A stretch of DNA of 64,000 nt from Pseudomonadota bacterium (lineage in GTDB: Bacteria > Pseudomonadota > Gammaproteobacteria > JAKAQQ01), in assembly GCA_027365475.1 (NCBI GenBank), contig DAHXNI010000091.1, positions 1 to 64,000 on the forward strand, in the 5' to 3' direction. Within the stretch, counting starts at the first letter, position 1; every line of letters begins with the position of its first letter. Of the stretch, positions 1 through 64,000 are shown one piece after another. Position numbers and translations under genes: made by a program. The notes under the pieces were generated by a model. The model did no database searches. It was not told the DNA's origin and saw only the letters and a list, made by a program, of their open reading frames with translations.

Positions 1-1
1 A

Positions 2-229
2 CCCGACCAGGCGAAGGCGCTCTGGGATCGCTTTGAATTCGTCTACACGCCGAAGCACGGCAGTTGGCTCAACGTCGCCGAGATCGAACTCAATGTAATG
101 ATCAGCCAGTGTCTTGATCGGCGCATCGGCAGTATGGAAAAATTATGTGCGGAGGTTGCTGCATGGCAATTCACGACCGAAGATGCACGCGTCAAACTCA
201 AGCGTCTTTATCCGATATCTTATACGTGA
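2..229 (+). CDS. IS630-family transposase, C-terminal fragment (runs off the window start)
   Basis: The open frame enters from the window edge and ends at TGA. The last 75 residues contain the YTPKHGSWLNVAEIE motif, which in IS630/Tc1-like DDE transposases carries the third catalytic acid. The rest is a helical tail typical of the family. A probable element end follows: TGACACTAG closes on a TA dinucleotide at 238-239, the target IS630 elements duplicate. The sequence differs clearly from the second IS630 transposase in this window, so it is another subgroup. The element lies 47 bp from the last CRISPR repeat and may have removed the old end of the array. Confidence 0.85.
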   Translation, partial: PDQAKALWDRFEFVYTPKHGSWLNVAEIELNVMISQCLDRRIGSMEKLCAEVAAWQFTTEDARVKLKRLYPISYT

Positions 230-239
230 CATGACACTA

Positions 240-285
240 GTGCCATTCATCCATATTTAAGTTTTATCTTCATTTTGTCTCGTTG
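240..285. other. AT-rich spacer between IS630 end and CRISPR array
   Basis: This 46-bp AT-rich stretch lies between the TA at the IS630 end and the oldest CRISPR repeat. It shows no repeat remnant and no open frame. It may be the normal trailer of the array or what remains of one after IS insertion. Confidence 0.4.
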
Positions 286-1974
286 GCTTCAATGAGGCCG
301 CGGCGATTCGCCGCGGATAATACCGAAGCCGGACCGGGCACGTACATGCTGCATGTGCTTCAATGAGGCCGCGGCGATTCGCCGCGGATAATCGTTCGGG
401 GTCAATCAATATTCGCCGTTCAATCCGGTGCTTCAATGAGGCCGCGGCGATTCGCCGCGGATAATTTCGTCCAACAGGTGCAGGCACTCGGGGCCACGGT
501 GCTTCAATGAGGCCGCGGCGATTCGCCGCGGATAATATCTGCGGTGTGAGCAGGCAGTGCGTCAGCGTGTGGCTTCAATGAGGCCGCGGCGATTCGCCGC
601 GGATAATGGTTATACTGCTTTTATCAACCTTTGGAGATGGAGATGCTTCAATGAGGCCGCGGCGATTCGCCGCGGATAATGGGTACAGTTGTCGGTACCA
701 GTGTTCCGGCAGCCCAGGCTTCAATGAGGCCGCGGCGATTCGCCGCGGATAATGTGACTGCTCTGGACTCAGTGGCAACTGTTCTAATCTGCTTCAATGA
801 GGCCGCGGCGATTCGCCGCGGATAATCATTTGCCAGCGGTCCTTGTGCATATATCACGCTTGCTTCAATGAGGCCGCGGCGATTCGCCGCGGATAATGTA
901 TCACCAGAGGAGAAAGAGGCCTTCCATCTCACGCTTCAATGAGGCCGCGGCGATTCGCCGCGGATAATATTTTCCTATAATGTCAGAAATTGAAACGCCC
1001 AATAGCTTCAATGAGGCCGCGGCGATTCGCCGCGGATAATGAATCATGGTCCCTGTCAAGATGTCGGGCGAACAAGCTTCAATGAGGCCGCGGCGATTCG
1101 CCGCGGATAATATTGCCCGTAGCAGTGACCGTTGCGGTATTGGTTGGCTTCAATGAGGCCGCGGCGATTCGCCGCGGATAATTCCGCGGGCGCCCGCGCC
1201 GCTATCGTGGCGTGAGTTTGCTTCAATGAGGCCGCGGCGATTCGCCGCGGATAATGGATTGATAATCGAAAACAGTTTATTGATTATTCAGCTTCAATGA
1301 GGCCGCGGCGATTCGCCGCGGATAATATCCCACCACCAGCGTAGAATCGCTGGGGATGCCGCTTCAATGAGGCCGCGGCGATTCGCCGCGGATAATCGAG
1401 CGGTGCAGCTTTGGCGAGTGGTGCAGCTTCGGGCTTCAATGAGGCCGCGGCGATTCGCCGCGGATAATGGCCGTCACACCGACGGGGACGTCACCCCGAT
1501 CGATTGCTTCAATGAGGCCGCGGCGATTCGCCGCGGATAATATGCCATCGGTCGAGTCCTCGCGTATTACTTCCCTGGCTTCAATGAGGCCGCGGCGATT
1601 CGCCGCGGATAATAGCCGCAGCGCACGATGATCCCATCCTCCGTGTTGAAGCTTCAATGAGGCCGCGGCGATTCGCCGCGGATAATGTGTTTTAATAGCG
1701 TCCATAATCATTCGTCTTCCCGCTTCAATGAGGCCGCGGCGATTCGCCGCGGATAATCGATGAAGTGTTAGGCGATACAGGAATGCCTGATGCCGCTTCA
1801 ATGAGGCCGCGGCGATTCGCCGCGGATAATTGCTGGGCCGCATCGTATGCCGCATTTTTCATATTGCTTCAATGAGGCCGCGGCGATTCGCCGCGGATAA
1901 TCTTGCAATTTTCTAAAAAGGGGTTATACTACTATTATGCTTCAATGAGGCCGCGGCGATTCGCCGCGGATAAT
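286..1974 (-). CRISPR. CRISPR array, 24 identical 36-bp repeats, 23 spacers
   Basis: A 36-bp unit begins GCTTCAATGAGG and ends CGCCGCGGATAAT on the plus strand. It occurs 24 times with no mismatch that I can find, at start-to-start distances of 70-73 bp, giving 34-37 bp spacers. The repeat core is a perfect 8-bp stem (CCGCGGCG / CGCCGCGG) with a 3-nt loop. On the minus strand the repeat ends in ATTGAAGC, resembling the ATTGAAA(C/G) 8-nt 5' handle of many crRNAs. The predicted promoter, cas genes and adaptation module all lie on the 1974 side. The array is therefore read leftward, the newest spacer is next to position 1939, and the oldest is near 322. No degenerate terminal repeat is seen. Confidence 0.98.
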
Positions 1975-2176
1975 AGCCGCCCTGTCAGCCTTTATACTAA
2001 ACGGCTTCAGGCCTCTCAATGCGAGAGGTCCAGGGCTCATCGCAAAATCAGGCAGGCGAACCGGCTGATTCCGTATAAGCCCGAACGAATTTACCCGAAT
2101 TATTAAAGAGCTACGCTATTTCGAGTGCTCCCCGGGGTTTTGGGGATCATTGAACCACTCGCACGGCCAAGGCGAA
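1975..2176 (-). promoter_or_regulatory. CRISPR leader region
   Basis: About 200 bp separate cas2 from the first repeat on the promoter side, the expected place for a leader that guides spacer integration. It has no convincing gene. It contains a CCCC-AAAA-CCCCGGGG tract near 2132-2147, an AT-rich patch near 2093-2106, and the promoter listed separately. Confidence 0.7.
1991..2019 (-). promoter_or_regulatory. predicted pre-crRNA promoter
   Basis: On the minus strand TTGAGA (2014-2019) is followed after exactly 17 bp by TATAAA (1991-1996), close to a sigma-70 consensus. Transcription would start near 1984, about ten bases before the first repeat. A small inverted repeat, CTCTC-GCATT-GAGAG, overlaps the -35 box and could be a regulator or IHF-like site (inference). 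Confidence 0.65.
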
Positions 2177-2473
2177 TCACACGATGGTCGGCTCCCGTGC
2201 CACAGGATCAAAATTCTTGCCCAAGCTTACCACTTTTGGCCTGACCGTGTCGGCCAGCCCCAGGTCCAGAAAAATCACATGATCTGACTTGTGATGAATC
2301 ATAACATCCAGCATGGCCACCAGTTCGGCATGCCGTTTCCGGGACAGCCGGCATTGGAATATCGAGAACTGCAACCATTCGCCATAACCTTTCATCAGCT
2401 TGAACACCCGTCGCAAGCGTTTGGCGTCGGATATGTCGTAGGCAACGATGTAGAGATGTTCGTCGGTAGTCAT
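2177..2473 (-). CDS. cas2: CRISPR-associated endoribonuclease-fold protein Cas2
   Basis: This 98-aa protein is the usual Cas2 length. It starts with the beta-strand YIVAYDISDAKRLRRV, whose aspartate is the conserved ferredoxin-fold Cas2 residue, followed by the family segment GYGEWLQFSIFQCRLS. Cas2 dimers bridge two Cas1 dimers in the spacer-integration complex. The start codon overlaps the stop of cas4-cas1 (ATGA), so the two are translationally coupled. The gene is last before the leader and array, the arrangement expected for a type I-G adaptation module. Confidence 0.96.
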   Translation of the reverse strand: MTTDEHLYIVAYDISDAKRLRRVFKLMKGYGEWLQFSIFQCRLSRKRHAELVAMLDVMIHHKSDHVIFLDLGLADTVRPKVVSLGKNFDPVAREPTIV

Positions 2474-4182
2474 CGGGTGGTAAACACCGGGTATTCCAGA
2501 ATATCGCCAAGCAGGTTGCGGCCCAGCAAACGCGCCTGTAATTCCAGCAGGCGCCGGTAACTGATCCGGTAACCGAACACCGGATGAGTCACTTCCTGGC
2601 TCATGCGCCGCTCGAATGTTCCAATGAAACGCTTGCGTCCTTCCGGAGCCATGTTCACGCTGCCAGCGGCGCTGATAAAATCGCTTGGCCGCACTTCACC
2701 ATTGTTGATCGCCGTGAGCACACTCGAATCCGCAATCAATGGCCTGAACGGCTCCATCATGTCCAGCGATAACGCCGGTCGCCCGTATCGCGACTGATGA
2801 TAAAAACCGCGGTACGGATCAAACCCCACGGCGGTTAACGTGGTATTCCAGGCACGCACCAGCAGCGCATATGCAAACGACAGCAGTGCATTGACAGGGT
2901 CCGCCGGTGGACGCCGATTGCGTGCGCCGAAATCAAACGCCAATGCTTTTTCATCCGTATCCCGCTTCAGCATGGAGACAAACTGACTGAAATACATGGC
3001 CGCCGCCGCACCTTCAACTCCCAGCAGTTCCGGCAGACTGGAAACTCTCGCGGTCTGATTTGCAAACCGGCGCAGAGCTTGCAATGCGTTATCGGGTTCT
3101 GTATCAGCACGCCAGTTGCGGCGCAGCAAGGTACGGCAGTTGAGAATCTTCGCCCGCACGATACTTTTGGCAAACCGAAGACAGATTTGCTCATCGAAAC
3201 TGCCGCGATATTGCGCGGTGCGCAATTCAACATTCTTGTGTCCGACGCCCACCGAATGCCCGAGAAACCAGCCACCGTAGGAATGCCAGGAGATGGGTAT
3301 CTCGCGGCGCATGAGTTCGTGCAGGGTGGGTGTGGTCACATACACATTGCCTATCAACACAAGCTGGGAAAGCTCGACGAGGCGCACATGATTTACCGGC
3401 TTGTCCTCCACGGAAATTTCCAGCACTTCGCCTTTCTTGGATACCTTGGCCTGATTGGCCTGCACATAAGCAGGCAACGCTTCGGCTTGTCCCACCGCCA
3501 GAGGACGCGGTTCATTCACACCCCGGCGCAGGAAATTCACTTCATCCGGTAGGCAAATACCGACCAGCGAACAACGCGGACACTTAGGGCTATCTTCCAA
3601 AGGAGGCGGTGTTTGCCCGCCCGCTGCGATCAGGCGCAGCCCGTTGACGGCTGAAAGCGTTTGAGCGCGGAGTTCATCATCGAACAAAACCAGCACCCGC
3701 TCTTTCGACTCGACGAAATACAGGACACCTTCTGTGCAGGTGTAACCGTGTTCTTCGAGAATCAGACCCTGCACGCAAAGCTGTACCCGCTCGGGATCGT
3801 AAGCGCCATGAGCGGTATGTGGCCGTTTGCCGCGTTTGTAGTCCACCGGTATCACTTGCCCCGCGTCCGCTTCGACCAGATCCATTTTTGCAATGAGCCC
3901 CAACCGATTGGAAGACAGGGTAATGGACCGTGCATGCAGTGTTTCCCCTTCCTCAAGCTCTTCAGGCGAAGGCATGGCACCGCCCGGCTGGTCCACTCGT
4001 CGGTGACCGAAGCGGCCTTCTACCGTATCAGCGGAATCCGACCACTCCCCCTGCACCCATTCGAGATAGGCGAGACGCGGGCAATACTGGTATTCATTGA
4101 CCATCCGGGCTGGCAGCAGCGGCATGTCTGCGGCCAACTCCGGAAACGGGAGGGGAAGTTCCGCCTGAATTTCCACGGCCAT
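2470..4182 (-). CDS. cas4-cas1: Cas4-Cas1 fusion (spacer acquisition nuclease/integrase)
   Basis: This is a single polypeptide of about 570 aa. The N-terminal 220 residues are Cas4: a first cysteine in YQYCPRLAYLEWV, the RecB-nuclease motif VDYKRG, and a C-terminal cysteine cluster CPRCSLVGIC for an iron-sulphur centre. The remainder is Cas1. The catalytic glutamate is in LGVEGAAAAMYF, the histidine in GFYHQSRYG and the aspartate region in LSLDMMEPFRPL, so both halves look active. Cas4-Cas1 fusions are typical of subtype I-G (formerly I-U), where Cas4 trims and orients prespacers. I chose the ATG preceded by a G-rich stretch; a TTG four codons upstream is possible. Confidence 0.95.
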   Translation of the reverse strand: MAVEIQAELPLPFPELAADMPLLPARMVNEYQYCPRLAYLEWVQGEWSDSADTVEGRFGHRRVDQPGGAMPSPEELEEGETLHARSITLSSNRLGLIAKMDLVEADAGQVIPVDYKRGKRPHTAHGAYDPERVQLCVQGLILEEHGYTCTEGVLYFVESKERVLVLFDDELRAQTLSAVNGLRLIAAGGQTPPPLEDSPKCPRCSLVGICLPDEVNFLRRGVNEPRPLAVGQAEALPAYVQANQAKVSKKGEVLEISVEDKPVNHVRLVELSQLVLIGNVYVTTPTLHELMRREIPISWHSYGGWFLGHSVGVGHKNVELRTAQYRGSFDEQICLRFAKSIVRAKILNCRTLLRRNWRADTEPDNALQALRRFANQTARVSSLPELLGVEGAAAAMYFSQFVSMLKRDTDEKALAFDFGARNRRPPADPVNALLSFAYALLVRAWNTTLTAVGFDPYRGFYHQSRYGRPALSLDMMEPFRPLIADSSVLTAINNGEVRPSDFISAAGSVNMAPEGRKRFIGTFERRMSQEVTHPVFGYRISYRRLLELQARLLGRNLLGDILEYPVFTTR

Positions 4183-4263
4183 GTACACCCCCAAGCCTTC
4201 GAGGCAAGCCCAAGATTAAGGAAACTATAGTCAATATTCAGTAATCAGGAATGCCGGGGCCGC

Positions 4264-4668
4264 TCAGCGCTTGCGCCAATTCTCCACGGGCAAGCCGCTG
4301 ACGCGACGAAACTCCCGCTCGTTGGATGTGACGAGCACAAGCCCGCGTGCCAGTGCGCACCCCGCGATCAACGCATCATAAGCGCCGATCGGGCGACCCC
4401 GCTTTTGCAACGAAGCGCGCAAAGTCGCCGTCGCGCGGGCATCTTCCGGACCATAAGGCAATATCGAGACCGCCTGGAACAAGGCATGCATGACAGGAGC
4501 CAGCTTGCGCGCCCTGGTGGGATTGAGCACGAGACCAAACTCGATTTCCATCAGGCTGACGCTCGACACGCCGATGAAGGCAGGGGACATTGTTTTGACG
4601 TGCGTCAGGGTATGAGCATTGCCGCGCGCAAAGTCGCTCAACACGCAAGTATCGAGCAGGTACTTCAA
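4264..4668 (-). CDS. vapC: PIN-domain ribonuclease toxin, VapC type
   Basis: This 134-aa protein has PIN-domain features: LLDTCVLSDF with the first acidic residue near the N-terminus, SLMEIEFG, and the later acidic segment GAYDALIAGCAL followed by TSNEREFRRV. VapC toxins are magnesium-dependent RNases that attack tRNA or rRNA when free of antitoxin. The start overlaps the stop of the antitoxin gene by 4 nt. The pair sits inside the cas locus, between the truncated csb2 copy and cas4-cas1, in the same orientation. Confidence 0.88.
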   Translation of the reverse strand: MKYLLDTCVLSDFARGNAHTLTHVKTMSPAFIGVSSVSLMEIEFGLVLNPTRARKLAPVMHALFQAVSILPYGPEDARATATLRASLQKRGRPIGAYDALIAGCALARGLVLVTSNEREFRRVSGLPVENWRKR

Positions 4669-4901
4669 GCGAATGGATCCACGTGAGGAGCCTTAAGCCC
4701 GCGTCGCGTATCTTCAAAAGGGGGCATATCGGAGATACCATTAAAATCAAGCACGACATTCGGCCAATCGCCCCTGATGTCCTGGTCCAGCAGGCGGGCA
4801 AGCGCCTCGCGGATGAGCGCATTCCGCGACACGCGCCGCGCCTTCGCCAGCCGTTCCAGACGCGCTGTCGCCTGCTTGTCAATGTACACGTTAAAGTTCA
4901 T
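4665..4901 (-). CDS. vapB: ribbon-helix-helix antitoxin, VapB/CopG type
   Basis: This is a 78-aa protein. Its N-terminal half (MNFNVYIDKQATARLERLAK, then RVSRNALIREALARLL) is a ribbon-helix-helix DNA-binding fold. The C-terminal tail is rich in acidic and aromatic residues, as expected for wrapping the toxin. The ATG chosen follows a GGAGAA ribosome-binding site at 8 nt; a longer frame upstream lacks one. A perfect palindrome lies 23 bp upstream, consistent with autoregulation. Confidence 0.85.
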   Translation of the reverse strand: MNFNVYIDKQATARLERLAKARRVSRNALIREALARLLDQDIRGDWPNVVLDFNGISDMPPFEDTRRGLKAPHVDPFA

Positions 4902-4924
4902 GGCCGGTTTTCTCCATATAACTG

Positions 4925-4943
4925 CTTGATATGTTATATCAAG
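4925..4943 (-). promoter_or_regulatory. vapBC operator palindrome and promoter
   Basis: CTTGATAT-GTT-ATATCAAG is a perfect 8-bp inverted repeat with a 3-bp centre. On the minus strand it contains a TTGATA -35 box, with TATATG placed 16 bp further on as a -10 box. The arrangement is that of an antitoxin-repressed promoter in which RHH dimers would block RNA polymerase. Confidence 0.7.
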
Positions 4944-5687
4944 AAAATGCCTTTCCGCGCAAACCATCCGCGCCACCCCTCACTCCACGGGTTTAAACAA
5001 GCCCAAACCGAAGTGGCAGGCAAAGCCGAGTGCGATGGGGCCTGAAACGGGTTCAGGGAAAGTCAGGCGCCAGAAACTGCCGAGGCGGTCGGGCTGGGTC
5101 ATTCCACGGCGACTACGGAAGCGTCGGAAATGAATTGGACGACGTTTCCGATTCTTGCCTACGTTCACTTCGTCTAACGGCTCAAGGATAATCGGTTCGG
5201 GCAAACCGCGTTCGCGGCATTCGCGACGTAGCTGGTCCTCAATATTGAAATGCTTCTTGATGTGCCAAGGATGGAGATACGGGGTAACTGATTCCCAAGC
5301 CTTACTTTCCTTAGTCAGGGTGCTTCCAATCCCGAGATGGCCGATATTCTCCAGCGCCAGCCGCCATTCACCACCATCGCGGCTCCAAAGTTTTTTGACC
5401 CGCTCTAATATCCTCTGCTGTTCGGCATTCATGCCGTCGGGGACATGCAACAGCAGATGATCAATGCAACCGTCGCCGTTGGCATCCCAAGGAAGACAAA
5501 AAGCGTGGCCATGACGGTTGCCATCGGGCATATCGTGGCCGGAAAAGACGGCTGGAATGTTGCCTTCTCCGAAAACACGTTTGGCCCGACTCATCACCGC
5601 CACGCGCGGCAGGGGCTTGCCGAGGAGAACGAAACTGGTGGTAGTCGCAGTGGGTCTGTCGGCCTTGTGGATGACGCGCCGAGGTTC

Positions 5688-6897
5688 TAGTGTAGTGTCC
5701 AGCAAATAGATTTACATATAATCTGGAAATGACTTATGATAGGGGATGTCCCGCAGCCATGCGCCTTTCGTCATACCGGAGCTTCAGCGTGAGCCGTTGG
5801 AGCGGTGGGTGGCGGCTCACGGAACGCCGCAGCAGGTGGCGCTTCGGTGCCGCATTGTGCTCGGTGCGGCCAGCGGCCAGACCGATGTCATGCTGGCCGA
5901 TGCGCTGGGCGTGAGCCGGCCAACGGTCGCCCTGTGGCGTGGCCGCTTTTTGGAAGCCGGGCCGGAGGGCTTGTGGGAGATCGCCCCCGGCCGCGGTCGC
6001 AAGCCCACCTATTCGTCTCGCAAGATCAAGGCGATCGTCCAGGCCACCACATCGAGCAAGCCGCAAGGGATGACCCAGTGGAGTTGCCGGACAATGGCGC
6101 ACCTTCAGGGCGTGAGCAAGTCCACCGTCAGCACGATTTGGCGCAGCCACAATCTGAAGCCGCACCGGGTCAAGACCTTCAAGCTGTCGCGCGATGCCCA
6201 GTTCCTGGAGAAGCTCACGGATGTCGTTGGGCTGTATCTGAACCCGCCTGATCAGGCGCTGGTGCTCTGTGTGGACGAGAAGACCCAGATCCAGGCGCTG
6301 GACCGCACCCAGCCCGGCTTGCCGATGAAGAAAGGCCGGCTGGGTACGATGACCCATGACTACAAGCGCAACGGCACGACCTGCTTGTTTGCCGCTCTGG
6401 AAGTGCTGCAGGGCAAGGTCGTGGGCCAATGCTTCAGCCGGCATCGTCACCAGGAGTTCCTGAAATTCCTGCGGTGCATTGATGCGGCGTTTCCCGGAGA
6501 CATTCCCCTGCACCTGGTGATGGACCACTACGGCACGCACAAGCATCCGAATGTGCAGGCCTGGCTGAGGCGCCACCCGAGATTCATCCCGCACTTTGTC
6601 CCCACCAGCGCCAGCTGGCTCAATCGGGTCGAGCGCTGGTTTGGCGAACTCACTTCCAAAGCGGTACGTCGCGGTGCTTTCAGCAGCGTCGCCGACCTGC
6701 AGATCGCCATCGCCCAATTTCTCGAGGCCTGGAACAAAGACCCCAAGCCGTTCGTCTGGACTGCTACCCTCGAGTCCATTCAAGCCAAGCTCGCCCAGTG
6801 CCGCCAGACGCTCGAACAGATCAAACCCGGCTGCACTGCACCGCGGACCCGACGCACAAAGAAACAAATGTAAAGCTAATTCTTGGACATCACAGTA
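5688..6897 (+). mobile_element. IS630-family insertion sequence, apparently complete
   Basis: Ends are imperfect 30-bp inverted repeats: 5688-5717 begins TAGTGTAGTGTCCA, and the complement of 6868-6897 begins TACTGTGATGTCCA. Both repeats finish in TTTACAT. The flanking TA is duplicated, the standard IS630 target. The single transposase gene fills the element. It is inserted into the truncated csb2 copy. Confidence 0.9.
5746..6873 (+). CDS. IS630-family transposase
   Basis: This 375-aa protein has an N-terminal helix-turn-helix (ADALGVSRPTVALWRGRF), a second DNA-binding region with GVSKSTVSTIWRSH, and a DDE catalytic domain. The catalytic domain has VLCVDEKTQIQAL (first D), LVMDHYGTHKHP (second D) and SASWLNRVERWFGELT (final E). 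Length and motif order match intact family members, so the gene is probably functional. It is antiparallel to the surrounding cas genes and would interrupt read-through from cmr6 towards vapBC and cas4-cas1. Confidence 0.95.
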   Translation: MSRSHAPFVIPELQREPLERWVAAHGTPQQVALRCRIVLGAASGQTDVMLADALGVSRPTVALWRGRFLEAGPEGLWEIAPGRGRKPTYSSRKIKAIVQATTSSKPQGMTQWSCRTMAHLQGVSKSTVSTIWRSHNLKPHRVKTFKLSRDAQFLEKLTDVVGLYLNPPDQALVLCVDEKTQIQALDRTQPGLPMKKGRLGTMTHDYKRNGTTCLFAALEVLQGKVVGQCFSRHRHQEFLKFLRCIDAAFPGDIPLHLVMDHYGTHKHPNVQAWLRRHPRFIPHFVPTSASWLNRVERWFGELTSKAVRRGAFSSVADLQIAIAQFLEAWNKDPKPFVWTATLESIQAKLAQCRQTLEQIKPGCTAPRTRRTKKQM

Positions 6898-6974
6898 GCG
6901 CATCGACCGGGCGCATGTACCGCCCATCAGACCCGACACCAATGGATGGCGTCCCGGCTGGCACGACCCAAACG

Positions 6975-8132
6975 TCATGGATTGGAGTCGCGGCGGAGGA
7001 GCCTGTTGACCCGGCGCGCGATCTCTTGCTGTCGCGGCTTAAACGCAGGCTTCTGCTTTTTGCCTTGTGTCTTATCCGGGTTTTCCAGCAGGCCGGGGAA
7101 GTGTTTCCGCACCAGGGACTGGAATCGTTCCATCGCATCCGGTTCCGGGTTCTGTTCCAGCTTGTCGAGCCAGTCTTCGCTGAAGAGCCATGCGCTGAAC
7201 GCATTCTTGTCGGCTTCCAGATCGCACTTGGCGATGGTGTGCTCCAGTTCCCGCGCCATGGGGCTCAGGCCTTGCATACGTTTCGCCCGTGCCGCGTGTT
7301 CCTGTTTTTCTCGTTCTTCTTGTGCTTGTGCGGCGGCAGCCAGATCTGCTTGCTCATCTGCCCTTGTGAAGCGGCCGTAGCCCACGGATGTTTTGGCGCC
7401 GGCACCCAACCAGATCAGTGCTTCGCACAGCCATGCGGTCGCTGTTTCACAGTCCTTGATGTCGCCAGCGTCGTTTGCGCGCCGGGGTATCAGCATGAAG
7501 GTGAAGGTTTGTCCCTTGTCCACGGCGAGGAAGGGAATCGGGGTGGGATCGTGCCAGTCGGCGGGTGGCGTGGCGGCGCTTTTGTCCTGATAGTACAGTC
7601 CGTAGTGCGGGGTCATGACTTCGGCCGCCAGTTGGACGGACGCGGTGGGCAGTGCATCGCCGACGATCACGCTGCCCACACTGGCGTTGTTCTGGTTGGC
7701 GGGGCCGAAGATACGCTTGATGTCGCCTTTCTCCACGCCCTGCTCGCGCGCCCAAGCGCGCACTATGCCCTTGACCGAGGAGCCGGGCAGATAGGGCACA
7801 CCCAGCGTGTGATGCCAGGCGAAACCGTTTTCGATGGGGTGTTCGCGCCCCAGGCCGGTCACGAAACGGCCGTCGGTTTTGAAGCGCAGCAGGCGGCCGG
7901 CGCACGCAGCCGTCATTCGCCGCAAACGCTGGTACTGTTCTTCCAGTTGTCTTGGATCACCTACTTTTACTTTGCTATTGGAAAATTCGCCAATCCATTG
8001 GGATTTCCCATCACGTGAAACTTCCTTGAACCCTGCATCCCAATGATGAAAGAACTTGTCGTACCAAAGCCCGGCGTTGTAATCGCCCGTCGGCTTTTCG
8101 GTATGCAGGCTTTTCGGCAGAGGCAGATTCAT
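6975..8132 (-). CDS. cmr6: type III-B RAMP protein Cmr6
   Basis: This Cas7-like RAMP protein forms the head end of the Cmr backbone, next to Cmr1. The family signature is in the middle: the GLGREHPIENG segment, then PYLPGSSVKGIVRAWARE, whose glycine-rich loop contacts RNA, and a C-terminal KTSVGYGRF. At 385 aa it is longer than the usual 250-330. The extra length is a charged C-terminal region after about residue 255, with predicted helix content and a lysine/arginine-rich end. It is the last gene of the effector operon; the start overlaps the cmr5 stop by 4 nt. Confidence 0.93.
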   Translation of the reverse strand: MNLPLPKSLHTEKPTGDYNAGLWYDKFFHHWDAGFKEVSRDGKSQWIGEFSNSKVKVGDPRQLEEQYQRLRRMTAACAGRLLRFKTDGRFVTGLGREHPIENGFAWHHTLGVPYLPGSSVKGIVRAWAREQGVEKGDIKRIFGPANQNNASVGSVIVGDALPTASVQLAAEVMTPHYGLYYQDKSAATPPADWHDPTPIPFLAVDKGQTFTFMLIPRRANDAGDIKDCETATAWLCEALIWLGAGAKTSVGYGRFTRADEQADLAAAAQAQEEREKQEHAARAKRMQGLSPMARELEHTIAKCDLEADKNAFSAWLFSEDWLDKLEQNPEPDAMERFQSLVRKHFPGLLENPDKTQGKKQKPAFKPRQQEIARRVNRLLRRDSNP

Positions 8133-8542
8133 CGCGCGTCCCTCCCTTCCGGTATCTTAAGGAAGGCCACGGCAAATTTCTTCAGCCAGACGAGATAGGC
8201 CAGTGCCTCGGCATGAGCGTGCAGGTAGGCCTGCTCGCTGCCTTCGGTAATCGCACGGATCAGATTCTGATTGCCGGCATAGGGGGCATTCAGATGATCG
8301 CCACACAGCCAAGCTTGCATCTGTTCGTAAAGCTTGTTATGGGGTTCGTCCGGTTCTCCTTTTGCCGCGGATAGCAGCATGGCCAGCGCCTGGCCCAGGC
8401 CGTTTTGCAGGATGGTGGCCGGCAGGGCGCTGACATAGCTGACGTAATGTCCGGTGTCCTTGTCCCTAAGCGCATCCACGGCGTGCAGGGCGTGTTCGGC
8501 GCGCTGCTGGTCGAGGGATTTCTTGAGTTCCTCCGTGCTCAT
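8129..8542 (-). CDS. cmr5: type III-B small subunit Cmr5
   Basis: This 137-aa all-helical protein has the typical Cmr5 opening (LDQQRAEHALHAVDAL) and the segment YVSYVSALPATILQNGLGQALAMLL, a hallmark of the family. Cmr5 forms the minor filament (Cas11 role) between Cas10 and the head and stabilises bound target RNA. Start and stop both overlap neighbouring genes by 4 nt. Confidence 0.94.
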   Translation of the reverse strand: MSTEELKKSLDQQRAEHALHAVDALRDKDTGHYVSYVSALPATILQNGLGQALAMLLSAAKGEPDEPHNKLYEQMQAWLCGDHLNAPYAGNQNLIRAITEGSEQAYLHAHAEALAYLVWLKKFAVAFLKIPEGRDAR

Positions 8543-9342
8543 GACCGCGCCTCCGGAAAGGCCAGTGCCAGCCAGCCCTGGCCAACCGTTTCGTTACCGC
8601 CGACTTGCAGGTAAGGCGATTGCCGGAGCGCAGTGGCCAGCGACTCCAGCGCACCAGATACGCGTTCGCTGATCAGCGTGTAAAGCAGACCGTCGGGCGG
8701 CAGGCTTTCCTCGTACCAGAGGTTCTTGCTGGTCTTGGTGTCATCATCAAGCACATTGCGGGCCTGAACGGCCAATCCGTAGCGGGCAAACCAGACAAAG
8801 TCGTCGTCATGCAACACCAGCAATGATCTAACGAGGCGCGCGCGCGTAGCATCATGGACAATCAGCTTGCGTAACACAGTTATGACTGTATCAGGCACTT
8901 TGCCATTGAGTTGAAAGCTACGCTCTTCCAGAATGACGGGGGCTTCGCCTTCGCCCAGCGCTTGGCCGTGCCCGATAACGGTGTCGAGCGCTGGCGTTTT
9001 AATACCGATACGCTCCGCATCGCGCCGGTAACGTTCCCACAAATGCGGGCAGGTGATCCAGCGGCTGGCGCCTTGCAGGCTGCGCACGGGCAAGGTCAGC
9101 AGGCGGGCGTCGGAAAACAGCAACTGCCCGACGTTGTCCTGCTGACCGAACAAGGTATTGGTATCCGCCATACCTTTCTGCTTGGCCCAGTCACGCAGAG
9201 CGCCTTTCAGGCCCGAGCCGGGGATGAAGGGATAATCGGTCACGGCTTCGCGTGCCACCGGCAAATCCACTACCCCTTCACTCTGGCCGCCGCCAACGTG
9301 GATGAAGGTTTCCGCCAGCAGGCCGATGAGTAATGTGTTCAT
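8539..9342 (-). CDS. cmr4: type III-B backbone RNase Cmr4 (Cas7)
   Basis: This 267-aa RAMP protein repeats along crRNA to form the Cmr backbone and cuts target RNA every six bases. The catalytic aspartate is present at residue 26 in EGVVDLPVAREA, followed by the family loop DYPFIPGSGLKGALRD and C-terminal GGNETVGQGW. RNA cleavage is therefore expected. I set the start at the ATG that overlaps the cmr3 stop (ATGA); a longer upstream frame is inside cmr3. Confidence 0.95.
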   Translation of the reverse strand: MNTLLIGLLAETFIHVGGGQSEGVVDLPVAREAVTDYPFIPGSGLKGALRDWAKQKGMADTNTLFGQQDNVGQLLFSDARLLTLPVRSLQGASRWITCPHLWERYRRDAERIGIKTPALDTVIGHGQALGEGEAPVILEERSFQLNGKVPDTVITVLRKLIVHDATRARLVRSLLVLHDDDFVWFARYGLAVQARNVLDDDTKTSKNLWYEESLPPDGLLYTLISERVSGALESLATALRQSPYLQVGGNETVGQGWLALAFPEARS

Positions 9343-10445
9343 TGATTCCCCCAGGTTCCAATGGCTATCCATCCATAGCCCCAGGTGGGGCGCAATCCGA
9401 TACAGGTGCCATGCAAGGCACGGATGACGTGTTCTTCTTCAACGCCGGCCTGCATAAACAAAACGCTTCCCGGTGCCAGGTGTGGTTGAAGCGGGAGCGG
9501 TTGCTTCTTGACCGAATCCCAGCCGCCCAGCATCAGCACACGGGGCAGGCAGGCGCTGACCAGCGTGCCCGGCAGTCCGGGAATGGCCTGCCCCGGCGCG
9601 GGCGCCGACGCCAGCGGCAAGGGCGTCAGAACAACAACGGTGTAGTTCAGGTTTTTCCCATCGCGCTGCAAAGTGGCGGGTGAGGCAGGCAAGTCGGGGG
9701 CTGCATCCGCCACCGTGATCCAGGCGCTGCGCGCTTCACCGCCAACTGGATGCGGTTTGCGAGGGATGCGGGCGAGGGTTTCCTCGTCCAGTCCTTCCAG
9801 CCAGATGCCCAGGGTCACGCCGTGGTGCAGCCGGATGTGTTGCGGTGAATACAGGGCACCTTCTCCCGTGGTGCGGGTGGCTTCATCGCGTGCGATGCCG
9901 ACTCGGGCTTCGAGGGACCAGAGGCTTTTCTGTTCAACTATCGTATCTGCCGCGGGCTCTTTGCCTTTGAGTGCCGTGGACAACCCATCGAGGCTCAGCC
10001 AGATCAACCCCGCCTGTTTCCAGCCGTCTCCCGGCGCGCCGGAAGGCAAGGCAGGAAGCCGGACGGCCTTGTCCAGATCGCAGTCGCGCGCAGGGCCGGG
10101 CACAAGCAGGGTCGTCTTGCCGGCTTCGTTCCGCATCAGGTTCGCGGGTGCGAGGTAAAGCGGTTTCACGTGCTGCAGCAGCAGCGGACCGCGAAACCGG
10201 AGCGCCCCAAGGTTCTCGCCGTCGCCCAATTTCTGTTTGATGTCATCGCCCCACGATCCCCTGCCATTCCAGCCGAGGCCGCGCGCTACCGCGGCGCGGA
10301 CGGCGCCCACCAGCGTGGCCGGCGCGGGCGGGAACTGACTGGCGACGCCCACCTGCTCACATTCATCTTTGGTGTAAGGCCGTCCGTCGCGGAAGAAAAC
10401 CGTATCCAGCGGCTCGATATTCAACAGTCGACTGTGGCCGTTCAT
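9339..10445 (-). CDS. cmr3: type III-B Cmr3 (Cas5-like, binds crRNA 5' handle)
   Basis: The 368-aa protein has the Cmr3 N-terminus (IEPLDTVFFRDGRPYT, then FPPAPATLVGAVRAA) and a C-terminal WDSVKKQPLPLQPHLAPGSV region followed by the glycine-rich PTWGYGWIAIG. Cmr3 pairs with Cas10 and caps the 5' handle of crRNA. Here that handle would come from the single neighbouring array. The gene overlaps cmr2 and cmr4 by 4 nt each. Confidence 0.94.
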   Translation of the reverse strand: MNGHSRLLNIEPLDTVFFRDGRPYTKDECEQVGVASQFPPAPATLVGAVRAAVARGLGWNGRGSWGDDIKQKLGDGENLGALRFRGPLLLQHVKPLYLAPANLMRNEAGKTTLLVPGPARDCDLDKAVRLPALPSGAPGDGWKQAGLIWLSLDGLSTALKGKEPAADTIVEQKSLWSLEARVGIARDEATRTTGEGALYSPQHIRLHHGVTLGIWLEGLDEETLARIPRKPHPVGGEARSAWITVADAAPDLPASPATLQRDGKNLNYTVVVLTPLPLASAPAPGQAIPGLPGTLVSACLPRVLMLGGWDSVKKQPLPLQPHLAPGSVLFMQAGVEEEHVIRALHGTCIGLRPTWGYGWIAIGTWGNQ

Positions 10446-12313
10446 TCGTGGACCTCCTTGCCCGCCAGCAGGCGCGCGAGGCGCAGCCCATCCAGTTGCA
10501 GGGCTTTCTGTGAGCCGGCCTTGCCATCCTTGTCGCGCTCAAAACCCTGGCAGGCGGAAAACAATTCAGCGATCGCCTCTTCCGCTTGTTCAAGCGTCGG
10601 TTTGCGTTCGCGACTCTTCAGATATTCTGCCTGCAACAGACGCTTTACGTTTGGGAAGTTCTCCAGCTCTCCTGCGTCGGCCAGCATGGGATAACGGGTT
10701 CTCAGCTTGTAGAAGAATCCGCTGCCGAAGCGGTCCGCGCTCACGGCATCGGCGAGTGACTGCAAGCGCTTCGTGAATTCTTCGCCGTTGTCATCGGCCC
10801 AGGTGCTCACCCATTCCGCCGCCTTGCCGGAAGCCTTGAACCAGGCCAAGGCAATGGAATCGCGCCCGTTCCCGTCCTTGGCCACGCCGTCCAGTTGCCG
10901 GCGCGCCTCGGCCAGCACTTCGCGCAAAGGCAGGTGGTAATGGGCGAAGACGACGGCCACCGACGCCGTAAAATCCGGGTCGTTGAACGCTGTTCCGTAA
11001 GCTTCATGCAGGCTCATGGCGCAATCGAGGGCACGGTCATAGGGCAACAGCGCCATGACGTCATCGCCGCCAGCATAGAGCGTGACGCCGTCGTGCGCTT
11101 CAACACAGCCGGCAACGTTGCGACTGAAGCGGGCCAGCGCACATGAAATGGCATCCGGTTTGCCCGTACTCAGATGCTTGCCCAGGTTGTCGCCATCAAG
11201 CAACAGCAGCGCGTAATAAGGTTGGACGGGATGCTCTTTCTGCAGTTTCTTCAGCTCTGTGCACAGCGATTGCCGCGCCTCTTCATTCTCTGTCAGCGGC
11301 GTGTCGCTGGCATTGGCCAGCGCCGCGGGCAGGAAGAAATTGCCGTCCAGCCAGGCCAGTCTTTTCAGGGATTCCAGGCTCTTGATGTGCATGCTGCGCT
11401 CGCCTCGCACGGCTTCCCCGGCGGCCTCGATAACGTGTTCTTCGTATGCCCGCAGTTTCTCTGTCCGCTCCAGATCGCCGGCAAAGCCGCGCAACCACGG
11501 GATGGCCGCCATGTAGGCCGTAGAGGGCCAGTTGCGGACAGCCTTGGATATTCCATCCGGCACCCAGCGAATCGATTGTTTCGGGTCTTCCGGTTCGAGT
11601 TTCGGGAACAACCGCTTGATCAAAGCAATCGCGCAAAGCCGTTCGTTCTCGCGCAGTTCCAGACGCCCGACTCGGCTCCCGAGCGCGTTCCAGAAATCAT
11701 CCTGATTGCTTTTTTCGTGCGCACGGACAAAGCCCGACAGCTCCTGCCAGTCGCCCATCAGGGTGCAGTGATCGCCCCCTTCCGGTTCGGGCCAGCGGTT
11801 GCGCCAGTTCTTGCGGGCATCCAGCCAGCGGGCGTCGCTGCAGTCGCCAGGATCGGCGCCGAGCACCCAGGATATTTCCCAGAAGCCGTTGACCTGCCGG
11901 TCCCAAATCGCACGCGTTTCATTGCCCCGCGCTTGGCTACGATCCACGAATTGTTCCCAGACGGCATCGGCCAGCTTTCGCCAGGCGTCCCGCATGGCCG
12001 TCTCGACCCGGTGTGCATCAAAGGAGTCAGGCACCGTTGCCTTGAAACGATTGGGCAGCGAGCCGATCTGCGGGGTAGGATCATGCGCTAACGGCTTGCC
12101 TTCGATAGCGGCTATAAGCGGATCCGTAATGGTGTCCCCATCGGCAACGACCGGAAAGACGACGCGACCGCCCTGCCTCCGCACCTCGGCCATGGCCTGC
12201 CCTGCCAGCCAAGACAGCAGAAACGATCCCGCCCACAAGTCGCGCGTGCGCCGCGCCTGAGCGACGAAGCCCTGCACCGGGCCGAGCGTGAAATGGAACA
12301 GTTGGGAGTTCAT
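10442..12313 (-). CDS. cmr2: Cas10/Cmr2, cyclase subunit without an HD domain
   Basis: The protein is about 623 aa. It starts directly with the Cmr2 N-terminal motif FTLGPVQGFVAQARRTRDLW. The polymerase/cyclase palm motif is intact in LYAGGDDVMALLP (GGDD). This predicts cyclic oligoadenylate synthesis from ATP when target RNA is bound. I see no N-terminal HD nuclease domain and no H-D metal motif, so ssDNA cutting is not expected. The start is the ATG overlapping the cmr1 stop. A CARF-bearing protein encoded two genes upstream would be the natural receiver of the signal. Confidence 0.95.
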   Translation of the reverse strand: MNSQLFHFTLGPVQGFVAQARRTRDLWAGSFLLSWLAGQAMAEVRRQGGRVVFPVVADGDTITDPLIAAIEGKPLAHDPTPQIGSLPNRFKATVPDSFDAHRVETAMRDAWRKLADAVWEQFVDRSQARGNETRAIWDRQVNGFWEISWVLGADPGDCSDARWLDARKNWRNRWPEPEGGDHCTLMGDWQELSGFVRAHEKSNQDDFWNALGSRVGRLELRENERLCAIALIKRLFPKLEPEDPKQSIRWVPDGISKAVRNWPSTAYMAAIPWLRGFAGDLERTEKLRAYEEHVIEAAGEAVRGERSMHIKSLESLKRLAWLDGNFFLPAALANASDTPLTENEEARQSLCTELKKLQKEHPVQPYYALLLLDGDNLGKHLSTGKPDAISCALARFSRNVAGCVEAHDGVTLYAGGDDVMALLPYDRALDCAMSLHEAYGTAFNDPDFTASVAVVFAHYHLPLREVLAEARRQLDGVAKDGNGRDSIALAWFKASGKAAEWVSTWADDNGEEFTKRLQSLADAVSADRFGSGFFYKLRTRYPMLADAGELENFPNVKRLLQAEYLKSRERKPTLEQAEEAIAELFSACQGFERDKDGKAGSQKALQLDGLRLARLLAGKEVHE

Positions 12314-13251
12314 GTCCGTGCTCCCGCATCGACGAAGGTCCGTGCGATCCGCCATGTTCCGGACGGTTCATACTGACCCGACAGGAACTTCCCGGGTAGA
12401 AACAGCGCCAGCGGTATGGCCTGCGCTCCTTCGGGCTGGTGTACATGCAGGAATACTGCCCCCGCGCGACGTTTCCTCGCATTTCCACCCGCATTTTTTC
12501 GCGGAAGACCGAAACCTTCTCTTTGACCTTTATCCGACAAATTGCGGATAGCCTTCCGATAGTTTTCGGCCAACCAGCAGTGCGCCTTCTCACTGTTTTC
12601 GCATGGTTTACCAATCAGACAACCACTTTGTTTAGTGAAAGCCGTCCAGTCTTTCAGGCCGCAGCCGGAAACCAATAGGCCATCGGTAGCTTTCTTCAAA
12701 GATGGCTCGTCTGTTGGCGCGCGCCATGGCTCGCCGTTACCGGTTAATGTTTCCAACGTCAGGCTGCCCCATCCGTTGCGTGTGCGGCTCCCCAGTCCGC
12801 CGAAAAGGCCCAGCACTATCAGCATCTGGCACAGGCTATCCCGTTGCTTGGCATCACAGCCTGGGCAGGACAGTTGTACCGTGAACCATCCGCCCGGCTG
12901 GATGTACACGCGTTCGGTTTGCCCAGGTTTGTCGATCAGTCCATAGCCGACGTAACTCTGCCAACTGTTGCGGTTGAACTTCTGCTGGTTTTTGGTATGG
13001 AACCGTGATTCGGCCAGCCGCATCCGCACGTGGCTGACGCCTGTGCGGGTGCTGCCGAACAGCCTGTCTTCCTCGTTGCGTAATGCCTGCACGCTGTCAA
13101 ACTGTTGCGCGGCCATTGCACGCCACCAGAAGCGCAGCGCGCCCTTGAAGCTCGGCAGACGAAACTCGGCCTGGTTCGGGTCCGCACCGCTCAGGAACAT
13201 GGGTGTGACGACACGGTATTTCGCCGTGAAGGTATGCACGGGTTCAGTCAT
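12310..13251 (-). CDS. cmr1: type III-B RAMP protein Cmr1
   Basis: The 313-aa protein opens with TFTAKYRVVTPMFLSGADP and the loop FRLPSFKGALRFWWRAM, both diagnostic of Cmr1, the subunit closing the 3' end of the crRNA. GLFGGLGSRTRNGWGSL is the second glycine-rich loop. The chosen start, MTEPVHTF, follows an AAGG site and overlaps the preceding stop by 8 nt. Two ATGs slightly upstream lie inside the CARF gene. Confidence 0.93.
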   Translation of the reverse strand: MTEPVHTFTAKYRVVTPMFLSGADPNQAEFRLPSFKGALRFWWRAMAAQQFDSVQALRNEEDRLFGSTRTGVSHVRMRLAESRFHTKNQQKFNRNSWQSYVGYGLIDKPGQTERVYIQPGGWFTVQLSCPGCDAKQRDSLCQMLIVLGLFGGLGSRTRNGWGSLTLETLTGNGEPWRAPTDEPSLKKATDGLLVSGCGLKDWTAFTKQSGCLIGKPCENSEKAHCWLAENYRKAIRNLSDKGQREGFGLPRKNAGGNARKRRAGAVFLHVHQPEGAQAIPLALFLPGKFLSGQYEPSGTWRIARTFVDAGART

Positions 13252-14983
13252 TGCCTTCATCTCCATTGAATTCCTTGTCCAGCCAGAACAACTCAGATTC
13301 GACCCAAGGATTTACTTTTTGCTCCTCTTGCGTTCTTCTGTCCGCGAGTATGAAGCGCCGGCATAGTCGTTGATCATTGCGTGCTTGCTCAAATAACTGC
13401 TGCACAACCACTCCCATCAGAGTAGTACCTCCGGTCAAGTTGACCAGCACTTCATCTGCATCCAGACAATTTTTCCTTGTCTGTTGCAAAAGCGCCTTTA
13501 TTTCACTCGCACCATTGAATGGATCTTTCATGCCGAGAACGTTAGGGGTGCCTGAAAACCCAGTCCGCTGCAACGCTTCATTGATGCCCGGCTTGGCCTG
13601 CTCCGAACACAGCACCAGTACCGAGTTCGGCCGCGTTTGCTTGATAGCTGAATATAATACGCCCGGGCTCATGCCGACAGGGGTGATCAACAGGCGCCCC
13701 TTGCTGCCGCCGAACGACTCCCAAGCGTCATCTGCACCTTTGATCCTGTACCAGAACGACTGTATCTGCTCAGACAGGTTGGACTCCGGTTTCGCCACGT
13801 CTTGCTTCATACCGTGGTGGGCAAGCTGATTACGTTCCTTTCCGAGCTGATCCCAGAATGTGCCCCAGCTTTTCTGCTCATCCGACAAGCTGTCACGCAA
13901 TGCGGGCTGATTCATGGCGCCCAGTTCGCGCTCGATCTTCATGCGCGTGGGTCTATCCAGCCAGTGCTTCGGAGGGTCGCGATGCAGTACCCCCAGGGAC
14001 ACCACCCATTCGCGCATCAATCCAACTCCGGCCGAAAACTGGCCGCGGTCAAGGTACTGGTCTATCAATTTCGCCTGACGCCGGAGCTCCTCCCGGCTTA
14101 GCGGGTACAGCTTTTTCCATGCACTCTTGCTTTTGCCATTCTTCAAGTCATCGCTTTCAAAGCGCAGCGGTGCCGCGGCTTCCAGTACCGCTTCACCCAG
14201 CTCTTTGGCCAAGGGCACGTTCAGACTGGGCATGGTGTCCAGAGGACGATCTTCCAATGCGTGACTCAACTTGCCCGCCGCCAGCCCCAGTTCCAATGGA
14301 AAACCGGATTCGTAGTGGTACGAGAAGGTGCCCAGTGCTTCCGCACAGGCTTGCGACGGGCCACGTGAGGAATCTTTCGGCAAACTGTTTTTTACGTCTT
14401 CGAACCGGGCGGCCAGCGCCTTGGTAAACCCGGTCTCTCGAAACACTCGGACCGCATGGAACCATTGGGGAAGATCCAGCAAGGGCTTCAGATCAATAAG
14501 CGGCTTTGTATCTCCCTGGCTTTCGTATTTTCCATACCAGGCATCGACGATCTCGACGTTGCGGAAACTGGACAGGTAAAGCGCCAGTGCATAGAAAACA
14601 AACGGGATATGCCTCGGGCCATGCGTGATATCCAGCGTCAATCTGGATGCCGGGGCAATGTTGTTCGCTACGTTGCGGATGGTCGCGGAAAGTTGTTCGC
14701 TATTATCCCCATCAGGAATGTCCAATCCTTCAGCCCTGACACCCAACGATTCGACCTGACGCGCAAAATCTTCCCAAACCGTTTCGCGCGCTTTTTTTGT
14801 CAACAGGCACAACACCTTGTCTGGCCGGTCATTGGGATCCTGCAATCGCAACCACGCTAATGGCGCATGCTCGGATTGCGTAGTTTTGTCGCCGAGCGCA
14901 TAGGTGGTCCGTTTAGGCTGCGTTCCCAGTGCCATCAGCAACAGATGCGGCCGCGAATTGTTTTCCGTCGATATCATGCTCAT
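13244..14983 (-). CDS. candidate CARF-HEPN-CARF ancillary nuclease (Csx2/TM1812-like N-terminus)
   Basis: The protein has 579 aa. Residues 1-180 match the DxTHG/TM1812 (Csx2) type CARF fold: LLLMALGTQPKRTTYAL at the first strand and DITHGPRHIPF at 118-128. Residues 200-425 are mostly helical and end in KERNQLAHHG, an R-x4-H HEPN RNase motif (R384, H389). Residues 430-550 look like a second Rossmann-type CARF domain: LLITPVGMSPGVLYSAI, VLVLCSEQ, then LVNLTGGTTLMG. CARF domains bind cyclic oligoadenylate and HEPN domains cut RNA when activated. Two CARF-like domains on one chain are unusual. The gene overlaps csb2 (ATGA) and cmr1 (8 nt), so it is co-expressed with both effector types. Domain boundaries are read by eye. 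Confidence 0.82.
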   Translation of the reverse strand: MSMISTENNSRPHLLLMALGTQPKRTTYALGDKTTQSEHAPLAWLRLQDPNDRPDKVLCLLTKKARETVWEDFARQVESLGVRAEGLDIPDGDNSEQLSATIRNVANNIAPASRLTLDITHGPRHIPFVFYALALYLSSFRNVEIVDAWYGKYESQGDTKPLIDLKPLLDLPQWFHAVRVFRETGFTKALAARFEDVKNSLPKDSSRGPSQACAEALGTFSYHYESGFPLELGLAAGKLSHALEDRPLDTMPSLNVPLAKELGEAVLEAAAPLRFESDDLKNGKSKSAWKKLYPLSREELRRQAKLIDQYLDRGQFSAGVGLMREWVVSLGVLHRDPPKHWLDRPTRMKIERELGAMNQPALRDSLSDEQKSWGTFWDQLGKERNQLAHHGMKQDVAKPESNLSEQIQSFWYRIKGADDAWESFGGSKGRLLITPVGMSPGVLYSAIKQTRPNSVLVLCSEQAKPGINEALQRTGFSGTPNVLGMKDPFNGASEIKALLQQTRKNCLDADEVLVNLTGGTTLMGVVVQQLFEQARNDQRLCRRFILADRRTQEEQKVNPWVESELFWLDKEFNGDEGND

Positions 14984-16473
14984 TTGTCCTGTTCCATCGG
15001 CTTGAACAGGCCAAGCCCGAAATGGCAGGCAAAGCCGAGCGCCAGCGGGCCTTGCGCGGGCTCGGCAAAGGACAGGCGCCAGAAGCTGCCCAGGTGGTCG
15101 GGCTGGTCGAGTCCGCGGCGGCGGCGGAAGCGGTGGAAGTGGATCGGACGGCGTTTTCGGTCTCTGCCGACATCCACTTCGTCGAAGCTTTCCATGACGA
15201 CCGGCTCGGGCAGCCCGCGTTCACGGCATTCCCGGCGAATTTGATCCGCAACGGTGAGGCGCTTCTTGACGTGCCACGGATGTAGGTACGGCGTCACGGA
15301 TTCCCAGACGACGTTTTTTTGCATCAAATCTCCGCCCGCCTCGATGCCACCGAGACTTTCCAGCGCCAGCCGCCATTCGGCGCCGTCGCGGCCCCAGATG
15401 CGGTCGAGCCTTTTCAGCACACGCTGCTGCTGCGCGTCCATGCCGCCGGGCACGTGCAGCAATATCCGGTCGAGTCGGCCATCGCCGTTGCTGTCGTGGG
15501 GCAGGTAGAAAGCGTGGCGGTGGCGATTGCCTTTCGGCATGTCGTGGCCAGAAAAAACAGAAGGGATCTTGTCTTCACCGAACAAGCGCTTGGCCTGGCC
15601 CATGACGGCCACACGCATCAGTTCGCCGATGCGCAACGTTTCCTCCACGCGGGGTAAAGGTTTGCCGACCAAAATGAAGCTGGCCATAGTTGCGTCTGGC
15701 ACCTTGTATTTGGAGATGGCGTAGCGCGGGCGCAGCGCATCAACAGGACGCAGGTAATTTACTTTTCGCGCTGCTGGCGGCTGGTTCCAGCCTTGCTTGC
15801 GCAGATCGGCCGTATCCACGCTAAGTGCATCGAGCAGCTTGTCCGGTAACGTCTTGCCCAGCTTCTTGGCAGCTTTCTTGTCGGATAGAAAGCTTTGCCG
15901 GAGGGTGCTGTATTCTGCGGCTGGAAGCGGAGCGTAGAGTGTCACGACTTCGCCGTAGATTTCGCCGGTTGTCGTATCGACTGTCTCCATACCGGGTTTA
16001 CAGTTGGCTTTGGCGCCCTCGGCGATGCGGTGTGCTTCCACCCAGGACTCGGCGCGGCCCAAATAACCCATGACGGTCAGAAGATCGTCCAGCAACGCAC
16101 GCTGCTCTTCGGGAAGATCTAGAGTGGGCCATACGACCATCAAAGGATCATTCGGATGAACGGCTGTGAAGGCATCGAGAACAAGCGATGTCTTGCCGGC
16201 GGCGAACTGCGGCATGTAGTGACGGGTGTGACTGTGACTGGCCGCGGGCAGTGTGTACTCAGGCAACTCCTGAGCCAGCGATTCAATCAAACCAAGCAGC
16301 GTGGATTCGTTATGCTTTCCAGTGTACTTGATCTTGTGATGCCAAGTGGCGATCAAACTACGCAAGATGCGCCACGGCTCGGGTGGCCAAGCCACGGCAC
16401 CTTCGTTGACGTGCCTGCCCCACGGTGTGGCGTGATAACGCCCTGCTGGGAAGGTGAAGGAGAGAGCAAGCAT
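14980..16473 (-). CDS. csb2: type I-G Cas5-Cas6 fusion (Csb2, GSU0054 family)
   Basis: This intact 497-aa protein has an N-terminus (SFTFPAGRYHATPWGRHVNEGAVAWPPEPWRILRSLIATW) typical of the Cas5-like half of Csb2. The C-terminal half contains FSGHDMPKGNRHRHAFYLP and ends with [10 protein letters not shown], the Cas6-like, crRNA-processing half. It is the only likely processing enzyme in the window and so may supply crRNA to both the I-G and Cmr complexes. It starts three bases after the csb1 stop. Two other partial copies of its 3' end lie in the window. Confidence 0.93.
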   Translation of the reverse strand: MLALSFTFPAGRYHATPWGRHVNEGAVAWPPEPWRILRSLIATWHHKIKYTGKHNESTLLGLIESLAQELPEYTLPAASHSHTRHYMPQFAAGKTSLVLDAFTAVHPNDPLMVVWPTLDLPEEQRALLDDLLTVMGYLGRAESWVEAHRIAEGAKANCKPGMETVDTTTGEIYGEVVTLYAPLPAAEYSTLRQSFLSDKKAAKKLGKTLPDKLLDALSVDTADLRKQGWNQPPAARKVNYLRPVDALRPRYAISKYKVPDATMASFILVGKPLPRVEETLRIGELMRVAVMGQAKRLFGEDKIPSVFSGHDMPKGNRHRHAFYLPHDSNGDGRLDRILLHVPGGMDAQQQRVLKRLDRIWGRDGAEWRLALESLGGIEAGGDLMQKNVVWESVTPYLHPWHVKKRLTVADQIRRECRERGLPEPVVMESFDEVDVGRDRKRRPIHFHRFRRRRGLDQPDHLGSFWRLSFAEPAQGPLALGFACHFGLGLFKPMEQDK

Positions 16474-16476
16474 GGC

Positions 16477-22456
<5,980 letters not shown>

Positions 22457-22697
22457 ATGAACAGAATCATTACCCAGCGGGAGCTTCGCAACGAATCCGC
22501 GGCGGTGCTCCGGGAAGTCCAAGCGGGGCAGACGCTCATCGTGACCCGCAACGGGACGCCGGTTGCTGAGCTTCGACCGATTCAGCCACGCCGGTTCGTG
22601 CCGCGCGCAGCAATCGCCGAGGCCGCCGCGCGCGCGCCCCGGATTGATGTCGGCCGGTTCCGTGCCGATCTGGACGCCGTAAGCGATCAGTCCGTCA

Positions 22698-22705
<8 letters not shown>
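22457..22705 (+). CDS. Phd/YefM-type antitoxin
   Basis: This 82-aa protein has the N-terminal NRIITQRELRNESAAVLREVQAGQTLIVTRNGTPVAEL segment that defines Phd/YefM/VapB DNA-binding antitoxins. The C-terminal tail binds and inhibits the toxin. The last 8 bases overlap the start of the following PIN toxin gene. The start is the ATG giving the canonical N-terminus; longer in-frame starts give extra unrelated residues. Confidence 0.9.
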
Positions 22706-23227
<522 letters not shown>

Positions 23228-23404
23228 TATCTGCGTGCAACGCACAGGTAGGCCGGAAGCTTCATGCAGATCCGGCTGGTTCAAGCCGCGTTTGCCGCGA
23301 ACCGACAGCGGATGATTGCCACGAGTTTCGGGAACGGGAACAATTGCTGTTGGATGTCGGTCATGGGATGGCGCGTCTGTCCAGGCCGCATTGCCAAATA
23401 ATTG

Positions 23405-23626
23405 CTACCCCTGCTTCACGTGTTGTGCAATCCGCCGCTCGAATTCATGCGCATGCTCCGGTGCTTCCTTGGCTGCAAGCAGAGGAGCTAATTCGCGGCG
23501 TACCAGAGCCAAGTCGAGTTTCGCCCCCTGCCGCTCCAGAATGCTGGTGACATCGGCCCAGTCCTTGTTACGCCCCGCAAACGTTTTCATCACCAGCAAC
23601 CCGGCCTCGACCCGCCTTTCCCCCCA
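23405..23626 (-). pseudogene. nucleotidyltransferase-like protein, C-terminal remnant
   Basis: The reading frame encodes EAGLLVMKTFAGRNKDWADV followed by ILERQGAKLDLALVRREL. This resembles the C-terminal region of DUF6036/AbiEii-like nucleotidyltransferases, where LxVMKxFAGRxKDWxD is recurrent. The frame is closed by a stop only about ten codons upstream, so the catalytic N-terminal domain is missing. Family assignment is from memory of the motif and moderately sure. Confidence 0.55.
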
Positions 23627-23746
23627 CTACAACTGAGTCTGCTCCGGATCTGACCCAAAACCCGGTAATTTCCCATGGATTGTGACTTGGCGATTTGCGA
23701 ATCACCAGGTATTGGTTTTCGTAGTAGTGGGGATCATCCTCACCAC

Positions 23747-24058
23747 ATGAGCTTCATTCGTCGCCGCCGCCGGGGCGGCTATATCTATTTGGAAGAGGCC
23801 GAGAACGTTCGAGTCGGCGATCAGGTGACGCAACGGTTCATTCGTCACGTCGGACGCGAATCCGATGGCGAGAGAATTCTCTCTTGCTCTATCTCCAACG
23901 CCGAGATTGAGGCGGTGAAGCTGTCGGGTCCGTTGCTGGTTTTGCATGCATTGGCCGACGCTATTGAATTGTCTGGGTTGTTGGGCGAGTACGCGAGCGA
24001 GATTCTCGCACTGGTCTACGCTCATTGTCTGGATTACCGAAGTTTGAATCACATATAG
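23747..24058 (+). pseudogene. IS1634-like transposase, N-terminal fragment
   Basis: Starting at MSFIRRRRRGGYIYLEEAEN, with VGDQVTQRFIRHVGRE and LSGPLLVLHALADAIELSGLLGEYASEILALVYAHCL, this is the N-terminal 100 residues of an IS4/IS1634-type transposase that normally exceeds 400 aa. The frame ends at a stop exactly where the IS3-family left end begins (24059). Insertion of that element therefore broke the gene. Confidence 0.8.
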
Positions 24059-24540
24059 TGGACCCCAAATTGTGGACCAGTGGTTTAGATAGGCTGTCAT
24101 GCTCTTAACCAGGAGACAGAGGTGATGAGAAAACGATTCAGCCGAGAGATCAAGGCCGAGGTGGCGCTGGAGGCGCTGCGTGGCGAGAAGACGGCGGCGC
24201 AGCTATCGTCGCAGTACGGTGTTCACGCGACGCCAATCAACGCTTGGAAGAAGCGGGCACTTGAGGAGTTGCCGGAGCTGTTTGGGCACACGGCGCAGCG
24301 CGACCGCCAGGCGCAGGAGGCCGAGCGGGATCGACTGTACCAGCAGATCGGAAAATTGCAAGTGCAAGTGGAATGGTTGAAAAAAGTCCACGCGGCTGGG
24401 CTTGGGATGAATGCCAAGCGCGCGCCGATCGAGCCCGCACACGCGCAGATGAGTCTGCGCCGCCAGTGCACGCTCCTCGGGCTGAACCGCGCCAGTTGGT
24501 ACGCTCAGGCCGGGCCGCCTGTGGGCGCCGCTCAAGGCAG
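24059..24540 (+). mobile_element. IS3-family element, left end and orfA fragment
   Basis: The element starts with TGGACCCCAAATTGTGGACC, a typical IS3-family terminal repeat. It is followed by an ATG at 24125 and an OrfA frame (RKRFSREIKAEVALEALRGEKTAAQLSSQYGVHATPINAWKK, then a leucine-zipper region). This frame continues directly into an OrfB start (NAKRAPIEPAHAQMSLRRQCTLLGLNRASWY), where a frameshift normally separates the two, so the junction has been altered. Homology to the family stops near 24540; the DDE domain and right end are missing. Confidence 0.8.
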
Positions 24541-24968
24541 CGGCATAACCGGTGGAGAGTTTATCTGGCTATATCCTGATCTCCCCATCGCTAAAACCCT
24601 CAGATTCCCCAGCTCTATAGTACTTTCGTCAGCACTCACAACGTACGTAAATCGGAAGGAATGTGCGCAGGGATATCGAGGTCTCCGATCGTAAGGAAAA
24701 TGGGGTCTTCAGGCTTTCGTGTGGGTAGCCCATAAAAGCCTCATGACGGGCACCCCGGCGAATGAGATCGTCCAATCCCAGACCGATTTCCGACGAATTG
24801 GACAGCGCTGGCTGCTTTTCGATACCCTGTTTCAGGGTGGCGGGTCTTAAGGTTTGGTTGCCAACCCTGACAATCGGATTCTCAATCGGAAACTTCCACC
24901 GCTTCAACTCCCGCAAGGCCCGGGAGGGCTGTACAGTGCTTTCCACGATAACTCGTACGAGGAGCGAC
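24541..24968. other. intergenic stretch with no supported gene
   Basis: A minus-strand frame over 24629-25084 exists, but it has no recognised domain and overlaps the DUF433 gene. Composition is irregular and no IS end is visible. GAGGAG shortly before 24969 is the ribosome-binding site of the next gene. Confidence 0.4.
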
Positions 24969-25202
24969 ATGACCCTTACCGACCGCATCGAGATCAACCC
25001 CAAGGTCATGCTGGGCAAACCCGTCATTCGCTGGACACGGGTGACTGTCGAGCTGATTCTGCACAAACTGGGTGAGGGCTCCACGGAGGTCGAGCTTCTG
25101 GATGCTTACCCGCAACTCAAAAGAGAAGACATACGGGCCGCCCAGTCGTATGCGGCCGATACCATGGCCCGAGAGACTGTGGTACTGAAAAGTCACGCGT
25201 AA
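24969..25202 (+). CDS. DUF433-domain antitoxin
   Basis: This 77-aa protein, RIEINPKVMLGKPVIRWTRVTVELIL plus EVELLDAYPQLKREDIRAAQSYAAD, is a full-length DUF433 protein. DUF433 proteins are winged-helix-like and usually form the antitoxin half of a pair with a DUF5615 PIN-like protein. GAGGAG lies 4 bases before the ATG. The partner gene follows 16 bp downstream but is broken, leaving an orphan antitoxin. Confidence 0.85.
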   Translation: MTLTDRIEINPKVMLGKPVIRWTRVTVELILHKLGEGSTEVELLDAYPQLKREDIRAAQSYAADTMARETVVLKSHA

Positions 25203-25218
25203 TCCGGGCACCCGAAGC

Positions 25219-25305
25219 ATGCACTTTCTCGCGGACGAAAGTTGCGACTGCACGATCATGCGCGCATTGCGCACCGCATCATCAGTTCCGGCCGGTGAGT
25301 CCTGA
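25219..25305 (+). pseudogene. DUF5615 PIN-like toxin, truncated to 28 aa
   Basis: The ATG after DUF433 opens MHFLADESCDCTIMRALRTA, the standard DUF5615 N-terminus (FLADESCD plus RALR). After about 20 residues the sequence loses resemblance and stops. Family members are about 110 aa, so most of the nuclease is deleted. Confidence 0.75.
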
Positions 25306-25365
25306 CGTATGTTCCACCGTTCATCCGCTTTGCCACCGAAGTCACCCCGATCTGGTCGTTTTTTT

Positions 25366-26034
25366 ATGACGCCGCGTGACATCGGCCTATTCCTGATCAG
25401 TAGCCGCACCGACGCCAAGATCAAACGCCTGCGCTGCTACCGCGACGCACAGCAGACCTTCGAAGCGATTTACCGCGGCAACCATGACCCATGGGCTTCG
25501 GCCTCGACACGCTATCGGTATCAACGGCGCAAATACGATACGTTGATTTCGCTGCTGCCCAACCGCCAATTCGAGAGGGCACTTGACGTCGGTTGTGGCA
25601 CTGGCGTGCTGACACGACAGCTGGCGCCGCTGGTGGGGCAAGTTGTCGGTCTGGATATCGCTCCAGCGGCACTCGAACTGGCTCGCATACAGTCCGTGCA
25701 GCATGCTAACCTGCGCTTTGCCCAGTGTGACGCGCTCGCGCTCGACGCCGCCCGCTTTGGTCAATTCGATCTGGTGATGGTCGCCGATGTTTTCTACTAC
25801 CTGGCACCGCTGGACGATGCCGTATTGAAGCGGCTAGCCCGGCAGATCGTGAGTCTGCTGGCGCCCGGTGGGCATTGCCTGCTGGCGCATCAGTATTTCT
25901 TCCGTATCGACGCACCGTCGCGTCTGACTCGGCGGATTCACGATGCCTTTTGCTGGGCACCACAGCTCGAATGCGAAGCGGAATATCGCCGCTCGTTTTA
26001 TCTGGCGAGTCTGCTCAAGCGGATTGCCCGCTGA
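25366..26034 (+). CDS. SAM-dependent methyltransferase, NodS-like
   Basis: This class I methyltransferase has the opening FEAIYRGNHDPWASASTRYRYQRRKYDTLI that is common in NodS-type enzymes. The SAM-binding motif I is ALDVGCGTGVLTRQLA, followed by VVGLDIAPAALELAR, FDLVMVADVFYYL and LLAPGGHCLLAHQY. The substrate cannot be told. The start is uncertain: neither the ATG used nor the one at 25309 has a good ribosome-binding site, and the first 20 residues look unconserved. The gene stands alone among TA and IS debris, suggesting horizontal arrival. Confidence 0.75.
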   Translation: MTPRDIGLFLISSRTDAKIKRLRCYRDAQQTFEAIYRGNHDPWASASTRYRYQRRKYDTLISLLPNRQFERALDVGCGTGVLTRQLAPLVGQVVGLDIAPAALELARIQSVQHANLRFAQCDALALDAARFGQFDLVMVADVFYYLAPLDDAVLKRLARQIVSLLAPGGHCLLAHQYFFRIDAPSRLTRRIHDAFCWAPQLECEAEYRRSFYLASLLKRIAR

Positions 26035-26471
26035 TACGTTCAATCGCGCGCAAACACCCAGAATACAACCGCACTGAGGCTTTAGCCGTGGCAAGATTCA
26101 GTTGGGCGCCGTATCATCGGCAAATCCGCCGGAGTCCATCCGGCAGAACCTGATGTAGAGAGCTTGATCCGATGTCGGGGTGGAATCCGCGAATCGTTAA
26201 TTGGGAGCTCGTTGCGATCTACGGAAAACTCGCAAGGTTGTTGAGCAACACCGGGATGCTTTCGAATTCTGAGCATCTCAGAGCCTGTGCGGCGTCGTGC
26301 GGATGGGCCCGGCTGCGCAAGCGCTGGCTGAGCCCTCCATGGCCATATCGGCATCCGTTCCGTTGTCCCGCCCAGCCGGTCGAGCACGACAAGGCGGCCA
26401 TCAGCATCATGGCTCACGGGGAAAGCGCGCGTGGGATCGCAAGACGCTCTGGCATCCCCAATACTGGGCCC
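26035..26471. other. no supported gene
   Basis: Frames here are short and overlapping on both strands with no recognised motif. The last part may be the decayed upstream portion of the glutathione-transferase remnant that follows, but I cannot align it. Confidence 0.35.
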
Positions 26472-26680
26472 CGTGATCGTCAATTTCTGGTATCTGTTAC
26501 GATTTCATCGCCGACATGTCGATCTGTGCGTCCGTCGCTTTCTCTGATGAAGCTCGGCTGGCGCTCGCAGATTATCCAAATGTTGTGAAATGGATCACCC
26601 GTGTGCGCACGCAGCCCGGTTTGCTCCACAAGATTTACGACTACTCCGAGGATACACACTCAAACCGGGGGTTTTCCTGA
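26472..26680 (+). pseudogene. glutathione S-transferase C-terminal remnant, frameshifted
   Basis: From 26498 the frame reads YDFIADMSICASVAFSDEA, then LALADYPNVVKWITRVRTQPG, which is the end of the helical C-terminal GST domain (xxIADISLxAYxxxA plus YPxVxxWxxRVxxxPG). The preceding FLVS segment, expected just before YxIAD, is in another frame, so an indel lies near 26495. The thioredoxin-like N-terminal domain is not present. Confidence 0.65.
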
Positions 26681-26837
26681 TCTGAATCCGGTTGATTCTG
26701 TGCCATAGCCTTGCCTTTGTTCGAGTGAAAAGGGGGGTGCTTGAGGATGATGGTGCATGAGCTCATGCTACTGATCTATAAACAAAAACGTTGCAAGCGC
26801 TTGATTCAGAAATCGGTCTTTTCGCTCTCAATCATCC

Positions 26838-26870
26838 TGAGGTCGGTGGTTCGAGTCCACCCGCACCACT
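26838..26870 (+). other. tRNA 3'-end-like sequence (possible integration scar)
   Basis: GGTGG-TTCGAGT-CCACC forms a perfect 5-bp T-arm with a 7-nt T-loop. It is followed by seven acceptor-like bases and C. No matching 5' half, D-arm or anticodon arm precedes it, so it is not a functional tRNA. Such orphan 3' ends are what integrative elements leave as att sites. A near copy lies at 28952. Confidence 0.5.
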
Positions 26871-27055
26871 AAACTGAAACTGAATTGGTGCATTGCAGAG
26901 GTGCAGTGATTAGTGCTGTTTGTGTACCGATATGCAGCCATATTGCTACTCAGGCGACACAGATCGTTGCACTGTGATCTTTCACCCATTGAAAAGCGGA
27001 GGATGGATTCCCGGGAATCGCGACGCCCCTGTGACTTATGCTGTCAGCTCAGGTG

Positions 27056-27061
27056 TATAAT
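27056..27061 (+). promoter_or_regulatory. -10 box of hicBA promoter
   Basis: A perfect TATAAT stands 34 bp before the hicB start. A weak -35 candidate (TGACTT at 27032-27037) lies 18 bp upstream. HicB-type antitoxins normally bind and repress this region. Confidence 0.5.
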
Positions 27062-27095
27062 CACAGACAGGTTATGGTTCAGCTAAGGGGTTGAA

Positions 27096-27305
27096 ATGAT
27101 GACCGAAATCATGTTTCTCGTGGACGAGGTGCCCGAGGGCGGTTATCAGGCGCGTGCGCTGGGTGAATCCATTTTTACCGAAGCGGATGATCTGGAAAGC
27201 CTCCATATTCGGGTACGCGACGCTGTGCAGTGTCATTTCGACCAGGATCAGACGCCAAAAATCATTCGCCTCCACTTCGTCAGAGATGAAGTGATTGCCT
27301 TATGA
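27096..27305 (+). CDS. hicB: HicB-like antitoxin
   Basis: This 69-aa protein (EIMFLVDEVPEGGYQARALGESIFTEADDLESLHIRVRDAV) has the partial RNase-H-like fold of short HicB/DUF1902-type antitoxins, including the GGYxARALG core. AAGGGG precedes the start by 5 nt. The stop overlaps the hicA start (ATGA). Order is antitoxin then toxin, the reverse of the classical hicAB order but common for this short HicB type. Confidence 0.85.
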   Translation: MMTEIMFLVDEVPEGGYQARALGESIFTEADDLESLHIRVRDAVQCHFDQDQTPKIIRLHFVRDEVIAL

Positions 27306-27544
27306 AGTTACCCCGCGCTGTAAGCGGGGAAGCGCTAGCCAAATCCCTCCAGGAATTGGGATATCGACCGACGCGCCAGACGGGTAGCCATGTTCGGCTG
27401 ACCCGTGATACCCCGGATCAGCATCACATTACAATTCCCAATCATGATCCGATACGAGTGGGCACGCTATCCGCCATTCTGTCTGATGTTGCGTTGCGCT
27501 TGAAGATGCCGAAAGAGAAGTTGGCTAGACAGTTATTTGAATAA
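27302..27544 (+). CDS. hicA: HicA mRNA interferase toxin
   Basis: This 80-aa protein has the double-stranded-RNA-binding-like HicA fold: SGEALAKSLQELGYRPTRQTGSHVRL with the catalytic histidine in GSHVRL, then HHITIPNHDPIRVGTLSAIL. It would cleave mRNA when HicB is lost. Full length and apparently intact, it lies immediately upstream of an ISAzo13 insertion. Confidence 0.92.
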   Translation: MKLPRAVSGEALAKSLQELGYRPTRQTGSHVRLTRDTPDQHHITIPNHDPIRVGTLSAILSDVALRLKMPKEKLARQLFE

Positions 27545-27626
27545 TCGACGCGGTGATCGCGTCTTTCATGATTTTGTCCAGATTGAAGTTTGCGGATAGC
27601 GTCCGCAGAGAGCGCAAACGACCTAA

Positions 27627-28921
27627 GGGACTGTGAAAAAATAACATAGACATTCCGCGGAGTTGGCAGTACACTCCGTTGCATGGATCTGCGAGAAAAA
27701 ACGCTGCGCGAGAAGTTTGCGGTGATACTGCCGCTGATGAACGAGAGGCAGCGGCGGGTATTGGCTGCGGTCGAGGCGCGAGGGTACGGACGCGGCGGCG
27801 TGCAGGCCGTGGCGCGCGCGAGCGGTATGAGTCGTCAAACGATCTACCGGGGACTTACGGATTTGGAGGCGGGCGCGCCCTCCGAACGGGTTCGGGCCAC
27901 GGGCGGGGGTCGCAAACGGCTGAGCGCACACCAGCCGCGGTTGGCGGAGACGCTGGAGGCACTGATCGAACCGACCGTGCGCGGCGATCCGCAGTCGCCG
28001 TTGCGCTGGACTTCGCGCAGCACGAGGAACCTGGAAGCGGCGCTCGCACAAGCCGGATACACCATCAGCTACCATACGGTTGCGAATCTGCTGCATGAGC
28101 TGGACTATACGCTGCAGGGGAATCGCAAGCGTGCGGAGGGCACGGTGGATCCTGCGGATCGGGATGCGCAATTTCGCTACATCAGCGACCAGGCGAGTGC
28201 CGCGTTGCGAGGTCGCCTGCCGGTGATCTCAGTGGACACCAAGAGAAAGGAGCTCGTAGGAAACTACAAAAATGCCGGCCAGCAATGGCGCCCGAAAGGA
28301 GATGCGATCGAGGTGCTCACGCACGATTTCCCCGATCCGGAGGTACCCAAGGCCGTGCCATACGGGGTCTACGACATCGGTCAGAACACCGGTTGGGTCA
28401 ACGTGGGGATGAGTTCCGATACCGCCGAATTTGCGGTCGAGAGCATCCGCCAATGGTGGAAACATATGGGGCAGCCCCGTTATCCGCGCGCCCGTCGCCT
28501 GCTGATCTGCGCGGACAGCGGGGGCGGCAACGGGTATCGTCTCCAGCTGTGGAAGCGCGAGTTGCAGGCCTTCGCGACGGAACAGAGACTGACCATTACG
28601 GTGTGTCACTTTCCGCCCGGCACGAGCAAATGGAACAAGATCGAGCATCGCCTGTTCTCCTTCATCACGATGAACTGGAGGGGCCAACCGTTGACGGACT
28701 ATCGCACCATCGTCCATCTCATTGCCGGGACGAAGACTCAGGCAGGGCTCACCGTCAAAGCGCGTCTCGATCGCAGGATATACCAGCGTGGAATCAAAGT
28801 TTCGGCGCAAGAGATGAAGGCTCTCGCACTCGAACCCCACCCCTTCCACGGCGAGTGGAATTACACTATCAGACCCCAACGGTCTTCGGCGTAACTGCTC
28901 AGGTTATTATTTCACAATCCC
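27627..28921 (+). mobile_element. ISAzo13-family insertion sequence, complete
   Basis: Terminal inverted repeats are clear: the left end begins GGGACTGTGAAAAAATAAC and the complement of the right end begins GGGATTGTGAAATAATAAC. TAA flanks both sides (27624-27626 and 28922-28924), a probable 3-bp target duplication. The element contains one transposase gene. Confidence 0.88.
27683..28894 (+). CDS. ISAzo13-family transposase
   Basis: This 403-aa protein is typical of ISAzo13 transposases: N-terminal helix-turn-helix (GVQAVARASGMSRQTIYRGL), SPLRWTSRSTRNL, ISVDTKRKELVGNYKNAGQQW, LLICADSGGGNGYRLQLWK, and CHFPPGTSKWNKIEHRLFSFI with the terminal acidic residue. It is full length with intact acidic motifs, so the element may still be mobile. 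Confidence 0.95.
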   Translation: MDLREKTLREKFAVILPLMNERQRRVLAAVEARGYGRGGVQAVARASGMSRQTIYRGLTDLEAGAPSERVRATGGGRKRLSAHQPRLAETLEALIEPTVRGDPQSPLRWTSRSTRNLEAALAQAGYTISYHTVANLLHELDYTLQGNRKRAEGTVDPADRDAQFRYISDQASAALRGRLPVISVDTKRKELVGNYKNAGQQWRPKGDAIEVLTHDFPDPEVPKAVPYGVYDIGQNTGWVNVGMSSDTAEFAVESIRQWWKHMGQPRYPRARRLLICADSGGGNGYRLQLWKRELQAFATEQRLTITVCHFPPGTSKWNKIEHRLFSFITMNWRGQPLTDYRTIVHLIAGTKTQAGLTVKARLDRRIYQRGIKVSAQEMKALALEPHPFHGEWNYTIRPQRSSA

Positions 28922-28951
28922 TAAGCTCGTGGTGAGGTAGGGCGTCGCAGT

Positions 28952-28987
28952 GGTCGGCGGTTCGAGTCTACTACCCGTAGCCACCCA
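28952..28987 (+). other. second tRNA 3'-end-like sequence, degenerate
   Basis: GGTCGGCGGTTCGAGTCTAC matches the T-arm segment at 26841-26860 in 18 of 20 positions and is followed by TAGCCACCC, acceptor-like. The T-stem no longer pairs fully. No complete tRNA can be drawn. Together with the first copy it brackets hicBA and the ISAzo13 element. Confidence 0.35.
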
Positions 28988-29016
28988 GGTTTATTTTTCC
29001 AAAGGCAGATACAACG

Positions 29017-29478
29017 TCATCGGCCGATCAACGCATGCTGTGCATGCGCAGTGTTCGTAGAATCACTTTGCTTCCCCATCTTTTGCATCCACAATCGGAG
29101 CATTAGGCTCCTACATCCCGCTTTGCTTGTTGACAACGTACCACTGCTAAAACCCATGAGACATTTCCCATGGCCCTGTGCTTTTTGATCCAGTCGATAA
29201 GCCAGTTGTCCCATCCAGAAGCACGGTATCGGGTAACGGGGAAACCGTTTCCGATCCGCCTCAGATATCTGGTCGAACTTCCACCTGGGCAGCACTGAGC
29301 GTGTAATCGCCCAGAACTGCTGAAGGTGCGTTGACATCCACCAGTACATCGGTTTGGGAAATGCCGCGATCGCGATGCTCTTGGGCAGTTGCACCAGGTC
29401 ATCATTGAGCGGGGGTTTGCCGCAGTCAAAATCCGCGCGATCATGTATTTTTGTGTCGAGACGTTGTTCTTCAGGCAC
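29017..29478 (-). pseudogene. GNAT acetyltransferase (TacT-like toxin), decayed
   Basis: The first 110 residues resemble GNAT toxins that acetylate aminoacyl-tRNA: a DFDCGKPPLNDDLVQLPKS segment (usual FDCGKxxLDxxL) and FPRYPIPCFWMGQLAYRLDQKAQGHGKCLMG (usual PxYPIPxxxLxRLAVDxxxQGxGLGxxLL). After the acetyl-CoA-binding loop the sequence no longer matches, indicating a frameshift. No DUF1778 antitoxin precedes it. Probably non-functional. Confidence 0.6.
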
Positions 29479-29800
29479 GATGCACTGTCTGATGCGCGAG
29501 CTTCAAAGCGTCTCCCAGATGGCGGTTGGGGGCAAGCGCGCGGTCCAGTGCGTCACTCAGTGCTGAGAAATCATGGGGTGATAACGTTAGCCGTATTTCC
29601 TGCTCCAGTTTCAGGTCAAAGTGGGGGGTGGCGACCACGGCACATTTCCCAAAAGGCGCGCTGGAGAGAAATTTTGAGCGCCGAATGATTAAGCAGGTTC
29701 AGCCTCGCAAAGTTGATGCGAATCCGGGGGACCCCGGCAGGTCACTGTGAGGGCGTTCGCGGCGACGTTCTCTCTACAAGTTGTGCGCGGAGAGGAAAGT
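29479..29800. other. no supported gene
   Basis: Only short unsupported frames occur between the GNAT remnant and ybjQ. No IS ends or RNA gene are visible. Confidence 0.4.
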
Positions 29801-30145
29801 TCAGTCCGCGAGAGCAGTGAGCCGGACAGCCGTTCCATAGGCCGTGATTTCCTCCATCACTTTCATCTGTCCGGCATCAAACTCGCCGGAATCGAAGCGC
29901 ATCGCCAGAACGGCGTTGGCCCCCATGGCTTCGGCGTTTTTAGAGAGATTGGCCATGGCATCCTCGCGGGTCTGATTGATCATGCGAATGGCACCACCCT
30001 GTTTGCCGCCGAAAAATGCTGATATGCGACTCAGGGTGTTTCCCAGCACATTTCTTGAACGGACGGCGGTGCCAAAGGCAGTACCGATGATTTTTTCAAC
30101 CCGATAACCTGGGCACGTGTCCATCGTGACGATCAAAATATTCAT
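29801..30145 (-). CDS. YbjQ/UPF0145 family protein
   Basis: This 114-aa protein (CPGYRVEKIIGTAFGTAVRSRNVLGNTLSRISAFFGGKQGG, then ANLSKNAEAMGANAVLAMRFDS and YGTAVRL) is a full-length YbjQ-type putative heavy-metal-binding protein. These form symmetric pentamers; their function is not established. A second, divergent member is encoded at 36075. It stands alone at the edge of the accessory region. Confidence 0.88.
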   Translation of the reverse strand: MNILIVTMDTCPGYRVEKIIGTAFGTAVRSRNVLGNTLSRISAFFGGKQGGAIRMINQTREDAMANLSKNAEAMGANAVLAMRFDSGEFDAGQMKVMEEITAYGTAVRLTALAD

Positions 30146-30423
30146 GGAGGGTCTCGATTGGATATTGGCACCAGTCTAGGATAGTGGCTGCAAAATGCCA
30201 AGGGAGATAAACATCGCATGTGTGTGCAATGACAACGGTTGGGGACTTTTGTGCTGGTCATTCGCAAAGATCGAGACTGAGAACGAGACACCTCGCGCAC
30301 CGCGCGGATCGGTCATGGAATGACGCGATTCGTGTGCGGATCCAGAAAAATGGATTTTACGTGTCGGGTCCGATATGCTTTTACCGGTTGAGGTCGAATA
30401 GATCGTGATCGGAGAAGGCCGTG

Positions 30424-31215
30424 ATGACACCTGAAGAAGCCTGGTTGGTTGCCTTAGCAGGTATCCTGGTCCTGATGTCTCTGTTCTGGTGGATTCACCT
30501 CCGCAAAGCCAATGCCTCAATCGTCGATATTGGCTGGGTACTTGGGATCGGTCTTGGATCCATTTATTTGGGTTGGATGGGCCCGGCGCCGCTTCTTCCG
30601 CGTTTCATCATGACTGGAATGGTGGTGCTCTGGAGTCTTCGCCTCGGCATCCATTTGGCGCGTCGGGTTTGGCGAGGGCCTGAGGATCCGCGCTTCGTCG
30701 ACCTGCGCAACCGCTTTGGGGAGAAATCCGATCTCGCTTTTCTCGGGATTTTCGAGCTTCAGGGGCTAGCCGGGGCAATCTTTGTCCTGCCGGTTCTGTT
30801 TGTGAGCTGGAGTCCCGGATCGGTAGATACCAGCTGGCAATGGGCTGGCGTTATCGTCTGGCTGATGGGCTGGTATGGAGAAAGTCTGGCCGATTTACAG
30901 CTCAGCCGGTTCAAAGGGCGCGCCTCATCGGCCGGGCAAGTCTGCCGTAGTGGGCTCTGGGCCTATTCACGTCACCCCAATTATTTTTTTGAATTTGTTC
31001 TCTGGGTGGGCATCGCGCTCTACGCAACCGGCTCCACCTTGGGTGCCTGGTCGTGGGTCTGCCCCCTGCTCATGCTGATCCTCCTGGTGAAGGGCAGTGG
31101 TATACCGCCGACAGAAGCACAGGCCATCAAGACGCGAGGCGACCTTTACCGTCAATACCAAGAGGAAGTGTCTGCATTGGTCCCCTGGTTCCCCCACAAA
31201 TCCAGGCGCGGCTGA
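30424..31215 (+). CDS. DUF1295 membrane protein (steroid 5-alpha-reductase-like)
   Basis: The 263-aa protein has about seven hydrophobic segments and the family signature QLSRFKGR, CRSGLWAYSRHPNYFFEFVLWVG and a C-terminal TRGDLYRQYQEEVSALVPWFP. DUF1295 proteins are predicted NAD(P)H-dependent membrane reductases related to 5-alpha-reductase and isoprenylcysteine methyltransferase. In many bacteria they neighbour cyclopropane-fatty-acid-synthase-like genes, and a decayed one lies 0.9 kb downstream. The ATG after GAAGG was preferred over the GTG one codon before. Confidence 0.88.
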   Translation: MTPEEAWLVALAGILVLMSLFWWIHLRKANASIVDIGWVLGIGLGSIYLGWMGPAPLLPRFIMTGMVVLWSLRLGIHLARRVWRGPEDPRFVDLRNRFGEKSDLAFLGIFELQGLAGAIFVLPVLFVSWSPGSVDTSWQWAGVIVWLMGWYGESLADLQLSRFKGRASSAGQVCRSGLWAYSRHPNYFFEFVLWVGIALYATGSTLGAWSWVCPLLMLILLVKGSGIPPTEAQAIKTRGDLYRQYQEEVSALVPWFPHKSRRG

Positions 31216-31307
31216 ATCTGGAAAGCCTGTGTCCAATATCGGGTTCTGAGCGCCTCGATCCGCAAATCACCGGTGTGGCGAACAAGTGCAGGTCGGGCCG
31301 CTCTCTG

Positions 31308-31850
31308 TCACCCGGTGAAATATCCAGGCAACACCTCGTCCTGGCTGGTCGGTGGGTTGTCGTGGACCAGAGCCGACTCGTTGGTGACGATGATGAGCCC
31401 GGCCATGGGAGTCCCGAAGCCGTGGACGGTGGGGCGTTTGACCGGGACATGGATGTTGCCGGGTGCTACCTTCAGCATGGCATGGACGGGACAGTAGTAG
31501 TAGTAGATCCCCGGATGACTGAAACGGATGGTGTAGGTATGAACCGGATGGGACGGCCCCGGAGTTCCGAGCAGGCTTCCATTGAAATGGAGGTTCGCTT
31601 TTCCGGTGAGCGGGTTGTAGCCCAAAACCATGTGGATCCCGGTGTCCTCGTTCACGAATACAACCGGCTGCCCGGGTTGAACGGCGACAACGTTTTCAAG
31701 GAACATGTTCGCGCCATTCATGTGTATGTAAACCGGTTTCAGCAGTGGAGCGGCCACCGAGTAGCCGGCTACTCCGGCAAGAAGGAATGTCACGAAGAGA
31801 ACCATTCCCTGGCGAATAGATTTTCCGCGCGGACCCTGAGTGGCTTGCAT
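31308..31850 (-). CDS. membrane-anchored cupredoxin
   Basis: This 180-aa protein has one N-terminal hydrophobic segment (residues 14-34, signal anchor or uncleaved signal). A cupredoxin beta-barrel follows: NMFLENVVAVQPGQPVVFVNEDTGIHMVLG with a ligand-like histidine (H73), then IYYYYCPVHAMLKV with C120, H123 and M125. These are the residues of a type 1 copper site. The C-x2-H-x-M spacing is tighter than in plastocyanin or amicyanin, so the methionine may not be the axial ligand. GGAGGT lies 5 bases before the start. Role in periplasmic electron transfer is inferred. Confidence 0.82.
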   Translation of the reverse strand: MQATQGPRGKSIRQGMVLFVTFLLAGVAGYSVAAPLLKPVYIHMNGANMFLENVVAVQPGQPVVFVNEDTGIHMVLGYNPLTGKANLHFNGSLLGTPGPSHPVHTYTIRFSHPGIYYYYCPVHAMLKVAPGNIHVPVKRPTVHGFGTPMAGLIIVTNESALVHDNPPTSQDEVLPGYFTG

Positions 31851-32075
31851 GGCTGACCTCCGACGATGTGCAGTGGGCACCCACTCCAGCTGGGCTTCGA
31901 ACTGATCTGTCCCTGAACTCTGATTATAACCCAGGGAGATCGGGTGCGAACCCAGGGATGCCGTATGCCACGATGGGTTCAATTGTGTGGCGCACAGACA
32001 AAACACACTCCAGTCCGTATGGTATTGATTGGGCGGGTGGATGTTTCACTTCGATCCCATGCAAAGGATACCGCC

Positions 32076-32551
32076 ATGACCCAATCCGTCACCGGTGTTG
32101 ATCTAAATTCGCAGCCTCACCTGCGAACTCCATTCTGGTTCGGGATGGCGGAACGGGGCGTGTTCCCGGATTGGATGCTCCGTCTGGGTATCCGGGTCTT
32201 GCTGGGATTGCGTTTGCGAGAAGCCGGCTATGGGGGGATTGAAGGGGTAAATGGCGCGACTTCAGGATTAGGTGGAAGCCCTGCACAGACCGTATTGTTT
32301 CCATTGAGATGTTCGAACCTGTCCGTAACTACGCAGCCCTTCTCGGTCGACTGTCGGAATGGGGGCGGGGTCAGGCCCTTCTGTTCGTCCATGTCTCCTG
32401 CCACCGGAGCTTTGCCTATCCGTTTGACGCATCGGGTGCAACCGACTGGATAGCGCTAGCGTTCTTCTGGCTCAATCGCCTGGAGAGTGGACGGGAGTGG
32501 ATACTTGGGATATTCAAAGATGCGAATGGCACCCGTCTAGCTCGGCCGTAA
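32076..32551 (+). pseudogene. cyclopropane-fatty-acid-synthase-like methyltransferase, deleted and frameshifted
   Basis: The start reads MAERGVFPDWMLRLGIRVLLGLRLREAG, the N-terminus of COG2230-type SAM methyltransferases. About 25 codons later another frame resumes at MFEPVRNYAALLGRLSEW and FVHVSCHRSFAYPFDASGATDW, corresponding to the MFEHVRNYxxLLxRxxxW and FVHxFCHRxxAYPFE region of the same family. Roughly 120 residues including the SAM-binding loop are missing, and the two parts are out of frame. The remnant is dead. Confidence 0.75.
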
Positions 32552-32742
32552 ATCGCACGAGGGTACCTTTTTTGTTGCCTTGCAAGATGCTTTTTTGCCT
32601 ATCGGAGCGGTCGCGAGTGGTTTGCGCACCAACTCCTCTTCCGTAAACGTTGAGTGTTTGAGAGAATAACCGCTCACCCAGTGTGTGAGTGAGCGCAGAC
32701 GAAAGTCTCGTACACTTTCCGGGAGGCTCAGGAGACTCTCAC

Positions 32743-34515
32743 ATGTGGCAGCGTATCGTCGTTTTTGCCGTGCTGGCTATCACCATCGCCTTTCTTGTGT
32801 GGGGGCGTTGGCGCTATGACCTGATTTCGATCACGGCGCTTCTCTGTCTTGCGGTCACAGGTATTCTGCCTCCCGCCAAGGTATTCGAGGGGTTTGCGAG
32901 CCCGGCCGTCATCACCATCGCGGCCGTGATGGTCGTGGGTCGCGCACTCTGGAGCGCCGGCATGATTGATGCCGTGAGTCACCTCATCACCCGCCATGTG
33001 AAGCAGCCACGGTTCCAGTTCATGGCGCTCACAGGGTTGCTCAGCCTCTGCTCCACGGTCATCAGCGATGTCGGTGCGCTTGCGGTTTTCCTTCCGATCG
33101 CCGTACAGGTTTCGAAAAAACAGGAACGCCCCCTGGGACCGGTCCTCATGCCACTTGCGTTCAGCGCAATCCTCGGGGGGATTGTGACTCTCACCGGAAC
33201 CACGCCCAACATTCTGATCTCAAGTTACCGGGCCCAGGTTACGGGACATCCCTTCGGATTTTTTGCATTCACGCCGGTCGGTGGAGTCGTTGCGCTGGCT
33301 GGACTTTTGTTTCTCTGGGTGTTCTCGACTGTCCTGCTCCCCAAGCGACTCCGCAAAACCAAGCCGGATGAATCGGATCACACGTCATATCTCACAGAAA
33401 TCGTGGTGCAACCCGATTCGCCGTTCGTCGATCATGCGCTCGGCGAACTCCATGAGGAGATTGATCTTGATTTTGTGATTGCAGGTGTGATCCGGGACGA
33501 AGCACGCAAAGCGGCAAATCGCTACCTGAGGCTGCGTGCAGGGGATATATTGCTTATCCAGGCTGCTCCAGAAGATCTTAAGACCTTTCTGGATGCGTCG
33601 AAAATGCTCTTGTTGGAACATAAAGATGTCGCCGAGCGGTTCCAGCCATCGGACGAAATGGGCTTGGAACAGGTGATCCTGCGGCCGGAATCCGCTCTCG
33701 TGGGACAAAGCGCGCTGTCGCTCAATCTGCGCCGGCGCTATGGCATCAACCTGCTTGCTATCTCCCGCCAGGGTGGTCGTGTAACGACTCGTCTTAGTGA
33801 CACCAAACTCCTGCCAGGAGATGTCCTGCTGCTGCACGGTGATAGGCAGGTGCTTGCGGAGCTGATTGGCCGATTCCGGCTAGTGCCCCTGGCGAGCGCC
33901 GAAACGCGCCTGATCAAACCCACTCGGATTCTCTCCGCGCTTCTGATCTTTGCCGCTGCGGTGACGGCTGTGGTCATGGGCTGGTTGCCAGTCGACGTCA
34001 GTTTTGTAGCGGCGGCAGTGCTGATGGTAGTTTTCGGCTACCTCTCTTTGCGCGAGCTTTATGAGAGCTTGGAACTCCCTATTCTGGTTCTTTTGGGTGC
34101 GTTTATATCCATCGGCGCCGCTTTCCAAAGTACCGGTGGTGCCGCCTGGATAGCTCATCTCGTGCTCGAGCTTGGCCGCAGCTGGCCGCTTGCAGCCATT
34201 GTCGGGCTTTTAATGGTGATGACATTGGGGTTTAGTAATTTCATCAACAATGCGGCCACCGCAGTGATCTTTGCGCCGATTGCGATCAGTGTGGCGCATG
34301 GACTCGGCGTATCACCCGATCCCTTGCTGATGGCAGTCGCTCTGGGCAGTTGCTTGCCCTTTCTCACGCCCGTCGGCCATCAGTGCAATGCTTTGGTGCT
34401 GAATCCCGGCGGCTACCGTTTTGGTGATTATTGGAAACTCGGATTGCCGCTTTCCCTCTTTCTGGTGCTGGTCGCTGTTCCCATGATTCTTTGGGTGTGG
34501 CCGGCCCGGCTGTGA
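32743..34515 (+). CDS. SLC13-family anion transporter with two TrkA-C domains
   Basis: This 590-aa membrane protein has two halves of transmembrane helices around a cytoplasmic region. Family motifs include VFLPIAVQVSKK, LTGTTPNILISS and NFINNAATAVIFAPIA. Between about residues 200 and 390 are two RCK_C/TrkA-C domains (YLRLRAGDILLIQAAPEDL and LLPGDVLLLHGDRQVL). It belongs to the CitT/DASS group moving sulfate, phosphate or dicarboxylates; the substrate is not readable. CAGGAG lies 8 nt before the ATG chosen. Confidence 0.9.
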   Translation: MWQRIVVFAVLAITIAFLVWGRWRYDLISITALLCLAVTGILPPAKVFEGFASPAVITIAAVMVVGRALWSAGMIDAVSHLITRHVKQPRFQFMALTGLLSLCSTVISDVGALAVFLPIAVQVSKKQERPLGPVLMPLAFSAILGGIVTLTGTTPNILISSYRAQVTGHPFGFFAFTPVGGVVALAGLLFLWVFSTVLLPKRLRKTKPDESDHTSYLTEIVVQPDSPFVDHALGELHEEIDLDFVIAGVIRDEARKAANRYLRLRAGDILLIQAAPEDLKTFLDASKMLLLEHKDVAERFQPSDEMGLEQVILRPESALVGQSALSLNLRRRYGINLLAISRQGGRVTTRLSDTKLLPGDVLLLHGDRQVLAELIGRFRLVPLASAETRLIKPTRILSALLIFAAAVTAVVMGWLPVDVSFVAAAVLMVVFGYLSLRELYESLELPILVLLGAFISIGAAFQSTGGAAWIAHLVLELGRSWPLAAIVGLLMVMTLGFSNFINNAATAVIFAPIAISVAHGLGVSPDPLLMAVALGSCLPFLTPVGHQCNALVLNPGGYRFGDYWKLGLPLSLFLVLVAVPMILWVWPARL

Positions 34516-34534
34516 GGCTTTCCGGGCTTCTGCA

Positions 34535-35767
34535 TTACCCGGATCCGGGGGGTGGCGGCCTTGGGGCGAGGGATGGCTGCCCGGTCGTGCGGAGGTCATG
34601 GTGGAAATCCGTTTCGTACCGTGACGCGATATGGTGGATGTCCCACACACGGGTTGATGATTGGGCGGACTGAGCAAGACGCTTGCAGAGATCAGGTGCG
34701 TTGAGCAGCCTGGTAATGGCCTGTGCCAGTGCCTCGGGATCTTGGGGAGGGATCAAAAGACCGTTTTCTCCATCTTCGATGATGTCCGGGATGCCGCCCG
34801 CCGCGCAGGCGATCACCGGCAGGCCGAAGGTCATGGCCTCGACGACGGTCATCCCGAAAGATTCCAGATGGGAGGGAAAGACGAAGATGTCCATGGCAGC
34901 GAAAGCCACCCTCGGATCCAGGCTTTCCCCTGTGAAATGAACCGTGCCCTCGAGTCCCAGTTGTCGCTTGAGGGTCTGGATCTCCCGGAGAAAGCTCTGC
35001 TCGAGCGGTTCGGAATCGGCCCCCCCCGCGACCAGCCCCTGAATGGATGGATCCTGCTTCATGAGGGTATGCATGGCGAGAAGGTATTCACGGTGTCCTT
35101 TCATGGCAGTGATGCGCCCGAGCATTCCGATCACGGTCTTATCCGGGGCGAGCCCGAGTTGGATTCTGGCCTCCTGTTGGCTCAAGGAGTGGATGGTGAA
35201 ATGCTGGTAACGGATTCCGGGGGGCAGGATGCGTACCCGATCATCCGATATCGGGAGATGATCGCGGATACCACGGGCCACGTAGCTAGAAATCGCATAG
35301 ATGCGTTGGGTTCTTCGATAGAGCAGGCGGTTCAGAATCCCGCGGCGGGTATGTTTGAGCCCCATGTGCCGGGTGAGATAGAGCAGGCTCTGAGTCTTAG
35401 ATAAAGATAGCGTGAGGGAGAGCAAACGGAGGCTTTGGCTGTCATGAGCGTGGACGATGTCGGGCTTTTGGCTCCGGATCCAGCCTCTTAGCCGCACGAT
35501 GTCGAAGATGCGCAAAAGACCCTGACGAGAGTGAGTCAAGACTTCAAGCCCGTGAGTTCGCGCTTGGGACTCGATGCGAGTGCCGCGAGGAAGATAGAGC
35601 GTCACCCGATGGCCACGTTCGTGCCACGCGGCCGCAAGCCAGATGACTTCCCGTTCGAGCCCGCCCCAGGAATGCGAGTCGCAGGCCACGAGGATGCAAA
35701 GCGGAGCCGATCCGGGATCCGGGCGGGGCGGAGACAGGGACGCAATGGCTGGGTTGATGGTGTTCAT
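34535..35767 (-). CDS. glycosyltransferase family 4 protein
   Basis: This GT-B enzyme has an N-terminal acceptor domain (VACDSHSWGGLEREVIWLAAAWHERGHRVTLYLP, PDIVHAHDSQSLRL). The C-terminal donor domain has GMLGRITAMKGHREYLLAM, VHFTGESLDPRVAFAAMDIFVFPSHLESFGMTVVEAMTFGLPVIA (the E-x7-E signature) and a closing PPQDPEALAQAI. A nucleotide-sugar-dependent transfer to a surface glycan or lipid is likely. It stands alone, convergent with the transporter. Start uncertain: ATG chosen, with a TTG 20 codons upstream also open; neither has a strong ribosome-binding site. Confidence 0.88.
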   Translation of the reverse strand: MNTINPAIASLSPPRPDPGSAPLCILVACDSHSWGGLEREVIWLAAAWHERGHRVTLYLPRGTRIESQARTHGLEVLTHSRQGLLRIFDIVRLRGWIRSQKPDIVHAHDSQSLRLLSLTLSLSKTQSLLYLTRHMGLKHTRRGILNRLLYRRTQRIYAISSYVARGIRDHLPISDDRVRILPPGIRYQHFTIHSLSQQEARIQLGLAPDKTVIGMLGRITAMKGHREYLLAMHTLMKQDPSIQGLVAGGADSEPLEQSFLREIQTLKRQLGLEGTVHFTGESLDPRVAFAAMDIFVFPSHLESFGMTVVEAMTFGLPVIACAAGGIPDIIEDGENGLLIPPQDPEALAQAITRLLNAPDLCKRLAQSAQSSTRVWDIHHIASRYETDFHHDLRTTGQPSLAPRPPPPGSG

Positions 35768-36074
35768 GCTGTGGGTCGGGTCGGCTATCCCGCCCCCGAG
35801 ACTAACGTGAGCCGGAACGGCTTTCAAAAGCTGATTGTAATCTTGGAATGGACTCGTGGGGGATCATGCGCCAGCTTCCCTGAAGTTGGACCGGCGGCTG
35901 TCCGAACGGTGTTTGAGGACGCAGGCTGCGTGGGGGGCGTCCCGGCTCACTTGAGCCCGTGCAGGGTTTTTTGGTGTAAGATCAATCAGGTAGTCGTCCC
36001 GCGCCCTCTGCGAGGGAAGCTCGCAGGGTTGCGGAACCGGCATCACGTCACACCTTCCAATGAGGTTCTCAATT
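35768..36074. other. intergenic region between divergent genes
   Basis: The region contains AT-rich TTTTTTGGTGTAAGATCAATC near 35968-35988 that could hold the ybjQ promoter (TAAGAT as -10), but no -35 is well placed. GAGG at 36063-36066 is the ribosome-binding site of ybjQ. No gene seen. Confidence 0.35.
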
Positions 36075-36398
36075 ATGATGATTACAACGACAGAACAGGT
36101 CATCGGATACCGCGTACGCGAAGTGAAAGGCCAGGTCTTTGGGGTTGTCGTCCGTAGCCGTGGCATTGGCGGCAACATCATGGCGAGCCTGCGCTCCATC
36201 GTCGGCGGTGAAATCACGGAATATACCGCAATGCTGGAGGAAGCCCGGCGCCATGCCATCGACCGGATGGTGAAGAATGCGAGCCTGATGGAGGCCAATG
36301 GTGTCGTGATGATGCGCTTTGACTCTTCGGAAATCGGTCAGACCATGAGCGAGATCGTGGCATATGGTACGGCGGTCGTTCTCGAAAAGGAGTCCTAA
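36075..36398 (+). CDS. YbjQ/UPF0145 family protein, second copy
   Basis: The 107-aa protein (EQVIGYRVREVKGQVFGVVVRSRGIGGNIMASLRSIVGGE, then RMVKNASLMEANGVVMMRFDSSEIG and YGTAVVL) is a complete YbjQ-type protein and a paralogue of the one at 29801, with about half of the positions shared. Only 3 bp separate it from the following membrane protein, suggesting a two-gene operon. The start is taken at the ATG after GAGG; an earlier ATG lacks a site. Confidence 0.9.
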   Translation: MMITTTEQVIGYRVREVKGQVFGVVVRSRGIGGNIMASLRSIVGGEITEYTAMLEEARRHAIDRMVKNASLMEANGVVMMRFDSSEIGQTMSEIVAYGTAVVLEKES

Positions 36399-36401
36399 AA
36401 C

Positions 36402-36698
36402 ATGTTGCGCGCGGTTCTCATGACCCTTGCGGCTGTATTGATGATTGCCGGATGCGTTCTGCTCTTTACAGACGTATGGCAGTTTGGGATCAATGTCCTC
36501 GTGGCCGGTGGCATCCTCATCGCCGCTCTGGCTTTTGAGCGCTGGCGTTATCGGTCAATGTCTGTTCAGCCGGATCCCACCTGGCAACGGACGGGCGAGC
36601 GCTTCTCTGGGGCGGATGGTGAGGGGGATGTCGATGTCTACTATGACCCCTCAACCGGCGACCGCCACTATGTGGTGGGCCGTGATCCTCTGCCTTGA
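36402..36698 (+). CDS. small two-helix membrane protein, hypothetical
   Basis: The 98-aa protein has two hydrophobic helices (about 5-25 and 29-45) and a hydrophilic tail containing DVDVYYDPSTGDRHYVVGRDP. A cysteine in LMIAGCVLL resembles a lipobox but lacks a preceding charged signal region, so membrane insertion is more likely. No family recognised. The close spacing to ybjQ suggests joint expression. Confidence 0.7.
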   Translation: MLRAVLMTLAAVLMIAGCVLLFTDVWQFGINVLVAGGILIAALAFERWRYRSMSVQPDPTWQRTGERFSGADGEGDVDVYYDPSTGDRHYVVGRDPLP

Positions 36699-36846
36699 AA
36701 TGATGGAGCACGGAGAAAAATCCCTGCCCGGATTTCGGCCGAGAGCCCATCATGCGATACACTGAGTCTCGGAACTTTCCCGGGGCTCCAGAGTCGAAGG
36801 TAAGTCGACTTCGTCGATCACCCCGTTACAGTGGAGTCACTCAATT

Positions 36847-39800
36847 ATGAAAAAAATCTTCCTACCCATTCTCCTCGGTGCTGCCATGTTGACTGTGACA
36901 CTGCCCGCATGGGCTGCCAGGTCCCATGGTCCATTCCGTAACCTGACCTTTCGAAACATTGGCCCGGCCGTGGCTGGCGGGCGCGTGACCAGTGTCGTCG
37001 GAGTTCCTGGAAACCGGAATCTTTACTTTGTCGGCACCGCAGGCGGTGGGGTGTGGAAAACGACCAATGGCGGGGACAGCTGGCAGAACGTTTTTGACCA
37101 TGAGTCCACCATGTCCATTGGTGCGGTCGCGCTTGACCCTGGACATCCGGATTGGGTTTGGGTCGGAACGGGAGAAGCCAATCCCAGAAACGACATGACC
37201 AATGGCGCAGGAGTGTATTTTTCGCCGGACGGTGGGAAGACGTGGGAGAACATGGGCTTGAATCAGGCGGGTCAAATCGGAGCCATTGCGGTCAATCCGG
37301 ATGATCCGAGCAATGTATTCGTCTGTGCCCTGGGGGATGTCTGGAAGCGGGGACCGGTGCGGGGAGTTTTTATGACCCGTGATGGCGGCCGGACCTGGAA
37401 AAAGGTTCTTTATCTCAACTCCCACACGGGATGTTCGGACATTGCTTTTCAGCCGGGAAACCCGAAAGTCCTGATTGCAGGCATGTGGCCGCTTCAGCGT
37501 TATCCCTGGTTGCTGGTGAGTGGAGGACGTTCAGGCGGGCTTTACCGCTCACTGGACGGCGGGCGCACCTGGAAAAAACTGATGCACGGTCTTCCGAAGG
37601 GTCCGATTGGACGCTCCGCTGTGGCCTTTGCGCCGAGCCAGCCGGATACCGTTTATGCCGTGATTCAGGCCAAGGGTGGTGTGCTCTGGGCCTCCCACGA
37701 CGGGGGATCGCACTGGCAGCTCGTGAGCGACAACCACAATGACGATGTGCGGCCGTTTTATTTCACTAATCTCGCGGTCATGCCGAACAACCCGGAACGC
37801 CTGTTCATGCTTTCCATGAAACTCATGGAGAGTACCGATGGCGGGAGAACCTCGTTCTACGCGGATCCGGGCGTACATGTCGACCATCACGCGATCTGGA
37901 TCGATCCGCATGATCCCGACCGGATCATCCAGGGCAACGATGGCGGGGTGTATCTCTCGACCAACGGAGGAAAACACTGGCGGTTCCTGGGCAATCTCCC
38001 CATCGAACAGTTTTATCAGGTCGCGGTGGCCGATCGCATCATGCCCTTTCTGGTCTGTGGAGGCCTGCAGGACAACAATGCCTGGTGTGGCGCCTCGAGC
38101 GACTACCGGCGCGGTGGAGTCGTGGGCGCTCAGGACTGGTTCCAGATCTCCGGTGGAGATGGCCAATATGTGGTTCCTGCACCGAGCGATCCGAACATCA
38201 TTTATGCCACCACAGATGATGGCTATCTCACCCGTTTCAACCGGGTGACCCGTCGGGCGCGGAGCATCAACCCCTACCTTCGGGATGAACTGACGGGGGA
38301 CATCCTCTCAGGCAAAGTGCTTGCCAAACAGAAATACCGGTTCGACTGGACCTCTCCGATTGCGGTTTCCCCGACCGATCCAAACAGTATCTACATCGGC
38401 GGCGACGTGGTGTTTCATAGCACGAACGGCGGTCGTCACTGGGCCGTGATCAGCCCCGATCTCACGCGTGATGTCAAGGCCAAACAGGGCCCGACCGGAG
38501 GGCCCGTGACCAAGGATCTTTCGGGTGCCGAGACCTACGATACGATCCAGTCGATCACGCTCGCACCGACCAATCCCCATGTCATCTGGGTCGGGACGGA
38601 TGATGGATGGGTCTGGGTCTCGCGCAACGACGGTGGACACTGGACGAAAGTCACCCCGTCGGGTGCACCCCAGTGGGCCCGCGTCTATCACGTCACTGTT
38701 TCCCCGTTCCATGCGGGGACAGCCTTTGCGGCTTTCGATGCGCATGAACTTGGCAATAACCACCCCTATGTTTTCCGGACCGACAACTACGGCCGGAGCT
38801 GGCACCGCATCACACGCGGATTGCCCGACGCCTCGGTTCTCGTGGTCCGTCAGGATCCAAATGATCCTGGGTTGTTGATGGCCGGAACCATGCAGGGTCT
38901 TTATTACTCACAAAATGGCGGTCGGCTCTGGAAACCACTCCATGCCAACCTGACGACTGCTGCGGTTTTCGACCTTCAGTTCGTCAAACCGTTACACAGC
39001 CTCGTTTTGGCCACGCACGGCCGGGGTATCTGGATTCTGGACAACCTGAGACCGGTCGAGGAACTGACTCCGGCTGTTGCCCGAGAACCCTTCCACCTGT
39101 TTCACGCATCGAACGGTTATATGCTCTACGCCAGCCATACCAACGGCGTGGGTCCGGCACACTTCCGAGGGCCCAATGCCACGACGGGTGTTGTGATCAG
39201 CTACTACCTGAACAAGGCACTCAAACCCAACTCCAAGGAAAAGATGCGTCATGAGACGCCGGTCAAGATCGTGATTGCGGACCCAGCCGGCCAGAAGATC
39301 GACACCCTTTGGGGTACGGCCAAATCTGGAGTCAATGAGGCGGTCTGGAATCTCGTTTACAAAGGCCCCACCAAGCTCCAGTTGATGCCCCAGTCGCACG
39401 GGGGGTTTTTCGGTGGAAACTTTGGCCCGCGCGTCGTTCCGGGGACTTACCGCGTTGAGGTGACCACACTCGGCAAGACAGAGGATACGACTGCCCGGGT
39501 ACTGCCGGACCCACGCTATTCGGTTCCACTGGCGACCTATCGGGCCAATACCCAAGCCGGACTTGAGATGCGCTCGAACCTTTCAGCACTCAATACCGTT
39601 CTCAATCGTACCCATGCGATTGAGGTGGGGCTGGATGCCGTGATGGCACGCGCGCACCAGGATGCGGCCTTCCGTCATGCCTACCCGGCGCTCATCAAGG
39701 AAGCAGGTGCGCTCAACAAGATGCTTGGAAAATTTGAGGCGCCGCTCTGGAACCCCAAAACCCAGCATACGGTTTCAGAGGACTTCCTCCGTCACTATAC

Positions 39801-40053
39801 CCGTCTGCACATGCATGCCGCTGCGTTCTATGGCATGACGGCATTCGGTTGGGGCGAGAAGCCGCGAGCACAGGTTCAGGCATTGATCCGCCATGACCAC
39901 CGTCGCATCGGTGGGGTCTTGGCGACCTTCAATACCACGATCCGGGCCGCAGTCCTGCACTGGAACCGCATGGCCTATGCCCAGGGCCTGGCCACGCTAC
40001 CAATCGGCCAGCCGGTGACCTTTCACAAGGTTCCAGCTCTGCCCGAGCTCTGA
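36847..40053 (+). CDS. large exported BNR/VPS10-like beta-propeller protein
   Basis: This 1068-aa protein has a signal peptide (MKKIFLPILLGAAMLTV, cleavage after the AWA motif). Many BNR/sortilin-type repeats follow: recurring SxDGGxTW variants such as TTNGGDSW, SPDGGKTW, TRDGGRTW, SLDGGRTW, STNGGKHW, STNGGRHW, RNDGGHW and SQNGGRLW across residues 60-710. They should build one or two beta-propellers. Similar proteins are often annotated as sialidase or glycosyl hydrolase, but no catalytic site is evident here. The last 350 residues include a beta-sandwich-like segment and a helical tail. A strong terminator follows. Function unknown, periplasmic or secreted. Confidence 0.85.
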   Translation: MKKIFLPILLGAAMLTVTLPAWAARSHGPFRNLTFRNIGPAVAGGRVTSVVGVPGNRNLYFVGTAGGGVWKTTNGGDSWQNVFDHESTMSIGAVALDPGHPDWVWVGTGEANPRNDMTNGAGVYFSPDGGKTWENMGLNQAGQIGAIAVNPDDPSNVFVCALGDVWKRGPVRGVFMTRDGGRTWKKVLYLNSHTGCSDIAFQPGNPKVLIAGMWPLQRYPWLLVSGGRSGGLYRSLDGGRTWKKLMHGLPKGPIGRSAVAFAPSQPDTVYAVIQAKGGVLWASHDGGSHWQLVSDNHNDDVRPFYFTNLAVMPNNPERLFMLSMKLMESTDGGRTSFYADPGVHVDHHAIWIDPHDPDRIIQGNDGGVYLSTNGGKHWRFLGNLPIEQFYQVAVADRIMPFLVCGGLQDNNAWCGASSDYRRGGVVGAQDWFQISGGDGQYVVPAPSDPNIIYATTDDGYLTRFNRVTRRARSINPYLRDELTGDILSGKVLAKQKYRFDWTSPIAVSPTDPNSIYIGGDVVFHSTNGGRHWAVISPDLTRDVKAKQGPTGGPVTKDLSGAETYDTIQSITLAPTNPHVIWVGTDDGWVWVSRNDGGHWTKVTPSGAPQWARVYHVTVSPFHAGTAFAAFDAHELGNNHPYVFRTDNYGRSWHRITRGLPDASVLVVRQDPNDPGLLMAGTMQGLYYSQNGGRLWKPLHANLTTAAVFDLQFVKPLHSLVLATHGRGIWILDNLRPVEELTPAVAREPFHLFHASNGYMLYASHTNGVGPAHFRGPNATTGVVISYYLNKALKPNSKEKMRHETPVKIVIADPAGQKIDTLWGTAKSGVNEAVWNLVYKGPTKLQLMPQSHGGFFGGNFGPRVVPGTYRVEVTTLGKTEDTTARVLPDPRYSVPLATYRANTQAGLEMRSNLSALNTVLNRTHAIEVGLDAVMARAHQDAAFRHAYPALIKEAGALNKMLGKFEAPLWNPKTQHTVSEDFLRHYTRLHMHAAAFYGMTAFGWGEKPRAQVQALIRHDHRRIGGVLATFNTTIRAAVLHWNRMAYAQGLATLPIGQPVTFHKVPALPEL

Positions 40054-40090
40054 AGGGGGGAGTCTGCCCGATTGAGAGGAAAGCACTTGA

Positions 40091-40122
40091 AAGCCCGCCG
40101 TCTACTGACGGCGGGCTTTTTT
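40091..40122 (+). terminator. rho-independent terminator
   Basis: AAGCCCGCCGTC-TACT-GACGGCGGGCTT is a perfect 12-bp stem with a 4-nt loop running into a T tract. It stands 38 bp after the BNR gene and would terminate it. Opposite-strand read-through from the next gene would meet the same hairpin with an A/T tail. Confidence 0.93.
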
Positions 40123-40150
40123 CGTTCTCGGGTGAAAAGTTGGAGTCTGG

Positions 40151-40387
40151 TCAGTCCGGAATGGAATGAACGGAGTTGACTGCCTCTTCCTCGATGGGCT
40201 CGTAAAGAATGCTGGGTGTGTCGCCGCTCCGGTAATAGGGGCGTCCGGATTGCAGTTCGACGAGTGCACGGTCACGTTCTTCACGGCTTGCGTACCAGCG
40301 ATCGGCCTGGAAGTCCGGCCCCAAAAGGTGAGGGGCGGACATCGGGTCCGACGGATCCATCTTTGCGCGAATACCGAAACGTTTCAT
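40151..40387 (-). CDS. small hypothetical protein
   Basis: The 78-aa protein is hydrophilic, with WYASREERDRALVELQSGRPYYRSGDTPSILYEP in the middle. There are no membrane segments and no recognised domain. GGAG lies 7 bases before the ATG. It is immediately preceded by a 400-nt structured non-coding stretch that could be its leader or an independent RNA. Composition and a usable ribosome-binding site support translation; the family is not recognised. Confidence 0.55.
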   Translation of the reverse strand: MKRFGIRAKMDPSDPMSAPHLLGPDFQADRWYASREERDRALVELQSGRPYYRSGDTPSILYEPIEEEAVNSVHSIPD

Positions 40388-40790
40388 CAGTGTCTCCGTG
40401 ATATCCCGGCGTTCAGGCCGGGGAGGTAAGGCGACGGTTTTGCACCGCCTCCGGTTAAGTTGAGTGCCAGTCTTTCCCGGCTGCCAGCCCGTAAGGGCCT
40501 TGTGACAGAGGCTCGCACCTCGCTCCCCTCGGGAATGTCACGAACCGGCTCCCGCCTGGTGGCGGCGGTCCGAGCCTTCGGCGCTTGACCCTTCGCCCGC
40601 ATGATTCGGGCCTTGCAGAGCGGTGAACTGAGGAAGCATTCGCCGGTACGTCTCAACCACCTGTTCGCAACGTAGAGCGATGCGATCACCGCATCGCTCT
40701 CACCCTGGTCAGCCGAGCCTGCTTGCGCAAGCTCCACCCTTCAGGGCAGGGTCACTGACGGGTTCCCAGGAAGTTTACCCTGATGCGGAA
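40388..40790 (-). ncRNA. candidate structured RNA, resembling a TnpB 3' end / omega-RNA with IS605-type right-end hairpin
   Basis: Minus-strand transcription could start from TATAAT at 40792-40797. The region folds strongly: an 11-bp perfect hairpin AGAGCGATGCG/CGCATCGCTCT (40674-40700), a GCTTGCGCAAGC palindrome, a GTGACA/TGTCAC closing stem (40502-40541), a CGGT-ACCG hairpin, and CCCGGC-GTTCAG-GCCGGG (40405-40422). The last two, close to the downstream edge, recall the right end and guide scaffold of IS200/IS605 TnpB elements. The frame across it lacks the RuvC and CxxC motifs of TnpB, so no nuclease is encoded. It could equally be a long leader of the small gene. Identity is inference. Confidence 0.35.
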
Positions 40791-40873
40791 CATTATAGCG
40801 GGGCACGCAGCCGATCAGTGGCGATAATGGGGGCTCCGACGCCTGATTTCCGGCTCTCCAATCCTCTACGGGC

Positions 40874-42445
40874 TCATGCCGGCCTGAAGTACTGGTTGAG
40901 ATAAGCCTCAAAGTCCTGGTTGGGCGCAGCTTCGATTTGCTTCATTTCCTCAATGGAGCGCCGTCCCTGCTCTGCAAGCTGCCTCTTGGTTGCTTCGTGT
41001 AGGGTCATCGAGGTGAGGATCTGCTGGTGCTTTGCAGCGAGATCGAGACCCAAGTCCCGATGACCCATGCGGCGTGTTTCCATTTCATGGAGGACCCAAG
41101 CCGATGGAGTCTCATCCGGGTTCATGCTGCGTGCTTGGGCAAGCATCACCGACTGTCGGTAGAGGTTTTCCCCCGTTGCAGCACTGAGCCGCTCGGCGAT
41201 GGGTTCGAGCGCGCCGAGAAGCATTCCGAGGAACGAACCTAGATTGTTCTGCCCGGATAGAGTTTGAAGAGGTAGGTCGGTATTGCGGCCTTCGTAGGCC
41301 ACGAGCCTTAAGTTCGCCTCTTTCATGAAACGCTCCGTCTCTCCAAGCGGGGGGCTTTCTTCGATGAGACACCACCAGAGAAAGATTTCGAGAAAAGCGA
41401 GTGTTTCGGGAGCAACCCCAACCGGATGACGGGGATCGACATCAAGAATGCGGATTTCGAGATACTCGATGCCACTCTTGCGAAGCCCCACAAGTGGGCG
41501 CTGTCCAGGGATTTTCGCGGGTTTGGGGCGCGCGATACTGTAGTATTCATTCTCGATCTGAAGGACGTGGTCGTTCAGTTGGAGCCACTCGCCGTCTGCG
41601 CTCCGGACTCCGAGCCGCCGATAGTCGGGATCAAGTGTTGCCGTTGCACAGGTCAAGGTCTTGATGTATTCGTCAAGTGAATTCTGTGAAATCCTGAGTT
41701 TCTGTTGGTTCTTGTTCCGGTAACCGAGATCGCTCATCCGGAGTGAAGTGGCCAGAGGGTCGTAGAGCGTATCGGTGTTCCATGGGGTTATTTTGAGAGT
41801 GGAATCGGGTGCAAAGCTCCGACAAAGTGCCGGGGACGCACCAAAGAGATAGGCGAGTACCCAGCCATAGCGGGAGACGTTTCGCAGGATGCCGAGATAC
41901 GCTTCATTGCGAATGATGTCAGGATTTTTCCGGGCGGTTCCGTCTTGAGCCCAGGCCGTCCACATGTCTGGATTGAGCGAAAAGTTGAAGTGGATCCCGG
42001 CGATGACCTGCATGGCCCGCCCGTAGCGGTGGCCCAGCCCAACCCGATAACGATGTCGCATGAGGCCCTGGGGTGAAGTCCCGTAGCGGGCGATCGGAAT
42101 TTCGGATTCCGACCCGATCGGTGGCGGCATGCTGAGCGGCCAGAGACGTTCGTGGTCGAGATGCCGCCCGGCAAATGCGTGCAGCTGCTCGAGTTCGTCG
42201 TAAAGCGCACGCAGCCGGATCTGTGGCGAGGTCACGATCTCAAGGAGGGCTTCCGAATAATCCGTCGTGAATGTGGGGTGGGTGAGGGGGGCACCCAGGG
42301 TTGTCGGATGCGGCGTTTGGGCGATCCCGCCCTCCGGGTCGATCCTGAGGGCTTCCCGTTCAATCCCTTTCAGGGTTTTCTGGATCCAGGTATCCGGCCA
42401 AGACCGGAAGGAGGCGAATTTCGTTTCGGTAGGCAAAAGCGGCAT
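40874..42445 (-). CDS. gshA: glutamate-cysteine ligase
   Basis: The 523-aa protein is full length for the proteobacterial GshA type. It has GIEREALRI with the substrate-binding acids, FTTDYSEALLEIVTSP, VIAGIHFNFS, a YLFGASPA segment and GIEYLEIRILDVDP. It joins glutamate and cysteine using ATP, the first step of glutathione synthesis. It lies downstream of the pilin operon on the same strand after a 60-bp gap. The first ATG is used; upstream sequence contains an in-frame stop. Confidence 0.95.
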   Translation of the reverse strand: MPLLPTETKFASFRSWPDTWIQKTLKGIEREALRIDPEGGIAQTPHPTTLGAPLTHPTFTTDYSEALLEIVTSPQIRLRALYDELEQLHAFAGRHLDHERLWPLSMPPPIGSESEIPIARYGTSPQGLMRHRYRVGLGHRYGRAMQVIAGIHFNFSLNPDMWTAWAQDGTARKNPDIIRNEAYLGILRNVSRYGWVLAYLFGASPALCRSFAPDSTLKITPWNTDTLYDPLATSLRMSDLGYRNKNQQKLRISQNSLDEYIKTLTCATATLDPDYRRLGVRSADGEWLQLNDHVLQIENEYYSIARPKPAKIPGQRPLVGLRKSGIEYLEIRILDVDPRHPVGVAPETLAFLEIFLWWCLIEESPPLGETERFMKEANLRLVAYEGRNTDLPLQTLSGQNNLGSFLGMLLGALEPIAERLSAATGENLYRQSVMLAQARSMNPDETPSAWVLHEMETRRMGHRDLGLDLAAKHQQILTSMTLHEATKRQLAEQGRRSIEEMKQIEAAPNQDFEAYLNQYFRPA

Positions 42446-42507
42446 CCGGTTTGGGATGGGCCATTGTATCGGCCGCCTGCAAACTCTGCCCGTGCGCGGA
42501 CGGGTTT

Positions 42508-42921
42508 CTACTGCCAGCAGTGGGTCTCCGTATCCGTACCGGTCACTCCTTTCTGTCCGAGTGAGTTGAGGGTGAAACTGGCGCAGTTGGTGTCCCGCGT
42601 CTGAGCACCCTCCGGAGTGGCCGTGAGGGTGTACGTCTGGGGGCTTGAGGATGTGGCCGTAACGGCATAGTATCCGTTTGCGCTCGTCACGGTGTCGGCG
42701 GGGTAGCCGAGGCTGGTGAGGTTCCCTGCGTAGACATTGTTGCTCGTGTAGTACTCCGATTCCGCATTCGAGACCTCAAGCAGGGTCTTGGTCGCATCCG
42801 TCCGGTGGGCGTCCAGCATGTATTGCTGGTAGGCGGGGACAGCAATCACCAGAAGAATGCCGGCGATGGCCATGACCACAAGCAGTTCGATGAGCGAGAA
42901 ACCGGATCTCCCGCTGTTCAC
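42508..42921 (-). CDS. pilE: type IV pilin-like protein PilE
   Basis: The 137-aa prepilin has leader MNSGRSG, then FSLIELLVVMAIAGILLVIAVPAYQQYM, the class III signal cleaved and methylated by PilD at G/F with the E5 residue. A disulfide-type pair of cysteines (NCASF and HCWQ) closes the D-loop near the C-terminus. In Pseudomonas-type clusters PilE is a minor pilin that helps initiate pilus assembly. It begins with GTG overlapping the previous stop, so translation is coupled. Last gene of the pilin operon. Confidence 0.92.
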   Translation of the reverse strand: MNSGRSGFSLIELLVVMAIAGILLVIAVPAYQQYMLDAHRTDATKTLLEVSNAESEYYTSNNVYAGNLTSLGYPADTVTSANGYYAVTATSSSPQTYTLTATPEGAQTRDTNCASFTLNSLGQKGVTGTDTETHCWQ

Positions 42922-43205
42922 GAGCGGCTCCCTGGCTCATGCGGAATGGGTTTGTGGGTCACATGGGGTGGGTGATTGAGAAGCCCCGCTTTCCGTTGCG
43001 CGGCCTGCTGGAGTTCAAGCGTAAGGATGGCTGAGTGGCTGAGTTGGTAGTGGACGCCATCCGGTTCGATCGCAAGCCCAGTGTCGAGATTGACAATAGT
43101 CCCGTTCGGGAGGATCAGGGCGGGTGCGGTTGCCCAGCAGACAGGGAGCAGGCAGACTCCTGCGAGAGCAAGGCCCGCCGCGGTATTCATGATGATCTGT
43201 TTCAT
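42918..43205 (-). CDS. small secreted protein in the PilY2 position
   Basis: The 95-aa protein has a signal peptide (MKQIIMNTAAGLALAGVCLLPVCWA) and a short mature part beginning APALILPNGTIVNLDTGLAIEPDGVHYQL. Its place between pilY1 and pilE matches pilY2 of Pseudomonas, whose product supports pilus assembly. The sequence is too short to claim more than a PilY2-like role. Confidence 0.7.
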   Translation of the reverse strand: MKQIIMNTAAGLALAGVCLLPVCWATAPALILPNGTIVNLDTGLAIEPDGVHYQLSHSAILTLELQQAAQRKAGLLNHPPHVTHKPIPHEPGSRS

Positions 43206-43217
43206 GGTGGGATCCTC

Positions 43218-46200
43218 TCAGCGAATTTCTTTCCAGTTGAGTCGGCCACGATTCCCGCCGCGTTCCTTCCAGGAGGCGATGGTATCGGTCGAAAGCGTGA
43301 CAAGCTTGACGTCACCGATCACGCCCGGTCGGGTGCGGATCAGGGTCGGCGCCGCAGCGAACCCGTTCCCGAGTCCGATGCCGACCGGATTCTGGCCGCC
43401 GACCTGGTCGGAGGCATTGAGCGTCGTGCCGCCGTTCAGATCGAGCTCGGGGCCGGGGAAAGCGCCACCCGACTCGTAGTTGAGGACCATGAGGTAACTG
43501 GTGCCGCCATTCGAACAGCTGGTTGAGGTCGCCGCATCGGGAATATAGCTCGTGAAGATGACAGCTCCCCCTTCGATCGTTGGATTCGTGATGACCCGTT
43601 CGCCCGGATCCAGATTCACATACCACCCGTCATCAGAACTCCAGTTGATCGTATTGCTGGTGATGGTGCGGACGGGAATGGTCACGGTCGCGCCGCTCGA
43701 GTTCGTATAAGTGTAGGTCGTATCCGTGAGAACCTGCTGAACCAGTTTGTTCACTCCGGGCGGGTTTGCGGGAGGCGTTCCACCAGCGGGCGTTTGGTCG
43801 AGTACGCCGTAAAAACTCTGGGTTGCAGTGGTCGTGAGATCTGGAGTGCCGAGGAACTGACCGGTTCCAAACATCACGAGCAATGATCCGGCCGGCGCGC
43901 CGGGAGGTGCCAGGCTCACGATGGGTTTGGTCGTGATCGGCTGGGTTACATGAGACTGGATGGCTTGGTAGAGGACCGATGCAGTCCAGTTGATGGGAGA
44001 GGGCGAGGAAAGATCCACGCGCCAGAGATTGCCCTGTAGGTCGCCCACATAGACCAGATCATCATAGCCCGTGCCCGCGCTCGGAACCACGACCGGGGTT
44101 GCAAGTCCGTTGGGGGCGCTGCTGCTACAGGCACTCGGTACGTCGGAACAGAGCGAGATCTGTTCGATCAAGGCGCCGGTCTCGGCGTTGACCACGAAGA
44201 GGTAGGGATTCCCGTCCGAGTTGTTGTAGCCGGAGCCAAAGATGACGACCGAGGTTGGATTGCCGCCCAGGTCGATTTGCGCAATCTGGGGCTGGCTGTA
44301 GGTGAGGCCGAGATAGGGGTTTGAAAACTCCCAAAGGACATGGCTCGCAAGCCCGGAGGACGTTTGGAGGAGCGAGGGATGGGTGACATCAAGGGCATAG
44401 ATACTGTTTCCGCCGGCATTGAGGCCGCCGGTCACGATGGTATGCCAAGTGCCGTCGCTGAACTGGACGTCGCCAGCCGTAGGCGAGCCGTCGACGAAGA
44501 ACTCATGTGCCTGGTTGTAGGTGGGGTTTGTGAGATTCGCGAGGTTGTCGAATACCCCGTTTGGCACATATGTGAAGAGTTCCTGGCCTGTGAGTGCGTT
44601 GAAGGCATGGAGCATGCCGTCATTGGCACCCACATAGAGGACGGGAGTCCGGTTGGCCTCGTTTTTGGCGAACGTCTGGTAGGACGAAGCGGTATAGGTG
44701 CCATCCGGTGGACCCACATAGACCGGATTACTGTCGACGATATCGCCAAGAAGTTTAGAACGGTCGCGGAACGGACCGTTCGGCTGCTGGTCGGCCGTAT
44801 CACCCACCAGATAATCGAGCACCGCTTGCCCATAGGTTGCGATATTGCTGCCGAACTGGGACTGTTCGCTCGCCGAGAACGTTCCCCAAAGGGTTTCGAG
44901 GTCATCCTGCTGGGTTGCCGAGAGATCGCTCCATGCGAAGGGGACGCCTGCTCCGGCACCGCTGGCATCCGTTGGATTCCAGGTCGCGACCGTCCGGCTC
45001 TGCCACCCGGTTCCGGACAGGGCCGTGCCGAGCTCGCTCGCAGCGCTCCAGAGGGCACCGGTCTTAATGTTCACGGTTCCGGCAGACGAGACCGGAAAGG
45101 CCTGGAGTTCGCCGGTCCAGTCGCCGTACGGGAGAGCAGCTGAGTCAAATTTGGCTTGGTACACCACGGTGCCGGTATTGAGGGAGGTGGAATTGACCGA
45201 GGCGGCTGTTGTACTGACGTTGTTCACGTTGATCGCACCAAAAATCGTCTCAAGGTCGTTGGTCACGGCCTGTGGGCTGATTCCCGGGAAGTAGTTGGAC
45301 GTGCCGCCTGCGATCGCCATCGCTTTGAGCGTGGCAGCTGCTGCGGGGTTGAGTTCGGGATCCACGCCCGCGCCCATGCCGACGATATACGTTGTGATTT
45401 TGTCTTGCTTTAGATCTGTGAGTTCGGTGATCGTATCCAGAAGCGCCTGGTCGTTGGTCGAATAGAGTGTCGTGGTGTCGCCTGCGAGGACGTCGCTTGC
45501 GAAAGAGGCGTCCGTGGTCGAAACCGTCCCGCCGCCGGCCAGGTTGAACGTGGCCGATTCGCCGAAGCCCACTGCCGAGCGGGATCCGAGAGGGGGCCAG
45601 AGCCCTTGACTCAAGTCCTCGGTCGGGAGGCCATCGGTAATGAGCACCACATTTTTGCTCGCCGCGCAGCCGGTATTCGATACCGGGGCATCTGAGCCCG
45701 TATAGTAATCATAGGCTCCCTTGAGGACGCCCGCGATGGGAGATTGAACAGCGAGTGCCTTGATTTCGGAACTGCCGGAATCATCGGTCTCAGGCGCGAG
45801 ATAGGGGGTGAACTGATGGATGTAGCACTGGAGTTCGGTCAATCCGCTGCAGCCGGTCGCAGATGTGTAGGATTTGATGGGAATGATGAGGTTTCCGGAG
45901 TTACTCGCAGCGTTCGAATCGTATCCGAAGCCGCGTACGGCATAAAACACCTGGGTGCTATGGGGGACGTAACCCGCGTTCGTGGGTGTGGTGGATAGGT
46001 TCTCGCCGCCCGGTGCCGAGCCGTAATAGGCTGTCGAAACATTGCCTGAATTGTAGTTAGCAAGCGTGTAATCAGAATAGATCTGGGAGCCGGGACATAA
46101 TGTGCCATTGCAGTAGGGGCCGTCAAAGTTCAGAAAAACCCGGGAGAACTGACCCTGCCCGGCATAAAGGACATCGTTGATGAACGGGTTGTCCGAGGTG

Positions 46201-46895
46201 GCGAGTGTCGATATATATTCGTTGGATAGGACCTCGGGATTATTGAGCTGCGATTCAATCGCCTGGCAGGAGTTGAGCGACGAGAGATAACACGGGTTGA
46301 GATGCCAGGTACCGCCATCCGCTGGTGGAGTCGAGTTCGAGGTGCCGAACGTGAACCCACCCGGTTCGCTCATCATGTAGAGCCAGGTGGCGTATGTACC
46401 CGATCCATTGGTCGCATAATCCATGAGTCCCATGTCGAAGTTGGCCGCGTAGTAGGAGATGACCTGCGCAAGGGCGGCCTTCGCGATATTGAGGCGGCTT
46501 GCGGAGTTGTCGTATTCGTCGCCAGGGTTACTGCAGGTCGGGTTAGACGAGCTTCCCGTGACCGTATAGGGTGCGACGCCGGACGTATTCGCCGGAGTGC
46601 AGGGCGGAGCAAAACCAGCCGGCACGGCATAGTTCACCGGTGAACTGGACCCGGCCAAGGCGGGCACCGTCCCGGAACCGGTCATGATGGCACCCCCGAG
46701 ATCCCCGTCCATTGATTCGGAGTTGGCCACGACCAGAAGCACCTCGGGGTGTGTGGGGTTGACGAGCGTGAGCGGGACATTCGAGATTGATATCGTGGGG
46801 ACAGCGGCCTGGGCCAAAGGGATCTGGAGGCAGATGAAGCAATCGACCAGGACTGCGATGATCAGGTGGTTTTTCAACGAGCGGTAGTTGCGCAT
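43218..46895 (-). CDS. pilY1: type IV pilus tip/adhesin protein PilY1
   Basis: The 1225-aa protein has a signal peptide, an N-terminal von Willebrand A-like region and a C-terminal seven-bladed beta-propeller. The propeller is recognisable by VLYVGANDGMLHAFNALTGQELFTYVP, HEFFVDGSPTAGDV, GTWHTIVTGGLNAGGNSIYALDVT and a later DLVYVGDLQGNLWRVDL. The MIDAS site at the N-terminus reads ANSES rather than DxSxS. PilY1 sits at the pilus tip and functions in adhesion, surface sensing and calcium-dependent extension. It lies between pilX and the pilY2-like gene with gaps under 20 bp. Confidence 0.94.
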   Translation of the reverse strand: MRNYRSLKNHLIIAVLVDCFICLQIPLAQAAVPTISISNVPLTLVNPTHPEVLLVVANSESMDGDLGGAIMTGSGTVPALAGSSSPVNYAVPAGFAPPCTPANTSGVAPYTVTGSSSNPTCSNPGDEYDNSASRLNIAKAALAQVISYYAANFDMGLMDYATNGSGTYATWLYMMSEPGGFTFGTSNSTPPADGGTWHLNPCYLSSLNSCQAIESQLNNPEVLSNEYISTLATSDNPFINDVLYAGQGQFSRVFLNFDGPYCNGTLCPGSQIYSDYTLANYNSGNVSTAYYGSAPGGENLSTTPTNAGYVPHSTQVFYAVRGFGYDSNAASNSGNLIIPIKSYTSATGCSGLTELQCYIHQFTPYLAPETDDSGSSEIKALAVQSPIAGVLKGAYDYYTGSDAPVSNTGCAASKNVVLITDGLPTEDLSQGLWPPLGSRSAVGFGESATFNLAGGGTVSTTDASFASDVLAGDTTTLYSTNDQALLDTITELTDLKQDKITTYIVGMGAGVDPELNPAAAATLKAMAIAGGTSNYFPGISPQAVTNDLETIFGAINVNNVSTTAASVNSTSLNTGTVVYQAKFDSAALPYGDWTGELQAFPVSSAGTVNIKTGALWSAASELGTALSGTGWQSRTVATWNPTDASGAGAGVPFAWSDLSATQQDDLETLWGTFSASEQSQFGSNIATYGQAVLDYLVGDTADQQPNGPFRDRSKLLGDIVDSNPVYVGPPDGTYTASSYQTFAKNEANRTPVLYVGANDGMLHAFNALTGQELFTYVPNGVFDNLANLTNPTYNQAHEFFVDGSPTAGDVQFSDGTWHTIVTGGLNAGGNSIYALDVTHPSLLQTSSGLASHVLWEFSNPYLGLTYSQPQIAQIDLGGNPTSVVIFGSGYNNSDGNPYLFVVNAETGALIEQISLCSDVPSACSSSAPNGLATPVVVPSAGTGYDDLVYVGDLQGNLWRVDLSSPSPINWTASVLYQAIQSHVTQPITTKPIVSLAPPGAPAGSLLVMFGTGQFLGTPDLTTTATQSFYGVLDQTPAGGTPPANPPGVNKLVQQVLTDTTYTYTNSSGATVTIPVRTITSNTINWSSDDGWYVNLDPGERVITNPTIEGGAVIFTSYIPDAATSTSCSNGGTSYLMVLNYESGGAFPGPELDLNGGTTLNASDQVGGQNPVGIGLGNGFAAAPTLIRTRPGVIGDVKLVTLSTDTIASWKERGGNRGRLNWKEIR

Positions 46896-46911
46896 GAGAT
46901 CTCCATCCGGA

Positions 46912-47523
46912 TCAGGGCCGATAGGTTTCCTGGACGACAGCTACCGCGTTGGCGCTGCCGCCCGTGGCCCAGGCGGTAATTTGAAAGGTTCGCGGAACGC
47001 TATTGACTCCATACGTTGCTCCCATGGCGGCCAGATTGTCACCCGGGAGCGGCGCGGTCGGCAGCTCGACCAGAAAGATCTGGGGTTCGCTCGCGTAGAG
47101 CAGTTGGCTGCCGTCGAAGGTTAGGCCACCAGTCGTGACGGATGGCTCATCGAACGGGTAGGTCTGGTTATAGATCGAACTCAGCCCGGATGACCAGAAG
47201 GCGTTCGAGGCGAAGTTGGCGCTGCTGGCCGTGGGGTCGGTCGAGGCGTAAATCGAAAACGGTCCGTCAATGGCTGCTGCCGTGACGCTCGGGATCGGAA
47301 TCACGGAAAGATTCGAGAGCCAGGCTCCGGTTCCATTCACGGCGTCTGAGGCAGCTGCGATCGCGCGCTCTTTTTCGCGGAGATTGTGCGCCATGCGCTG
47401 CTCGAGTGTCACTCCTTCCATGAGCGTCACCCCGAGGACCGTGAGCACGACCAGAAAAACGAGTGCCGTGACCAGAGCAAATCCTTGCGGTTTGTGTGGA
47501 ATCGGGTGGAAACGAGGGCGCAT
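46912..47523 (-). CDS. pilX: minor pilin assembly protein PilX
   Basis: The 203-aa protein has the N-terminal PQGFALVTALVFLVVLTVLGVTLMEGVTLEQRMAHNLREKERAIAAASDAV characteristic of PilX/GspK-like minor pilins, followed by a beta-rich domain ending in TFQITAWATGGSANAVAVVQETY. PilX primes pilus assembly with PilVWY1. It lies 16 bp before pilY1. Confidence 0.9.
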   Translation of the reverse strand: MRPRFHPIPHKPQGFALVTALVFLVVLTVLGVTLMEGVTLEQRMAHNLREKERAIAAASDAVNGTGAWLSNLSVIPIPSVTAAAIDGPFSIYASTDPTASSANFASNAFWSSGLSSIYNQTYPFDEPSVTTGGLTFDGSQLLYASEPQIFLVELPTAPLPGDNLAAMGATYGVNSVPRTFQITAWATGGSANAVAVVQETYRP

Positions 47524-47527
47524 AAGG

Positions 47528-48361
47528 CTAATTCGAAATCAGGTTTTCAAGGGCGATATCGCGTACGACCACGACCCTGAGATAGCGGTCGGGTGTCGCC
47601 GGCCAGTTCGCGAGGTTGTATCCCAGGAGGTTATAGTTCTTCTGGGTTGGTTTGGGCAAGACATCCCCGAGATCCCCTTGTGGGCTCATGGTATCTCCGC
47701 TCGCCATGAGGAGCGCAACCTCGATCGCCTGGATCTGGCTGTAGGTCACAACTTTGGAAGGGCTTACGTAACCTGTGACGGATCCGTCGCCAAGTGTGTC
47801 GATGCCGAAACGGACCATCATGGTCTCCACGTTGTTCACGAGGGGAATATAGTTACCGAATGCATTGCCATTGACAGTCGTGATGCGGCTACGGCATTCG
47901 AGCTGATTGGTCGACGTATCGACTTTCCACTCGTCGGTTGCAATCGAGCCCATGGGAATCAGCTGACCGAGACAGTTGCTGAGTGTTCCATCGGACTGGA
48001 AGCTCACGGCGAGCCCATAGGGCGGAGCAGGACTGCCATGCCAGGTTCCGATGATGAGCGGGTTGCTCGGGGTTGCGAGAAAGGCCACAGGATCCGCCTC
48101 ATTGTCCGGAATGATCGTGAAGAGCTGGGTCGTGGGTACCGAGAGATTCCAGCGGTAGCCAGCCTGGCGAATGTCTGTCGTGAGGAGCGTGACGGCGAGA
48201 CGCACATTGTCGTCGAGCGTGGCCTCGGCACGCTGCGCCACCGAACCTTCCTCATTGCTGAAATAGACGGTCGCAAGTCCCATGACCAGAAAAAGCGTAA
48301 GGGCCATTGCGATCAAAAGTTCGATAAGACTCAATCCCCGGTGATGCGTCGGACGGATCAT
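47528..48361 (-). CDS. pilW: minor pilin PilW
   Basis: The 277-aa prepilin has leader MIRPTHHRG then LSLIELLIAMALTLFLVMGLATVYF, and a long C-terminal domain ending in VVVVRDIALENLIS, typical of PilW. The ATG used overlaps the pilV stop (ATGA); the 40 extra residues of the longer frame lie within pilV. PilW joins the tip complex with PilV, PilX and PilY1. Confidence 0.91.
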   Translation of the reverse strand: MIRPTHHRGLSLIELLIAMALTLFLVMGLATVYFSNEEGSVAQRAEATLDDNVRLAVTLLTTDIRQAGYRWNLSVPTTQLFTIIPDNEADPVAFLATPSNPLIIGTWHGSPAPPYGLAVSFQSDGTLSNCLGQLIPMGSIATDEWKVDTSTNQLECRSRITTVNGNAFGNYIPLVNNVETMMVRFGIDTLGDGSVTGYVSPSKVVTYSQIQAIEVALLMASGDTMSPQGDLGDVLPKPTQKNYNLLGYNLANWPATPDRYLRVVVVRDIALENLISN

Positions 48362-48855
48362 GGCTGGTACACCGTGCTGTAGGATGCGGTGGACTGGGCT
48401 TTCCCGTTGGGTGTGACTGTGCTCCAGGTGACGGTGACGACGATGGGGGTATTGCCGGTGGTGGAGCAGGGGACTGCGCACTGGATTTGTGCGGTTGGGT
48501 TGGGCAGGTTGTTCTCGAGAGTTTGGGCAAAGCTCCAGAGATCTGCCTGGGCTTCCTCTGCGGGCGAGCAGGCCGCAGTCGCCGATTCGCAGAGATTGCC
48601 CGGCGCGCTGGTGGGCAAGGCTGAAATGACGTAGTTGCCCGCCTCGACACCAGCCGGGTTGGCTGCCATGAGTCCCGTGATGTTTTCACTGTCGATGGCT
48701 GCAAGCCCCTGGAGCGCCGCAACCTGATTGGAACGCAATCCCGCCGTGATCATGGCTGCGAGCCCGAGCAGTCCGACCGCGACGACGACCATGGCTACAA
48801 GCGCTTCAATCAGGCTGAAGCCATCCGGAGCGTGGCGTGGGTCCGGGGCGTTCAT
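48358..48855 (-). CDS. pilV: minor pilin PilV
   Basis: The 165-aa prepilin has the signal DG-FSLIEALVAMVVVAVGLLGLAAMITAGLRSNQ, the PilV signature segment LGLAAM, and a C-terminal beta domain ending VTVTWSTVTPNGKAQSTASY. It overlaps both neighbours by 4 nt. Confidence 0.92.
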   Translation of the reverse strand: MNAPDPRHAPDGFSLIEALVAMVVVAVGLLGLAAMITAGLRSNQVAALQGLAAIDSENITGLMAANPAGVEAGNYVISALPTSAPGNLCESATAACSPAEEAQADLWSFAQTLENNLPNPTAQIQCAVPCSTTGNTPIVVTVTWSTVTPNGKAQSTASYSTVYQP

Positions 48856-49406
48856 GATGCTGGGCAGGGGTTGCCGGGTTCAGATGCGGTGGGTTGCCCA
48901 CCCGGGCCGAGTGTGAGACAGCGGGTGAGATAAGACTGTACCGGAGAGTCTTCGAGGGTGAATGTCCCGCCGGTGAGTTCTGAAGGGATCAGGATGCCTA
49001 AAGGGGTGAAGCTCACACTTTGGCTCTGGTCGAAAGGTGCGCTCCCGGTCAGTGAGTCGGTACCCGAAAATCCGGAGTGTACCCGGATGATGTCACTTGA
49101 GGCAGGCACCTGAGCTGCATTTTGCGGATTGCGAAAGATTAGCCAGCCCTCATTCCAGGCTCCGTCCGAGCAGTCGGTGCCGGTGCTGCTCGCGCAAAGG
49201 GTGACTTCCTGGCCCCGCTTGATGGCTTCGCTGCGAGCGAGCATAAGGGAGGTCACAAAGCCGTTCATCTCGGATGCCATTCGGTTTTCGGTCATGAACT
49301 CGGTATAGTTCGGGACGGCGATCGTGACCAGAATGCCCGCGAGCGCGATCACGATGAGGAGTTCGAGGAGCGTGAGCCCAGCCATGTGCTGTTTCATGAG
49401 CTCCAT
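48852..49406 (-). CDS. fimT: minor pilin FimT/FimU (GspH-like)
   Basis: The 184-aa prepilin has AG-LTLLELLIVIALAGILVTIAVPNYTEFM, then SLMLARSEAIKRGQEVTLCASS and WNEGWLIFRNP, the GspH/FimT domain. It is first gene of the minor pilin operon. FimT-type proteins bind DNA and help natural transformation in some species; FimU starts pilus assembly. The start is uncertain: the first ATG has no clear ribosome-binding site and ATGs at codons 4 and 8 would give the usual short leader. Confidence 0.88.
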   Translation of the reverse strand: MELMKQHMAGLTLLELLIVIALAGILVTIAVPNYTEFMTENRMASEMNGFVTSLMLARSEAIKRGQEVTLCASSTGTDCSDGAWNEGWLIFRNPQNAAQVPASSDIIRVHSGFSGTDSLTGSAPFDQSQSVSFTPLGILIPSELTGGTFTLEDSPVQSYLTRCLTLGPGGQPTASEPGNPCPAS

Positions 49407-49737
49407 GATAGTCGCGGAAGACGGGCTCCAGGACGGAATTCTGACGAGCGGTGCATTCTGTCCGATGAGTGGCGCTCTAAGCGATTGATTCGTAAAGCCA
49501 CTTACATCTTATGAAGGGCACAAACCCAGATTGCTCTCCGTTTGTTCACGTTGATTGGTGCGCGACCGCATACATGACTTTCGGACGGGCAACTTTTTAT
49601 GTCCCGGGACACTATAATAATCAAGCCAATCAATCGGGATACGGCCGGATGACTCATCTTAACCACCCGGATCAAGCCAGGATCTTACCCGCTCAACCGG
49701 TGCGCACCGATGGGCTCACCGAGATGGAGTCTCCCGG
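49407..49737. promoter_or_regulatory. divergent intergenic region with candidate pstB promoter
   Basis: A perfect TATAAT (49613-49618) on the plus strand with a weak -35 (CAACTT, 49590-49595) could drive pstB. I find no clear Pho box. A frame across 49511-49756 has no family resemblance and is not called. No well-placed promoter is visible for fimT. Confidence 0.4.
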
Positions 49738-50559
49738 ATGCCGGATCCGAGTGTGAGCCTGCCCAAGCCCGAACGTTGGCCCGTTCGGGGGACACCGCTC
49801 ATTGAAAACCCGAAATTCCAGGTCCGGAATCTCAATTTTTATTACGGCGACTACCATGCGCTCCACGATATCAGCCTGGATATCGCGGAGAAAAAAGTCA
49901 CGACCTTCATTGGCCCATCGGGCTGTGGGAAAACCACGCTGATCCGCTGTTTCAACCGCATTTTCGAGTTGCACCCCGGACACCGGGCGATGGGTGAGAT
50001 CATGCTGGATGGCGAGAATATTCTCGCCAAAGGGCAGGATGTACATGCGCTCCGGGCCAAGGTGGGAATGGTTTTCCAAAAGCCGACCCCGTTTCCAATG
50101 TCGGTTTATGACAACATCGCTTTTGGCGTGAAACTCTACGAACGGCTCCCGCGCCGCGCCATGGATGACCGGGTCGAATGGGCGCTCAATAAAGCCGCGC
50201 TCTGGGAAGAGGTCAAAGGCAAGCTGCTCGAAAGCGGGACAAGGCTTTCCGGTGGGCAACAGCAGCGTCTCTGCATCGCCCGGGCCATCGCCATCCGGCC
50301 CGAAGTGCTATTGCTGGATGAACCGGCCTCGTCGCTCGACCCCTACTCGAGCCTCAAAATCGAAGCTTTGATTACTGAACTCAAGGCCGACTACACGATT
50401 GTGCTCGTCACTCACAACATGCAACAGGCCGCACGGGTATCGGACTTTGCAGCCTTCCTGTTCATGGGGGATCTCATCGAATACAAGGATACCGATACGC
50501 TATTCACGAATCCGAGCTCACAGCAGACCGATGCCTACATTACAGGGCGCTATGGCTGA
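49738..50559 (+). CDS. pstB: phosphate ABC transporter ATPase PstB
   Basis: The 273-aa protein carries Walker [19 protein letters not shown], the PstB-specific [23 protein letters not shown], signature [19 protein letters not shown], Walker [13 protein letters not shown] and switch [18 protein letters not shown]. It is a full-length ATP-hydrolysing subunit for the Pst high-affinity phosphate importer. No pstS, pstC, pstA or phoU adjoins it, so it must be served by permeases elsewhere or be a spare. Confidence 0.95.
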
Positions 50560-50738
50560 TTAAGAAATGGTACGACTTAAGGTCAATTTTCAGTATTATG
50601 TGTAATTATGATTTAATATTACAGATTTTTATAGATTATGCATTTGCCCCTTCTATATTCATTTGAGTAGTGGATATCCATTGACATCTCGTCTTATTGG
50701 ATGGTAGACTGACTAGTCTAGAAATTCAGGGGTTGGAC

Positions 50739-51818
50739 ATGCACGACCCGAATCAAACGTTTCTATCGTGTGTTCGACGAGGTGGCGGGCTCCGGGAGTC
50801 GCTCCATGAGCGACTGATTCTCGTAGCTCTTCTGGCATTGCCCGCTTTCTTCTTCTGGCATTTTGCCATCGACTGGTCGAAAGCCATCTCTCGTCCTTCA
50901 AACGCCCTTTTTGCCGGCCCCACGCTTGATCTGGTTCATAGCCATAACGTCAAAACATTGACAGCGCTTTATGCGGCCTACGGGTACCATTGGCCGCCCC
51001 ATCACTTGGTACCGGCCATCGACGTGGACCATCTGCCGGCTGGATTGGCCAGCCTCCCGGTACATCAGAAAAAAGTATTATTTCTCAAGACATTATTGCC
51101 GATCATTTTAGCTGCGGATCAAAAAATAACTCGCGAAAGGCATTTTTTGCTTCGTCAGTTTGCTGCGCACCGGAATCGGCCCTGGATGAAGCAATCGAAA
51201 TCGTTTGCTGTTGCACGGGAAATCGAGGCGCAATACCGGGTGACCGGCTCCCTGGCCCAGCCAGCCGTCCAGAACCGTCTGCTTGCACGCGTAGACGTGG
51301 TGCCGGCGGTGCTGGCACTGGCCCAGGCGGCCAAGGAAAGCGGTTGGGGTACTTCCCGGTTCGCGCTCCGGGGCAACGATCTTTTTGGAATGTGGACCGA
51401 TAATCCCTTTGTGGGCATGGCGCCCCGCGCCCTCAGGAAGCATCCGTCCCACTTTGTGAGGGTGTTCGCGAATCTCCGGAGTTCGGTCCACCATTACCTC
51501 AAAGCCATCAACACCCGAAGACCCTTTGCGCTGTTTCGTGCCATCCGGGTCAGGATGCGTCTCGCGCATGCGCCGCTCAATCCGGAACTTCTGGCTCAGG
51601 GTCTCGATTTGTACTCCCAACAGGGTGAAGACTACGTCCTGTCGATCCAGCAGATGCTCCCTACCCTGGATAGCTCAACCCATCTTGGCCGTCTGTCCCT
51701 CGTCTCTCCTCGTGTGCTGGCCGACCTCATTGTCCAGAAACGCGGCCGGGTACCGGGTGCCAAGCCCGCCGCTCTCGCCCGTGTGGCGATGGTCCGAGTC
51801 CAGCGCCCACATTCCTGA
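50739..51818 (+). CDS. Bax-like glucosaminidase (peptidoglycan hydrolase)
   Basis: The 359-aa protein has an N-terminal hydrophobic segment (LILVALLALPAFFFWHFAI) anchoring it in the inner membrane. A glucosaminidase domain runs from about residue 180: VPAVLALAQAAKESGWGTSRFALRGNDLFGMW with the catalytic glutamate in KESGWG, then FANLRSSVHHYLKAIN. It resembles Bax of enterobacteria (N-acetylglucosaminidase). The ATG after AGGGG is used; a TTG 14 codons upstream is unlikely. The 180 bp upstream are AT-rich. Confidence 0.88.
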   Translation: MHDPNQTFLSCVRRGGGLRESLHERLILVALLALPAFFFWHFAIDWSKAISRPSNALFAGPTLDLVHSHNVKTLTALYAAYGYHWPPHHLVPAIDVDHLPAGLASLPVHQKKVLFLKTLLPIILAADQKITRERHFLLRQFAAHRNRPWMKQSKSFAVAREIEAQYRVTGSLAQPAVQNRLLARVDVVPAVLALAQAAKESGWGTSRFALRGNDLFGMWTDNPFVGMAPRALRKHPSHFVRVFANLRSSVHHYLKAINTRRPFALFRAIRVRMRLAHAPLNPELLAQGLDLYSQQGEDYVLSIQQMLPTLDSSTHLGRLSLVSPRVLADLIVQKRGRVPGAKPAALARVAMVRVQRPHS

Positions 51819-51989
51819 CGGTGGGTTCAGAAAGGATTTGAACGAAGCGCCTCCCTACCCGGGTTTTCCCGAATCGCGTAGGAAGTAGGCGTCTTTGCGC
51901 TGTCCGAGAGGTCTCTAACAGGTATCATATTAAGGACCTTGGGGGGGTTCCCCCGAGATTTTGGTTTTTCTTTCGAGGTGCCCCCGAAC

Positions 51990-52580
51990 ATGAATCGACC
52001 CACAACTGGATTCCCGTGGTCCATCGGATTGACTGTACTTGCATTCTGGCTGGTCGCCATTCGGCCGGTTTGGGCCAATAGCTACCTCAATCTCAATGTG
52101 AGTGATCGTGCGGCGCGCGTCAGTCTGGGAACGGACCTGACCTCTTCCGGACTGGTCGGCAGTGTGGGATATTTCACCCACACGCGCCGGGGGAGCGTGG
52201 CCGATGCCGGTCTGTCTCTCGTGGCCAATGCCAATCCGGGCGGACACGCAATCTGGGTCGGACTCGGTGCGCGCGCACTCTTCGTCGATTCGAGCCTCGT
52301 CCATGAAAGCGCAACGGCCTTGGGACTCGGTGCGTCGGTCAATACGACTTGGGTCGGTTATAACCGCATCGGCGTGGGCGGACATGTGTACTATGCCCCG
52401 CAGGTCACCTCATTCGGCACTGCCCGGAGTTATCTCGAATATGAAGCACGCGTCGAATATTACCTGCTGCGTCACGGGAGGGTTTATCTGGCATATCGGC
52501 ACATCGGGGTTTCCTATGCCGGAACGCCGACGTTGACCCTGGACAGCGGGCTCAATGTAGGCTTTCGCATCTCTTTCTGA
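51990..52580 (+). CDS. YfaZ-like outer-membrane protein
   Basis: The 196-aa protein has a signal peptide (IGLTVLAFWLVAIRPVWA, cleavage after VWA). The mature part is alternating beta strands (GLVGSVGYFTH, AIWVGLGARALFV, ARVEYYLLRHGRVYLAYRHIGVSY) ending in VGFRISF, an aromatic C-terminus expected of outer-membrane barrels. This fits the YfaZ family. Function unknown. It is followed closely by yebC on the same strand. Confidence 0.78.
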   Translation: MNRPTTGFPWSIGLTVLAFWLVAIRPVWANSYLNLNVSDRAARVSLGTDLTSSGLVGSVGYFTHTRRGSVADAGLSLVANANPGGHAIWVGLGARALFVDSSLVHESATALGLGASVNTTWVGYNRIGVGGHVYYAPQVTSFGTARSYLEYEARVEYYLLRHGRVYLAYRHIGVSYAGTPTLTLDSGLNVGFRISF

Positions 52581-52586
52581 AGCGTC

Positions 52587-53342
52587 ATGGCCGGTCATAG
52601 CAAGTGGGCCAATATCCAGTACCGCAAGGGATCCCAGGATGTCCGGCGGGGGCGCCTCTTTACCCGCATCATCCGCGAGGTGACGAGCGCGGCTCGCCAC
52701 GGAGGAGGAGATCCGGCCACCAACGGGCGGCTCAAACTCGCGATCGAAAAGGCAAATGCCGCCAATGTCCCCAAGGACACCGTCGAACGGGCAATCCGGC
52801 GCATGCAGGGGGCGGAGTCGGGGGGTGGTCTCGAGGAGGTGCGTTACGAGGGATATGGAGCGGGTGGCGTGGCGATACTCATTGAGTGCCTGACCGATAA
52901 CCGCAATCGTACGGTATCCGAGATTCGTCATGCCTTTTCCAAACATGGGGGCAACCTCGGAGCGGACGGTGCCGTATCGTATCTGTTCCGGCGGGTCGGG
53001 CTGCTCCGCTTTGCTTCGGGGACGAATGAGGAGAAGCTTTTTGAACTTGCGTTGGACGCAGGTGCCGAGGATGTCGAGTCCCAGCCGGATGGCCTGCTCA
53101 CCGTGATCGTCGACCCCGAAGGCTTCGAGACGATCCGATCGCGACTCGGGGCGGGCGGATTTGTGCCCGTGACCGCTGAGATGACCCAGCTGGCCTCGAT
53201 TCGGGTTCCGGTTGCGGGGGATGAGGGTTGGGCGGTTCTCAAGCTTTTGAGTGCACTCGAAGAGCTTGATGACGTTCAGAATCTCTACAGCAATGCGGAT
53301 CTGCCCGATGAGATGGTGCATCAATTCCAGGATGCTCCATGA
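52587..53342 (+). CDS. yebC: YebC/PmpR family protein
   Basis: The 251-aa protein opens AGHSKWANIQYRKGSQDVRRGRLFTRIIREV and contains GGGDPATNGRLKLAIEKANAANVPKDTVERAI, the YebC signature. Members act as transcription regulators and, in recent work, help ribosomes through polyproline stretches. Location directly before ruvC is the classic gammaproteobacterial arrangement; its end overlaps ruvC by 4 nt. Confidence 0.96.
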   Translation: MAGHSKWANIQYRKGSQDVRRGRLFTRIIREVTSAARHGGGDPATNGRLKLAIEKANAANVPKDTVERAIRRMQGAESGGGLEEVRYEGYGAGGVAILIECLTDNRNRTVSEIRHAFSKHGGNLGADGAVSYLFRRVGLLRFASGTNEEKLFELALDAGAEDVESQPDGLLTVIVDPEGFETIRSRLGAGGFVPVTAEMTQLASIRVPVAGDEGWAVLKLLSALEELDDVQNLYSNADLPDEMVHQFQDAP

Positions 53343-53848
53343 GCCTCATTCTCGGGCTCGATCCGGGATCGCGCCATACAGGTTACGGATTGATCGACAG
53401 CGCAGGCTCCGAGATCCGGTTGCTCGATTGTGGGGCCATTGATCCGGTTGCATCCGATCCCCTGCCGAACCGGTTGGCGCTCATTCATCGCCGGGTCGCT
53501 CATCTGGTGCTCATCTGGAAGCCTGCCGAGGTTGTGGTTGAGAAGATCTTCGTCCATCGCAACGTCCATAGCGCCCTCGTTCTGGGTCAGGCGCGGGGCG
53601 CGGCATTGGCCGCTGTGATGGATCACACGACCCCGCCTGTCCTGACCGAATATTCACCCCGTGAAATCAAGCAGGCGGTCACGGCCTATGGGGGAGCACA
53701 GAAATCCCAGATCCAGAAAATGGTGGCCCTGCTTCTCGGGCTGACCGAACTCCCGTCGGTGGATGCGGCCGACGCGCTTGCCGTGGCGCTCTGCCATGCC
53801 CATCAGCTCAGATGGCGGCGCATGAGCCGACGGGCTGGCGGAATATGA
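53339..53848 (+). CDS. ruvC: Holliday junction endonuclease RuvC
   Basis: The 169-aa resolvase has the RNase-H-like active site: ILGLDPGSRHTGYGLID with the first aspartate, VVVEKIFVHRN with the glutamate, and VDAADALAVALCHAH with the distal aspartates. It resolves four-way junctions processed by RuvAB, encoded next door. Overlaps with yebC and ruvA are 4 nt. Confidence 0.97.
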   Translation: MSLILGLDPGSRHTGYGLIDSAGSEIRLLDCGAIDPVASDPLPNRLALIHRRVAHLVLIWKPAEVVVEKIFVHRNVHSALVLGQARGAALAAVMDHTTPPVLTEYSPREIKQAVTAYGGAQKSQIQKMVALLLGLTELPSVDAADALAVALCHAHQLRWRRMSRRAGGI

Positions 53849-54429
53849 TCGGATCTTTGCGTGGCCGGATCGTTCTCAAGGCCCCTCCGAGGGTGGTTCT
53901 CGAAGTCTCGGGTGTGGGTTATGAAATCGAGATGCCGCTTCTTTCGGTAACCCGGCTGCCGCCAGTCGGTGCCGAGACGTTTTTGATCATTCACGACGTG
54001 GTTCGAGAGGAGGGCACGCTCCTTTATGGCTTCATTGATGAAACGGAACGGGTGTTGTTCCGCCAGCTCCTGCGCGTCAATGGCATCGGCCCCAAAGTGG
54101 CGCTGGCGATTCTGTCGAGCCTTCCTGTTTCAGACTTCGTGCGGATTATCCGGGATCGGGATGCGACCTTGCTGACACGCGTGCCCGGAGTGGGTAAAAA
54201 AACGGCCGAACGACTGGTTCTCGAGCTCAAGGATCGGATTCAGGATTTCGCCGCTTCGGGTGGTCCGGCAGAGGCCGCATCCTCCCGCGACCAAGCCGTG
54301 TCCGGTCTCATCGCGCTGGGTTATCGCCGGGAAGAGGCCGACCGGCTGCTGGCCCGGCTGGATCCTGCGTTGCCGGCGACAGATCTCATCCGCGAAGCGC
54401 TGAAGCTCGCATTTGGGGGACATACCTGA
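53845..54429 (+). CDS. ruvA: Holliday junction branch-migration subunit RuvA
   Basis: The 194-aa protein starts [28 protein letters not shown], has helix-hairpin-helix DNA-binding segments ([16 protein letters not shown] and [23 protein letters not shown]), and a C-terminal domain III ([21 protein letters not shown]) that contacts RuvB. The ATG that overlaps the ruvC stop gives the standard N-terminus. Confidence 0.97.
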
Positions 54430-55451
54430 TGGAACCCATGAATTCCGGAGCCACTGGAGAAACGCCCCCGCCGGATTTCGAACAGAATCTGAGACCCCGT
54501 TCACTGGCCGAATATATCGGGCAGGCCCGGGTACGCGAACAATTCGAGATTTTCATCGGAGCGGCACGCAAACGGGTTGAGGCACTCGACCATGTTCTTC
54601 TCTACGGACCGCCCGGGCTCGGCAAGACGACGCTCGCTCATATCATTGCGCACGAGTTGGGCGTCAACATCCGGGTTACTTCGGGACCGGTTCTCGAACG
54701 CCCGGGAGATCTCGCAGCGCTCCTCACGAACCTTGAGCCGCGCGACATTCTGTTCATCGATGAAATTCATCGTCTGCCAGCTTCGGTCGAGGAAATCCTC
54801 TATCCGGCACTCGAAGACCGGGCACTCGATATCCTGCTGGGCGAAGGCCCCGGCGCACGCTCGATCCGGATCCCCCTCAACCCGTTTACACTGGTTGGAG
54901 CGACCACGCGCGCCAATCTCCTTTCGCCACCGTTTCGGGACCGTTTTGGAGTGACCGCGCGGCTTGAGTTCTATGATGTGAAGGATCTGGCTGCGATCGT
55001 GACACGATCGGCCCGACTGCTCGAGATCGATATCACGCATCCGGCAGCCATGGAGATCGCTCAACGGTCGCGCGGAACACCGCGGATCGCGAACCGGCTC
55101 CTCAGGCGCATCCGTGATTTCGCTGAAATGAGGACTACGGGCGGGATCCAACCGGAAACCGTGGAGGAGGGTATGCGCCTCCTTGAAGTCGATGGCGCGG
55201 GATTTGATCCGCTGGATCGGAAATTCCTCCTCACGATCATTGAGCAGCATGACGGCGGGCCGGTTGGCATCGATACCTTGGCCGCAACGCTCGGCGAGGA
55301 GCGGGGCACGCTTGAGGATCTCGTCGAGCCCTTTCTCATCCAGAGGGGGTACCTCCAGCGTGGACCCCGGGGGCGACTGGTCACGGAGGCGACCTACCGG
55401 CATCTCGGAATTGAACCCCGGGTGCATGAAGGAGGACTTTTTTCCACATGA
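54429..55451 (+). CDS. ruvB: Holliday junction DNA helicase RuvB
   Basis: The 340-aa AAA+ motor has [26 protein letters not shown], Walker [18 protein letters not shown], Walker [11 protein letters not shown], sensor [19 protein letters not shown] and the C-terminal winged helix ([28 protein letters not shown]). It pumps DNA through RuvA tetramers at Holliday junctions. The start overlaps the ruvA stop by one base. Confidence 0.98.
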
Positions 55452-55870
55452 GCGGATCGGAACACCGGCTTGGGGCCTACCAGCACCGGGTCAGGGTCTA
55501 TTATGAGGATACGGATGCCGCAGGCGTCGTTTACCATACGAGTTACCTGCGCTATATGGATCGTGCGCGTACGGAGTGGCTGAGAAGCCAAGGATGGTCC
55601 GTTGCGCGCCTCGCCACCGAGCTCGGCTTGCTTTTTGTCGTGGGAGAAGTCAAAGTCCGATACCGCATTCCCGCGCATCACGATGATGAACTTGATGTCG
55701 GTGTACGAGTCGAATCCATGCGGCCGGCCAGTCTTACGGTCGATCAGCCGGTCGTCCGGGTGGGCGGCACGGTGATCTGCGAGGGCTCCATCCGTCTGGT
55801 TGCGGTGGGGACCGATTCGTTCCGTCCGAAACCCATCCCCGTAACCTTGCTGAGGGCGCTTGATCCATGA
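55448..55870 (+). CDS. ybgC: Tol-Pal-associated acyl-CoA thioesterase YbgC
   Basis: The 140-aa hotdog-fold protein has [34 protein letters not shown], including the catalytic aspartate of the 4-hydroxybenzoyl-CoA thioesterase family, and [24 protein letters not shown]. It hydrolyses acyl-CoA and is the usual first gene of the tol cluster. Overlaps with ruvB and tolQ link the two operons into one run of coupled genes. Confidence 0.95.
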
Positions 55871-56562
55871 CTACCCATTTATCGTTCTGGCATCTTGTTC
55901 TCGAGTCGAGTTGGATCGTCAAGCTCGTGCTTCTCGTGCTCGCGGCCGCTTCGGTCACCTCCTGGTCCGTCATGTTCCAGAAAAGGGCGCTGTTCCGCAA
56001 GGTATGGGCGGCGGCGCGGCAGTTCGATAAACGTTACGAGACCCAGGGAGCGGACCTCGGAAAACTGTATCGTCAGATCAGTGAGAACGAGCCGGAGCCG
56101 AACGTCTTCGAATCCCTGTTCCAGACGGGTTACCGTGAATATGCCCGTCTTTTGCGGCTCGGCAACCCCTCATCGGCACTGGAAGGAGCCCGCCGCAACA
56201 TGATGGCGGTCGAGCGGCGGGAACTCGACCGGCTTGAGGAGCAGCTGCCTTTTCTCGCGACGGTCGGCTCGACCGGACCCTATGTCGGGCTGTTCGGGAC
56301 CGTCTGGGGGATCATGACGGCCTTTCATGCGCTTGGCAATGTGCAGCAGGCTACCCTTTCCATGGTGGCGCCGGGTATCTCCCAGGCGCTCATCGCGACA
56401 GCTATGGGACTGTTCGCGGCCATTCCGGCGGTGATTGCCTACAATCGCTACCAGACGCAGGTCATCCGCCTGGAGAATCGGATGGACAGTTTTGTCGACG
56501 AGTTTACTTCGGTGCTCCAGCGTTACCAACCAGCCGCGGTCCCTGGGAGCGAGAACCGATGA
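55867..56562 (+). CDS. tolQ: Tol system proton-channel subunit TolQ
   Basis: The 231-aa inner-membrane protein has one N-terminal and two later membrane helices, with ERRELDRLEEQLPFLATVGSTGPYVGLFGTVWGIMTAF and GISQALIATAMGLFAAIPAVIAYN, the ExbB/TolQ signature. With TolR it uses the proton gradient to energise TolA during outer-membrane constriction at division. Confidence 0.96.
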   Translation: MTTHLSFWHLVLESSWIVKLVLLVLAAASVTSWSVMFQKRALFRKVWAAARQFDKRYETQGADLGKLYRQISENEPEPNVFESLFQTGYREYARLLRLGNPSSALEGARRNMMAVERRELDRLEEQLPFLATVGSTGPYVGLFGTVWGIMTAFHALGNVQQATLSMVAPGISQALIATAMGLFAAIPAVIAYNRYQTQVIRLENRMDSFVDEFTSVLQRYQPAAVPGSENR

Positions 56563-56990
56563 GAAAGCGCCGGCGGGTACTCGGCGAGATCAACATCGTT
56601 CCCTATATCGATGTGATGCTGGTTTTGCTCGTGATCTTCATGATCACGGCACCGCTTCTTCAGGAAGGGGTGCACGTCCGCCTGCCCCATGCCACGGCCA
56701 AACCGCTTGCTGTCCACGCGAATCTCACCCCGATCGTTCTCACGGTGGACCGGGTCGGCCATCTGTTCCTGAACATTTCGGCTCACCCGAGACGGCCAGC
56801 CGCGCGCCGCATCATCGAGGCACTTGTGGCTGCGGTTTTGCGGCACGCTCCGGAGACTCCCGTGCTCGTCAAGGCCGATCGCAGAACCCCCTATGGGCGG
56901 GTGATTCAAGCGATGGTGCTTCTGCAACGCTCCGGTGCGCATGGGATTGGTCTCATGACCCGACCCCGACCCGCGCGCACGCGCCCATGA
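56559..56990 (+). CDS. tolR: Tol system subunit TolR
   Basis: The 143-aa protein has a single membrane helix holding the essential aspartate in INIVPYIDVMLVLLVIFMITAPLL, and a periplasmic ExbD/TolR domain ending in TPVLVKADRRTPYGRVIQAMVLLQRSGAHGIGLMTRP. It overlaps tolQ and tolA by 4 nt. Confidence 0.96.
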   Translation: MRKRRRVLGEINIVPYIDVMLVLLVIFMITAPLLQEGVHVRLPHATAKPLAVHANLTPIVLTVDRVGHLFLNISAHPRRPAARRIIEALVAAVLRHAPETPVLVKADRRTPYGRVIQAMVLLQRSGAHGIGLMTRPRPARTRP

Positions 56991-57832
56991 AGAGGATCCG
57001 CCGGTCCGGTCGAGGGTGGGCCTGGACCCAATCCATTCTGGTCCATCTTTTCGTTCTGGCGCTTCTTCTCATCGGTTTTCAGCACGCGCTGACCCATGGT
57101 TCGGGCCGTCCACATGCGGTGACCCACCCGGTCGAAGCCCGTGTGGTGAATGGACAGGCCATTGAAAAAGCATGGAAAGACTATGAAGCGCGCAAGGCCG
57201 CACGGGCGGAGGCACAAAAGGAACGGGCCCAAAGGCTCGCCCAGGAGGCAGTGCAAGCGCGCGCCGAGAAACAGGCGCAGGAAGCGAAATTGCAAGCGCT
57301 CAAAGCCGAGCAGGCCCACGCGCTCGCTCTGCAGCAGCAAGCGGTGGCGCGTCTCCAAGCACAAAAGAAAGCCCAGGAAAGAGCCATTCGCGCCATGGCC
57401 GCCCGTCAGGCGGCCGCCCGGCTGGCCGAACGGCAAGCGGCCAAGGCTTTGACCAGGCTCCGGGCCGCGAGGCAACACGCAGAAATGCTGGCGCGCGCGC
57501 GCTCGCTCGCCAGGCTTCGGGCCCGCGAAGCAGCGGCGGCATCGGCTCGGCGCACATCCGCTCTGGCTGCCTGGGTTGCAGCGATCCGGGATCGGGTTGA
57601 AAATGCCTGGATCCGCCCCCTAGGCGTGACCTCCGGATTGAGCTGCTCGCTCTCGGTCACGCTCGCTGTGGGAGGAGCCGTCCTGAACGCCCATGTCGGG
57701 CACTGCAATGGAGGCGCCCCGGTGCGTCAATCGATTCTGGCCGCCGTATTCCGTGCATCACCGCTCCCGATGCCGGCTGATCCGTCTGTTTTCAGCTCAC
57801 GCATCACTTTTGTGTTTCATCCGGGATCCTGA
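56987..57832 (+). CDS. tolA: Tol system periplasm-spanning protein TolA
   Basis: The 281-aa protein has a short cytoplasmic start, one membrane helix (SILVHLFVLALLLIGFQHAL), and a long Ala/Lys/Gln/Arg-rich helical domain from about residue 60 to 195 (EARKAARAEAQKERAQRLA and onward). A C-terminal globular domain contains IRPLGVTSGLSCSLSVTLAVGG and a conserved cysteine pair. It connects TolQR in the inner membrane to Pal/TolB. The ATG overlapping the tolR stop is used; the longer open frame upstream lies within tolR. Confidence 0.94.
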   Translation: MKRIRRSGRGWAWTQSILVHLFVLALLLIGFQHALTHGSGRPHAVTHPVEARVVNGQAIEKAWKDYEARKAARAEAQKERAQRLAQEAVQARAEKQAQEAKLQALKAEQAHALALQQQAVARLQAQKKAQERAIRAMAARQAAARLAERQAAKALTRLRAARQHAEMLARARSLARLRAREAAAASARRTSALAAWVAAIRDRVENAWIRPLGVTSGLSCSLSVTLAVGGAVLNAHVGHCNGGAPVRQSILAAVFRASPLPMPADPSVFSSRITFVFHPGS

Positions 57833-57833
57833 T

Positions 57834-59174
57834 ATGAATCAACTGACGTCTGTCTTGAGGCGCGCGAGCTGGGTGTTTTTCATCGTGACCCTGGTTGGGG
57901 CGCATGCGGCCTGGGCGTCTCTCCGGATCCAGATCACGCGGGGCATCCGGGTTGCAACCCCCATTGCAATCATCCCGTTTGCGTGGAAGGTGCCCGGTCC
58001 ACACCGCGTTGCGGTCGCCGACGTGATTGCTCATGACCTCTCCCGTACTGGACTTTTCAAGGCGTTGCCCCGTCATGACCTCATCCAGCGACCGACGCGT
58101 CCGGGGGCGATCAACTTTCTCAACTGGAAGGCTCTCGGCATGGACTACCTCGTGATTGGACACATCCAACCGAGGCAGGAGGGTCCGGGCTGGCTGCTCA
58201 TCTTCCACCTCTATAACGTCCCTGCCGGGAACCAGGTCCTGGCCTATGCCGTTCCGACGAGCCCCAAGCGGCTGCGCCTCACCGCCCACTATGTGAGCGA
58301 TCTCATCTTTCAAAAACTCACGGGCCAAAAAGCTCCGTTCACGAGCCGGATCGCCTATGTCGAATCCAAGGCAATAGGTCTCACACACCGCTACCGGCTG
58401 ATGGTGGCGGACTATGATGGTCACCGTGCCCGGGCTGTTCTCAGGTCCAGTCATCCCATCGTCTCCCCGGACTTTTCGCCAGGCGGAAACCGAATCGCCT
58501 ATGTCTCCTTTGCAAGCGGCTTTCCCGCGATCTATGTCCAGAATCTCAAAACGGGGCAGCGCAGACGGGTCTTGGCGCGCACGGGCCTCAATGAAACACC
58601 GGTTTTTACACCGGGCGGACACGCACTGCTCGTCACCGTAAGCGGATCTGGCGGCAATGCCGAGATTGGCCGGCTGGATCTTCAGAATGGATTGCTCAGG
58701 ATCCTGACCCATACTCCAGGAATCAACACGGAACCCGCCTGGTTTCCAGGTGGCAGACGGATGGCTTTCACCTCGGACCGCGGAGGCAGTGCCGAGATCT
58801 ATGTGAAACACGTGCATTCCGGCCGGACCCGGCGGCTTACCTTCAAGGGTCACTACAATGCAGCGCCTGCGGTCTCCTCAACCGGTGGGTTTATCGCTTA
58901 TGTGGCGCGACTCGAGGGACTTTTGCGCATCGCGCGCATGAATCTCAAAACAGGCGTCATTCGGATACTCACTCCTGGCCCTCTGGATGATTCGCCGAGT
59001 TTTGCACCGGGAGGCGCTCTGATCCTCTTCAGCGCCTGGCAGCGGGGGCGGCGGATCCTCGAGACGGTCTCGACCCGTGGTCACACCATCTGGCCTGTCC
59101 GGCTCCCGCTCGGCCCAAAGGATTCCGTCACAACGCCGATCTGGGGCCCGGATCTTCCCGGGACACCCCATTGA
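57834..59174 (+). CDS. tolB: Tol-Pal periplasmic beta-propeller protein TolB
   Basis: The 446-aa protein has a signal peptide (ASWVFFIVTLVGAHAAWA), an N-terminal domain (IQITRGIRVATPIAIIPF, DLSRTGLFKAL) and a six-bladed propeller with repeats such as SPDFSPGGNRIAYVSF, TPVFTPGGHALLVTVS, EPAWFPGGRRMAFTSDRGG and SPSFAPGGALILFSA. TolB shuttles between Pal and OmpA/TolA. It starts one base after the tolA stop. Confidence 0.95.
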   Translation: MNQLTSVLRRASWVFFIVTLVGAHAAWASLRIQITRGIRVATPIAIIPFAWKVPGPHRVAVADVIAHDLSRTGLFKALPRHDLIQRPTRPGAINFLNWKALGMDYLVIGHIQPRQEGPGWLLIFHLYNVPAGNQVLAYAVPTSPKRLRLTAHYVSDLIFQKLTGQKAPFTSRIAYVESKAIGLTHRYRLMVADYDGHRARAVLRSSHPIVSPDFSPGGNRIAYVSFASGFPAIYVQNLKTGQRRRVLARTGLNETPVFTPGGHALLVTVSGSGGNAEIGRLDLQNGLLRILTHTPGINTEPAWFPGGRRMAFTSDRGGSAEIYVKHVHSGRTRRLTFKGHYNAAPAVSSTGGFIAYVARLEGLLRIARMNLKTGVIRILTPGPLDDSPSFAPGGALILFSAWQRGRRILETVSTRGHTIWPVRLPLGPKDSVTTPIWGPDLPGTPH

Positions 59175-59200
59175 ACTCCTCCCGACCTGGAGATAGCCTT

Positions 59201-59989
59201 ATGAAAAGTCTGACTGTGCTCCCCCTTGCGGGCATCCTCGTTGCGCTGGCTCTTGCCGGATGCGCCACGAAACCCAAGCCGGTTCCACTGACCGATCCGG
59301 TCTATGCCAAGATTGATGCGCTTGAGATTCGGGTGGCCCATCTTGAACATGTGCTCCAGGGGCGGAGTCTCTTCAAGCTCACCGCCCAGGCGCAGCGCGA
59401 ACGCGGGGATATCCGCAAGCTGAGTGGCGCATTGGCGAGTCTCCGCCATGATCTCCGTCATTTCCGCCATGCCGAGAGCGCACGCTGGATCGAGGTGTAC
59501 AGGCGCCTGAGCCGCTTGCAGTCAGCATCAACCGACCTGCAACCCGCGGTCATGCCGGCTCCGTCCACATCCACCCAACCCCCCGCCACTGCAACGGATA
59601 CGACGGCTTATCAGAACGCGCTCAATCTGGTCGAAGCAGGGCACTATCATGCGGCCATTGCAGCGTTTTCGGCTTTCCGGCAAACCTACCCGCAAAGTCC
59701 GCTCGTGGCCAATGCCGATTACTGGGAAGGCGCCGCGAAACTGCAACTCCAGGATTTTTCGGGTGCGCTCAAGGATTCGCTTCGGGTACTCAAGGACCAG
59801 CCCCAGTCGCCGAAAGCACCGGCCGCACTTTTCCAGGCAGGGCTCATACAGCTGGCGATGGGTGAGGTCACAGCGGGAAAAAAGACGCTCACAGCGGTCG
59901 AACGGCAGTATCCCGACTCGAGTTCCGCCCGTCTGGCGCACGAGAAACTCATGAAACTCAAAGCGGGGGGTTCTTCGGGACATCCATGA
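59201..59989 (+). CDS. cpoB: Tol-Pal cluster coordinator CpoB (YbgF)
   Basis: The 262-aa protein has an N-terminal signal with a lipobox-like ALAGC, a predicted coiled coil (about residues 25-100), and TPR repeats from about 130 to 250 (YQNALNLVEAGHYHAAIAAF, PLVANADYWEGAAKLQLQDFSGALKD and PKAPAALFQAGLIQLAMGE). It coordinates peptidoglycan synthesis and Tol-driven constriction. GGAG at 8 nt supports the internal ATG over the one overlapping tolB. The cysteine could make it a lipoprotein, unlike E. coli YbgF. No pal gene lies between tolB and this gene. Confidence 0.92.
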   Translation: MKSLTVLPLAGILVALALAGCATKPKPVPLTDPVYAKIDALEIRVAHLEHVLQGRSLFKLTAQAQRERGDIRKLSGALASLRHDLRHFRHAESARWIEVYRRLSRLQSASTDLQPAVMPAPSTSTQPPATATDTTAYQNALNLVEAGHYHAAIAAFSAFRQTYPQSPLVANADYWEGAAKLQLQDFSGALKDSLRVLKDQPQSPKAPAALFQAGLIQLAMGEVTAGKKTLTAVERQYPDSSSARLAHEKLMKLKAGGSSGHP

Positions 59990-60675
59990 GTGTGCGGGCA
60001 GCCACGAAGGCTCCTGTCGCGGCAAAGGGTGCTCCAGCACGCCTTCGTGTCACCGAGATCTTCCTCTCCCTCCAGGGGGAAGCGCGGGATACCGGTTGGC
60101 CGACCGTGTTCATTCGCCTCACCGGATGCCCTCTGCGCTGTGTGTGGTGCGATACGGTATACGCATTCAAGGGCGGGACCCTGCTTTCCGAGGAGGAGGT
60201 ACTCGACCGGGTCGCCGGTTTTGCCGTCCCCCGGGTCTGTGTCACCGGCGGGGAACCCCTGGCCCAGAAAGGGGTTTTGGAGCTGCTCACCCACCTTGCC
60301 GACCGGGGATTTTTGGTTTCGCTCGAGACGAGCGGTGCCTTGCCGATCGAGGAAGTCGATCCACGGGTGACTCGCGTAGTGGACCTCAAGGCTCCGGGTT
60401 CGGGCGAGATGGCGCGGAACCGTTATGAAAACCTCGCGTGCCTGGCCCGCCACGATCAGGTCAAGTGTGTGATTGCCGATCGCGGGGACTACGAGTGGGC
60501 GCGATCGATGCTGGACCGTTATGAGCTCGCACGACGGGTCGAGGTCCTTTTTTCTCCGGTTACGGGAGCGCTCGCGCCTCGTGAACTCGCCGAATGGATT
60601 CTGGCCGATCACCTGCCGGTCCGGTTTCAACTCCAGCTTCACCAAGTGCTTTGGGGTGGGGAGGCGGGACGGTGA
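59986..60675 (+). CDS. queE: 7-carboxy-7-deazaguanine synthase QueE
   Basis: The 229-aa radical-SAM enzyme has [33 protein letters not shown] with the CxxxCxxC cluster motif, and the SAM-contacting [18 protein letters not shown]. It makes the deazaguanine ring in queuosine precursor synthesis, acting between QueD and QueC. It overlaps cpoB and queC by 3-4 nt. Confidence 0.96.
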
Positions 60676-61355
60676 CTCTGGCAAACCGTGCAGTCGTTCT
60701 TTTCTCTGGCGGGCTGGATTCCACCACAACGCTTGCGATTGCGGCACGCGAACGAGAGGTCGAGTGTCATGCGCTCACCATCGACTACGGCCAGCGTCAT
60801 CGCGCAGAGATCCCTGTGGCGGAGCGGCTCGCCCGAAAATATGGCGCCCGTGACCATCGGATCCTCCACGTCGATCTCGACCGGATCGGGGGTTCGGCGT
60901 TGACCGATCCTGCCATCGCGGTTCCGCACGGTGGAAGCCAGGGGATCCCGATCACCTATGTTCCGGCCCGCAATACGATTTTTCTGGCTCTGGCCCTTGG
61001 ATGGGCCGAGACACTCGACGCACAGGAGATTTTCATCGGGGTCAATGCGGTCGATTTTTCCGGCTATCCGGATTGTCGGCCCGAGTTCATCCAGTCTTTT
61101 GCGGCGCTCGCAGCTTGTGCCACCAAGGCCGGGGTCGAGGGGCGACCGGTACATATTGAAGCGCCACTTCTCAACTGCTCGAAAGCGGAGATCATCCGCA
61201 AGGGGCTGGACCTCGGGGTCGATTATGCCGATACCGTCTCCTGTTATGCCGCGAACGCATCCGGACTGGCCTGCGGGTTATGCGATGCCTGCTGTATCCG
61301 CCGGAACGGTTTTCTGGAAGCCGGCATACCGGATCCGACCCGCTATGCGGCATGA
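60672..61355 (+). CDS. queC: 7-cyano-7-deazaguanine synthase QueC
   Basis: The 227-aa PP-loop enzyme has [18 protein letters not shown] (ATP-binding SGGxDS), [33 protein letters not shown], and four zinc-binding cysteines near the end ([22 protein letters not shown]). It converts the carboxylate made by QueE to preQ0. The GTG overlapping the queE stop gives the standard N-terminus. Confidence 0.96.
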
Positions 61356-61485
61356 CTGGTTCCGCACGCCGGAGTGTCCGTGTGCGGATACCTGCCGATG
61401 GCGGTTCGGTTAAAATGAAAGGGTTATGTCTTTGTCGGATGCATGCATGCGGCTGCGAACGCAACATCCGACGCTATCACCTCTC

Positions 61486-61561
61486 GGGCCGTTAGCTCAG
61501 CTGGTAGAGCACTGGACTTTTAATCCATTGGTCGCAGGTTCGACTCCTGCACGGCCCACCA
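61486..61561 (+). tRNA. tRNA-Lys (anticodon TTT)
   Basis: This 76-nt gene folds as a normal cloverleaf: acceptor GGGCCGT/ACGGCCC, D-arm GCTCAGCTGGTAGAGC, anticodon loop CTTTTAA with TTT, T-arm GCAGG-TTCGACT-CCTGC, and encoded CCA. It decodes lysine. Its position after queC is conserved in Pseudomonas-like genomes. The integrase that follows suggests its 3' end is an integration site. Confidence 0.97.
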
Positions 61562-61659
61562 ATAAAAACAATAACTTATACAATAAATGTCTGATCATTT
61601 GACGGTAAATCCGATCTATGCCATAATCTTGCCATAGTTGGCGGGAGCAGGAGACCGTC

Positions 61660-62703
61660 ATGGCGACACTGAGACAGCGCAAGGGACCCCGGGGCCGCAC
61701 CGTCTGGCAGGCCCAGATTCTCAGGCAGGGTTACCCGCCCCAGTACCGGACCTTCGATACCAAGGGCGAGGCGGATGCGTGGGGCCGGCATGTCGAGGCG
61801 GGCATGGACAGCGGCTCCTGGCGCGACCGATCCGAAGGGGACCAGACCACCGTAGCCCAAGCTCTCGAGCGTTATCTGCTCGAAATCACGCCGGGCAAAT
61901 CTCCTGCTAACCAGAAATCCGAACAAAGCCGGATCAAGGGGCTCAGGCAGAGTCCGGTCGGCCGGATCGCGCTCTCACGGCTTACGGGCAAGGATGTGGC
62001 GGACCATATCCGCTGGCGCCAGGGTGCCGGAGTTGCAGCCGCCACCGTTCATCACGACCTGCGGCAGATCTCCCACCTCTACACGGTGGCCCGCTCGTCC
62101 TGGGGCATGAGCTACCTCGTCAATCCGGTTCCCCTGGCCAAGACGGCACGTCCCAAGCTTCCACCCGGGCGGGAGCGGCGGCTCGAGCCCGGAGAGGAGG
62201 AGCGGCTGCTCGATGTGGCTTCACCTGAACTCGGAGCAGTGATCCGCTTTGCGCTCGCGACCGCGATGCGACAGGGAGAGGTCGCCTCGCTCCGCTGGGA
62301 TCAGGTGGATCTCAGACGGCGCAGTGTGACACTTGGCGCCACCGGCACGAAGAGCCGCACGTCCCGGAGCGTGCCCTTGTCGCCGGTGGCGCTCGATGTG
62401 CTCCAGTCCATTCCACGGCGGATCGACGGGCGGGTCTTCGGCATGAGCGGGAACGCGATCCGGCAGGCCTGGAAGCGTGTTTTACACAAGACCGGAATCA
62501 CGGGACTCACATTCCACGATCTCCGCCACGAGGCGATTTCACGACTTTTCGAGGACACGGATTTGGACATCATGGAGATCCGGGCGATCAGCGGGCACAA
62601 GACATTACAGATGCTGGCCCGTTATACTCACCTCCGGACGCATCGTTTGGCAGATAGGCTGGCTGGGATGGGCCGGGGCGAGGGGAGTCATGAAACCTGG
62701 TAG
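61660..62703 (+). CDS. tyrosine recombinase / site-specific integrase
   Basis: The 347-aa protein has an N-terminal DNA-binding domain (TVWQAQILRQGYPPQYRTFDTKGEADAW), a core-binding domain, and a catalytic domain with the R-K-HxxR-H-Y residues: ATAMRQGEVASLRWDQV, TFHDLRHEAISRLF, ISGHKTLQMLARYTHL. It is complete and lies 98 bp after tRNA-Lys in the orientation usual for islands integrated at a tRNA 3' end. The associated island would extend rightward beyond the window. Confidence 0.93.
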   Translation: MATLRQRKGPRGRTVWQAQILRQGYPPQYRTFDTKGEADAWGRHVEAGMDSGSWRDRSEGDQTTVAQALERYLLEITPGKSPANQKSEQSRIKGLRQSPVGRIALSRLTGKDVADHIRWRQGAGVAAATVHHDLRQISHLYTVARSSWGMSYLVNPVPLAKTARPKLPPGRERRLEPGEEERLLDVASPELGAVIRFALATAMRQGEVASLRWDQVDLRRRSVTLGATGTKSRTSRSVPLSPVALDVLQSIPRRIDGRVFGMSGNAIRQAWKRVLHKTGITGLTFHDLRHEAISRLFEDTDLDIMEIRAISGHKTLQMLARYTHLRTHRLADRLAGMGRGEGSHETW

Positions 62704-62849
62704 AAAGACTCATTAAAATATTTGGCTATTTGCATTCTGAGGTTGGGAGTCTGAAAACGTCAAGTTGTCCGTTTTGTGCATCCGACGTCCCCCCGGTTTT
62801 GAGTAGCGCAGCGATTTAGAGTCCAATCCCCGACAGAAGGAGATTGGAC

Positions 62850-63113
62850 ATGAAGAAGCGTTTTTCCGAAGAGCAGATCATTGGCTTCCTGCGCGAGGCG
62901 GAAGCGGGCATACCGGTCAAGGAGCTGTGCCGCCGGCACGGTTTTAGCGAGGCGTCGTACTACCTGTGGCGCAGCAAGTTCGGAGGCATGAGCGTGCCCG
63001 ACGCCAAGCGCCTGAAGGTGCTGGAGACCGAGAACGCCCGGCTGAAGAAACTCCTGGCCGAACAGGTCCTCGAGAACGAGGTGATCAAGGATGCCCTGCG
63101 AAAAAAATGGTGA
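62850..63113 (+). CDS. IS3-family transposase OrfA
   Basis: The 87-aa protein has a helix-turn-helix (EEQIIGFLREAEAGIPVKELCRRHGFSEASYYLWRSKF) and a leucine-zipper-like tail. AAGGAG precedes the ATG by 7 nt. It ends in an A-rich run (GCGAAAAAAATGG) overlapping orfB, where a -1 frameshift would produce the OrfAB transposase. Confidence 0.93.
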   Translation: MKKRFSEEQIIGFLREAEAGIPVKELCRRHGFSEASYYLWRSKFGGMSVPDAKRLKVLETENARLKKLLAEQVLENEVIKDALRKKW

Positions 63114-63931
63114 GTGCACCGGCCCGGCGCGAGCTGGTGCGCTACATGGTAGGCAAGGGATTGAGCGAGTGGCGGGTGCGGGCGGTGGTGCGCATGGGTG
63201 CCGGCGCTTATCGCTACGTGCCGCGCCCGGATCGCAACGTCGAGCTGCGCGAGCGCATCGTGGCAATGGCGCAGCGGCACAAGCGCTACGGTGTCGGGAT
63301 GATCCACCTCAAACTCAGGCAGGGCGGGCTGCGCGTGAACTACAAACGCGTCGAGCGCCTTTACCGGGAGGCGAAGCTGCAAGTGCGGCGGCGCAGGCGC
63401 AAGAAGGTGTTGGCCGGCGAACGCCAACCGTTGGTGCGGCCGGTCTCTGCGAACCAGGTGTGGTCGATGGACTTCGTGTTCGACCGCACCGCCGATGGCC
63501 GGATGCTGAAGTGCTTGACGATCGTCGACGACGCAACGCACGAAGCGGTCGCGATTGAGGTGGAGCGGGCGATCTCCGGGCTTGGCGTGACGCGCGTGCT
63601 CGACCGCCTGGCGCTGTCCCGCGGCCTGCCGCAGGTCATCCGCACCGACAACGGCAAGGAGTTCTGCAGCAAGCCCATGGTCACCTGGGCACACGAACGC
63701 GGCATACAACTGCGCTTGATCCAGCCCGGCAAGCCAAACCAGAACGCTTACGTCGAGTCGTTCAACGGCCGGTTCCGCGACGAGTGCCTCAACGAGCAAT
63801 GGTTCACCCACCTGCTGCATACCCGGACGGTCATCGAAACGTGGCGCCGGGAGTACAATGAGGAACGGCCCAAGAAAGCACTGAGCGGACTGACACCCAG
63901 GGCTTCGTCATTCATGACACCAAGTCTTTGA
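63107..63931 (+). CDS. IS3-family transposase OrfB (catalytic)
   Basis: The 274-aa protein has the HTH_21 region (RHKRYGVGMIHLKLRQGGLRVNYKRVERLYRE) and the rve integrase core: VWSMDFVFDRTADG (D), VIRTDNGKEFCS (D), NAYVESFNGRFRDECLNEQWF (E), and the closing WRREYNEERPKKALSGLTP. Both reading frames are intact, so the element looks active. Its right end was not identified before the window ends. Confidence 0.94.
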   Translation: MVSAPARRELVRYMVGKGLSEWRVRAVVRMGAGAYRYVPRPDRNVELRERIVAMAQRHKRYGVGMIHLKLRQGGLRVNYKRVERLYREAKLQVRRRRRKKVLAGERQPLVRPVSANQVWSMDFVFDRTADGRMLKCLTIVDDATHEAVAIEVERAISGLGVTRVLDRLALSRGLPQVIRTDNGKEFCSKPMVTWAHERGIQLRLIQPGKPNQNAYVESFNGRFRDECLNEQWFTHLLHTRTVIETWRREYNEERPKKALSGLTPRASSFMTPSL

Positions 63932-64000
63932 TGTGACAGAGAGGACCGGTAGCCCTGGCTTTTTCGGTTAGCCCCTGGTATAAAGAGTGGCATGAACGCA

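Follow-up and report, generated by a model that had tools for sequence, protein, structure and literature searches.

The locus described here raises the question of why a type I-G CRISPR-Cas system with an intact csb2 also carries the 3' half of a second csb2, placed on the other side of a type III-B Cmr module and next to the adaptation genes. In the window (the whole stretch of 64,000 nt that was analysed), the relevant features are:

286..1974, strand not assigned: CRISPR array, 24 copies of the 36-nt I-G repeat
2177..4194, minus strand: cas2 and the cas4-cas1 fusion (adaptation module), by homology to adaptation genes in other loci
4264..4976, minus strand: vapBC (PIN toxin, RHH antitoxin; Pfam PIN and RHH_1), directly downstream of the partial csb2
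4980..5689, minus strand: partial csb2, the Cas6 domain half (about residues 246-494 of the intact protein), an open frame (tblastn, TIGR02165)
5690..6895, plus strand: IS630-family element at a TA inside the partial csb2 (NF033545, inverted repeats, TA)
6898..6924, minus strand: most upstream surviving piece of the partial csb2 (RYMRPVDA...), from the empty-site translation compared with NYLRPVDAL of the intact gene
6925..6974, minus strand: junction of about 50 bp of unassigned sequence between the cmr6 stop and the csb2 homology, the splice point (alignment)
6975..13266, minus strand: cmr6-cmr5-cmr4-cmr3-cmr2(cas10)-cmr1 (NCBIfam TIGR01898, TIGR02577, TIGR01894)
13244..14983, minus strand: CARF-domain protein (TIGR02221, TIGR02549, TIGR02710, CARF_Card1)
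14980..16473, minus strand: intact csb2, encoding a Cas5-Cas6 fusion whose G-loop contains H484 (TIGR02165, 207 bits over 1-493)
16477..22035, minus strand: csb1 (cas7g), csx17 (cas8g1) and cas3 of the present effector operon (TIGR02570, TIGR04113, TIGR02621)
22421..23099, plus strand: phd-vapC pair (PIN) beside the third csb2 tail
23129..23299, minus strand: third csb2 copy, a decayed 3' tail with an internal stop

The effector genes belong to the csx17/Cas8g1 branch of type I-G, with scores over the curated cut-offs for TIGR04113 (622 bits), TIGR02570 (126), TIGR02165 (207) and TIGR02621 (812), and they are adjoined by the cas4-cas1 fusion, cas2 and an array with a 36-nt hairpin repeat. The type III-B module comprises Cas10/Cmr2 and Cmr RAMP proteins (TIGR02577, 157 bits; TIGR01898, 139; TIGR01894, 55), cmr3-5 being named from their position and from relatives in locus L045. 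In a tightly packed operon, the CARF gene overlaps the csb2 stop by 4 nt, and this junction therefore looks native, and the overlap of starts and stops from csb2 through to cmr6 suggests that the csb2-CARF-cmr block is an old unit. No clear step in GC content was found at the csb2/cmr6 junction. The CARF protein (13244-14983) matched TIGR02221/DxTHG in its N-terminal part and both TIGR02710 and CARF_Card1 in its C-terminal part, and possibly combines two CARF domains. Near the right end of the contig, translations indicated a tyrosine-recombinase-like gene (61660-62703) and an IS3-type integrase-core gene (62966-63931).

The partial csb2 aligned with residues 246-494 of the intact Csb2 at 63 % amino acid identity over 249 aa (tblastn, E 4e-106), which rules out chance similarity; amino acid identity was 67 % in the genome search, nucleotide identity was 69 %, and TIGR02165 matched with 94.5 bits over model positions 268-492. 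The original prediction had csb2 homology running from directly after the cmr6 stop throughout 4980-6974. The C-terminal copy is real, but because 5690-6895 is an IS630 element the csb2 sequence consists of 4980-5689 and about 27 nt at 6898-6924, and with the flanks joined across the element its homology starts about 50 nt past the cmr6 stop. The element (1,206 bp) encodes a transposase at 5746-6873 (NF033545, 255 bits), possesses terminal inverted repeats (5680-5717/6868-6905) and is flanked by TA at both ends, thus showing every feature expected of an IS630 member; a second copy elsewhere in the genome, located by a targeted search, was only partial (89 % over 381 bases). Joining the flanks at a single TA restored one uninterrupted csb2 frame (...GRYMRPVDAL/EPRRVIHK...) through to the stop. 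The element cuts the partial csb2 off from its upstream context. At the other end, vapB starts 4 nt past the csb2 stop, and the predicted position beside vapBC and cas4-1 was thereby confirmed.

The partial copy has suffered an in-frame loss of 12 residues (about 276-287 of the intact Csb2) through a deletion near 5601-5606, which takes out the invariant E284 and the near-invariant G283 and R287. In AF2 models, helix 276-298 of the intact Csb2 was reduced to about five low-confidence residues, with pLDDT at the deletion region below 50 in the partial protein compared with over 90 in the intact protein; the Cas6 fold of the partial copy is thus incomplete, 12 residues of its first helix having gone. 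A Foldseek search with the model of the intact Csb2 gave weak matches, Cas6 structures among them, and phmmer of the intact Csb2 against PDB chains gave no match. The Csb2-type Cas6 domain is still recognizable in the partial copy from its G-loop, which retains a catalytic-type His. This residue is the likely counterpart of Tsu H503, as no invariant His other than H484 occurs among the last 170 residues. All near-invariant columns were conserved, the deleted Glu excepted, and dN/dS was 0.07-0.12, as low as in full-length copies and with no excess of amino acid change, suggesting that the partial copy was either useful until recently or recently truncated.

In other genomes, csb2 was situated upstream of cas4-1 in 47 of 53 loci with enough sequence (the csb2 loci found plus G034; the six exceptions have 10 kb behind csb2). 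The gap between the two genes in these 47 loci was 0-7 kb (19 bp to about 7 kb, median about 0.94 kb), compared with 10.8 kb in the window. Among the exceptions, cas4-1 was upstream of cas3 in L029, L062 and L072, was 5'-truncated at the usual place in L065, and was not found in reach (10 kb behind csb2) in L045 and L066. The slot between csb2 and cas4-1 often carried toxin-antitoxin genes, TPR proteins or ERCC4 nucleases. A genome from another family (G048) possesses a relic, composed of a csb2 tail, vapBC and the 5' end of cas4/1 without an effector, that is 91.5 % identical to the window at the nucleotide level, its vapBC being about 96 % identical in amino acid sequence to that of the window. 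An original order of csb2, toxin-antitoxin genes, cas4/1 and cas2, as had been proposed, is supported by these findings.

Several further loci were observed in these searches. Besides the window, L045 has a Cmr block (11577-18135); its gene order is different, it includes a CARF gene with 35 % identity, and it occupies the same slot behind the csb2 of that I-G locus. Relics consisting of csb2 3' tails, some with cas4-1 fragments, were present at L074:5110-6263, L075:1172-4589 and L076:10003-10113, loci that belong to G048 and to genomes from the family and genus of the window. An intact version of the locus was not found in a close relative, the genomes of the same genus and family having csb2 relics or nothing. 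No csb2 relatives were found in the viral contigs searched, and the plasmids searched held no relatives of the window Csb2, although relatives of the other csb2 branch occurred on plasmids of Thermus, Rhodothermus, Methylomagnum and Azotobacter. These plasmid-borne I-G effector operons (L157, L158, L159 and L160) have the order csb1-csb2-cas3, with no cas4-1 in the stretches examined and with Tyr rather than His in the Csb2 G-loop where it was read.

Other loci were searched for comparable pieces with panels of each Cas protein after full-length genes had been masked. Second-copy C-terminal pieces of csb2 were identified in eight loci (L018, L019, L036, L056, L060, L063, L071 and the window). 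By the same search no stubs of csb1, csx17, cas4-1 or cas2 were found beyond contig-edge or frameshifted pieces, and the cas3 fragments were limited to a 5' stub (L019) and a distant piece (L039). In L019 the present operon is preceded by an old cas3 head and followed by a csb2 tail that belongs to another clade (82 % to L065); these two pieces are the ends of a replaced operon. The arrangement of L060 is repeated in G099 (L110), which has the same csb2 sequence and is therefore not independent. Seven of the 15 fragment starts fell within residues 237-258 (post hoc binomial 2e-6), a cluster that matches both the low-confidence linker at 252-257 in the AF2 model of the intact Csb2, whose first Cas6 strand begins at 261, and the published domain boundary R260 (PMC9638904).

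The window itself has a third piece, absent from the original prediction. This tail spans about 170 nt, contains a stop codon and is found beyond cas3 at 23.1-23.3 kb, adjoining the phd-vapC pair; its last 87 nt are 86 % identical to the partial copy, to which it is nearer than to the intact gene. The same phd-vapC pair is found directly behind csb2 in L013 and between csb2 and a csb2 tail in L056, in both cases within the slot between csb2 and cas4/1. This setting gives the third tail the look of an older remnant comparable to the partial copy.

In six loci (L018, L063, L071, L105, L106 and L108) an intact, stand-alone Cas6 half occurs beside another I-G effector. These halves are open genes of about 240-290 codons whose homology starts near residues 241-258. 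The half is located between the effector and cas4-1, or a fragment of cas4-1, in L018, L063, L105 and L106; cas4-1 is on the other side in L071, and there is no cas4-1 in the stretch read for L108. The partner effectors of four of these loci were typed and are of the Cas3-extension type (L071 and L105), the Cas8g2 type (L106) and a distant Cas8g1 type (L018). In the tree the halves were scattered among full-length csb2 sequences, and a single clade was rejected (AU p=0.0024), a result to be taken with some caution because L071 forms a long branch. This rules out one conserved orthologous stand-alone gene in the form of a single clade; the stand-alone halves in the six loci are independent events. 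The possibility raised beforehand, that the partial copy is conserved elsewhere as a separate gene, thus holds insofar as intact C-terminal half genes exist in six loci, but these arose independently and the window copy is damaged. Remains of a replaced effector at the junction are accordingly represented by the partial copy, the third tail, the L019 pair and the six stand-alone halves.

All of the halves retain the His in the motif LGxxxHxGLGLF, whereas the partner Csb2 lacks it in five of the six loci, with Ser in L018, Phe in L071 and L105, Tyr in L106 and Asn in L108 (which also has Tyr in its first Cas6 domain); only L063 has His. Of seven loci whose effector Csb2 carried the His in at least one Cas6 domain, six had an extra piece that was damaged or reduced to a tail, and in all five loci without the His the piece was intact (Fisher 0.015, post hoc, 12 loci). 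From these residue patterns, an association of intact halves with His-less effector Csb2 proteins is suggestive only. The argument is not general, because no stand-alone half was in reach of several effectors of the other branches in which Phe or Tyr replaces the His (L122, L123, L147, L154-L157, L159 and L160), and the proposal that a spare Cas6 accompanies each His-less effector was discarded, many of these effectors having none in reach. Repeat type was also ruled out as a reason for keeping the half, since the GGCCTCATTGAAGC end is common to the I-G repeats of nearly all branches, so that repeats do not discriminate. Eight loci, mostly from another class of the phylum, encode a Csb2 with a second in-frame Cas6-like domain (L124, L146, L148, L149, L150, L152, L108 and L109; frames of 728-811 aa). 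In those that were read, Tyr occupies the His position of the first domain, and the second domain has His (Asn in L108).

Taken together, these data are probably best explained by in situ exchange of the effector, in the course of which the Cas5-Cas6 fusion was severed and its Cas6 half remained beside the adaptation genes. An older csb2 would have been joined to vapBC-cas4/1-cas2 and the array, until another effector operon, comprising csb2-CARF-cmr1-6 at the least and possibly everything from cas3 to cmr6, replaced the older one. The break falls in the final strand of Cas5, immediately ahead of the Cas5/Cas6 linker, and the Cas6 half would have stayed with vapBC-cas4/1-cas2 and the array. 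Such a half may remain functional if an incoming effector has no active Cas6, since the isolated C-terminal Cas6 domain of Thioalkalivibrio sulfidiphilus Csb2 cleaves the repeat, although it does not build the effector complex (PMC9638904). In the window an intact Csb2 is encoded in the new operon, and the partial copy would therefore have become redundant; it would then have lost part of its first core helix, taken up IS630 at its start and presumably ceased to function. In line with this reading, the window effector genes were nearest to those of L011, L012, L014 and L017 and its cas4-1 was nearest to G048 and L023, with low support around the position of cas4-1 (55-77). Two observations speak against the reading: the partial copy has no excess of amino acid change, and the trees do not reject the partial and intact copies as sisters. 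The original prediction is supported in so far as the fragment would mark an exchange between related I-G loci. As a tentative extension, exchange may repeatedly split Cas5-Cas6 at the linker, with the freed Cas6 half feeding an incoming effector that lacks the His; the window copy would then be a Cas6 shared by the I-G and Cmr systems that has just been inactivated.

A different course of events, in which csb2-CARF-Cmr or CARF-Cmr entered a resident I-G locus by a crossover at csb2, leaving an intact and possibly hybrid csb2 on one side and the resident 3' half on the other, appears unlikely. There is room for entry of csb2-CARF-Cmr at csb2 because the copies differ in their nearest relatives: the partial csb2, csb1 and csx17 were nearest to the L011/L014 group, whereas the intact csb2 was equally near to L012, and its grouping with L011 and L014 alone was rejected (p 7.6e-5), though not when L013 was added. 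The independent Cmr block of L045 in the same slot also fits such an entry. Against it, both halves of the intact csb2 share their nearest relatives, with no chimera signal found, the csb2-CARF overlap looks native, the copies are only 69 % identical and the same tails occur without Cmr. For these reasons the narrower proposal, that CARF-Cmr alone was inserted by one crossover and so came to be flanked by the two csb2 copies, gained no specific support. The trees do not identify the resident csb2.

It is rather improbable that the partial copy is, or was until recently, a working stand-alone Cas6 for the array and the Cmr complex, with a new start near the IS630 end. An open frame of 241 aa does begin at a TTG in the end of the element, and the catalytic-type His, the conserved motifs, the low dN/dS, the intact counterparts in six loci and the published activity of the isolated domain would all agree with this, but 12 core-helix residues are gone together with the modelled helix, no ribosome-binding site was seen before the TTG and the operon already encodes an intact Csb2 capable of this role. 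It is very improbable that the resident csb2 was duplicated locally and then diverged over a long time. Placement of the two copies as sisters was not rejected (p 0.40), yet only a 3' half is present, synonymous sites are saturated (dS about 2.7), which rules out a recent tandem duplication, and csb2 sequences of other families are equally close.

Exchange of CRISPR effector modules in situ, around 'attractor' genes such as cas6 and cas1/cas2/cas4, is known (PMC6452270; PMC12669027). The loci studied here resemble these cases in that the adaptation genes, the array and a Cas6 stay fixed while the effector genes change. They differ in that Csb2 of type I-G joins Cas6 to Cas5 in one protein, and exchange therefore cuts near the linker and leaves a half gene or a tail. 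The T. sulfidiphilus Csb2 has two domains with the boundary at R260 and a linker near residue 260, and its locus likewise carries toxin-antitoxin and xpf-like genes between csb2 and cas4-1; its Csb2 is single and whole, and half copies are not described in the available text of that report (PMC9638904). Type III-B Cmr systems can use a Cas6 supplied in trans (PMC12669027); the window Cmr is likewise without its own cas6, here within an I-G locus, and the candidate providers would be the intact Csb2 and, formerly, the half. Splitting of the fused I-G Cas6 by exchange, its independent recurrence and the survival of the half as a separate gene were not described in the limited open-access literature searched, and the splitting of a fused Cas6 in this manner appears to be new.

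Separate C-terminal halves are given the name 'Csb2' by the family model, and genuine stand-alone I-G Cas6 genes may therefore be overlooked. The csb2 halves provide a physical record, at a domain boundary, of effector swapping in which the adaptation genes and the array stay in place, and they lead to a claim open to experiment, namely that effectors of foreign origin can make use of a Cas6 set free from its fusion.

Follow-up and report, generated by a model that had tools for sequence, protein, structure and literature searches.

A CARF-HEPN-CARF protein with a putative second cyclic oligoadenylate site in a type I-G/III-B hybrid CRISPR locus

Csx1-family effectors are expected to sense cyclic oligoadenylate (cOA) with a CARF domain and to cut RNA with a HEPN domain. 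What, then, could a second CARF domain do behind the HEPN domain of such a protein? The question is raised by one gene of a 64,000-nucleotide stretch of gammaproteobacterial DNA (the window), which lies inside a CRISPR operon. Here we describe the locus, the protein and its relatives, and weigh the roles that the second CARF may play.

The CRISPR locus and the architecture of the protein

The locus comprises the following features:

286..1974, plus strand: CRISPR array, 24 identical 36-bp repeats
2470..4194, minus strand: Cas4-Cas1 fusion, type I-G like
6975..13266, minus strand: cmr6, cmr5, cmr4, cmr3, cmr2 (cas10) and cmr1, type III-B effector genes of the operon that holds the CARF gene
13244..14983, minus strand: gene of the CARF-HEPN-CARF protein, a Csx1-family effector with a C-terminal second CARF
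14980..22035, minus strand: csb2, csb1, csx17 (cas8g) and cas3g, type I-G effector genes of the operon that holds the CARF gene

On the minus strand, the genes run in the order cas3g, csx17, csb1, csb2, CARF gene, cmr1, cmr2, cmr3, cmr4, cmr5, cmr6, and the CARF gene overlaps csb2 by 4 nt on its upstream side and cmr1 by 23 nt on its downstream side. From this operon order, together with the array and the Cas4-Cas1 fusion, the locus is a type I-G/III-B hybrid, and its position marks the CARF-HEPN-CARF protein as the cOA effector of this locus. The Cmr2/Cas10 protein contains the cyclase motif GGDD (...YAGGDDVM...), and the domain search returned no match for an HD domain in it. The setting expected of a Csx1 protein, a type III locus with a cyclase-competent Cas10, was thus found, with Cmr1-6 in the same operon and GGDD in Cmr2.

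Between positions 286 and 22035, a single array and one unbroken minus-strand run carry complete I-G and complete III-B effector sets, the III-B genes being an insertion downstream of csb2. A second, partial Csb2 is encoded at 4980-5705 (minus strand) and covers only the C-terminal half; since it is just 63% identical to the full-length Csb2 (14980-16473), it is no recent duplicate, and it might be a remnant from a different system or act as a stand-alone processing domain. An IS630-like DDE_3 transposase gene (5746-6873, plus strand) lies in opposite orientation between the partial csb2 and cmr6, and ORF 5734-6978 (minus strand), considered as an additional cas gene, was rejected as the antisense of this transposase. 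The CRISPR locus also contains a VapC-like PIN ORF (4264-4668, minus strand), with Cas4-Cas1 on one side and the partial csb2 on the other; the small ORF beside it (4665-4976) may encode an antitoxin. Farther away, weak matches to PADLOC CARF3 models at 27683-28894 (plus strand) were judged spurious, as this gene encodes an ISAZ013-type transposase.

The gene was present exactly as the original prediction gave it, as one ATG ORF of 579 codons, and the predicted CARF-HEPN-CARF layout was supported by NCBIfam, PADLOC, profile alignment and fold matches of AF2 models. The PADLOC profile PDLC01840 (CARF2--CARF_HEPN_CARF) matched residues 12-570 of the 579 residues (458.9 bits, E=5.8e-138), and this full-length match rules out a frameshift or a chance ORF. 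The implied novelty of the architecture did not stand. It is already catalogued in PADLOC-DB (2023), which has three profiles named CARF2--CARF_HEPN_CARF (PDLC01838, PDLC01839 and PDLC01840), and we found no difference in architecture between these and the window protein. No experimental study of the group was found in the literature searched, which included few subscription papers.

The N-terminal Csx1 part and the relatives of the protein

The N-terminal three quarters of the chain contain the following elements, all on the minus strand:

14459..14947, minus strand: N-terminal CARF, residues ~13-175, TM1812/Csx2 type, predicted cOA sensor (NCBIfam, AF2, fold and profile matches)
14612..14632, minus strand: DITHGPR motif, residues 118-124
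14093..14458, minus strand: helical linker or HTH-like region, residues ~176-297 (AF2 secondary structure; matches CARF-HTH structures 8y75)
13733..14092, minus strand: HEPN RNase domain, residues ~298-417 (AF2, fold and profile matches)
13817..13834, minus strand: HEPN catalytic motif R384-N-Q-L-A-H389

When about 85,000 species genomes were scanned with alignment A1 as the query, 80 loci were kept, six of which encode full-length proteins (L029, L030, L031, L032, L034 and L035). Genome searches added three more (L111/L123, L116/L121 and L117/L122) and the locus list one (L081, identical to L114), giving a set of 11 CARF-HEPN-CARF proteins with the window protein (P0001) included. Their hosts belong to Bacillota (Limnochordales, Anoxybacillus), Acidobacteriota and Pseudomonadota, and the relatives share 22-36% identity with the window protein. 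The protein is rare: at a threshold of 1e-20, PDLC01840 matched in 2 out of 399 genomes of the phylum, one of them the window's own genome. There was no match in phages, and no plasmid record covered at least 80% of the protein.

The assignment of the N-terminal domain to the Csx2/TM1812 group was borne out. The DxTHG motif model TIGR02549 matched residues 116-139 with 24.7 bits, above the NCBIfam cut-off of 21, and D118, T120, G122 and R124 are invariant in the 11 relatives. TIGR02221/TM1812 matched residues 74-190 with an E value of 8.6e-19, but its 68.4 bits fall below the equivalog cut-off of 76.25; judged by sequence, the protein is a homolog of TIGR02221 that falls outside this narrow equivalog. 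In two members of the Acidobacteriota group (L116/L117, also L121 and L122), Tyr or Gly replaces the His of the N-terminal DxTHG motif, and the HEPN domain and the second CARF are kept. The HEPN motif R384-x4-H389 is likewise real. The conservation check in relatives proposed for it found R384, N385 and H389 invariant in 16 aligned CARF-HEPN proteins and in 11/11 CARF-HEPN-CARF proteins.

Homology to a solved, cA4-activated Csx1 was evident from two sides. Positions 11-413 of a profile built from the 11 relatives aligned with the Csx1 portion of the Marinitoga protein Csx1-Crn2 (8y75, E=5e-28), which further supports the Csx2/TM1812 assignment, and the best PDB fold matches of the whole-chain AF2 model were also Csx1-Crn2 structures (8y7g and 8y6z). 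For the whole 579-aa chain, the model reached a mean pLDDT of 81 and a pTM of only 0.59, so the modelled placement of the domains is uninformative either way.

Three relatives (L033, L124 and L125) have the same N-terminal CARF and no second CARF. In a quick tree of 104 N-terminal CARF-HEPN regions, it takes four changes to explain where the second CARF occurs, and well-supported branches force three or more of them; proteins without it, such as L033, are nested among its carriers. The module was therefore gained or lost more than once.

The second CARF domain and its pocket

The second CARF (hereafter C2) and its motifs occupy the end of the protein:

13283..13696, minus strand: C2, residues ~430-567 (profile matches and AF2 fold matches)
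13661..13675, minus strand: C2 motif I, G437-M-S-P-G441; S439, aligned with TtCsm6 Ser60, is Ser or Thr in 10/11 members
13415..13441, minus strand: C2 motif II, N515-L-T-G-G-T-T-L-M523; Thr521 aligns with TtCsm6 Lys137 and Can1 Lys90/Thr384
13292..13342, minus strand: C2 C-terminal loop motif, D548-x-R550-x4-Q555-x3-P559-x4-E564, aligned with the mobile loop of TtCsm6

The original prediction had placed a second CARF at residues 425-560; the profile and structure checks confirmed a domain of the CARF class at about residues 430-567, the last strand of the AF2 model ending at 567 and the protein at residue 579. The C-terminal 157 residues alone matched Pfam CARF_Card1 (E=2.7e-6), and the domain alone matched the PADLOC models CARF_HEPN_CARF, CARF4, CARF1 and Can1; all three CARF_HEPN_CARF models were matched by 11/11 C2 domains. 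Modelled by itself, C2 gave a pLDDT of 89.4 and a pTM of 0.85. At E<=0.001, this model had 42 PDB matches, every one a chain of a CRISPR signalling protein (TtCsm6, Cam1, Can2, Crn1, Card1, Cad1, Cdn1, Can1 and Csx1-Crn2), with TtCsm6 at the top, followed by Cam1. In the profile comparison with PDB sequences, C2 came closest to the second CARF of Can1 (E=2.3e-5). The N-terminal CARF and C2 belong to different CARF families. Csx16, Csx20 and Crn2 were rejected as identities of C2, the domain alone giving no such match.

We then compared the pocket of C2 with those of TtCsm6 and Can1, aligning it with the sequences from Thermus plasmid pTT27, whose numbering was checked against published residues. 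The TtCsm6 CARF binds and cleaves cA4; its K137A mutant loses cA4 binding, and Tyr161 and Asn164 are required for cleavage (PMC10897365). C2 has the CARF fold of Crn1/TtCsm6-type ring nucleases, as seen in its AF2 model and fold matches, and much of the pocket can be aligned. In motif I, G437-x-S439 corresponds to G58-T59-S60, with an invariant Gly, a variable second position and no conserved Thr. S460 aligns with the adenine-binding Thr81, T517/G519/T521 with T133/G135/K137, and D548, P559 and E564 of the terminal loop with D163, P174 and E179. G437, S460, P488, G518, G519 and D548 are invariant in 11/11 members, and N515, T517, T520, T521, R550, Q555 and P559 are conserved in 10/11; one member (L081) is missing most of the terminal loop motif. 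Mean conservation (JS divergence) was 0.592 for C2, 0.584 for the N-terminal CARF and 0.576 for HEPN, and C2, being as conserved as the other two domains, is therefore under selection.

The catalytic residues are another matter. The motif-II lysine (Lys106/Lys137) is absent from C2, with Thr in 10/11 members and Ala in one, and the equivalents of Tyr161 and Asn164 are not conserved, position 546 being hydrophobic or Gln and position 549 variable. C2 therefore fails the published signature of Crn1-type ring nucleases, yet it keeps a conserved pocket. A Thr at the lysine position is not fatal to binding, since Thr384 of Can1, opposite a Lys-bearing half, contacts cA4 (PDB 6sce). C2 might cleave cOA, bind it without cutting it, or no longer bind it, in falling order of likelihood by positional analogy. 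It is possible, if doubtful, that C2 does without the motif-II lysine and uses its conserved D548-x-R550-x4-Q555-x3-P559 loop to cleave cOA or to bind it specifically. The Csx1 RNase would then be fused either to a ring nuclease of a class of its own or to a second sensor, one for a different ring size.

Possible roles of the second CARF

Known systems offer several precedents for a protein of this design. Csx1-Crn2 of Marinitoga piezophila is a canonical cA4-activated RNase that is switched off by its C-terminal ring nuclease (PMC7293037). The window protein is homologous to it (8y6z, 8y7g) from end to end of the CARF-HTH-HEPN part, and in both a second domain predicted or known to handle cOA follows HEPN; this domain is Crn2 (DUF1874) in the Marinitoga protein, whereas it is a CARF in the window protein. 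TtCsm6 (5fsh, 8jbb), the top fold match of C2, shares the terminal loop and differs in having a single CARF per chain and in keeping the Lys137, Tyr161 and Asn164 that C2 is missing. Csm6-2 (CARF-HEPN-CARF-HEPN; PMC11229360, PMC13187428) also combines two CARFs and HEPN on one chain, but it belongs to the Csm6 group and has a second HEPN, whereas the window protein ends about 12 residues past its second CARF.

By analogy with such proteins, C2 is most likely a damper that handles cOA, because the C-terminal place that it occupies is filled by ring nucleases in the CARF2 family and by Crn2 in Csx1-Crn2. By catalogue name, PADLOC CARF2 models place the known ring nucleases after HEPN (CARF_HEPN_CSX16, CSX20 and CSX3), and for Csx16 and Csx20 ring nuclease activity has been confirmed (PMC12409355). 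Six CARF-HEPN loci have a tail that we read by eye as Csx16 (L008, L009, L010, L014, L021 and L026). These six proteins come from the same class as the window's genome and form nearly one clade, inside which L018 has no such tail. A further CARF-HEPN protein (L103, ORF 4735-6510, plus strand) has a C-terminal tail (INLSNHPIRSWSEAQ...) that resembles Csx20 by eye.

Beyond the domain order, folds, conserved motifs and operon context observed here, we infer the following course of events. Upon recognition of target RNA, Cas10/Cmr2 would make cOA, most likely cA4. Its binding by the N-terminal CARFs of a dimer would activate the HEPN RNase and lead to non-specific cutting of RNA. A second cOA site, made up of the C-terminal CARFs, would compete for the ring and keep the response in check, whether it cleaves the ring, as a ring nuclease, or holds on to it. 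We regard the case for a Csx1-family effector of the window's III-B (Cmr) system with such a built-in damping module as evenly balanced. The off-switch suggested in the original prediction is favoured by the position of C2 after HEPN, and its catalytic part fared less well, as the published lysine, tyrosine and asparagine are missing from C2.

Sequence comparison points both ways on damping. The pocket positions Ser/Thr439, Ser460, Thr517 and Gly519 are kept, and C2 is as conserved as the N-terminal CARF and HEPN, which would suit a damper. The loss of the motif-II lysine, the lack of conservation of Tyr161, Asn164 and the motif-I Thr, and the nearest PDB sequence relative, the second CARF of a protein in which ring nuclease activity is absent, would speak against it. 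The content of the loci is similarly mixed. No stand-alone ring nuclease was recognised among the NCBIfam families listed (25 of 27) for 58 small ORFs at nine loci including the window, which gives limited support to damping; a search of ten carrier genomes for Csx16 (PF09652) and Csx3 (PF09620), run without a positive control, had no matches. On the other side, some loci hold other CARF proteins. In an Anoxybacillaceae genome, a PF09651 (Cas_APE2256) CARF gene (L123:10415-11647, plus strand) directly follows the CARF-HEPN-CARF gene, so that two cOA-binding proteins adjoin. A PF09651 CARF protein is encoded elsewhere in three further genomes, including Limnochordales genomes, and was not found in the window's genome. 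TGGTK-type CARF motifs were read by eye in an ORF near the effector in L121 and in one after the effector in L035. A lack of other cOA-handling proteins is therefore not general.

C2 could instead be a second, non-cleaving sensor, a homodimeric site for the same or a different cOA that adds cooperativity or gates HEPN by a second signal. We find this rather unlikely, even though most of the CARFs related to C2 by sequence are sensors (Card1/Can2 and the second CARF of Can1), Thr521 aligns with a Can1 residue that contacts cA4 without cleavage, and the canonical ring-nuclease residues are missing: close relatives (L033) work with a single CARF, and the known C-terminal additions in the family are ring nucleases. 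That C2 has lost nucleotide binding and serves as a structural or oligomerisation module is improbable. Such a role would fit the loss of the motif-II lysine in 11/11 members and of most of the terminal loop motif in L081, but beyond the core it is the pocket motifs that form the most conserved columns (G437, G441, S460, T517-T521, D548, R550, Q555 and P559).

The arrangement raised in the original prediction, in which the two CARFs of one chain share a single asymmetric pocket and a monomer senses cOA, is modelled on Can1 of Thermus thermophilus, where one cA4 is held between two CARFs of a single chain (PDB 6sce). Both proteins have two unlike CARFs per chain, and the best PDB profile match of C2 is the Thr-bearing half of Can1, with Thr at the motif-II lysine position in both. 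Can1 differs in its effector, a PD-(D/E)xK-like DNA nuclease, and in pairing its CARFs within the monomer; the window protein has HEPN and no PD-(D/E)xK match. Residues 1-413 are a standard Csx1, the same N-terminal CARF is kept in the relatives that have no C2, where it must homodimerise, its family differs from that of C2, and the HEPN nucleases studied so far require dimers (PMC10897365). A shared pocket is thus disfavoured, and we consider it highly improbable.

Damping of cOA thus stays the preferred role for C2. Type III CRISPR systems have to shut down the toxic signal that they make. Should C2 damp cOA, the CARF-HEPN-CARF protein would join Csx1-Crn2 as a self-limiting RNase, and one scaffold would have acquired several unrelated modules at a single position. 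As a sensor that does not cleave, C2 would make the protein a two-input RNase. Either outcome would also put to the test the published rule by which motif I and the motif-II lysine separate cleaving from non-cleaving CARFs.
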